Below, piece by piece: positions 1-35,482 of a stretch of 35,482 nt of DNA. The notes beneath the pieces are model-generated. The model was not told where the DNA came from, searched no databases, and saw only the letters and a list, made by a program, of their open reading frames with translations. The position numbers and the translations under genes are program-made. The stretch is from Deltaproteobacteria bacterium (GTDB lineage Bacteria; Desulfobacterota; BSN033; UBA1163), in the NCBI GenBank assembly GCA_016874935.1, contig VGSS01000018.1, positions 1 through 35,482 of the forward strand, given 5' to 3'. Positions within the stretch are counted from its first letter, which is position 1. The number at the start of each line of letters is the position of its first letter.

Positions 1-588
1 AAAGCCAAATCAAAAGTCCGGTGGGCGACCATTCTACATTCCTTTCTCTTCATCGCGGGGTTTTCAACGGTCTTTATCCTGATGGGGGCCTCCGCCTCTT
101 ATCTGGGACAAGTGTTGGTCGAATATCAATCCTGGATCATGAAGGTGGGAGGGGTGCTCATCATCGTTCTGGGAATTCATTTCACCGGGATCATCAACAT
201 CCCCTTCTTGCAGATGGAGAAACGATTTGAAATGCGGAAAAAGCCCCTGGGCTATCTGGGCTCTTTCCTCGTAGGCATTGTCTTTGCGGCAGGATGGACT
301 CCCTGCATTGGTCCCATTCTCTCCACCATTTTGATCTATGCAAGTACTTCAAAAAATTATATGACTGGCGTCTATCTTTTAGCCGTCTATTCTTTGGGGC
401 TTGGAATTCCTTTTTTTCTCTCCTCCCTGGCTTTTAATTCGTTTCTCTCGGCTTTTGACAGGATCAAGCGTTATATGAGATGGATTACACTCGTCAGCGG
501 GGTTTTCTTAATTATTATCTGTATCCTTTTTTTAACTGACACCTTCCGTGAGATCAACATCTTTTTCAACCAACTCGCCAATCCTTAA
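1..588 (+). CDS. ccdA: Cytochrome c biogenesis / CcdA-DsbD-like transmembrane protein (5' truncated by window)
   Basis: Frame 1 is open from base 1 (KAKSKVRWATILHSFLFIAGFSTVFILMGASAS...) through GWTPCIGPILSTIL...; multiple TM helices and the CcdA-type TPCIGP motif. Confidence 0.8.
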   Translation, partial: KAKSKVRWATILHSFLFIAGFSTVFILMGASASYLGQVLVEYQSWIMKVGGVLIIVLGIHFTGIINIPFLQMEKRFEMRKKPLGYLGSFLVGIVFAAGWTPCIGPILSTILIYASTSKNYMTGVYLLAVYSLGLGIPFFLSSLAFNSFLSAFDRIKRYMRWITLVSGVFLIIICILFLTDTFREINIFFNQLANP

Positions 589-622
589 ATTGGTTAATCG
601 GTCTATTGAGTTCGTTGAGCTC

Positions 623-639
623 ATTGGGTTTAACCCAAT
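623..639. repeat. Perfect palindrome ATTGGGTTTAACCCAAT plus AACCCAACA tandem repeats, possible convergent terminator
   Basis: Read directly; lies between convergent ccdA (+) and lptG (-); followed by aacccaacaaacccaacaaacc. Confidence 0.45.
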
Positions 640-679
640 AAACCCAACAAACCCAACAAACCAATCAACACCATAACCT

Positions 680-1774
680 TTATTGTCGGATGCTCGTCAG
701 GGTAAAGATTCCGGCGAGACCAAAGAGGAGGGTTGGGGTCCAGGCGGCGAGAAAAGGAGGAAGAACCCCTGATTTTCCAAAGGAGAGAAAGACATAGAAG
801 ATCACCCCATAAGCAAATCCGATCATGACGCTGATTCCGATACTTAATGCCACCCCTCCTGATCGACCGGTTTTCAGGGCAAATGGAATACCGATCAGGA
901 CCATGATCAGGTTTAAAAACGGATAGGAAAGCTTGGCATAGAGATCGGTGAGATATCGGGTAGCGTCATAACCTGACGTCTGAATTTTCTGGATATAGTT
1001 GCGAAGTTCGGTATAACTCAACTCTCTGGACTTGTGTTCAACTTGAAGAAAGGATTCCCAGTTTTCAGACAGAGTGCCCCACGTTTCCTGAAAGGGAGTT
1101 GTTCGGATAGAGCCGCCGTCTCCAAATTCCCGGATTGCTCCCTGATGAAATTTCCATTTTCCATCTATCCACATCGCTTCTCGCGCATCGATCCGGCGGG
1201 TGCAACGAAATTGGTCATCAAACTGGTAGAGGGTGAAACCCTTTAGTTTCTTTTCTTTCTCGTCAAGCAATTGAATATTATAAATTCCCTGATCACCATG
1301 GTACCAGATTTTGTAATTTTTAAAAAAACCAGCGGGTTCCTTTTTCCTTACTTTTACGGAGAAAAGATATTCCGCTTCCTTATTTGTCATTGGAACCACA
1401 TATTCGTTGCCAAGAAAGGAGAGGAAACTGATGAGGAGCGCGATGGCAAATAAAGGAATCGTAATCCGATAGAGGCTGACGCCTCCGGCCTTCATGGCGG
1501 TAATCTCACTGTGACGGGAGAGAGTCCCTAATGTTAGAAGGGTGGAGAGCAGAACCGCATAAGGAAGCGTCCATTGGAAAATCACCTCAGGAATCTTATA
1601 GAAAAGGTATTCAAAGATGAGGTGAAAAGGGGCCTGGTATTTGATGAAGGTATCCACCTTCTGAAAGAAGAGGACGACAATATAGATGAGAATCAAACCG
1701 CTCAGGCTGAGAAAAAAAACCTTCAAATATTCACGGATGACATAACGGTGCAAAACCCAATAGCTTTCAAACAT
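680..1774 (-). CDS. lptG: LPS export ABC transporter permease LptG (YjgP/YjgQ family)
   Basis: YjgP/Q-type architecture: N-terminal TMs, LSRHSEITAMKAGGVSLYRI motif, C-terminal TMs; next to a paralogue. Confidence 0.85.
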   Translation of the reverse strand: MFESYWVLHRYVIREYLKVFFLSLSGLILIYIVVLFFQKVDTFIKYQAPFHLIFEYLFYKIPEVIFQWTLPYAVLLSTLLTLGTLSRHSEITAMKAGGVSLYRITIPLFAIALLISFLSFLGNEYVVPMTNKEAEYLFSVKVRKKEPAGFFKNYKIWYHGDQGIYNIQLLDEKEKKLKGFTLYQFDDQFRCTRRIDAREAMWIDGKWKFHQGAIREFGDGGSIRTTPFQETWGTLSENWESFLQVEHKSRELSYTELRNYIQKIQTSGYDATRYLTDLYAKLSYPFLNLIMVLIGIPFALKTGRSGGVALSIGISVMIGFAYGVIFYVFLSFGKSGVLPPFLAAWTPTLLFGLAGIFTLTSIRQ

Positions 1775-2948
1775 CTTCGAAAAGCCCTTTCCACTTGCTC
1801 TGAATGAAATCGAATGCCTCGGTCATCCAGGCCAGGGGTTTAAACGGAGATTCCTTTGAGGCCTTGATCAGGAGATAAATTCCAAAGACTCCGAAGAAGA
1901 AGTTGGGAGCCCACCCGGACAAAAAAGGTGGTATTGTTTTTCTGATGGCAAGAATTTCCGAGGCGGTGAGGGAGATGTAATAGGTCAGAAGGATGAGAAG
2001 GCTGAGCACAAATCCATAGGATCTTCCTGAACGGCGGGGCCGAATTCCCAGCGGAACTCCGAGCAGGCCGAAGACAAGACAGGAGAAGGGGATAGCGTAT
2101 CGTTTATGGAGTTCAACCTCCTGGGAGGTGATATCCTGGCCAAGCGATTTTCTTGTTTCCATCTTTTCCCTGATATCACCGATTGACATCTCATGATCTC
2201 TCAATTTCCTTCCCATTGCAGCAAACGTCTTTGCTAGTTCGAGCTTGAGGTCATAGGTGTCAAATTGAATTTTTTGATAGATATTCGTCCGGGGTTCAAA
2301 GCGGTGGATATCTCCGCTGAGGAGCCGGAGGCTGACCTCCTGGGACTTCGGATTGCTGACAAGGAAACCCTCCTTGGCGAAGATAGTATTGACCTTCTCC
2401 TTATCCCGCTCATCATAGATGAGAATGCCCTCCATCTTCTTCCCTTGGATTGGAACTTTATCGACATAGAGGACAAATCCATCAAAGACATCGTTGAAGA
2501 CCCGTTCTTTGATTTCAATATCCGCCTTCGATTGAGCCATTAGATAGAGCGTTGCCTTGAATCCGCGGTTTCCCCATGGGAGGCCATAGATGACCAGAAA
2601 AGTGGTAAGGAGATAGGTCCCGACGGAAAAAAGGAGAACGGGAAGATAGAGCTGATAAAGGCTTATCCCGGAGGCTTTAAAGGCGGTGATTTCGCTGTCG
2701 CCTGAAAGTCTTCCGAAGGAGAGGAGAAGGCCCAGAAGGAAAGCCATCGGAATAGTGAAGATGAGGAACGAGGGAGAGATAAAAAGAAGGAGCATAAGAA
2801 TCTGCGAAAGGTTTACCCCCTGGGTCACAATCAGCTCGATCAGCTTTAAAATCTTATCCATCAGAAGGATCACAGTGAAGGTCATCAGTCCGATGAGAAA
2901 GATCGGGGAGATTTCTTTCAGGATATAGAGGTGGGTTGTTTTTTTCAT
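1767..2948 (-). CDS. lptF: LPS export ABC transporter permease LptF (YjgP/YjgQ family)
   Basis: GRLSGDSEITAFKASGISLYQL motif and LPLGIRPRRSGRSYGF; overlaps lptG start by 8 nt. Confidence 0.85.
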   Translation of the reverse strand: MKKTTHLYILKEISPIFLIGLMTFTVILLMDKILKLIELIVTQGVNLSQILMLLLFISPSFLIFTIPMAFLLGLLLSFGRLSGDSEITAFKASGISLYQLYLPVLLFSVGTYLLTTFLVIYGLPWGNRGFKATLYLMAQSKADIEIKERVFNDVFDGFVLYVDKVPIQGKKMEGILIYDERDKEKVNTIFAKEGFLVSNPKSQEVSLRLLSGDIHRFEPRTNIYQKIQFDTYDLKLELAKTFAAMGRKLRDHEMSIGDIREKMETRKSLGQDITSQEVELHKRYAIPFSCLVFGLLGVPLGIRPRRSGRSYGFVLSLLILLTYYISLTASEILAIRKTIPPFLSGWAPNFFFGVFGIYLLIKASKESPFKPLAWMTEAFDFIQSKWKGLFEDV

Positions 2949-3209
2949 TCTCAGTCTATTCTAAGAAAGAGGGGAGGGGATGTCAACCCTTCGACTCCTT
3001 CGACTCCTCAGTATAAACGAAAGGGCTTGCCTTAGGGCCGAGGCTTTCGCGAGCTCAGGCGAATCGCTTAGTCCGAGGGCTCAGGGTTGACCCTGAGCGG
3101 CACTTCTTTCCTCAACCTTCGAATACAGGGCTTAATGCCGTCGGATGGGTCAAGAAATGGCTCGAAAAACTTGACAAATTCCTATGAATGGATTAGTGTT
3201 AGCTCAGAT

Positions 3210-3286
<77 letters not shown>

Positions 3287-3292
3287 ATAATA

Positions 3293-4594
3293 TTAAGGGG
3301 TTGCGGCACATGCTGTAACCCCTTTTTCTTTGTCCGTTACCATTACGTTACCACTAACTTTTTCAAAGACGAAATCTTCGGACTTTTTTGCTGCTCCTTC
3401 GTGTAACTCAGGCATGAGATGACCGTAAAGGTCGAGGGTAATTTTTATCGAGGAATGACCCATCTGATTTTGAATGTATTTGAGGTTGTGGCTTGCAGCA
3501 ATCAGGATTGAGGCAAAGGTATGTCTCAGATCGTGGATTCGGATTGACCTCAGTTCAGCCTTCTTCAGGATGGCCTTAAAATCCCTGTGATAGAGGTTAT
3601 CCGCATCGAGAGCCGATCCATCGTTCTGACAAAAAACAAGATCGTTATTGCTCCATTCAGACCCCACCTTCAACTTTGTCTCGTTCTGCTTTACTCTGTG
3701 ACCCTTGAGGACCTCCATCAACCGCGGTCCCATGTCAATCGCTCTCTTGGAATATTCGGACTTAGGGGTTTGAAAGGCTCTCTTATAGAGACTCCTTCTG
3801 ACATGGATTTTTGAATTCACCCGGTCAATATCTTCCCATTTCAACCCCAGGAGCTCGCCCCTCCGCATTCCTGTAAATATGGCCGTATAAAAGAAGGCGT
3901 GGATGGTCGTCTCACACTTTGGTTTTTCTTTTTCCTTCTTCTCCGGCCTGACTGATAGTTTTGAAACCTTCTTTTTCGGCTCTTTGTTGCTTTGGGCAGC
4001 TTTCAGGAAGATCGGGATCTCATGTGTTCTAAGATAATCAACATCCGGTTTTTCCCTTCTCGGTTTCTCAATCTTTACATAAGGGTTATGAATGACAATC
4101 CCTTCGACCTGAGCATCGTCAAGGACCTGGTGGAGGACAAGCAGGATATTATGAATCGTTTTGGGAGTAAGCTCTCCTCCCTCCGACTTCTCCTTAACGA
4201 ACCCCTTTATATCCTCTCTCTTAATCTCTGAAATCAAACCGTTCCCGAAGTAGGGGACAAGATGGTTATTTACTATCCCCTGATAAGAAACCCGGGTCGC
4301 TTCCTTCACGCTGAGCTTCCCTTTAAGCCAATTCTCGGCAAACTCCTTGAAGGTCTGATCTTCTCTATTGGGGTTGAACGTCCCATTCTTAATCTGGTTC
4401 ATTTTCTCATGGAGAAGATCCGCAGCGCCCCTCTGGTTTGTTCCGACCGTTTCTATATGCCTTTTCCCAAGACGGTCATAATAGTCGATCACATATTTTT
4501 TAATGTCTTCTCTCCATCTGACAGCGCCAAGCCCTCTCTTCTTTCTTCTGCGTTTCTTTTTTTCCTCGGCGATAACTTGTTCTCCCATACTCAA
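3293..4594 (-). CDS. int: Site-specific tyrosine recombinase (phage-type integrase)
   Basis: Catalytic motifs TGMRRGELLGLKWEDI, HDLRHTFAS, MGHSSIKITLDLYGHL; N-terminal arm-binding and SAM-like regions; abuts the tRNA. Confidence 0.95.
   Translation of the reverse strand: MSMGEQVIAEEKKKRRRKKRGLGAVRWREDIKKYVIDYYDRLGKRHIETVGTNQRGAADLLHEKMNQIKNGTFNPNREDQTFKEFAENWLKGKLSVKEATRVSYQGIVNNHLVPYFGNGLISEIKREDIKGFVKEKSEGGELTPKTIHNILLVLHQVLDDAQVEGIVIHNPYVKIEKPRREKPDVDYLRTHEIPIFLKAAQSNKEPKKKVSKLSVRPEKKEKEKPKCETTIHAFFYTAIFTGMRRGELLGLKWEDIDRVNSKIHVRRSLYKRAFQTPKSEYSKRAIDMGPRLMEVLKGHRVKQNETKLKVGSEWSNNDLVFCQNDGSALDADNLYHRDFKAILKKAELRSIRIHDLRHTFASILIAASHNLKYIQNQMGHSSIKITLDLYGHLMPELHEGAAKKSEDFVFEKVSGNVMVTDKEKGVTACAATP
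3298..3328 (+). terminator. Rho-independent terminator downstream of tRNA-fMet, overlapping the integrase 3' end
   Basis: GGGGTTGCGGC-ACAT-GCTGTAACCCC hairpin followed by TTTTTCTTT. Confidence 0.65.
3335..3353 (+). promoter_or_regulatory. Candidate left integrase arm-type sites: two CGTTACCA repeats spaced 11 bp
   Basis: cCGTTACCAttaCGTTACCAc; same pair with identical spacing at 16225-16243. Confidence 0.6.
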
Positions 4595-4609
4595 CTCACC
4601 TCCTTTGTG

Positions 4610-4912
4610 TTAGGAGTCTCCTAAAGTATTTGGAATTATAAGACCACATTTATCACATTTTATTGGGGTCTTCGGATCATATATAGGTACTTGGCAACCT
4701 CTTTTGTGGAATAACTCCTCTCGAATCGCATCCCAATCTTTTTCTATTTTGGTCAATGGAGGCTCCATTAATCTTAATTCATTAAGAGAACATTCATAAC
4801 ACCAAAACAGAGTCTTTTCTTCATCCACTTTCCAATACATTCCTTTTACTATTCCGGGTTTTCCTGATGAATATTTAACTACAAATCCAACTGGAACAAC
4901 AACTACTGCCAT
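4610..4912 (-). CDS. Hypothetical protein with Cys pairs (zinc-binding-like)
   Basis: 100 aa ORF; FWCYECSL and IKCDKCGL CxxC motifs. Confidence 0.6.
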   Translation of the reverse strand: MAVVVVPVGFVVKYSSGKPGIVKGMYWKVDEEKTLFWCYECSLNELRLMEPPLTKIEKDWDAIREELFHKRGCQVPIYDPKTPIKCDKCGLIIPNTLGDS

Positions 4913-5046
4913 TCAAATCACCTCCTCTTTGTGGTTTTGGACTTACCCTGTTTCACCTCCTTCCGCTTAAAATCGATCTCCACAATGCCCTACAACAAGA
5001 CTTCTCAATTCTGCCAATGGTAAACCATGAACCATGAATCAATGAG

Positions 5047-5574
5047 TTAGGGGTTCACCTCCTTCTTTTTCTCTTCATCTTCCATTGTTTCAACCGTTAA
5101 CTCAATAAAACCCTTAATCCCATCCTTAAGTTTTATGTGAAATATGACCTCTCCTTCTTGATAAACCGATAGCGTTAATGGTTCCTGTTTCTTAAAATGT
5201 TCGACCTGCTCTTCTTTTGATAACTCTCTCCATCCTTTAAGGGGGCTTTCAAGATACATAGGTTTCCTTAGAACTTCATTAAGGACAAGTTCCTTTTCTT
5301 CTGGATTGCGATTCCTTACCATCATATCCGCAATTTTCTTACATTGATTTTCTGAGAGTTTAAAAAGTTCTACATCCCTTGATTCACGCACTTTATCTCG
5401 GATTTTAGGTTTAAGGCCTCGGGCGATACCACTCCAGAAAAAAACAGACAAAAGAAATGTAATCAAGCCAATCCACCATGTTTCCCAAAATGATTGCCAT
5501 ACTGAAATTCCAAACAATATGGGTGCTGAAAAACCTGCAATTGTTTGGATAAGAAGTAAATTTTTCAGAGTCAT
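5047..5574 (-). CDS. Hypothetical protein with two N-terminal TM helices
   Basis: 175 aa ORF in line with neighbours; hydrophobic N-terminus, charged C-terminal domain. Confidence 0.6.
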   Translation of the reverse strand: MTLKNLLLIQTIAGFSAPILFGISVWQSFWETWWIGLITFLLSVFFWSGIARGLKPKIRDKVRESRDVELFKLSENQCKKIADMMVRNRNPEEKELVLNEVLRKPMYLESPLKGWRELSKEEQVEHFKKQEPLTLSVYQEGEVIFHIKLKDGIKGFIELTVETMEDEEKKKEVNP

Positions 5575-5604
5575 CGGTTTTTCTCACATCCCCTCGTTTT
5601 TAAT

Positions 5605-6306
5605 TTAAGCCTCTGCTCCACTTCCTTTTGATGATTTATTTTTAAATCCTTCTGCAATAAAGCCGATAATAACCAGCCTTACAAATGCATAGAGAAACCA
5701 AATTGAAGTGAAGCTGATAGCCATGACCAAGAAGAACCGATTCCAATTAATATGGGTGGTTATATCCTCAAGATAAAGATGCTTTTGATTATCGGGGTCG
5801 TCAAAGAATTTGTTTTCCATGCTATAAATATATTTATTGTCCGAAGGATAAACCCCTCCTAATTTCATAGGATATCCTTCCCAATTACCCTCGATATAAC
5901 CCTTAGAAGAAATTTCATCACATATTCCAACAAGGTCAACCCTTGATGCCATTATTGAAATTTTCCCATCTTTGCCGTAACTCGTCCCTCCATTCCATTT
6001 AAATTCATAAACGTGCCATTGTCCCTTATCTTTTAGAAGTTTGTATATCTTTCCTTTTGCAATCTTGGATTGCATCCATTGTTCATCATCTTGATAAATC
6101 TCTAATTGTCCAGGTCGCCTTTTGGTTTCGGGATATAGATTCTCAATAGCTTTCTCCGCCTTATCTATATCTTCTTTTTCATATTCATATCTCATTACCC
6201 TACAAGTAACCCAAGGGTGTGTTTCCAATAGACAAAGGGGCAATATTATTGCTGCCAAAATAGAAAGCACAAATGCAAGTCTAAAAATACCTCTTTTTAT
6301 ATTCAT
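5605..6306 (-). CDS. Hypothetical membrane protein with extracytoplasmic domain between two TM helices
   Basis: 233 aa ORF; TM at both ends; start codon abuts the stop of the upstream RHH-like gene. Confidence 0.65.
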   Translation of the reverse strand: MNIKRGIFRLAFVLSILAAIILPLCLLETHPWVTCRVMRYEYEKEDIDKAEKAIENLYPETKRRPGQLEIYQDDEQWMQSKIAKGKIYKLLKDKGQWHVYEFKWNGGTSYGKDGKISIMASRVDLVGICDEISSKGYIEGNWEGYPMKLGGVYPSDNKYIYSMENKFFDDPDNQKHLYLEDITTHINWNRFFLVMAISFTSIWFLYAFVRLVIIGFIAEGFKNKSSKGSGAEA

Positions 6307-6480
6307 TTAAGCTACCCTCTTTCTCTTCATTTCTGTGTCCTTCTTTTCAAACCTCTCCCAATACTCATCAATGGCACGTCTTAAAATATCAGAGAGTGGA
6401 AGCCCTGTTTTTTTACGAATAGCATTTAACCTTTTGATTTGAATATCTGCTAAATAAAAATTACATCTCTTCATATTCAT
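6307..6480 (-). CDS. Small ribbon-helix-helix (CopG/Arc-like) protein, 57 aa, absent from supplied ORF track
   Basis: Manual translation: MNMKRCNFYLADIQIKRLNAIRKKTGLPLSDILRRAIDEYWERFEKKDTEMKRKRVA*; typical RHH pattern; ends immediately before the start of 5605-6306. Confidence 0.75.
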   Translation of the reverse strand: MNMKRCNFYLADIQIKRLNAIRKKTGLPLSDILRRAIDEYWERFEKKDTEMKRKRVA

Positions 6481-6637
6481 TGGTCTATCCCCTTCGTTTT
6501 AAGTTAAGTCAATTATACACAAACTACATATTTTGTCAAGCATTTTCTTTGGACTCGATTGGACAGTGCATTTCAAAATAACATTGCGTTGCTTCTGACA
6601 TTTTGATAGACTTCTACTCAAAGGGGAGGTGACGAAA

Positions 6638-6937
6638 ATGAGCGGATTCATTTTTGACAAGGATGGTAATGCGGTTGGCGTTAGATTAGACCCATATATC
6701 TTTGACTTAGAAGGAAACCCAATCGGCCAACTCCTTAATAACTATGTTTTTACTCTATCTGGTAAATACATTGGTGAATTCCATAAAGATATGATCTTAG
6801 ATAAGAACATAAATCCTGGGAATGTAAGTCCTCAAATAAATGTCGGAAAAATCAGGGAATTCCGAAACCCTGGCAATAGAGGCAAAGTGGATTACGGGTA
6901 TCCTGACGTTTTTCACCGACTCCTTGAAACAGATTAG
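6638..6937 (+). CDS. Small repeat protein resembling 4-fold beta-flower domain proteins
   Basis: Internal repeats GFIFDKDGNAVGVRL / PYIFDLEGNPIGQLL / NYVFTLSGKYIGEFH; ATG at 6638 preceded by GGGGAGGTG (track start 6629 is a GTG). Confidence 0.6.
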   Translation: MSGFIFDKDGNAVGVRLDPYIFDLEGNPIGQLLNNYVFTLSGKYIGEFHKDMILDKNINPGNVSPQINVGKIREFRNPGNRGKVDYGYPDVFHRLLETD

Positions 6938-7092
6938 CTTCTCAGCCATTTAATATCCTTCTTCGCAATCCTCCACACCTTCCCCACCTTGTAAGCGGGG
7001 ATAGCTTTGGCCCACAGTCTTCGATAGATCGTCTTTGTATTAACTCCAAAATGGTCAGCAAGCTCATAGACGGTGAAATAGTCCTGTTTCAT
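6934..7092 (-). CDS. Helix-turn-helix / excisionase-family DNA-binding protein
   Basis: MKQDYFTVYELADHFGVNTKTIYRRLWAKAIPAYKVGKVWRIAKKDIKWLRS; internal ATG at 7092 preferred over track start 7134. Confidence 0.8.
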   Translation of the reverse strand: MKQDYFTVYELADHFGVNTKTIYRRLWAKAIPAYKVGKVWRIAKKDIKWLRS

Positions 7093-7410
7093 ATTAAATG
7101 ACATCCTGAAAGTAAGGATTAACAGGTTTTCCAAAATTTGAAGAGTGCTTCCTGTAACTTTCGCTTGACCATTTTATTTAAAAGGCGTAGAGTATAATCG
7201 GAAATCAACAAGATACTAACGTGCAAAAATCTTCTTGGATAATTAATCCTTAAATTAAATAAATTCTATATAATATCGTCCAGGATAATGTTTTCTGGAA
7301 TAAAACATCATCGAAGGGTCCTTTTCAAGAGCCAATGAGAGGTCCAGTCGAGCATTTTCCCACAAAGAATAGAATAAACATAAAAGATAATGTTAGGAGT
7401 AAAATAATAA

Positions 7411-7917
7411 ATGAGAAAAACAGGAAAAGAAATTCTTGATCTTAAAGTACCCGATGATGCCTGCCATACTTGGCTTGCAGAAGCTACACTTGAAGAAGTA
7501 TATGAATTTCTTCGTTGGGCTCCTGCTTTAGGTTCATGGGCCTCACATGGGCGAGATAGGTTAAATGTCTTACTGGCAAACGAAAATATAAAATTACAAA
7601 CTGAAATTAGAGACTTGACAGCAAAAATGAAAAAAATGACACAGTGGGTTATAGGCTTAACTATTGTCATTGCTTTTCTTACCCTTCTGCAAGCGTATTC
7701 TGGCATCAAGACGTTTTATAATGACATCAAATCCCTTAGAGACACTCCAAAGACCGAAAACAATACGAATCAAAAACCCGACACAAATCAACTGAAGAAT
7801 AGTAATAATAAGTCTCTCAATAAAGCTAAAATTATCAATCATAAAGTAAAGAACCTCCTAACAAGGCGCTTCACTGGATTGCCGATAGACCTGGCAACCA
7901 GTGAGTTTAGTAGTTAG
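7411..7917 (+). CDS. Cassette-like ORF 1: hypothetical protein with one TM helix; C-terminus encoded by attC-like site 1
   Basis: 168 aa, opposite strand to flanking element genes; stop TAG falls inside the GTTAGCC box at 7913-7919. Confidence 0.65.
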   Translation: MRKTGKEILDLKVPDDACHTWLAEATLEEVYEFLRWAPALGSWASHGRDRLNVLLANENIKLQTEIRDLTAKMKKMTQWVIGLTIVIAFLTLLQAYSGIKTFYNDIKSLRDTPKTENNTNQKPDTNQLKNSNNKSLNKAKIINHKVKNLLTRRFTGLPIDLATSEFSS

Positions 7918-7919
7918 CC
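7856..7919 (+). repeat. Candidate integron attC site 1
   Basis: tcCTAACaaggcgctTCACTGGaTTGCC-gatagacct-GGCAACCAGTGAgtttagtaGTTAGcc: 12-bp stem with one extrahelical A, unpaired spacers, terminal CTAAC/GTTAG boxes. Confidence 0.78.
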
Positions 7920-7921
7920 AC

Positions 7922-8455
7922 ATGAAAGAACAGATTGTAAAATATCTTTCTGCAACCCCATCCCATTCCCTTGGCGTTAAACGATGGCAAATAATAGTGT
8001 TTGCGATTGTATTATTTACAGCACCTATTATTGTTTCTTACCTTCCAATTGGTTCTAAACTCAGGCAAGAACAAATTGCGGAGCACAAAGCTCAAACCCG
8101 TGTAGAGCTTGAAAGTGCAACTTACTTCGTGAAATCTGAGACTGGGTTGAGTAACGAGGACGCAAAACTTATCGCTTTCTTGATTTTGAAATATTATTGG
8201 AATCTCAACCCTAAAGATTTTAGGCTTATAATGATACAGTTATTGGGTAGCCGTGATCTTACTGCGCCCACTGGAGACCACGAATTGGACAAACCCCTCC
8301 AAGATATAAGACAAGAACTAAAACAATTAGGTATCGAATCAAGAAGGACGAGACTTGTGTTCAAAGTAGATTTCATGTTTAAAGATGATGTTGCAAACGA
8401 CATTTATATTGTTTACCTTCCTACCTTTGAGATAGAAAGGGTAAACATACGATGA
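7922..8455 (+). CDS. Cassette-like ORF 2: hypothetical protein with one N-terminal TM helix
   Basis: ATG 7922 (MKEQIVKYLSATPSHSLGVKRWQIIVFAIVLFTAPIIVSYL...) three nt after attC-like site 1. Confidence 0.65.
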   Translation: MKEQIVKYLSATPSHSLGVKRWQIIVFAIVLFTAPIIVSYLPIGSKLRQEQIAEHKAQTRVELESATYFVKSETGLSNEDAKLIAFLILKYYWNLNPKDFRLIMIQLLGSRDLTAPTGDHELDKPLQDIRQELKQLGIESRRTRLVFKVDFMFKDDVANDIYIVYLPTFEIERVNIR

Positions 8456-8462
8456 AAGGACG

Positions 8463-8537
8463 GGCTAACAACAGCATGAACTCGGACTAGCAATTCCGCT
8501 GTTCTCCATTGCCAGCCGCTTATGCGGAGTGTTAGGT
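8463..8537 (+). repeat. Candidate integron attC site 2
   Basis: ggCTAACaacaGCATgAA..CGGaCTaGCAAT-tccgctgttctcc-ATTGCcAGCCGcTTATGCggagtGTTAGgt: imperfect stem with bulges, CTAAC/GTTAG boxes; 8 nt after ORF 2 stop. Confidence 0.72.
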
Positions 8538-8601
8538 TAGAGTATATGAACCCGTGAAAGAAAACCAAAATCAAGGAAAGATCCTGCATAAGGAGGGTTA
8601 A

Positions 8602-8991
8602 GTGAAAAAAAGGAGAAAAGAAAAGTTTAAAGAGGCTTCCATTTTTTGGAAACCCCTTTACATTTATTTATTAGTAGTTTGCGGCTCAATATGGCTCTTC
8701 TTACTCCTTGGTGACAAAAAAGACCAATTTTATGTTGGGATGATATGTGGTATTTGGATATCAATTATTAGTTGGTGGTTTTATAAGATATACAGTCAAC
8801 CAGAGGATAGAAGATGGGAAAGAATAATTAAACAAGTTGAAGTATTTATGAGACACCTTCAAACAGAGAACGAAAGAGAGGAAATAATAACGATGTTCTG
8901 CAGACTAAAAAAAGAATCTAAAGAAATATCTCGATCCAAGATAGATATAGTGTTAGATGAAATTATAGTATACTATTGGTCAGCAACATAA
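8602..8991 (+). CDS. Cassette-like ORF 3: hypothetical protein with two N-terminal TM helices
   Basis: GTG start preceded by aaggagg; 129 aa; between attC-like sites 2 and 3. Confidence 0.65.
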   Translation: MKKRRKEKFKEASIFWKPLYIYLLVVCGSIWLFLLLGDKKDQFYVGMICGIWISIISWWFYKIYSQPEDRRWERIIKQVEVFMRHLQTENEREEIITMFCRLKKESKEISRSKIDIVLDEIIVYYWSAT

Positions 8992-9057
8992 AGAGATAGA
9001 GTTGCCGGGGTCAAAGCTAAACGATACGCTTCACACGAATAATAAAGAAGGCATTGA

Positions 9058-9120
9058 GCCTAACGAGTCGCTCCACCGGAGCGTCAATAAATCCGGCTCC
9101 CGGTGATGCCTGCGTTATAT
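9058..9120 (+). repeat. Candidate integron attC site 3 (alternative R' box at 9153-9159)
   Basis: GCCTAACGagtcgctcCACCGGAGC-gtcaataaatccg-GCTcCCGGTGatgcctgCGTTAtat: 9-bp stem with one extrahelical C, TAACG/CGTTA boxes. Left arm CCTAACGAGTCGCTCCACCGGA resembles site 1 CCTAACAAGGCGCTTCACTGGA. Confidence 0.75.
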
Positions 9121-9323
9121 TTCCTTTCTTCCCGTAAGCATCAAGGCTGGATGTTAGGTTACTTTACGGATAAGTAGGTATTAGCTTAAAAAAAAGAAAT
9201 CGATATTCAGTTGTCAAAGAACGAAAGCCATTCCAGCTTCGATCGTTAAAAATCCATGTTACCTATGAGGTATAGAATAAACCCTTTGTGGCGTCTTGTA
9301 GCGTCACAGGAGGATGTTGTTTC

Positions 9324-9542
9324 TCATTGCCCCGTATCGTCTTGTTGGGTATCCGCTGCCCTTTTCCGGTTTTGGAGAATCCATCTCATAAAAGCTTCTT
9401 CATGGTAGAAGGTCTTATTTGCCAGGTTTATCCAGGGAAGCCCCTTTCGCCTTAATTCGTATAGGCTTGACCTTGAGACTCCCAACGCCTCGGCTAAATT
9501 CTTTTCTGAGATTAGTTGTTCTATCTTTAGTTCTTCGCTCAT
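9324..9542 (-). CDS. AlpA/MerR-like helix-turn-helix protein
   Basis: LISEKNLAEALGVSRSSLYELRRKGLPWINLANKTFYHEEAFMRWI; strong SD AAGGAGGT upstream of ATG. Confidence 0.75.
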   Translation of the reverse strand: MSEELKIEQLISEKNLAEALGVSRSSLYELRRKGLPWINLANKTFYHEEAFMRWILQNRKRAADTQQDDTGQ

Positions 9543-9732
9543 CCGTTAATACCTCCTTATCGGCTTCCCTGCATATCAACCGGATAGGACAAAAATCAAC
9601 GAGGGCTTCCCCTCCACATCTTTCACAGGTTCTTTTATTTTCTTTCCACTCCAGAAACGTCTTCAACGCTTCAGCCTTAGACATCCCTGGAGCAATCCCT
9701 AAACGTTCCCGCCAATAGTCAAAGGTTTCCAT
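9415..9732 (-). CDS. Small zinc-ribbon-like protein overlapping the next gene
   Basis: N-terminal METFDYWRERLGIAPGMSKAEALKTFLEWKENKRTCERCGGEALVDFCPIRLICR; C-terminal part overlaps 9324-9542 in another frame. Confidence 0.5.
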   Translation of the reverse strand: METFDYWRERLGIAPGMSKAEALKTFLEWKENKRTCERCGGEALVDFCPIRLICREADKEVLTDERRTKDRTTNLRKEFSRGVGSLKVKPIRIKAKGASLDKPGK

Positions 9733-9735
9733 CTC

Positions 9736-11433
9736 TCACTCCACCAGCCCGAACCCTGGAGCAAATACATCGAAGTCCGTCTCTGCGTATTCCGTCCTTC
9801 GGTTGTAGCGGTTAAAGTTTTGAGCCACCGGGATCTTCGATGAGGCAAGGTAAAGGTAATTTAAAGCATGTCTGTAATGATCCTCCCCTAACTTCCTGTA
9901 TCGAAATTCCCTTGAACCTGTTTCAGAATCTTCTTCAAGCACTTTAGCAATGTTTCGACACTGTTGAGCGAAGCGGTCAACCTCTTCACATCTTCGGGGA
10001 AGAATCATTTTCCCAGGTGTTACAAACAACTCATGTGTTGAGTCGCAGACCTCCGTTCGATTCACCCTGAGCATGTTATCCTTTTCATCCCACTGAGGGC
10101 CTTTGGTAATTTTATCTTGATAGTCACAAAGAAAAACCGAATACCTCTCCGCTGCCTGAAACTCCCTGACCTTTCGCATCTCCGGTTCAAGGTCGATGAC
10201 AGCGGATTGAACGTTGAGCCTCTTGGCAATATCGTGAACATCATCGAAACTCGATACCCTGGCCAAATAACAAACCTGCAAGACACCTTCTTTAGGTTTA
10301 AACCCGACTACGACGTGAAGCGTTGCGCCCACATCGACCCCCATAGCGCAGGGACCTATCTCCTTCGGTGACATCACATCCTGACCACAACAAGAATAAA
10401 TATCGGAGATAGAAAGCCGGTTTTCTGCTGCGACGTAAGCCATGCCTAACTTGCTGTTGTAAACTTCTGTGATATTTCCATTCGGGGGATCATTAAATGC
10501 CTTCAGAATGGCCCCAGGCTCCACGTAAACAGAGTTTAATTGGCTGATCCACCATCCCACCATGTCTTTTGACCTCTCAGGATACTGAGCAATCCATCGG
10601 CCATTTCTGGGAAAGATTTCTTTCTTACACTTCTTACAGGCCCGGATGACTCCTTTAGGGGTATCAAGAAGACATTCCGGGAACTCCAACTCCAGGCATG
10701 TTTCATGGCCACAATGCTCACAGCGAATCATCCAGACTCTTTGATCTGAATTCTGATAGAGTTTATCTATGCCATAGTCGGGAATGCTGGGCGTCGAGAG
10801 TGAAGCCTCTTCTTTAATTTCTGAATGACTCATTCGTTCCCTTGCTAAGTCCACCATCGAAGGTTCCATCTCGTCGATCTCGTCATAGACGACCCGATCA
10901 ACCGGGACTCCTTTTAGCTGAGAGGAACTCTTTTTTATTCCCTCAATTCGACTTGTGCTCCGGGCTCCCCTGAGATATAAGAAGGCTCGCTGAACTCTTT
11001 TGATAGCCACGGCATCGGTATCCTGAACATGGAGAGCCACCTCTTTGGGGTTATCCCGAATTAAAGTTTGGAAACGACCTTTGCTGAAATCGCTCACATC
11101 AAGAGCCGTTGGAAATAGATAGAGAACTCCCTGGGGATATTTTGAGAAAATAAGGCCGTGCATGGATTTTATGACATTGATCTCGGTGACCCCCATCTGT
11201 GCGCCTTTCTTGTAGCACTGCCTCGGAGAATCACAGGTGAGCAGATCGAGTTCATACTCATGGCCTTCGAACTTAAACGGACGCCCTCCAACCTGAAGCT
11301 TCCGAACCCAGTCCAGAATATCGACCCTGCTCCTGCTGGCAGAAAAACCCAGGCCGTCAGCCTTCGCTAACAAGCCGTCTAAGAGATTTTCCTCCCCGGA
11401 GTTTCGCAATGATTTCTTGGCGGGCATCTTCAT
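9736..11433 (-). CDS. terL: Phage terminase large subunit (GpA-like)
   Basis: PRQCYKKGAQMGVTE (deviant P-loop), DRVVYDEIDEMEPSMVDLARERMSHS (Walker B), CEHCGH...CKKCKKEIFPRNGRWI zinc ribbon, MGVDVGATLHVVV nuclease region. MKMPAKKS start at 11433 preferred over track start 11520. Confidence 0.88.
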   Translation of the reverse strand: MKMPAKKSLRNSGEENLLDGLLAKADGLGFSASRSRVDILDWVRKLQVGGRPFKFEGHEYELDLLTCDSPRQCYKKGAQMGVTEINVIKSMHGLIFSKYPQGVLYLFPTALDVSDFSKGRFQTLIRDNPKEVALHVQDTDAVAIKRVQRAFLYLRGARSTSRIEGIKKSSSQLKGVPVDRVVYDEIDEMEPSMVDLARERMSHSEIKEEASLSTPSIPDYGIDKLYQNSDQRVWMIRCEHCGHETCLELEFPECLLDTPKGVIRACKKCKKEIFPRNGRWIAQYPERSKDMVGWWISQLNSVYVEPGAILKAFNDPPNGNITEVYNSKLGMAYVAAENRLSISDIYSCCGQDVMSPKEIGPCAMGVDVGATLHVVVGFKPKEGVLQVCYLARVSSFDDVHDIAKRLNVQSAVIDLEPEMRKVREFQAAERYSVFLCDYQDKITKGPQWDEKDNMLRVNRTEVCDSTHELFVTPGKMILPRRCEEVDRFAQQCRNIAKVLEEDSETGSREFRYRKLGEDHYRHALNYLYLASSKIPVAQNFNRYNRRTEYAETDFDVFAPGFGLVE

Positions 11434-11851
11434 CCACCTCCCCAATCGTTTCCAAAACGAAATTTTGAAATTTAAGTACCTCTTCGAACCCAAACCTTTT
11501 CTCATCGATGAGAAGAGCAAGCTCTAACTGCTTCCTTCCTTCGGACAGATACTTCAACCTTTGGAAATTCAACCCCTGACGGGTATCTGATGTAATATCC
11601 TGTTTTTTAATTTCGGAATTTAAAGTCTTGATCTCTTCAAAAACAGGACTCATCAACCGCTTGAGGCGTTGCAGTCCCTCGAAGTTTGATATTTGCTTTG
11701 GGCTTGCTTTGGCTGGCAAGTTCCTTTTCCGCTGAACAAAGAACGATACGGCTTGTTTGGAGAACCCCAGTATCCGGCCAACCTCGGACTGACTCTTTCC
11801 CTCGGCTAATAGCTTATCTACCTGTTCCGCTGGCAACCTGTGTTTAAACAA
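11357..11851 (-). CDS. terS: Terminase small subunit-like HTH protein
   Basis: N-terminal HTH (VDKLLAEGKSQSEVGRILGFSKQAVSFFVQRKR) and helical remainder, directly upstream of and overlapping terL. Confidence 0.7.
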   Translation of the reverse strand: MFKHRLPAEQVDKLLAEGKSQSEVGRILGFSKQAVSFFVQRKRNLPAKASPKQISNFEGLQRLKRLMSPVFEEIKTLNSEIKKQDITSDTRQGLNFQRLKYLSEGRKQLELALLIDEKRFGFEEVLKFQNFVLETIGEVDEDARQEIIAKLRGGKSLRRLVSEG

Positions 11852-12309
11852 TTCATACCTCCCACATCCTGCAAGTCTTTTAAATGCCCGCTATCTATTT
11901 TTCTCACCTCCTTCCATATCAATTTACCTACCTGAAGCATCCCCACACCTTGAAAAGCTAAAATTTGAAATATATGCCGGAGTAGCCCCCTGTATCTGCG
12001 CCAGCTTTGAAAGAGGGGGGGTGCCCTTCCGAACCCCCCGCCCCCCTTCCGTTGCTCGATGTCTAAACCTTGCACCCCCCATCCTGTGCCACCTGTCGCC
12101 TCTCTCTGTGTCTCAACATTACCCCCATCCCATTCTCAAGATACCCCCTTAAACGTCACAAACCCTCTCCCTCTGCTTACAACCCTTAAACAACCTTTAC
12201 CTGATAATCTTGATTAACTTTTAGGTGTAATACCCAAAGGTCAATCCAATGATTTCAATTAGTTATTAAACTCCGTTACCATCCACGTAGCCAATAACAC
12301 TTAAACACT

Positions 12310-12486
12310 TCATTTTTTGCGATGCCCTTCAATCCATTTATCAATATCATCTTTCTTAAAACGAAGATGCTTCCCAAACCTGAAAGCCCCAGGGATCGGA
12401 TCGATACTTCCCTTCCGGGTGTGCTCATAAATGAATGAGCGGGGTACACAGAGCATTTCTGAAAGCTGACCAACCGTTAGAAACAT
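12310..12486 (-). CDS. AlpA/excisionase-like HTH protein, 58 aa, absent from supplied ORF track
   Basis: Manual translation: MFLTVGQLSEMLCVPRSFIYEHTRKGSIDPIPGAFRFGKHLRFKKDDIDKWIEGHRKK*. Confidence 0.8.
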   Translation of the reverse strand: MFLTVGQLSEMLCVPRSFIYEHTRKGSIDPIPGAFRFGKHLRFKKDDIDKWIEGHRKK

Positions 12487-12578
12487 CCTTCACCTACAAG
12501 TTCGACATTTTTATCGAGATTGTAGACTTGCCTGAGAGTTTTGTTGCCATTTTTCACCAATTTCAACCTCCAAAAAAA

Positions 12579-12737
12579 GTTTACCACCTCGTAAACTCGA
12601 TTTAGTAAACTATTGGTAAACTTTGGTAAACTGTGTTTTGAATTATTTAATGATATAAATGGCTTAAGTGGTTTACCAGTTTTATGACCGTAAGAGTTTA
12701 CTACTACCCCTATAAGGGGTAGTAAACTCGGTAAACT
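12579..12737. repeat. Iteron-like cluster of GTAAAC/GTTTAC motifs with a near-palindrome
   Basis: Motif at about 12579, 12591, 12605, 12616, 12626, 12671, 12696, 12722 and 12731; GAGTTTACTACTACCCCTATAAGGGGTAGTAAACTC at 12694-12729. Confidence 0.75.
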
Positions 12738-12750
12738 GCTCTTTTTGAGA

Positions 12751-14658
12751 TTAAAATTCATCCTCATCCTCTTGGTCGAAAAAGGAGCTGACAAAGCATA
12801 AACCCTCCTTCGTCAAATTTCCTTTGGTTGTTAGGTAACCGTCTTTTGTTGCCTTTGTCTTCACCTTACTCACGAACCCTTTGGTTATACCCAAAGAGTT
12901 TGCTATCTCGTTTTGGGCGATTCCTTCGTTGAGCATTTTCAATATTTCGATTTGGTTTTTCCTCCGGACTGGTGCCCAAGCCCATTCGTTTCGGCCATTT
13001 GAATTCATGAGTTTAAATTCATGGTCTTGCAGGAGACTCATTTCCTTTGTGGCGATCCTATTTTTCTTGAACTTAACTATGAACCGACATCCGTCCTCAA
13101 TTTGGTAGTCTTGCGGTTTTGACAGAGATATGCTCATATCGATATTATCTTCCCGTGCGGATGTGCCCCTCTGTCCTCCGGTCCTGTTTTCGTGATGCAG
13201 GAGCGCAACAGAAATGCCTGAAAATCTTAGGTCTATCAGAAACTGGTTGATAGGGTCCCAATCTTTCTTGGAATTCTCATCGAGTCCAGGGGCCAGGGAG
13301 GCGATATTGTCGAACGCCACTAATTTAATTCCGTTATCGAGAATCAGGTTTTTAATGTCGGTTCTCCATCCCCTGTTATTTAAATTCGCCCTGGGAAGCC
13401 CCAGTAAATTGGCCTGTGCATCGCTGTAAATCATTAGGGGTGCTCTGCGGGGTGTATTTTTTCCTGCCGCTAAAATTCTGATCCTTTCTTGCATATCATA
13501 AAGAGCCATCTCGCCATCGATATAAAGGCAAGAAAGAGAAGATTCATTTCGCCATGGTCCAATACCTTCCCCTCTGGTGATTGCGTCAAAGCATGAAATT
13601 GTGAACATGGTTTTTCCCACGCCACGCCATCCATAAATTAAGACAATTTGTTGAAGATAGAGCCATGGGGCAAGGATCATTTCTCTGGGGGGAATTGGGA
13701 GAGTGAGTAATTTATCAGCATCTAAAAGAGCCGAAGAATAACGATCCTCTCTTTTTAGGAATTGACTTAATGGAGCATCGCCAGAAATCTTCTTTCGTGC
13801 ATCGGCCCATGTCTTGTTCTGGCAATGATGGTGGAAGCATTGATAACCGAGCTTCCCGCTTGTGTCCTGAATAATTGCAGAGTCCCCTTGATTATCTTTT
13901 GTGGTATGCCCTTCAGAAAAAAGACACTTGGAAAGGCCATAAATGGTTCGGGTTTCCTCCCTTTTTTCTTTAAACCCGATGTTGTGAGCAATCAGGTATT
14001 TTGGAACGTCTAAACTTCCATCCGGAATCTGACTCATCTTGGATGAATCAATTTTAGGCTCCTCAATGATTCCTTCGGCCAAGGAAAGAATATTTTCTGA
14101 TTTCGTCCGATGAATTTTTGAGAGGTGTCCCCACTGATCGGGATAGGTCTTGAACTCCGAATCAACAAAGACCGTCCTGTCCTGCTTAACCGAAACTCCC
14201 TGAAGCGGTGCGAAAACATAATTCCCGACTCCGTCCTGCGAAGATAAAGCATCTTGTTTGGGGAATATCTCTACGTCCTTGGCTTCCGCTAAAACATTGG
14301 ATAAGACCTTCCGCACAATCTTTGCTGAAACCGGCTCATCAAAAAAAGACCAGATGTGATAGCCCCTTGATCTCGACCGTTCGACATAGGGATAAAAATT
14401 ATTTTCAATCAAAATGGCTTGAATCATGTTCACTAATTCCCGGTCTTCTTGGTCAATATCAACACAGCACCAGCTCACGGTTGAATCCAATCGAAGGGGA
14501 TATGTGCCAACCCTGGTTTTGCCTTCGATGTGTTCTTGAATAACAGAGTCATTCAACTCCTTCTTCACAGAAACAGGCCCTTTGGGTGTTTCGACACCAT
14601 ACCTATCCAAACGACCTGAAAATAAGGATTTGAAAATTTCAATTTGCAAAATACTCAC
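12751..14658 (-). CDS. Replication protein: N-terminal AEP-type primase, zinc-binding-like middle, RepA/AAA_25-like ATPase, C-terminal HTH
   Basis: CCVDIDQED and SRSRGYHIWSFFDEP (AEP-like); CLFSEGHTTKD...YQCFHHHCQNKTW; Walker A GWRGVGKT; LVAFDNIASLAPG; LLHHENRTGGQRGTSARED; C-terminal HTH NEIANSLGITKGFVSKVKTK. GTG at 14658 preferred over track start 14721. Confidence 0.82.
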   Translation of the reverse strand: MSILQIEIFKSLFSGRLDRYGVETPKGPVSVKKELNDSVIQEHIEGKTRVGTYPLRLDSTVSWCCVDIDQEDRELVNMIQAILIENNFYPYVERSRSRGYHIWSFFDEPVSAKIVRKVLSNVLAEAKDVEIFPKQDALSSQDGVGNYVFAPLQGVSVKQDRTVFVDSEFKTYPDQWGHLSKIHRTKSENILSLAEGIIEEPKIDSSKMSQIPDGSLDVPKYLIAHNIGFKEKREETRTIYGLSKCLFSEGHTTKDNQGDSAIIQDTSGKLGYQCFHHHCQNKTWADARKKISGDAPLSQFLKREDRYSSALLDADKLLTLPIPPREMILAPWLYLQQIVLIYGWRGVGKTMFTISCFDAITRGEGIGPWRNESSLSCLYIDGEMALYDMQERIRILAAGKNTPRRAPLMIYSDAQANLLGLPRANLNNRGWRTDIKNLILDNGIKLVAFDNIASLAPGLDENSKKDWDPINQFLIDLRFSGISVALLHHENRTGGQRGTSAREDNIDMSISLSKPQDYQIEDGCRFIVKFKKNRIATKEMSLLQDHEFKLMNSNGRNEWAWAPVRRKNQIEILKMLNEGIAQNEIANSLGITKGFVSKVKTKATKDGYLTTKGNLTKEGLCFVSSFFDQEDEDEF

Positions 14659-14887
14659 TTCCAATCCTTTCTTTATCTGCCTGCTCCTCCCGGAGTTTAT
14701 ACTCAATCCACGCCCGCTCAAAGGCGTTTATAGCTCCATCGCATGCCCCAACGTTTGATAGATAAGTTCTCCACTTTTTGATACTATTATTCTTTGGACT
14801 TTCAGCATCTGCTTTAACATCCCTGGCAAAATCTCCAACCGGGTCATTCTGATTTGTCTGTTTCCGTAACCAGTTATGAAACTTCAT
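14639..14887 (-). CDS. YozE SAM-like-fold family small protein
   Basis: FHNWLRKQTNQNDPVGDFARDVKADAESP...YLSNVGACDGAINAFERAWIEY matches the remembered family pattern. Confidence 0.6.
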   Translation of the reverse strand: MKFHNWLRKQTNQNDPVGDFARDVKADAESPKNNSIKKWRTYLSNVGACDGAINAFERAWIEYKLREEQADKERIGSEYFAN

Positions 14888-15096
14888 CTTGCTCCTGAGT
14901 TAAGCAATGTGGCTTTTGGCCAAAGAGTATTGACAGGCACTTCCAAGGCATCGGCCAACCTTTTTTTCTGCTCCCGACTTGGTTCGACGGAATAGTTTTC
15001 AAAAATAGAGATCGAGCTTCTATGAACACCGCTTAACTTCTCTACATCAATCTGCCGAAGTTCCTTAAGAAAACGAACCTGCTTTAGTTTATTCAA
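14884..15096 (-). CDS. XRE-family HTH regulator (copy 2)
   Basis: LKQVRFLKELRQIDVEKLSGVHRSSISIFENYSVEPSREQKKRLADALEVPVNTLW; 4-nt overlaps with both neighbours. Confidence 0.85.
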   Translation of the reverse strand: MNKLKQVRFLKELRQIDVEKLSGVHRSSISIFENYSVEPSREQKKRLADALEVPVNTLWPKATLLNSGAR

Positions 15097-15302
15097 GCCC
15101 CGGTCTCCTTTTTTTCATTTTCAAACCAGATTTCACTGACTGGCAAGCCAAAGGCTGAAGCGATGCGTTTCTTCTCCTCTTCGCTGGCAGGCATCAGGCC
15201 ATTCTCTATCATGGAAAGCTTGGATTGGTTGATTCCCGTTAGGAGCCTTAAATCGAATTGGCTAACTCTTCTGACAACCCTGATTTCCCGCAAACGATTC
15301 AT
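15093..15302 (-). CDS. XRE-family HTH regulator (copy 1)
   Basis: MNRLREIRVVRRVSQFDLRLLTGINQSKLSMIENGLMPASEEEKKRIASAFGLPVSEIW; SD AAGGAGG upstream of ATG 15302. Confidence 0.85.
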   Translation of the reverse strand: MNRLREIRVVRRVSQFDLRLLTGINQSKLSMIENGLMPASEEEKKRIASAFGLPVSEIWFENEKKETGA

Positions 15303-15323
15303 CCACAAACCTCCTTACAAGGT

Positions 15324-15349
15324 TTCATGTTATTCATGATTTCATGAAA
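15324..15349. promoter_or_regulatory. Candidate XRE operator: three TTCATG repeats including palindrome TTTCATGAAA
   Basis: TTCATG at 15324, 15333 and 15341 just upstream of XRE copy 1. Confidence 0.5.
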
Positions 15350-15435
15350 ACATAAAAATTTTTCTTTTCATAGTCAGAAAAGGGGGACATTTTAAAAAAA
15401 TTTTGGGAATATTTGGGTGAGTAAAAGATGGGCAA

Positions 15436-16131
15436 TTATAAAGAAGAATGGGTGGTAATAGGGTTTTTCATTGCTCTCTCGATAGAGCTGGCGAAAGCAT
15501 CATTTGTTAAACGAGGATGACCCGGGACTTTTTTAAAACAGTATGAGATAAACCTCATAAACGGACTATTGAATTCCTCCTTTTTATCCTTTTTTGAGTA
15601 AGCCCCTCTTGTGAAACCTGCTTTCTTTCCAGTTGTCTCTCTGTAAATTTCCGCAAGTTCACAAATGTAAGATCTCAAAGACCAATCGAGCGGAGCTCCG
15701 ATCTTATGACTTTTCTTGAAGTACTTCCAATCCTCCAAAACCCCCTTGGCCCGGCCAGTGACGATGGTGGTGTCACTAAGATTCCGATCCAATATATTCC
15801 AGAATTCAAACGGAGTTTCGATCACTACAGCCATTTTCTCCCTGCTTTTATCATCCATCTTTCTTAAGCATTCCTGATAAAGCTTCCCGTATTTAATAAG
15901 CCTCTTCATGGCCGCACAGACTTCTGTCATTCTTGGACGTTCATTGATAATCATCATTGATGTGTAATAGTGAATTTGAGCAGTGATGATTTTTTTGATT
16001 ATCTGATCATTAAAAAGAATGTCCAGCTTTTGGAGGATTTCTTGATAATCTTCTTTCTTAAATAAGTCTCGTGGTACCTCAACAACATTCTCCCAATTTT
16101 CTTTTGGCTTTGCTCTCTTCTTCATCGCCAT
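15436..16131 (-). CDS. Hypothetical protein
   Basis: 231 aa ORF starting MAMKKRAKPKENW, preceded by AGAGGAG; no recognised motif. Confidence 0.65.
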   Translation of the reverse strand: MAMKKRAKPKENWENVVEVPRDLFKKEDYQEILQKLDILFNDQIIKKIITAQIHYYTSMMIINERPRMTEVCAAMKRLIKYGKLYQECLRKMDDKSREKMAVVIETPFEFWNILDRNLSDTTIVTGRAKGVLEDWKYFKKSHKIGAPLDWSLRSYICELAEIYRETTGKKAGFTRGAYSKKDKKEEFNSPFMRFISYCFKKVPGHPRLTNDAFASSIERAMKNPITTHSSL

Positions 16132-16224
16132 CTCCTCTCATGGCCCTCAAAATTGGGGAGCCCCAGGGTCTTGAGGAAGAGACCTTTTCCCCTGCGCAAG
16201 GGTAGGGGCTCCATCTTGATTTTA

Positions 16225-16243
16225 CGTTACCAAAACGTTACCA
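16225..16243 (+). promoter_or_regulatory. Candidate right integrase arm-type sites: two CGTTACCA repeats spaced 11 bp
   Basis: aCGTTACCAaaaCGTTACCAt; same motif, spacing and orientation as 3335-3353. Confidence 0.6.
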
Positions 16244-16363
16244 TAACACTCCAAAACAACCCCAAATGACCACAAATAACTAATACTGTTTTTATCATTT
16301 AACCGATTGATCTGTCAAGGGAAATCCTTGATTATCAACGGTTTGCGGGGATGGGCCTTAATC

Positions 16364-16410
16364 GGCTCATAACCCGAAGGTCGCTAGTTCAAATCTAGCC
16401 CCCGCTACCA
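16364..16410 (+). pseudogene. Displaced 3' part of tRNA-fMet = right att copy
   Basis: ggctcataacccgaaggtcgCtagttcaaatctaGcccccgctacca; no proper D-arm or 5' anticodon stem strand. Confidence 0.88.
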
Positions 16411-16419
16411 AAACCATCA

Positions 16420-16454
16420 AGGGGTTGCAGGAATTGCAACCCCTGATTTTTTTG
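16420..16454 (+). terminator. Displaced tRNA terminator hairpin
   Basis: GGGGTTGCA-GGAAT-TGCAACCCC followed by tgattttttt. Confidence 0.7.
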
Positions 16455-16532
16455 TTGACATAAGGGTCAATTTGACTATAGATAATAGGTCGAAGCAGAA
16501 ACAAGGATCAGAAACATAGATTTGAGAAAGCG

Positions 16533-17300
16533 ATGAAGATTAAGGTGTTGGGATGTTCAGGAGCGGAGTTTCCTGGACGAAAACCTTCCAGTTTTCTTTT
16601 GGATGATAATATCCTATTTGATGCAGGAAGTCTGACCAAGGCGCTGGATATTAGAGGGCAAAGGAGACTCGATTCCATCTTCATCACCCATGCCCATCTT
16701 GATCATGTCATTGGTATACCATTCCTTCTGGACAATATCATTGTTAGCAATATCTGGCACAGAGTAAATATCATCGGCATCCCGTCCGTGTTGAAGGCGA
16801 TTAAAAAGAACATCTTGAATAATTCAATCTGGCCGGATTTCACGGCCATTCCGAATATGGATAATGGCATTGTCGAATTCATCGGCTTGAAACAGGAGCA
16901 GTCCATGAAAACCGATGGGTATACGGTGACTCCCTATAAGGTTCGCCACTCCGTTCCTGCGGCAGGATATCTCATTGAGAGCGAAAAGGGGAGGAAGGTC
17001 TTTTATACGGGTGATACGGGGCCAACGGGTTCAACCTGGGAGAAATTAAAGGGCAAAAGGATTGATTGCCTGATTATAGAAGTCTCATTTCCAGAAAAGA
17101 TGTTGAAACTGGCTATTAAAACAGGGCATTTGACCCCCGGGCTTTTGAAGAAGGAACTTGAAAAGATGGATCCCCTCCCTGAAAAGATTTATGTGACCCA
17201 CCTGAAACCTCAGTATTTTAAGACCATCAAGCAAGAGCTCCTCGGGATAGGGGTGAAACGTCTCCGAATATTAAAAGATGGGGAAACGATCAGGATATAA
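16533..17300 (+). CDS. MBL-fold metallo-hydrolase (RNase Z/cAMP phosphodiesterase-like)
   Basis: ITHAHLDHVIG, VRHSVPAAGYLI, FYTGDTGPT, VTHLKPQY motifs. Confidence 0.85.
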   Translation: MKIKVLGCSGAEFPGRKPSSFLLDDNILFDAGSLTKALDIRGQRRLDSIFITHAHLDHVIGIPFLLDNIIVSNIWHRVNIIGIPSVLKAIKKNILNNSIWPDFTAIPNMDNGIVEFIGLKQEQSMKTDGYTVTPYKVRHSVPAAGYLIESEKGRKVFYTGDTGPTGSTWEKLKGKRIDCLIIEVSFPEKMLKLAIKTGHLTPGLLKKELEKMDPLPEKIYVTHLKPQYFKTIKQELLGIGVKRLRILKDGETIRI

Positions 17301-17347
17301 CCCTTTTCGCATCCAGGCCTCTCCATAAAGTCGTTGACTATGGTTTG

Positions 17348-17569
17348 CTATTTCGTTTCAGCGGGGGTATTTTCCTTTTTAAGGTCCAATTTTGATTTGA
17401 TCTCACTGATGTAATAGATGAGGACGCCCAGACCGATCAGAATGAGGAGAATAGGGACAGTGGCCATTAATCCCTTGAGGAACATCGACCACCAGGTAAT
17501 CATGAGGATAAACCCCACCACGATGACAATCACGCCAATGATGATTCCCAATACATTCGACATCAACAT
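17348..17569 (-). CDS. Small two-TM membrane protein
   Basis: MLMSNVLGIIIGVIVIVVGFILMITWWSMFLKGLMATVPILLILIGLGVLIYYISEIKSKL; internal start near 17569 likely. Confidence 0.55.
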   Translation of the reverse strand: MLMSNVLGIIIGVIVIVVGFILMITWWSMFLKGLMATVPILLILIGLGVLIYYISEIKSKLDLKKENTPAETK

Positions 17570-17722
17570 CACCCCTTTCATAATGGTTTTACTTTCCAGA
17601 AAATTAGCAAATAATGCATTTGAAGTCAAGAGGTTATTTCGATAGGATTCACTCTTGAAATGGCGGAGAAGGACTGTTAAATTGGAGGTGATAAATCAAA
17701 AGCGGAGCATAGGAGGCATAAC

Positions 17723-18655
17723 ATGGCGGTTCATATGAAAGGGAAGTCGCTGGCCAGCTTGAAGGACTTGACAAGGGAGGAAATCGAGCAGATTCTGAAG
17801 ACATCGGAGTTGTTGAAACTTCAACTCATCCGTGGACAGGAACATCCTGTGCTAAAAGGAAAGACCCTGGCCATGATCTTTGAGAAGCCTTCCACACGAA
17901 CCCGGGTCTCTTTCGAAGTAGGGATGTGGCAATTGGGCGGCTATGCGCTCTATCTGAGCGCCACCGATTTACAATTGGGTCGGGGAGAGACCATTGCCGA
18001 TACAGCCCGGACCCTGTCTCGATATGTGAACGGGATTATGGCAAGGGTCTTTGCTCACCAGACCATTCTCGACCTGATCAAGTATTCGAAAGTGCCTGTC
18101 ATCAACGGACTTTCAGATTACACCCATCCCTGTCAGGGATTGGCTGATCTTTTTACCATATATGAGAAGAAAGGGCGGCTCGAGGGATTGAAGCTGGCAT
18201 ACGTGGGTGATGGAAATAATGTTGCTCACTCCCTTCTCTTTGGTTGCTCCAAGGTCGGAATGGATATTATTCTTGCCTGTCCGAAGGGGTATGAACCTCA
18301 CCCGGAAGTCGTATCTCTAACCAAGAAGGAGGCAATGAGAAACGGGTCGGAGGTAGCAGTCATTCGCGACCCGAAAGAAGCAGTAAAGGGAGCAGACATC
18401 ATCTATACCGATGTCTGGGCGAGCATGGGAAAAGAGAAGGAGCATGCAGAGAGGGTGAAGATTTTAAAACCCTATCAAGTCAATTCCAGATTGGTTAAGG
18501 GAGCCAAAGGAGATTACATCTTTATGCACTGCCTGCCAGCCCATCGGGGAGAAGAGGTGACGGACGAGGTGGCCGATTCAAAGAACAGCGTCGTCTTCGA
18601 TCAGGCCGAAAATCGGCTCCATACTCAGAAGGCATTGATGGCGCTGATTATGTAA
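17723..18655 (+). CDS. argF: Ornithine carbamoyltransferase
   Basis: [44 protein letters not shown]. Confidence 0.92.
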
Positions 18656-18727
18656 GTGAAAGGGTCCAAGGGGTCTAGGATTCAAGTGGTCAAGGAAATG
18701 AAAGGATAACCCCTTTAAGGAGTGACC

Positions 18728-20083
18728 ATGGAAGATAAGTTTGATATTGTTATTCGGGGAGGACTCGTTGTTTCCGGTTCAGGACTCCGCAGGGCTGATG
18801 TGGGGATCAGAGGAGAAAAGATCATATCTGTCAAACCTGGATTGAAGAAAGAAAGGGCGAATCGAATTATTGATGCCTCAGGCAAATATGTGATGCCAGG
18901 TGTGATCGATGTTCATGTCCATCCTGTCTATGAGGATGATATGGGAGACCTCTCCCTGACTGCGGCCTACGGTGGCGTGACAACCCTCATCCATTTCGCC
19001 TATGCAAAACCTGGAATGAAATTGATCGACACGATCAAACAATATCAGGAGGAAGGCTCAAAAAAATCCTATCTCGATTTTGGGATTCATGGGACCTTGT
19101 TCGATCCGGCCTCTCAAATCGAAGAGATTCCCAAGGCCTTCGAACTCGGCGTCTCTTCATTTAAGATGTTCATGGCCTATGCCAAACTGAAATGGATGAC
19201 CGATGATTATCACCTCGCCGCCGCCATGGACGTGATCGCAGAATGTGGCGGCATGGCCATGGTCCACGCAGAGAATGGTCTGGTGACGGACTATCTGGAG
19301 GACCGGTCTTTGCAGAGGGGAGAAGATCAGAAGGTAGTTTTTCTTAAAACGAGGCCTGATTATCTGGAGGCAGAAGCGATTTTCAGGGCGATATCCATTG
19401 CAGCGGTCACTCACTGCCCCCTTTACATCGTCCATCTGAGTACGGCGAAGGGCGTGCTTCCTCTTCAGCAGGCAAGGGCAGAGAGGCAGACCGTCTATGT
19501 TGAGACCTGCCCCCAATACCTGGCGATGACCGATGCCAAACTACATAAGTTAGGACCCCTGGCAAAGATTGGCCCCCCTCTCCGGACAGAAAAGGATCGT
19601 CTCGCCCTCTGGGCGGCTATTCAGAAAGGGATCGTAGATACCGTGGCAAGCGATCATGCTCCAAAGGCGAAGAAGATAAACGATCCTTTTTTTGAATCTC
19701 CCTATGGTTCTCCTCAGACTGAGACAATGTTCACCGTCACTTACGATGAAGGTGTCAATAAAGGAAGAATTAAATTACCCCGGTGCGTCCAACTTTTTTC
19801 GGAGAATCCTGCTAAAATCTTTGGTCTCTACCCGAAGAAGGGAACGATTCAAAAGGGAGCGGATGCAGATCTTATTCTCTTTGATCCGAAACAGGTCCAT
19901 ACGATCCAGCATCAAACCCAGCACTCCAGAGCTCCTTACACACTTTATCAAGGAAAGAGATGCAAAGGGAAACTGGTCCTTGTCATGCAGAGAGGAAAGA
20001 TTGTCGTCGAAAACGGAGAGATGAAAGGAAAACCCGGTGCAGGGGAGTTTCTATCCACAAAAATCAAAAAAGTAATACTCTGA
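18728..20083 (+). CDS. Dihydropyrimidinase/D-hydantoinase-like amidohydrolase
   Basis: DVHVHP, FKMFMAYAK (carbamylated Lys position), VHAENG, YIVHLSTA, VASDHAPK. Dihydroorotase or allantoinase activity cannot be excluded. Confidence 0.85.
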   Translation: MEDKFDIVIRGGLVVSGSGLRRADVGIRGEKIISVKPGLKKERANRIIDASGKYVMPGVIDVHVHPVYEDDMGDLSLTAAYGGVTTLIHFAYAKPGMKLIDTIKQYQEEGSKKSYLDFGIHGTLFDPASQIEEIPKAFELGVSSFKMFMAYAKLKWMTDDYHLAAAMDVIAECGGMAMVHAENGLVTDYLEDRSLQRGEDQKVVFLKTRPDYLEAEAIFRAISIAAVTHCPLYIVHLSTAKGVLPLQQARAERQTVYVETCPQYLAMTDAKLHKLGPLAKIGPPLRTEKDRLALWAAIQKGIVDTVASDHAPKAKKINDPFFESPYGSPQTETMFTVTYDEGVNKGRIKLPRCVQLFSENPAKIFGLYPKKGTIQKGADADLILFDPKQVHTIQHQTQHSRAPYTLYQGKRCKGKLVLVMQRGKIVVENGEMKGKPGAGEFLSTKIKKVIL

Positions 20084-20202
20084 AAATTAAAATGCCAGAC
20101 GAGAACGTTCAAATAATTAGATCATGCCAGACGAAGGAATAAGATTCTGAAACGAGTTCAGAATGACATTCTTGTCATGCCGAACTTGTTTCGGCATCTC
20201 GA

Positions 20203-21168
20203 TTGACCTTGTTATTTTTCAATCCGGAGGTGAAAGACATGCCTATTCTCAAAGGAAAAGATATTCTCCACGGGAATCAGTTTACGAAGAAAGATGTTGA
20301 AACGATTCTAAAGGTGGCTTCAGAGTTTGAAAGAGAACTGAAGAAGAAAGATACCCTTCCTCTGTTAAAAGGCAAGATCCTGGCGACACTCTTTTATGAA
20401 CCGAGCACCCGAACCCGACTCTCTTTTGAGGCTGCCATTCAGAGACTGGGGGGGGGAGCCATCGGCATGGGAGCTGTTGAAAGCTCATCTGTGGCAAAGG
20501 GCGAGACTCTGGTCGATACCATCAGGACCGTTTCTCAATATGCCGATGTGATTGTGCTTCGCCATCCACGCACCGGATCGGCAAAAGAAGCAGCGGAGGC
20601 AACCTCCATCCCCGTGATCAATGCCGGAGATGGCGCAGGTCAGCATCCCACTCAGGCACTTCTTGATGTCTATACCATCCGTCAGGAACTGGGGACCCTG
20701 AAGAATTTGACAATTTCATTGGTTGGCGACCTAAAAAACGGAAGAACGGTCCATGCCCTGGTTGAGGTTTTGTCCCTTTTTCAGTCGAAACTCTATTTCG
20801 TCTCCCCAGATCTCCTTCGAATGCCGGAGGAAATCACTTCAAATTTAAGAGGAAAGGGAGTGAAGATCGTTGAAACAGAGGACATGATGGAGGCCGCCCG
20901 TGCAAGCCATCTCATCTATATGACCAGAATCCAGAAGGAGAGGTTCGCTGACCTCTCGGAATATGAGAAGGTGAAGGGCAGCTTTATCATTGATCAGACA
21001 TTCCTCGAAAAATTGAACAAAAAAGTTACCATCCTTCATCCCCTGCCAAGGGTGGATGAGATTCACCCTGATGTGGATGCCTATCCCGGAGCCGCCTACT
21101 TCCGGCAAATGAGAAACGGCATCTTTATAAGAATGGCCCTGCTCGCCATGATCTTCGGGAAGAGATGA
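20203..21168 (+). CDS. pyrB: Aspartate carbamoyltransferase catalytic chain
   Basis: EPSTRTRLSFEAA, GDGAGQHPTQALLDVYTI, YMTRIQKERF, HPLPRVDEI. ATG at 20239 (MPILKGKDIL) is also a possible start. Confidence 0.9.
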   Translation: MTLLFFNPEVKDMPILKGKDILHGNQFTKKDVETILKVASEFERELKKKDTLPLLKGKILATLFYEPSTRTRLSFEAAIQRLGGGAIGMGAVESSSVAKGETLVDTIRTVSQYADVIVLRHPRTGSAKEAAEATSIPVINAGDGAGQHPTQALLDVYTIRQELGTLKNLTISLVGDLKNGRTVHALVEVLSLFQSKLYFVSPDLLRMPEEITSNLRGKGVKIVETEDMMEAARASHLIYMTRIQKERFADLSEYEKVKGSFIIDQTFLEKLNKKVTILHPLPRVDEIHPDVDAYPGAAYFRQMRNGIFIRMALLAMIFGKR

Positions 21169-21432
21169 AAACAGAATTGCAATAAACGAATTCCCTCCCC
21201 AAATTGTAAAGGAATGGAAGCATGCCCACCTCCCTTTTAATTGCATTAAGGATAACCAATCTCCCTTCATCAGGAAACCTCTAATCCTTTCAAATTGATC
21301 GTTTGCATCCCGTATCAAGCGTACGAATCAACTCCAGCCATATCCCGCTGATATGAATACCGGCAGAGGCGAGATTAGCCAAATAGAAATATTTATTCAA
21401 AAGTGATCTTGACAAAAGAAAACGAGTGTGAT

Positions 21433-22290
21433 ATGAATTGTCGTATTTTAAAAATTAGTTTTCAAAATATGACAATGGCGATTAATCAATCTTTGGCGCA
21501 CGGACTCGATATCCTCCTTCTTTACGATACATCTTATTCCCCTCTTACTGTTTTTGAAATTTCTAAAAGGCTCCATTACAGTCAAAGCAAAACCTACCGC
21601 CTGGTCAGGACTTTGGTAAAATATGGCTTTCTCCAGGAAAACAACGGCACCTCTCAATACGGCCTTGGTTTAAATGCCCTTCGAATCGGTCTTCTGGCCC
21701 AGAAACGATTTAATGTTTCAGAAATCGCTCGACCCTTTATGAAGGAGCTATCTCACATGACAAAAGAAACCGTACTTTTAACAGCCATCAACGGGACGAA
21801 AGGGTTTGTCCTTGACAGGGTGGAGAGTGACGAGCCCATCCGGTATTCCTTGTTTCAACCTGGAGCAAGTATTCCCTTACATGCCGGTGCATCGAGCAAA
21901 ATTTTAATGGCCTATCTGCCAGAGAAGGAATGGGATCGGATTATCAAGGCTGAAGGTTTAACTCGTTATACACAGAACACCATTACACAAGCTGATAAAC
22001 TTAAAACACATTTAAGGGAAGTTCGCAAAAAGGGATATGCCTTCAGCGACCAGGAAGTGGATAGGGAGGTCAGATCCATTGCCGCTCCGATTATCAATGG
22101 GACGGGCGAGCTTGTTGGAGGGCTGAGTGTTGCGGGCCCGGCTTATAGAATTAAAAAAAAGAAGATTCATTCTTGTGCAAAGCAAATCATCCAATATGCC
22201 CAAAAGATTTCATCTCATCTGGATTGTTTTTCTAACACAGCCGTTCGAAACTGGAAGGATAAAAAATCAACTCTGTCTAAAAAGGATTAA
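21433..22290 (+). CDS. IclR-family transcriptional regulator
   Basis: N-terminal HTH (SPLTVFEISKRLHYSQSKTYRLVRTLVKYGFL) and C-terminal domain (IPLHAGASSKILMAYL, GYAFSDQEVDREVRSIAAPI). Confidence 0.88.
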   Translation: MNCRILKISFQNMTMAINQSLAHGLDILLLYDTSYSPLTVFEISKRLHYSQSKTYRLVRTLVKYGFLQENNGTSQYGLGLNALRIGLLAQKRFNVSEIARPFMKELSHMTKETVLLTAINGTKGFVLDRVESDEPIRYSLFQPGASIPLHAGASSKILMAYLPEKEWDRIIKAEGLTRYTQNTITQADKLKTHLREVRKKGYAFSDQEVDREVRSIAAPIINGTGELVGGLSVAGPAYRIKKKKIHSCAKQIIQYAQKISSHLDCFSNTAVRNWKDKKSTLSKKD

Positions 22291-22320
22291 ATAGAGTCTG
22301 TTTATAAATGCACTTTTTAT

Positions 22321-22395
22321 GTCATGCCGGACTTGATCTGGCATCCAGAAGGTTTTGAAATTACTGGATTCCGGCCTTCGCCGGAATGACGACCT
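22321..22395 (+). repeat. Dispersed intergenic repeat (gtcatgccggacttg...ctggattccggccttcgccggaatgacg)
   Basis: Contains the inverted repeat TTCCGGCcttcGCCGGAA of a common bacterial intergenic repeat family. Confidence 0.6.
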
Positions 22396-22447
22396 TTTGA
22401 AAAATCTTGAGTTTATGGACAGACCCTAAATAACTGATGATTCACAA

Positions 22448-23986
22448 ATGAACCGATCCCCCCTTCTCACATTACGAAGCATGACCAAGTCATTTCCGGG
22501 TGTCCTGGCCAATGATCATGTGGATCTGGATATCTACGGCGGCGAAGTCCATGCCCTTCTTGGAGAAAACGGCGCTGGCAAAAGCACACTCATGAAGATT
22601 CTTTATGGTTTTTACCGTCCGGACTCCGGAGAGATCCGTCTCAATGGTCAACCCGTCCATATCCGATCCCCTCATGATGCGCGGCAGTTTCGTATTGGAA
22701 TGGTCTTTCAAGACTTCGTACAGATTCCTGCCATGACGGTTGCCGAGAATATCACCCTCTTTCTTCCAGATTTGCCATTTGTCCTGAATCAGGCTTCGAT
22801 CATCAAGCGGATTGAGGAAGTTTCCGAACGCTACGGTTTTAAGGTGAACCCACACGCTCCGGTTTGGCGGCTCTCGGTTGGGGAGCGCCAAAAAGTGGAA
22901 GTCCTCAAGCTCCTTCTCGCCGATGCCAGGATTTTGATTTTCGATGAGCCGACAAGAAGCCTGGCTCCCCACGAAGTCGATGGGCTCTTCCAGGTTTTCG
23001 CCAACCTGAAGCGCGACGGATATGCCCTGGCTTTTATTACACACAAAATGAAGGAAGTCTTAGCCTGTGCCGACCGGATCACGGTGATGCGCCGTGGCAA
23101 AGTAGCCGGCACGATTAAAGGCTCGGAAGCCACAGAAAGCAGCCTAATTGAACTCATGTTTGGTAAACAGATCGAAGAGGCTTTAGGCCGGAGGGGCGAA
23201 ACACCAGCGGACGGAAGAAAACCTCTCCTTGAATTGAAAGGGGTAAACACCCGATCCGAAGGAATGGCTTGGGGGCTTAAGGATGTCCATCTGATCATTA
23301 AACCCGGAGAAATCGTTGGCGTTGCAGGAGTTTCGGGCAACGGACAGAAAGAATTAGGCGATGTCGTTTTAGGGCTTGAGAAATGCACTAAAGGGGTCAA
23401 ATACCTGCATGGAGAGAAATATACGGATTGGTCAGTGGCACAGGTCCGCGAAAGCGGGGTGGCCTTCATCCCCGAGGATCCCCTGGGCATGGCCGCTTTT
23501 CCCTGGCTGAGCGTTCAGGAAAATATGGCGATGGTCAACACCCGGATGTATTCAAAGCAAGGTGGCCTTTCCATGGACTGGCAGGCTGTTCGTTCCGATT
23601 TGCAGGCATCTCTTGAGCGATTGGAGTTCAATATCCCTCCTTTTTATGTTCCATTAGGGTTCCTCTCAGGAGGGAACATTCAACGGATGATTCTGGCACG
23701 GGAGATGGCTCACCATCCAAAATTGATCATTGCCTTCTACCCAACCCGTGGCCTCGATGTGCAAAGCGCCAATTCCGCAAGAAGAATTCTGTCAACTTCC
23801 CGGGACCAGGGAGCCGGCATCCTCCTTATTTCAGAGGACCTGGGCGAGCTGTTTAACCTAAGCGACCGGCTGGTGGTTATGTTTCAGGGAAGGATTGTTG
23901 GTGAAAGCACCCCTCAGGAAATCAGCATGAATGAGGTAGGCTACCTGATGACCGGTTCAAAAGGAGAAAATAAAAAGAGTGATTAA
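22448..23986 (+). CDS. ABC transporter ATP-binding protein, duplicated ATPase (nucleoside/BMP-type system)
   Basis: Two ABC halves: GENGAGKSTLMKILYG, LSVGERQKVEVLKLLL; GVSGNGQKELGDVVLG, LSGGNIQRMILARE. Confidence 0.9.
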   Translation: MNRSPLLTLRSMTKSFPGVLANDHVDLDIYGGEVHALLGENGAGKSTLMKILYGFYRPDSGEIRLNGQPVHIRSPHDARQFRIGMVFQDFVQIPAMTVAENITLFLPDLPFVLNQASIIKRIEEVSERYGFKVNPHAPVWRLSVGERQKVEVLKLLLADARILIFDEPTRSLAPHEVDGLFQVFANLKRDGYALAFITHKMKEVLACADRITVMRRGKVAGTIKGSEATESSLIELMFGKQIEEALGRRGETPADGRKPLLELKGVNTRSEGMAWGLKDVHLIIKPGEIVGVAGVSGNGQKELGDVVLGLEKCTKGVKYLHGEKYTDWSVAQVRESGVAFIPEDPLGMAAFPWLSVQENMAMVNTRMYSKQGGLSMDWQAVRSDLQASLERLEFNIPPFYVPLGFLSGGNIQRMILAREMAHHPKLIIAFYPTRGLDVQSANSARRILSTSRDQGAGILLISEDLGELFNLSDRLVVMFQGRIVGESTPQEISMNEVGYLMTGSKGENKKSD

Positions 23987-25022
23987 GGCTATTTCAGAGA
24001 TGGCATTTTTTCGTAATAGACGGATGGCCGGCTTGATTCGTTTTGTCGGACTTTTCGCCTTAGCCCTGATGATCTTTGCTGCTGTCTTACTCGTGTTTGG
24101 GAAAAATCCCATACGTGCCTATTGGGATATATTTTCAGCCACACTGGGCAGCTCCTATGGTATTTCGGAAGTCCTGGTCAGAATGATTCCATTGATTCTG
24201 ACGGCCCTGGCTGTGGCTTTACCATCGAGGATCTGGCTCATCAACGTAGGCGGCGAAGGTCAGCTTTTCATCGGAGCCTTATTTGCCACCTGGGGAGCTG
24301 TCAATTTCACAAACCTGCCGGCCTGGCTCCTTCTTCCATCGATTGGAATTCTGGGATTTCTCGGTGGAGGGCTATGGGGCGCCATCTCCGGATTTATGAG
24401 GGTCAGAGGTTGGGCCAGTGAAACGATCTCCACCCTGCTTATGAACTATGTCGCCATTCTACTGGTAAATTTTTTCGTCTTCGGTCCCTGGAAAGATCCG
24501 GAGAGCGCAAATTATCCGCAGAGCGCTCCGTTTCCAGATGCCGCCATTCTGCCTTCTTTCTTTGGAACACGGATCCACCTTGGGGCTGTTCTCGCTATTG
24601 TCGGACTCATCCTTTTTTATTTTGTCCTGTCAAGGACGCGCTGGGGTTTGGAAATGCGAGCGATTGGGGTGAATCAGGAAGCCGCCCGGCGAAACGGGAT
24701 ATCCACCAGCCGGTATATCATTCTTCTCATGTTAATAGGCGGCGGCATGGCCGGGCTTGCCGGCATGGGTGAGGTTTCGGCTATTCACGGACAGCTCCGG
24801 CCAAGTCTCTCACCGGGTTTAGGGTACACTGGCTTTCTGATCAGTTGGATGGCCGGCGGCCATCCCATAGGTATCGTGGCTGCAGCTTTTCTGCTTTCTG
24901 TCATTACGTCTGGCGGAGATATTCTTCAGATGACCCACAGGATTCCGGCCGCAGGAGTTCACATCCTGATGGCCTTGATCTTATTCGTGGTTCTTGCCAG
25001 ACGGGGCGGCAAACCCCGTTAG
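23979..25022 (+). CDS. ABC transporter permease (BPD_transp_2-like, nucleoside-type)
   Basis: Multiple TMs; NVGGEGQLFIGALFATW; GLEMRAIGVNQEAARRNGIS. Confidence 0.88.
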   Translation: MIKAISEMAFFRNRRMAGLIRFVGLFALALMIFAAVLLVFGKNPIRAYWDIFSATLGSSYGISEVLVRMIPLILTALAVALPSRIWLINVGGEGQLFIGALFATWGAVNFTNLPAWLLLPSIGILGFLGGGLWGAISGFMRVRGWASETISTLLMNYVAILLVNFFVFGPWKDPESANYPQSAPFPDAAILPSFFGTRIHLGAVLAIVGLILFYFVLSRTRWGLEMRAIGVNQEAARRNGISTSRYIILLMLIGGGMAGLAGMGEVSAIHGQLRPSLSPGLGYTGFLISWMAGGHPIGIVAAAFLLSVITSGGDILQMTHRIPAAGVHILMALILFVVLARRGGKPR

Positions 25023-25088
25023 GAAGTCTTCAACTTTCCAATGGGATGCCATAAGCAAGGTGTTCTGACAAGTTAAAGCGGGGGAAAA

Positions 25089-26006
25089 ATGATTGGACCA
25101 TTTTTAATCAGCATCTTCTCAGGAGCAATTCATTCCGGAACGCCTCTGCTCTATGCCACCCTTTCCGAGGCTGTCGGGGAAAGGACCGGCATTGTCAATC
25201 TCGGACTCGAGGGCGTCATGCTCATAGGAGCGGTCGTGGGTTTTACGACGACCGTCCAGACCGGCAATCCTTTCTTAGGTGTTTTGGCTGCCGCTCTGGC
25301 CGGTGGTTTATTTAACATGGTATTTGGGTTTCTGGTAATTACCCGTCGTGCCAATCAATTAGCCAGCGGCCTTGCCCTCATGTTTTGCGGCGTAGGCTTA
25401 AGCGCCATGATCGGCGCCTCTTTAATCGGAAGCCGAATCGAGGGTCTTAATGAGATTCAGATCCCTTTGCTCTCTGGTATCCCGGTCATCGGCCGAATGT
25501 TTTTTAATTATGATATTCTTGTGTACTCAGCGATCCCAGTGGCTGTGCTGGTATGGTGGTTGATGTTTCGAACACGCTGGGGATTGAGTCTTCGGGCTAT
25601 TGGGGAAAACCCTACAGCGGCTTTTGCAGCCGGTAAAAATCCCCATAGGCTCCAATACCAGGCCTTATTTATTGCAGGCATCCTCGGTGGCATTGCAGGT
25701 GCCCACCTCTCATTAGCCATAGCCAAAACCTGGGCTGAATGGATGACTGCTGGACGAGGTTTCGTTGCCGTTGCCCTGGTCATTTTTTCTAAATGGCATC
25801 CTATCCGGGCAATTGCTGGTTCCCTGCTCTTTGGAGGGGCAATCTCCCTGCAGTTGCAGATGCAAGCCCGGGGCGTGCCGGTTTCGTCTTTTCTGCTGGA
25901 CATGCTCCCTTATGTGTTGAGCCTGGTGGTTCTTGCTATCTGGAGCGGCGCCCGCCGTCATGCAGCACCGGGGAGTTTGGGCAGGGTTTTCCAAGGTACG
26001 GAATAG
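25089..26006 (+). CDS. ABC transporter permease (BPD_transp_2-like, nucleoside-type)
   Basis: PLLYATLSEAVGERTGIVNLGLEGVMLIGA; GLSLRAIGENPTAAFAAG. Confidence 0.88.
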   Translation: MIGPFLISIFSGAIHSGTPLLYATLSEAVGERTGIVNLGLEGVMLIGAVVGFTTTVQTGNPFLGVLAAALAGGLFNMVFGFLVITRRANQLASGLALMFCGVGLSAMIGASLIGSRIEGLNEIQIPLLSGIPVIGRMFFNYDILVYSAIPVAVLVWWLMFRTRWGLSLRAIGENPTAAFAAGKNPHRLQYQALFIAGILGGIAGAHLSLAIAKTWAEWMTAGRGFVAVALVIFSKWHPIRAIAGSLLFGGAISLQLQMQARGVPVSSFLLDMLPYVLSLVVLAIWSGARRHAAPGSLGRVFQGTE

Positions 26007-26042
26007 GACCAATACTTAAACAAACCAAAGGAGGAAAGAAAA

Positions 26043-27143
26043 ATGAATGGGAAGAAGATGAATCATACCGTGAAGTTACTGTCCGTTCTCGCCTGCCTGG
26101 CTTTGATTTTGGCATGGGGATTACCTGAAGCCACTGCTCAGGCAAAACTGAAAGTTGGCATTATACACATCGGGTCTATTAATGACGCTGGTTATAACCA
26201 GGCCCATTCCGAAGGCGTTCAGATCATGAAGAAGAATCTGCCGAACGTTGAAGTGATCCAGGTTGAGAATGTCCCGGAGGGGGCTGACGCTGAGCGGGTC
26301 ATGGAGAATATGATCAAGCAGGGAGCCCAGCTGATCATCCCGGCCAGTTTTGGCTACCTTGATCCGGCCTTAAGGGTTGCCAAAAAATACCCTGATGTCA
26401 AATTCGTTCACCCTGGCGGATACAAGCTTGCCCCCAATCTTGGCACTTATTGGGCCAGCACTCCGGATGCCTTCTATTTAATGGGCATTGCCGCAGGAAA
26501 GACCACGAAAACAAACAAAGCCGGCTATGTGGTTGCACTTCCCATCAGCTTCTTTTTAGCCAACATCAATGCCTTCCATCTCGGAGCCCGCTCTGTCAAT
26601 CCCAAAATGGAAACCCGCGTGGTTTTCATGGGGACGTTTTTGGATGCTCCCAAGGAGGCTACCGCAACCAATGCTCTGCTGGATCAGGGGGTAGATGTCC
26701 TGGGCGTCATCGTAGACTCCCCAATTACCGTAGTGCAGGCTGCTGAAAAACGCGGGGCTTACTCTGTTGGCTATCATTACCTTGGCGTTCAGAAATTTGC
26801 TCCCAAGGGCTGGGTCAGCGGTATTGCCTTCACCTGGGGGGAGCTCTACACCCGTTTTGCCAAGCAGGTCATGGATAACACATGGAAGAGCGAGGCCCTC
26901 TTGGGAAACTTGGCCAGCGACTTTCTCACCGTTGCTCCGTTTGGTCCGGCTGTTCCGCCTGACGCCATTAAATTGGTAAACGAAACAAAGCAGGAATTCA
27001 TCAATGGCAAGAAGAATGCTTACCAGGGCCCGATTAAAGACAACAAAGGCGTTGAGCGCGTGAAAGCCGGTGAATTCTGGCCGCTTACAAACATTGGTAG
27101 AATGGATTGGCTGGTCGAAGGCGTGATCGGCCAACCCAAATAG
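26043..27143 (+). CDS. BMP-family ABC transporter substrate-binding protein
   Basis: Signal peptide, then KLKVGIIHIGSINDAGYNQAHSEGVQ...; GIAAGKTTKTNKAGYV. Confidence 0.9.
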   Translation: MNGKKMNHTVKLLSVLACLALILAWGLPEATAQAKLKVGIIHIGSINDAGYNQAHSEGVQIMKKNLPNVEVIQVENVPEGADAERVMENMIKQGAQLIIPASFGYLDPALRVAKKYPDVKFVHPGGYKLAPNLGTYWASTPDAFYLMGIAAGKTTKTNKAGYVVALPISFFLANINAFHLGARSVNPKMETRVVFMGTFLDAPKEATATNALLDQGVDVLGVIVDSPITVVQAAEKRGAYSVGYHYLGVQKFAPKGWVSGIAFTWGELYTRFAKQVMDNTWKSEALLGNLASDFLTVAPFGPAVPPDAIKLVNETKQEFINGKKNAYQGPIKDNKGVERVKAGEFWPLTNIGRMDWLVEGVIGQPK

Positions 27144-27147
27144 ATTG

Positions 27148-28125
27148 ATGGCTTTGATTCAATCACAACCAAGAAGAATGGAGGGACCGCTTCGCTGGGT
27201 AAGCATGAAGCGAAGCGGTCTTAAAGCCAAAAACCTTTTGGCCACTCCTGGATTCTCCGGACAGGTCTTGGCCGTTCTACCGGATGTTACCTATTTATTG
27301 GGAAACAACGGAGAGATTCTTTGGTTGCTTCGTGATGGATTGCCTTTACACAGACGGAGCATCGAGATTTCCTTTCTACCGCCATCCTCTTGCCGGGGTC
27401 AAGACTTTTTTGTGGAAGACCATTTCTTAAAAATCGGCAGGGGTCTAACCTATGATCTAAGGTCAGCCACAGAATGGAAGCCCCTGCCTTTAAACCTGGA
27501 GGAGAGAGGACCACTCCAAAAAAAACAGGCCAGTGTGCGGCAGTTGTTGGAGGTTATTTCATTTTCCGGTAGCCATAACAATCCAGATGAACTGATCTTC
27601 ATGATTTCTTTACTAGTCAAGGGACAACCTTTTGCAATTTACCCTCTGGAGTTGATGTCGAATAAGATATATACGCCGATTCTTAATCTTGCCAAGCTTT
27701 ATTTAGGCCAGGGTATGGCGAACGTTCTTATCTCAGCAAGAGGGCTGGTTGGATTGGGGCCGGGCCTGACTCCGGCTGGAGATGATTTTCTTGGGGGGAT
27801 CCTCTTTGCTTCCCATTGGCTTAAAAAAGTTTACCCAGAAGAATTCTCATGGGATGAGCAACCCATTTGTGACCTGATCGAGTGGGCGAAGGATCGAACC
27901 CATCCAATCAGTTTTACCATTTTGAAAGACTTAGCCTTGGGCCATGGTCCTGAACCGCTTCATGAATTGGTTGTCAGACTATTGCAGGAAGAAGATCCTG
28001 TTCGAGGAATGAACTGCGCGGACTCTCTGGGTAGATTAGGCCATACAACTGGCTGGCATATATTGGCAGGCTTTCTGACCGGCATGCTCTTGCTCCCTGA
28101 TAAACCCAACAGGTTCTGGAGTTAA
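27148..28125 (+). CDS. allH: DUF2877 protein, AllH (YlbF)-like; predicted oxamate carbamoyltransferase component
   Basis: LVGLGPGLTPAGDDFLGGIL motif of DUF2877; next to DUF1116 and FdrA-like genes. Confidence 0.75.
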   Translation: MALIQSQPRRMEGPLRWVSMKRSGLKAKNLLATPGFSGQVLAVLPDVTYLLGNNGEILWLLRDGLPLHRRSIEISFLPPSSCRGQDFFVEDHFLKIGRGLTYDLRSATEWKPLPLNLEERGPLQKKQASVRQLLEVISFSGSHNNPDELIFMISLLVKGQPFAIYPLELMSNKIYTPILNLAKLYLGQGMANVLISARGLVGLGPGLTPAGDDFLGGILFASHWLKKVYPEEFSWDEQPICDLIEWAKDRTHPISFTILKDLALGHGPEPLHELVVRLLQEEDPVRGMNCADSLGRLGHTTGWHILAGFLTGMLLLPDKPNRFWS

Positions 28126-28172
28126 AGAAGAACTAAAGAAAATTTAAACCTAAACGAAAGATATTTGAAATT

Positions 28173-28221
28173 CCCCTCACCCCCTCCCTCTCCCCTGCGG
28201 GGAGAGGGGAAGGGTGAGGGG
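28173..28221. repeat. Intergenic inverted repeat CCCCTCACCC...CTCTCCCC-TGC-GGGGAGAG...GGGTGAGGGG
   Basis: Read directly; known-type dispersed palindromic repeat, upstream of the DUF1116 gene. Confidence 0.75.
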
Positions 28222-28245
28222 CCAACGAATAGATTGGAGAAGATC

Positions 28246-29502
28246 ATGGCAACGGAAGATCTCAAACAAAAGATTGAAACAGCCAATGCAGAAACCGTAA
28301 AACAGATCAATGCCGGAGATCCTGTGCTTGTGGACATTGCTCCAGCCGGAGAAGTCATTCCAGGATTGCAAGACAGAATGATTCTCCATTCCGGTCCGCC
28401 TGTGGACTGGCAGAATATGTGTGGCGCTCAGCGGGGCGCGATGATCGGTGCTGTGCTTTTTGAAAACTGGGCCGCAAATGCGGATGAGGCGCAAAAACTT
28501 CTTGAGGCGGGAAAGGTCCGTTTTGAGCCAAACCATCATCACCAGGCCGTCGGTCCCATGGCAGGCACAATCTCGCCTTCCATGCCTGTCTGGATCGTTG
28601 AGAACAGGGCTTTTAAAAACCGTGCCTTCTGCCGTCAGGTGGAGGGCCGCCAGCAGTTTGGCGATTTTAGTGATTCAGCCCTCGATGGGTTGCGCCAGTG
28701 GCGCAACATCTGGGCGCCCTCTCTTCGGAAAGGACTCCTTCAAATGGGAGGGTTGGAGTTGAAACCGATCATTGCCAAGGCCCTGATGATGGGTGATGAA
28801 CTCCACAACCGCCCTGTTGCTGCCTCAAGCCTCTTTGCCAATGCAATGGTCTGTTCGATGATTGAAGCCGGGGTCGGAAGGGAGGATCTCCTCAGCACCC
28901 TCTACTATATCACGAAGCATGAACTCCTCTTTCTTGCTCTGTCCATGGCTGCAGGCAAGGCCTCTGTGGATCCGGCTGCAGGCATCGAATATAGCACGGT
29001 CGTCACTGCTATGGCTCGAAATGGCACGGAGTTTGGGATCCGCGTAAGCGGTCTTGGAGAGGAATGGTTTACCGCTCAATCACCCCGGGTTAACGGGCTC
29101 TATTTCCCGGGTTATACGGAAAAGGATGCAGGCGCAGATATGGGCGATTCTGCCATTACCGAAACAGCGGGTTGGGGAGGAATGGTTCTTGCCGGTGCCA
29201 CAGGAATTCTCGGTTTTGTCGGAGGAACCCCTGAAGAGGCAATGACTTATAGCAAGGAGATGCGACAGATCACGGTGGCCATGAGCACCAATTACCGGAT
29301 GCCGGTCTTTGGTTTTCAGGGCGCTCCCCTGGGAATTGATATACGAAAAGTGGTCCAGACCGGGATTACGCCCATCATTGATACAGCCATTGCTCATAAA
29401 AATCCAGGTTACTCCATCATTGGAGCAGGGCTGGTTCGCGCTCCGATGGATTGCTTCAAAAAGGCGCTCATCCGCTTTGGCCAGAAATATGGAGCAAAAT
29501 GA
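28246..29502 (+). CDS. allG: DUF1116 protein, AllG (YlbE)-like; predicted oxamate carbamoyltransferase component
   Basis: VDWQNMCGAQRGAMIGAVLFE, GDELHNRPVAASSLFAN; start MATEDLKQK at 28246 because the upstream track extension is repeat-encoded. Confidence 0.8.
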   Translation: MATEDLKQKIETANAETVKQINAGDPVLVDIAPAGEVIPGLQDRMILHSGPPVDWQNMCGAQRGAMIGAVLFENWAANADEAQKLLEAGKVRFEPNHHHQAVGPMAGTISPSMPVWIVENRAFKNRAFCRQVEGRQQFGDFSDSALDGLRQWRNIWAPSLRKGLLQMGGLELKPIIAKALMMGDELHNRPVAASSLFANAMVCSMIEAGVGREDLLSTLYYITKHELLFLALSMAAGKASVDPAAGIEYSTVVTAMARNGTEFGIRVSGLGEEWFTAQSPRVNGLYFPGYTEKDAGADMGDSAITETAGWGGMVLAGATGILGFVGGTPEEAMTYSKEMRQITVAMSTNYRMPVFGFQGAPLGIDIRKVVQTGITPIIDTAIAHKNPGYSIIGAGLVRAPMDCFKKALIRFGQKYGAK

Positions 29503-31046
29503 TCACACGTTGTCTGATCCGAAAAAAAGAATATTATGACTCCGTATTTCTGATGCGGGTCGCCAAACAGATTGCAGGACAGAGAGGCATTTTGCAGGCA
29601 GCCACCCTCATGGGAACGGAAAAAAATAAGGTTTTACTTGCAGACATTGGTTTCGAAAGCGTGGAGATCTCTTCAGCTACGCCAAATGATCTGATCATTG
29701 CCATCCGCGCTGAGAATGAAACCATCCTTTCCAATACCATTGAAAATATTGATCAATGGCTCAATCAGGGAGTGGGAGAGACGGGAGCACTTTCGTATCG
29801 AACAATCGAAGAAGCAGTGACTCATCTTCCTCGCTTCAATCTTGCGGTCATATCGGTTCCAGGCCAATATGCGGACCGTGAGGCGAGAAAGGCGCTGGAG
29901 CAGGGGCTCAATGTATTCCTCTTCAGTGATAATGTCCCTGTAGAGAGCGAGCTATCTCTTAAAGAATTTGCCCGCGAGAAAGGTCTGATTCTCATGGGGC
30001 CGGATTGCGGCACAGCGATCATCAATGGAATCGGGATCGGCTTTGCCAATAGGGTTCGACGCGGACCCATTGGCGTGATTGGCTCATCAGGGACAGGACT
30101 TCAGGAATTCACAACACTTGTTCATCGCTTTGGATCAGGCATCTCTCACGCCATTGGAACAGGTGGCCGTGACCTTTCGGATCAGGTTGGCGGTATCACC
30201 TTTCTCTCAGCCATGGACGCCCTCGAATCGGATCGAGAGACTAAGGTCATAGCGCTTCTGTCCAAACCCCCCGGTTCTTCAGCCCTTGAAAAACTCATTC
30301 AAAAAATTCAACTCTGCAGAAAACCTGTGATTGCCTGTTTCCTCGGTCTTAAATATCAACCTACTCATGAACCTATAGGTTGCAAGCTTGTTAGAACTAT
30401 TGACGAGGCTGCTTCGCTTTCTGTCCAACTGGCAACAGGTAACCTACCTTCCCTTTCAGAAAAATCTCAACAGAAATTGGAGGAACGGATCCGTCAGCAC
30501 CGTAGCGGTAAAAAGTCAGAGCAAAAGTATATTCGCGGAATCTTCGCAGGAGGCACGTTCTGCTATCAGGCGCAGCAAATCTTGCAGGATGCTGGAATAT
30601 TCGTCCATTCCAATGCTCCGCTTCAGAACAATCCAAAACTGAAAGATCCTATGCACAGCACAGAACACACTCTTGTTGATATGGGATCAGATGAGTTTAC
30701 CGTTGGACGGCCTCATCCCATGATTGATTCAGGTCTTAGGTATGAGCGCATCCTCACAGAGGCAAAAGATCCTCAAGTTTCTATTCTGCTACTCGATTTC
30801 ATCCTTGGTTTTAATGCCTCATTGGATCCGGCTGGCGAGCTTCTTCCGGCTATTGATGAAGCCATATCCGAAGCAAAGAAGCGGGGAGAATCGCTCACAG
30901 TGGTCGCCTCTGTCTGTGGTACCGAGCAAGATCCACAGGACTTTAATCTACAATTCAAAAAGCTGGAAGGGGCTGGAGTATTCGTCTTTTCAAACAGCGC
31001 TCAGGCTGCCCGTTTCTGTGGCCTTCTAATAACAGGAGGTTCTTAA
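29499..31046 (+). CDS. allF: FdrA-family acyl-CoA-synthetase-like protein, AllF-like
   Basis: MGPDCGTAIINGIGIGFANRVRRGPIGVIGSSGTGLQEFTTLVHRFGSGISHAIGTGGRDLS; ATG at 29499 overlaps the DUF1116 stop. Confidence 0.82.
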   Translation: MITRCLIRKKEYYDSVFLMRVAKQIAGQRGILQAATLMGTEKNKVLLADIGFESVEISSATPNDLIIAIRAENETILSNTIENIDQWLNQGVGETGALSYRTIEEAVTHLPRFNLAVISVPGQYADREARKALEQGLNVFLFSDNVPVESELSLKEFAREKGLILMGPDCGTAIINGIGIGFANRVRRGPIGVIGSSGTGLQEFTTLVHRFGSGISHAIGTGGRDLSDQVGGITFLSAMDALESDRETKVIALLSKPPGSSALEKLIQKIQLCRKPVIACFLGLKYQPTHEPIGCKLVRTIDEAASLSVQLATGNLPSLSEKSQQKLEERIRQHRSGKKSEQKYIRGIFAGGTFCYQAQQILQDAGIFVHSNAPLQNNPKLKDPMHSTEHTLVDMGSDEFTVGRPHPMIDSGLRYERILTEAKDPQVSILLLDFILGFNASLDPAGELLPAIDEAISEAKKRGESLTVVASVCGTEQDPQDFNLQFKKLEGAGVFVFSNSAQAARFCGLLITGGS

Positions 31047-31056
31047 GGAGAGCTCT

Positions 31057-31230
31057 ATGAACGATAGATTAAAGGACCTCTTGCAGAAAGGACCGGTAGC
31101 CATCAATATCGGAGTCCTCGACTTTGCCGAAAGTTTAAAGAATCAGGATTCAGAGGTGATCCATCTGAATTGGACTCCACCTGCCGGCGGCGACCCTGAA
31201 CTCATCGCCCTCCTCGATCAGTTATTGTAG
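31057..31230 (+). CDS. Small FdrA-associated protein, 57 aa, absent from supplied ORF track
   Basis: Manual translation: MNDRLKDLLQKGPVAINIGVLDFAESLKNQDSEVIHLNWTPPAGGDPELIALLDQLL*; AAGGAG upstream; 10 nt after FdrA stop. Confidence 0.75.
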   Translation: MNDRLKDLLQKGPVAINIGVLDFAESLKNQDSEVIHLNWTPPAGGDPELIALLDQLL

Positions 31231-31340
31231 GACGTTCCATTTTCCTGGTTCCCAGAAGAGGCCCAATAGACATTCGGCTGGTTCTGAAATTGAAGTCCAT
31301 TTATCTGGTGCTTTAAACTATTACAAACGAAATAATTATG

Positions 31341-31424
31341 GTAACAGTCATTGCGAGCCCTAAGGGCGCGGCAATCTTGTCTTTGCTGTGAATTGCTTCG
31401 TCGCTTTACTTCTCACAATGACAT
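31341..31424. repeat. Dispersed intergenic repeat (GTCATTGCGAGCC...GGCAATCTTG...GAATTGCTTCGTCG...CACAATGAC)
   Basis: Inverted ends GTCATTG/CAATGAC; recognisable widespread repeat type. Confidence 0.6.
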
Positions 31425-31547
31425 GCGTTTTATGTCGTTTAAACTATTTCGGTGATGAGGCCTGGGATTTAACTCGAAAGAGGTTTTCGGGGTTTAATCA
31501 CCTCCTGATTAATCATTGCAATGTCATTCTCTCTATGAGGGTATTTC

Positions 31548-32495
31548 ATGAAGCCTAAGTTAGCCATACTTGCCATTGGTGGTAATTCACTTATCAAGGA
31601 TAAAGACCGTATCGCTTTGTCCTTCCAGTATGAAGCGATCCAGGAGACTTCGAGATACATTGCTGAACTGATTGCAGAAGGACTCAGTCTGGTTATTACT
31701 CACGGGAATGGTCCTCAGGTGGGATTCATCTACCGAAGAGGAGAACTCGCACAGCATGAACTCCCCTTGATCCCCCTGGATATCTGCGGGGCAGACACAC
31801 AGGGGGCGATCGGGTATATGATTCAAATGGCCCTTCTTAATGATTTTCGAAGGATGGGAATTGAAAAGAAGGTGGCCGCAGTTGTCACCAAGACCATCGT
31901 TGACAGGAATGACCCATCCTTTCGAAACCCGACTAAACCCATCGGCTCCTTCATGTCAGAGCAGGAAGCCCTTGCCCATAAAGAGGAAAAGGGTTGGGAG
32001 ATAATGGAGGATGCGGGCAGGGGATTCAGGCGTGTCGTTCCCTCTCCCATCCCCAAAGAGATCATCGAGCTGGATGTGATCCGATTATTGATAGAAAACG
32101 GGTACACAGTCATTGCCGCAGGTGGAGGTGGGATTCCTGTCATCAAAAATGAGAGAGGGGACATTGAAGGTGTTGAGGCAGTAATCGATAAGGATTTGAG
32201 TTCATCGCTGTTGGCCAGGAATATCGGAGCAGACACACTAATCATTTCAACTGCAATCGATGCAGTGTATCTCAACTTTGGGAAAACGGATCAGCGAGCG
32301 ATCCGTCAAACTACCCTCCCTGAAATCAAGCAGTATCTGAAAGAAGGGCATTTCAAACCCGGTTCAATGAAGCCAAAGATCGAGGCGATCATCGCATTTC
32401 TCGAAGGCGGCGGTAAAAAAGCCATCATCACCTCTCCGGAAAACCTTCTGAACGCCCTAAAAGGGGAAGCAGGAACCACCATTATCATCGGGTAA
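31548..32495 (+). CDS. arcC: Carbamate kinase
   Basis: AIGGNSLI, VITHGNGPQVG, AAGGGGIPVI, IDKDLSSSLLA, GSMKPKIEA. Confidence 0.92.
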   Translation: MKPKLAILAIGGNSLIKDKDRIALSFQYEAIQETSRYIAELIAEGLSLVITHGNGPQVGFIYRRGELAQHELPLIPLDICGADTQGAIGYMIQMALLNDFRRMGIEKKVAAVVTKTIVDRNDPSFRNPTKPIGSFMSEQEALAHKEEKGWEIMEDAGRGFRRVVPSPIPKEIIELDVIRLLIENGYTVIAAGGGGIPVIKNERGDIEGVEAVIDKDLSSSLLARNIGADTLIISTAIDAVYLNFGKTDQRAIRQTTLPEIKQYLKEGHFKPGSMKPKIEAIIAFLEGGGKKAIITSPENLLNALKGEAGTTIIIG

Positions 32496-32497
32496 GG

Positions 32498-32616
32498 TTA
32501 TGGTGACGAAGCCAGTTTCGGTTAGCGATTGGGGCTACGTGTAAAGAATTAGAAAACGATAAACGTTGCCTTTTGGTAACGATACACGCTTTGTTACCTT
32601 TACCGTGAGGCTACAG
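32498..32616. repeat. Imperfect long inverted repeat, copy A
   Basis: GGTTATGGTGACGAAGCCAGTTTCGGTTA... / ...GGTAACGATACACGCTTTGTTACCTTTACC. Confidence 0.6.
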
Positions 32617-32904
32617 GCTTCATCTCAGGTTTAAAATCACCCAGCGGGTGATTTATAGCGTAAGGCTTTAGCCTTGCTTGCCTGCCGCAGGCAGGGATCA
32701 GAAGCAACCCTAAAGGGTTGCGCTACAATGAAATTTAAAAAAATCGCTCAATTTAGGTATAAACCGCCATTCGAAGCCTTGTAGGGCGGATTGTCCCTGC
32801 CCGTTTTTGCAACTGGCGGGTATACTTTTCTCTCAATCTATAAATCCTATTGACATCCGTTCCAATTCTTTATAAAAGTAATAAAAAACATTTCTGGAGG
32901 GCCT

Positions 32905-33591
32905 ATGATCCTCGGAATCGAAGAAATTGAGAAGAAAGTCTGGGAGGAGGAGAAACTCTTCCTGACGAAACAGGTCGGAATCCTCCTCATCAAGAACGAT
33001 GCGATCAAATTTGGGGACTATATCCTGGCTTCGGGAAAGAAGAGCCCTTATTATATCGATCTGAGGCTTACCATATCCAGTCCGATTACGATGGACTGGA
33101 TCGCCAACTCCCTGACGAGGATCGTCGTCAATGAGATCAACAAGGATAAGATCGATAAGATATTGGGAGTGCCTACCGCGGGGGTCCCATTTGCCACGAT
33201 GGTCAGCCAGAAGTTAGGCATCCCCTTGATCTACTACCGCCAGGCACGGAAGGAACACGGTGTCAGAAAAAAGATCGAGGGCACTCTGGATAGAAATGAC
33301 AGGGTCCTCATTGTGGACGATCTTATCACAACAGGCGAGAGCGTAATTGAGGCAACGGAAGTGGTGAGAGATCAGGGCGGTGTGGTCAATGAATTGGTTG
33401 TTCTGCTGGACCGTGAGCAGGGAGGTAGGGAAAGGCTCAGGGCCTCCCGCATTGAACCCCATGTCCTGTTTAAAATATCGGATGCGATGGACTGGCTTCA
33501 CAGTGTTGGTTTAATCAACGATAAGATTCACGAGACCGTAAAAGAATATATCAACGGGGAAAACAAGGCTTCCCAGGTCACACCCGCTTAA
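32905..33591 (+). CDS. pyrE: Orotate phosphoribosyltransferase
   Basis: GDYILASGKKSPYYIDLR, GVPTAGVPFATMVS, DRVLIVDDLITTGESV. Confidence 0.9.
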   Translation: MILGIEEIEKKVWEEEKLFLTKQVGILLIKNDAIKFGDYILASGKKSPYYIDLRLTISSPITMDWIANSLTRIVVNEINKDKIDKILGVPTAGVPFATMVSQKLGIPLIYYRQARKEHGVRKKIEGTLDRNDRVLIVDDLITTGESVIEATEVVRDQGGVVNELVVLLDREQGGRERLRASRIEPHVLFKISDAMDWLHSVGLINDKIHETVKEYINGENKASQVTPA

Positions 33592-33648
33592 AGTAAAACC
33601 CTCATTATCATTCCCTTGCTCACCCCGGAATTTTAATCTTAGGGTCAA

Positions 33649-33777
33649 TCGGTTAAGGTTACGGTGACGAAGCCCGTATCGTTCATAAAAGGTTACGTTT
33701 ACCGTTTTAAATTCTCTTTTTTTCACGTAACCGTTACCGGTAACCGAAACGGGCCTCGTTACCCTTACCTTCAGACT
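33649..33777. repeat. Imperfect long inverted repeat, copy B
   Basis: GGTTAAGGTTACGGTGACGAAGCCCGTATCG... / ...CGAAACGGGCCTCGTTACCCTTACCTT, with inner GGTTACG/CGTAACC. Confidence 0.65.
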
Positions 33778-33781
33778 TTTA

Positions 33782-35134
33782 TTATTTGGGGTACGGATAA
33801 GGGTATTCTCCGGTAAAACAGGCGTAGCAGAAGTTTTTCTCCTCTCCTCTGACACACTTCTTCAAACCCTCCAGGCTCAAGTAATTCAAAGAAGTGGCAT
33901 GGATAAATTTCTGAATCTCCTTAACCTTATGGGAGGAGGCGATTAATTCTGATTTCTTGGGCGTGTCAATGCCGAAGTAACAGGGATCGGTGATGGGCGG
34001 TGAACTGATGCGGGTATGGACCTCCCTGGCGCCGGCGTGTTGAAACATCCGAACAATTTTTCGGCTTGTGGTCGCACGCACGATGGAGTCGTCGACAATC
34101 ACGATCTTTTTCCCCTTTAATAATCCTTTGACCGGGTTCAATTTGATCTTGACCCCAAAATGGCGGATTCTCTTTTCAGGTTCGATGAACGTTCGCCCGA
34201 TATAGTGATTTCGTATCATTCCGAGCTCAAAAGGGAGTTTCGATTCATGCGCATACCCCAGGGTTGATGGAAATCCGGAGTCCGGAATGGGGATCACCAT
34301 ATCCGCTTCTGCGGGCGCCTCTCTTGCAAGCTGGACTCCAAGCGATTTTCTGATCTCATAGACATTATGATTGAATATGAAGCTGTCCGGACGGGCGAAA
34401 TAGATAAATTCGAAGATGCATTGACGCAGTGGCCTGTGGGGGAAGGGTTTGAAGGATTTAATCCCAGAATGATTGATCATGAGAACTTCCCCCGGTTCAA
34501 TCTCCCTGATCAATTTGGCGCCGATGAGATCAAAAGCGCAAGTTTCCGATGCGACCACCGGCGAGTCTTTAAGAGAGCCGAGAATCAACGGCCTGAAACC
34601 CATGGGATCTCTGGCTGCCACCATCTCTTTTTCCGTAAGAAAAAGGAGGGAATAGGCGCCTTCGACCTGCCGGAGGGCATGGATGGTGCGATCCAGAAAC
34701 GTCTTTTCCTTTGAGCGCGCAATGAGATGGACGATGACCTCCGTATCCATGTTCGACTGGAAGATCGAACCTCCGGACTCCAGTTCACTCCAGATTAAGA
34801 AGGCATTGGTCAGATTGCCGTTATGGGCGATGGATATCATTCCTTTCGCATAGTTGACCAAAAACGGCTGGGCATTCTTCAGATCGCTTGAGCCCGTTGT
34901 GGAATAACGAACATGACCTATGGCGCTTCTCCCATGAAGTTTTTTCATGATATCTTTCGAAAAAACCTCTGAGACCAGCCCCATCTGTCTGTAATGGTGG
35001 AGTTGTTTTTCGTCAGAGGAGACGATCCCGGCGCTCTCCTGGCCGCGGTGTTGGAGGGCGTAAAGGCCTAAATAGACATGGTTGGATGCCTCTGCGTGAT
35101 CATAAATGCCAAAGATGCCGCACATCTTATTCAA
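33782..35134 (-). CDS. purF: Amidophosphoribosyltransferase
   Basis: MCGIFGIYDHAEASNHVYLGLYALQHRGQESAGI; VVIPIPDSGFPSTLGYA-type PRTase region; KIVIVDDSIVRATTSRKIV. Confidence 0.93.
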   Translation of the reverse strand: MNKMCGIFGIYDHAEASNHVYLGLYALQHRGQESAGIVSSDEKQLHHYRQMGLVSEVFSKDIMKKLHGRSAIGHVRYSTTGSSDLKNAQPFLVNYAKGMISIAHNGNLTNAFLIWSELESGGSIFQSNMDTEVIVHLIARSKEKTFLDRTIHALRQVEGAYSLLFLTEKEMVAARDPMGFRPLILGSLKDSPVVASETCAFDLIGAKLIREIEPGEVLMINHSGIKSFKPFPHRPLRQCIFEFIYFARPDSFIFNHNVYEIRKSLGVQLAREAPAEADMVIPIPDSGFPSTLGYAHESKLPFELGMIRNHYIGRTFIEPEKRIRHFGVKIKLNPVKGLLKGKKIVIVDDSIVRATTSRKIVRMFQHAGAREVHTRISSPPITDPCYFGIDTPKKSELIASSHKVKEIQKFIHATSLNYLSLEGLKKCVRGEEKNFCYACFTGEYPYPYPK

Positions 35135-35371
35135 CCTCCTGAGCTGAAGACGATAAAAAAAGAGACTATAAAATACCTTAAATTACAAATAATTACAGAT
35201 CATTATTAAAGTTATTTTTGAAGTTATTTCTGAGCTGTTGCCAAACCTCCTTAGTTTCTTTGGCAATGAATACGAAGCAAGGCATCAAGATTAAATGGCG
35301 GACATAAAATTTATAATTGATTTATAGGAGGTTGTCAAAAGGTAAATAGTAAATAGGGTCAGGTCTTGCAA

Positions 35372-35482
35372 TCATACATTTGACCTTCTCTCTCCTTCAG
35401 CCCGTTTTATTGCCCGGCTTACGGTCGCATAATGATAACCCAGATGGTCCGAAATCTCCTTCATCGTATACCCAAAACGAAC
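35372..35482 (-). CDS. C-terminus of a REP-associated/Y1-type transposase-like protein (truncated by window)
   Basis: Manual translation of minus strand: VRFGYTMKEISDHLGYHYATVSRAIKRAEGERRSNV*; terminal HTH typical of these proteins. Confidence 0.6.
   Translation of the reverse strand, partial: VRFGYTMKEISDHLGYHYATVSRAIKRAEGERRSNV

Follow-up and report, generated by a model that had tools for sequence, protein, structure and literature searches.

The window analysed here, a stretch of DNA of 35,482 nucleotides, carries a short run of integron-like gene cassettes inside an element bounded by copies of a tRNA-Met 3′ part. The features concerned are listed below.

3210–3286, + strand: tRNA-Met (ARAGORN); its 3′ part, 3240–3286, is the left attachment site
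3293–4594, − strand: phage-type tyrosine integrase (Phage_integrase, E 4e-23)
6934–7104, − strand: Xis-like HTH_17 protein, 56 aa, directly left of the leader (HTH_17, E 3.6e-10)
7148–7392, + strand: attI leader of the Group II type, 245 bp
7368–7396, + strand: attI core, with the crossover between 7392 and 7393
7393–7913, + strand: cassette 1, 521 bp, ORF 7411–7917
7856–7919, + strand: attC 1
7914–8531, + strand: cassette 2, 618 bp, ORF 7922–8455
8463–8537, + strand: attC 2
8532–9114, + strand: cassette 3, 583 bp, ORF 8602–8991, product 2TM-like (Pfam 2TM, below its cut-off)
9058–9120, + strand: attC 3
9115–9183, + strand: conserved segment after the last attC
9736–11520, − strand: terminase large subunit, GpA type (PHROG 675, E 5.7e-95)
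12751–14721, − strand: primase-helicase, AEP-TOTE and AAA_25 (E 1.3e-40 and 4.7e-22)
16364–16410, + strand: right attachment site, a repeat of the tRNA-Met 3′ part (repeat comparison)

The two repeats of the tRNA-Met 3′ part enclose 13.1 kb containing the array, and in sister species of the same genus (G006:C227 and G007:C126) the site is empty, a single intact tRNA-Met lying directly between the genes of the left and right flanks, which bears out the suggestion of an earlier note on this DNA that the array is nested in a tRNA-integrated element. The element also encodes a repressor-like HTH protein, and among its scanned ORFs no capsid, portal or tail family was recognised. Judged by its genes it is satellite-like, though it could also be a decayed prophage. 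With PICI-like phage satellites it shares an integrase beside a tRNA attachment site, Xis-like and repressor-like HTH proteins, a primase-helicase, a packaging gene and a size of about 13 kb, while differing from them in carrying a terminase large subunit. Left of the array, the element also holds a + strand ORF (6629–6937) encoding a 4-fold beta flower domain (Pfam Bflower, E 8e-13). To the right of the element, the region 17723–32495 looks by eye like a nucleobase/ureide breakdown cluster (carbamoyltransferases, amidohydrolase, ABC transporter and carbamate kinase).

As the earlier note had described, three consecutive + strand ORFs are accompanied by three palindromes with recognisable boxes: TCCTAAC (7856–7862) and GTTAGCC (7913–7919) in attC 1, GGCTAAC (8463–8469) and GTTAGGT (8531–8537) in attC 2, and GCCTAAC (9058–9064) and GTTATAT (9114–9120) in attC 3. 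The array has one ORF per attC in a single direction, its units joined between G and TT at the R′ boxes (7913, 8531 and 9114). AAC and GTT cores are present at all three sites; departures from the consensus tested (RYYYAAC ... GTTRRRY) fall in the outer boxes of sites 1 and 3 and in R′′ of site 2, and attC 3 is missing part of its L-box pairing. We scored the sites with two covariance models seeded with other genomes’ sites only (10 short-type and 6 long-type, zero window sequence), the pairing being written as R box, L box, stem with bulged bases, and loop. Model R1 matched attC 1 at 7855–7920 (56.5 bits, E 3.8e-14) and attC 3 at 9057–9121 (56.5 bits, E 3.9e-14), and model R2 matched attC 2 at 8460–8539 (75 bits, E 2e-18), E-values that are not fully independent since the seed sites were chosen by BLAST likeness to sites 2 and 3. 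Low covariance scores had been named beforehand as evidence against attC sites; the scores are high at all three. Beyond these, the + strand of the 35-kb window gave no model match above noise.

The structure recurs across the bacterial family, where attC sites are present in 15 of 17 genomes. Over 48 family sites, 13 of the 17 stem pairs show compensatory changes on both sides, and 91.9% of pairing cells are paired against 77.8% after shuffling (0/500 shuffles as high), while slid structures pair at just 24–42%. The site families of the array also lie between unrelated ORFs in many contigs, including contigs with genuine IntI genes (G006:C174, G006:C271 and G002:C36). On sequence grounds the three palindromes are confirmed as integron attC sites, that is, imperfect palindromes with R and L boxes and a bulged stem whose structure is kept more than its sequence. 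That they are terminators or another mobile repeat family is highly improbable: although the folding energies of sites 2 and 3 are only slightly better than those of shuffles (z −1.2 and −1.6, weak values beside −3.0 for site 1), the stems covary, the sites are separated by unrelated ORFs and have their junctions at GTT, the same families occur alongside IntI, and a terminator scan does not report the palindromes.

A longer site 3 ending at GTTAGGT (9153–9159) was considered and dropped, the relatives placing R′ at 9114–9120 and 9115–9183 being a separate conserved segment. The same genome holds further scattered attC-like sites (G000:C36:22700, C17:10365, C91:3163, C109:9804 and C14:253). For known attC relatives, blastn against plasmids was uninformative, viral contigs held no match to the exact attI and attC patterns, and an Rfam search at gathering thresholds recovered the tRNA alone.

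None of the three cassette products could be assigned to a confident family, that of cassette 2 has no relative among 99 genomes, and neither the cassettes nor their neighbours matched defence families. Environmental cassettes usually encode small orphan products. The segment that follows the last attC is 88% identical to one that follows a different attC in G002:C9 (81751–81819) and is matched twice more (G002:C1:123169–123203 and G016:C7:6189–6223); it could be an array-end sequence.

The left boundary of the array holds more than had been supposed. GTTAGGA at 7392–7398 had been read as the left edge of the first cassette; the box is indeed there, but it is the crossover of a conserved 245-bp attI leader. 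The array is therefore attI-headed, an integron platform minus intI, and the earlier note’s idea that its cassettes might spread independently of an integron platform falls away. The attI is a conserved, non-palindromic site that ends in GTT at the first cassette and is common to intI-adjacent sites: the 29-base core, 7368–7396, matches sites in G008:C44 and G009:C158 that precede the intI frames by about 150 and about 290 bp, and the core pattern has 11 matches in 26 genomes (reversed pattern, 0). A stretch of 250 bp that runs just beyond the crossover has an 85% match on a second contig of this genome (G000:C28), and its final 160 bp match at 91% in another genus (G015:C114, at a contig end). 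Since the chromosomal flank gene finds no match better than 65% in G015, the leader appears to have moved. The second copy in the same genome (L059, G000:C28:5205–5450) lies downstream of a dehydratase-like gene, and no attC was detected after it. No convincing sigma-70 promoter was found in the leader, its promoter-like match being not above shuffles. A conserved leader fold, suggested by a short inverted repeat that seemed to covary, was dropped when RNAalifold gave no structure, and the leader loci yielded no credible RNA.

Two leader types occur in the family. Group I has a TTGACA-17-TATAAT promoter beside attI and an adjoining IntI in 2 of 6 cases; Group II, to which the window belongs, has a 245-bp body unlike that of Group I. 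The Group II body pattern was found at 11 loci in nine genomes, all within the family, and in 0 of 181 other genomes (one match for the reversed control); the attI end is kept at 10 of these loci, G007:C49 matching in the body alone. The final Group II set comprises 11 loci in eight genomes, G006:C138 having been added from the attI search. Searching with family IntIs by tblastn revealed no intI closer than about 1.5 kb to any of them. Because some leader contigs end near the array, this absence can be taken as certain only for loci with both flanks, of which the window is one. Clear attC matches follow five Group II leaders and weak ones a sixth. Leader homology runs out at the crossover on one side; on the other it ends, in the most similar pairs, at about −244. 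The first cassettes differ between leaders 85–91% identical, which speaks against the refuting case named in the earlier note, that all related elements carry the same three ORFs with eroded, non-palindromic spacers.

Group II leaders lie beside varied upstream neighbours (DNA ligase-like, helicase, transporter-like and dehydratase-like genes, and the xis-like gene in the window). One of them (L067, G006:C286) has directly upstream a primase/helicase-like gene at 10711–13197, related to the AEP-TOTE primase of the element. Such unrelated surroundings would also be expected if leader and array had entered the element as one small block, for example by means of a transposase or through a rare IntI event at the left edge of the leader, and not by growing cassette by cassette. 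The related viral contig L127 (terminase 75% identical) fits this as well, its terminase and xis-like gene lying about 0.8 kb apart with no array, against a gap of 2.6 kb in the window, as does the conserved segment that closes the array both here and in G002:C9. Yet we noticed neither a transposase nor a flanking repeat at the edges and identified no conserved end sequence at −244, and we regard a block move as rather unlikely. In a second related viral contig, L128 (terminase 69% identical), an attC (E 4e-13) whose R′ box is damaged lies downstream of the terminase at the contig end. Together with the leader 91% identical in another genus, this makes it plausible, as far as sequence can suggest, that the element moves cassettes between cells.

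As for the integrase, the earlier note was right that the window holds only a phage-type enzyme: the best score against the IntI model TIGR02249 is 30.8 bits, for the integrase at 3293–4594, against a cut-off of 265. With three attC sites, where the definition asks for at least two, and no integron integrase nearby, the array is a CALIN; no intI adjoins its attI as in a complete integron. The host genome assembly holds no intact IntI above the family cut-off; being 91% complete, it could be missing one. IntI above the cut-off is present in 6 of 9 congeners. The host does keep a 42-residue C-terminal IntI remnant (L060, G000:C45:8904–9029), 52–67% identical to family IntIs and lying near a REP-type transposase gene. 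An IntI-model match at C62:17843 was rejected, as it seems to belong to the end of a XerD-type gene. Family IntI frames (L055, L051, L046, L054, L075 and L076) run to about 415–448 codons stop to stop, against about 346 in L029, and thus have an extended N-terminal part.

It is possible, though we lean against it, that the array is a dead remnant of a once-complete integron, located inside the element or close to it, whose intI was lost and whose attI and cassettes no longer recombine. CALINs are commonly viewed as degraded integrons (PMC9024848), the host’s own IntI is a fragment, and the off-consensus R′ boxes and the incomplete L-box pairing of attC 3 could be read as decay. The attC stems, however, covary and pair well, closely similar leaders are followed by different first cassettes, and the leader has one precise left edge, at about −244, in many contexts with no trace of intI beside it, a pattern that repeated independent losses of intI would not easily produce. 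The simplest mechanism for leaders that lack intI and yet carry varying cassettes would be an IntI acting in trans.

We favour, with good confidence, the reading that this is an attI-headed cassette array without an integron integrase of its own, presumably loaded in trans and lying in a 13.1-kb, tRNA-Met-integrated, phage-satellite-like element. The leader at 7148–7392 provides the docking site and is followed by three cassettes with their attC sites in one direction. An IntI from elsewhere in the cell, or from an earlier host, would have inserted the cassettes by way of folded attC bottom strands, and might be shuffling them still. Their expression would come from the leader or from upstream transcription, and the phage-type functions of the element would take the entire array from cell to cell.

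Published work has already described integrons and CALINs in phages and demonstrated IntI1 activity on phage attC sites; one prophage CALIN comes with an attI of its own (2023, PMC9892861). Like that CALIN, the window array is an attC cluster with no intI beside it, its carrier is phage-related, and the attI at its head matches an intI-adjacent attI. It differs in its carrier, which is 13 kb, satellite-like, without recognised structural genes and without a complete integron inside, and in its leader, a separate 245-bp module found repeatedly, and without intI, across the family. CALINs are a standard IntegronFinder class, overcounted in draft genomes through contig splitting, and attI outside class 1 is poorly described (PMC9024848). 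The window array is like them in its two or more attC sites with no nearby integron integrase, and unlike them in being headed by an attI, which published screens skip outside class 1. With the family’s complete sedentary chromosomal integrons (G008:C44 and G009:C158) it shares the attI core, whereas those have IntI 150–290 bp from attI and the other leader, with its TTGACA-17-TATAAT promoter. As far as our literature searches go, both the satellite-like carrier and the family-wide, intI-less attI leader are new.

More tentatively, and with more doubt than conviction, the family may possess a distributed integron, in which a compact intI-less attI leader sits at many chromosomal places and in a satellite-like element, a trans-acting IntI loads cassettes at several of these sites, and host-assembled cassettes travel from cell to cell aboard the satellite. 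Arrays that lack intI generally pass for degraded integrons, and cataloguing them usually involves no search for attI. That one conserved intI-less attI leader heads arrays at many places in this family, and in an integrated element, makes the idea of live platforms served in trans directly testable, and an attI-headed array on such an element would offer a concrete route for cassette arrays to cross genera.
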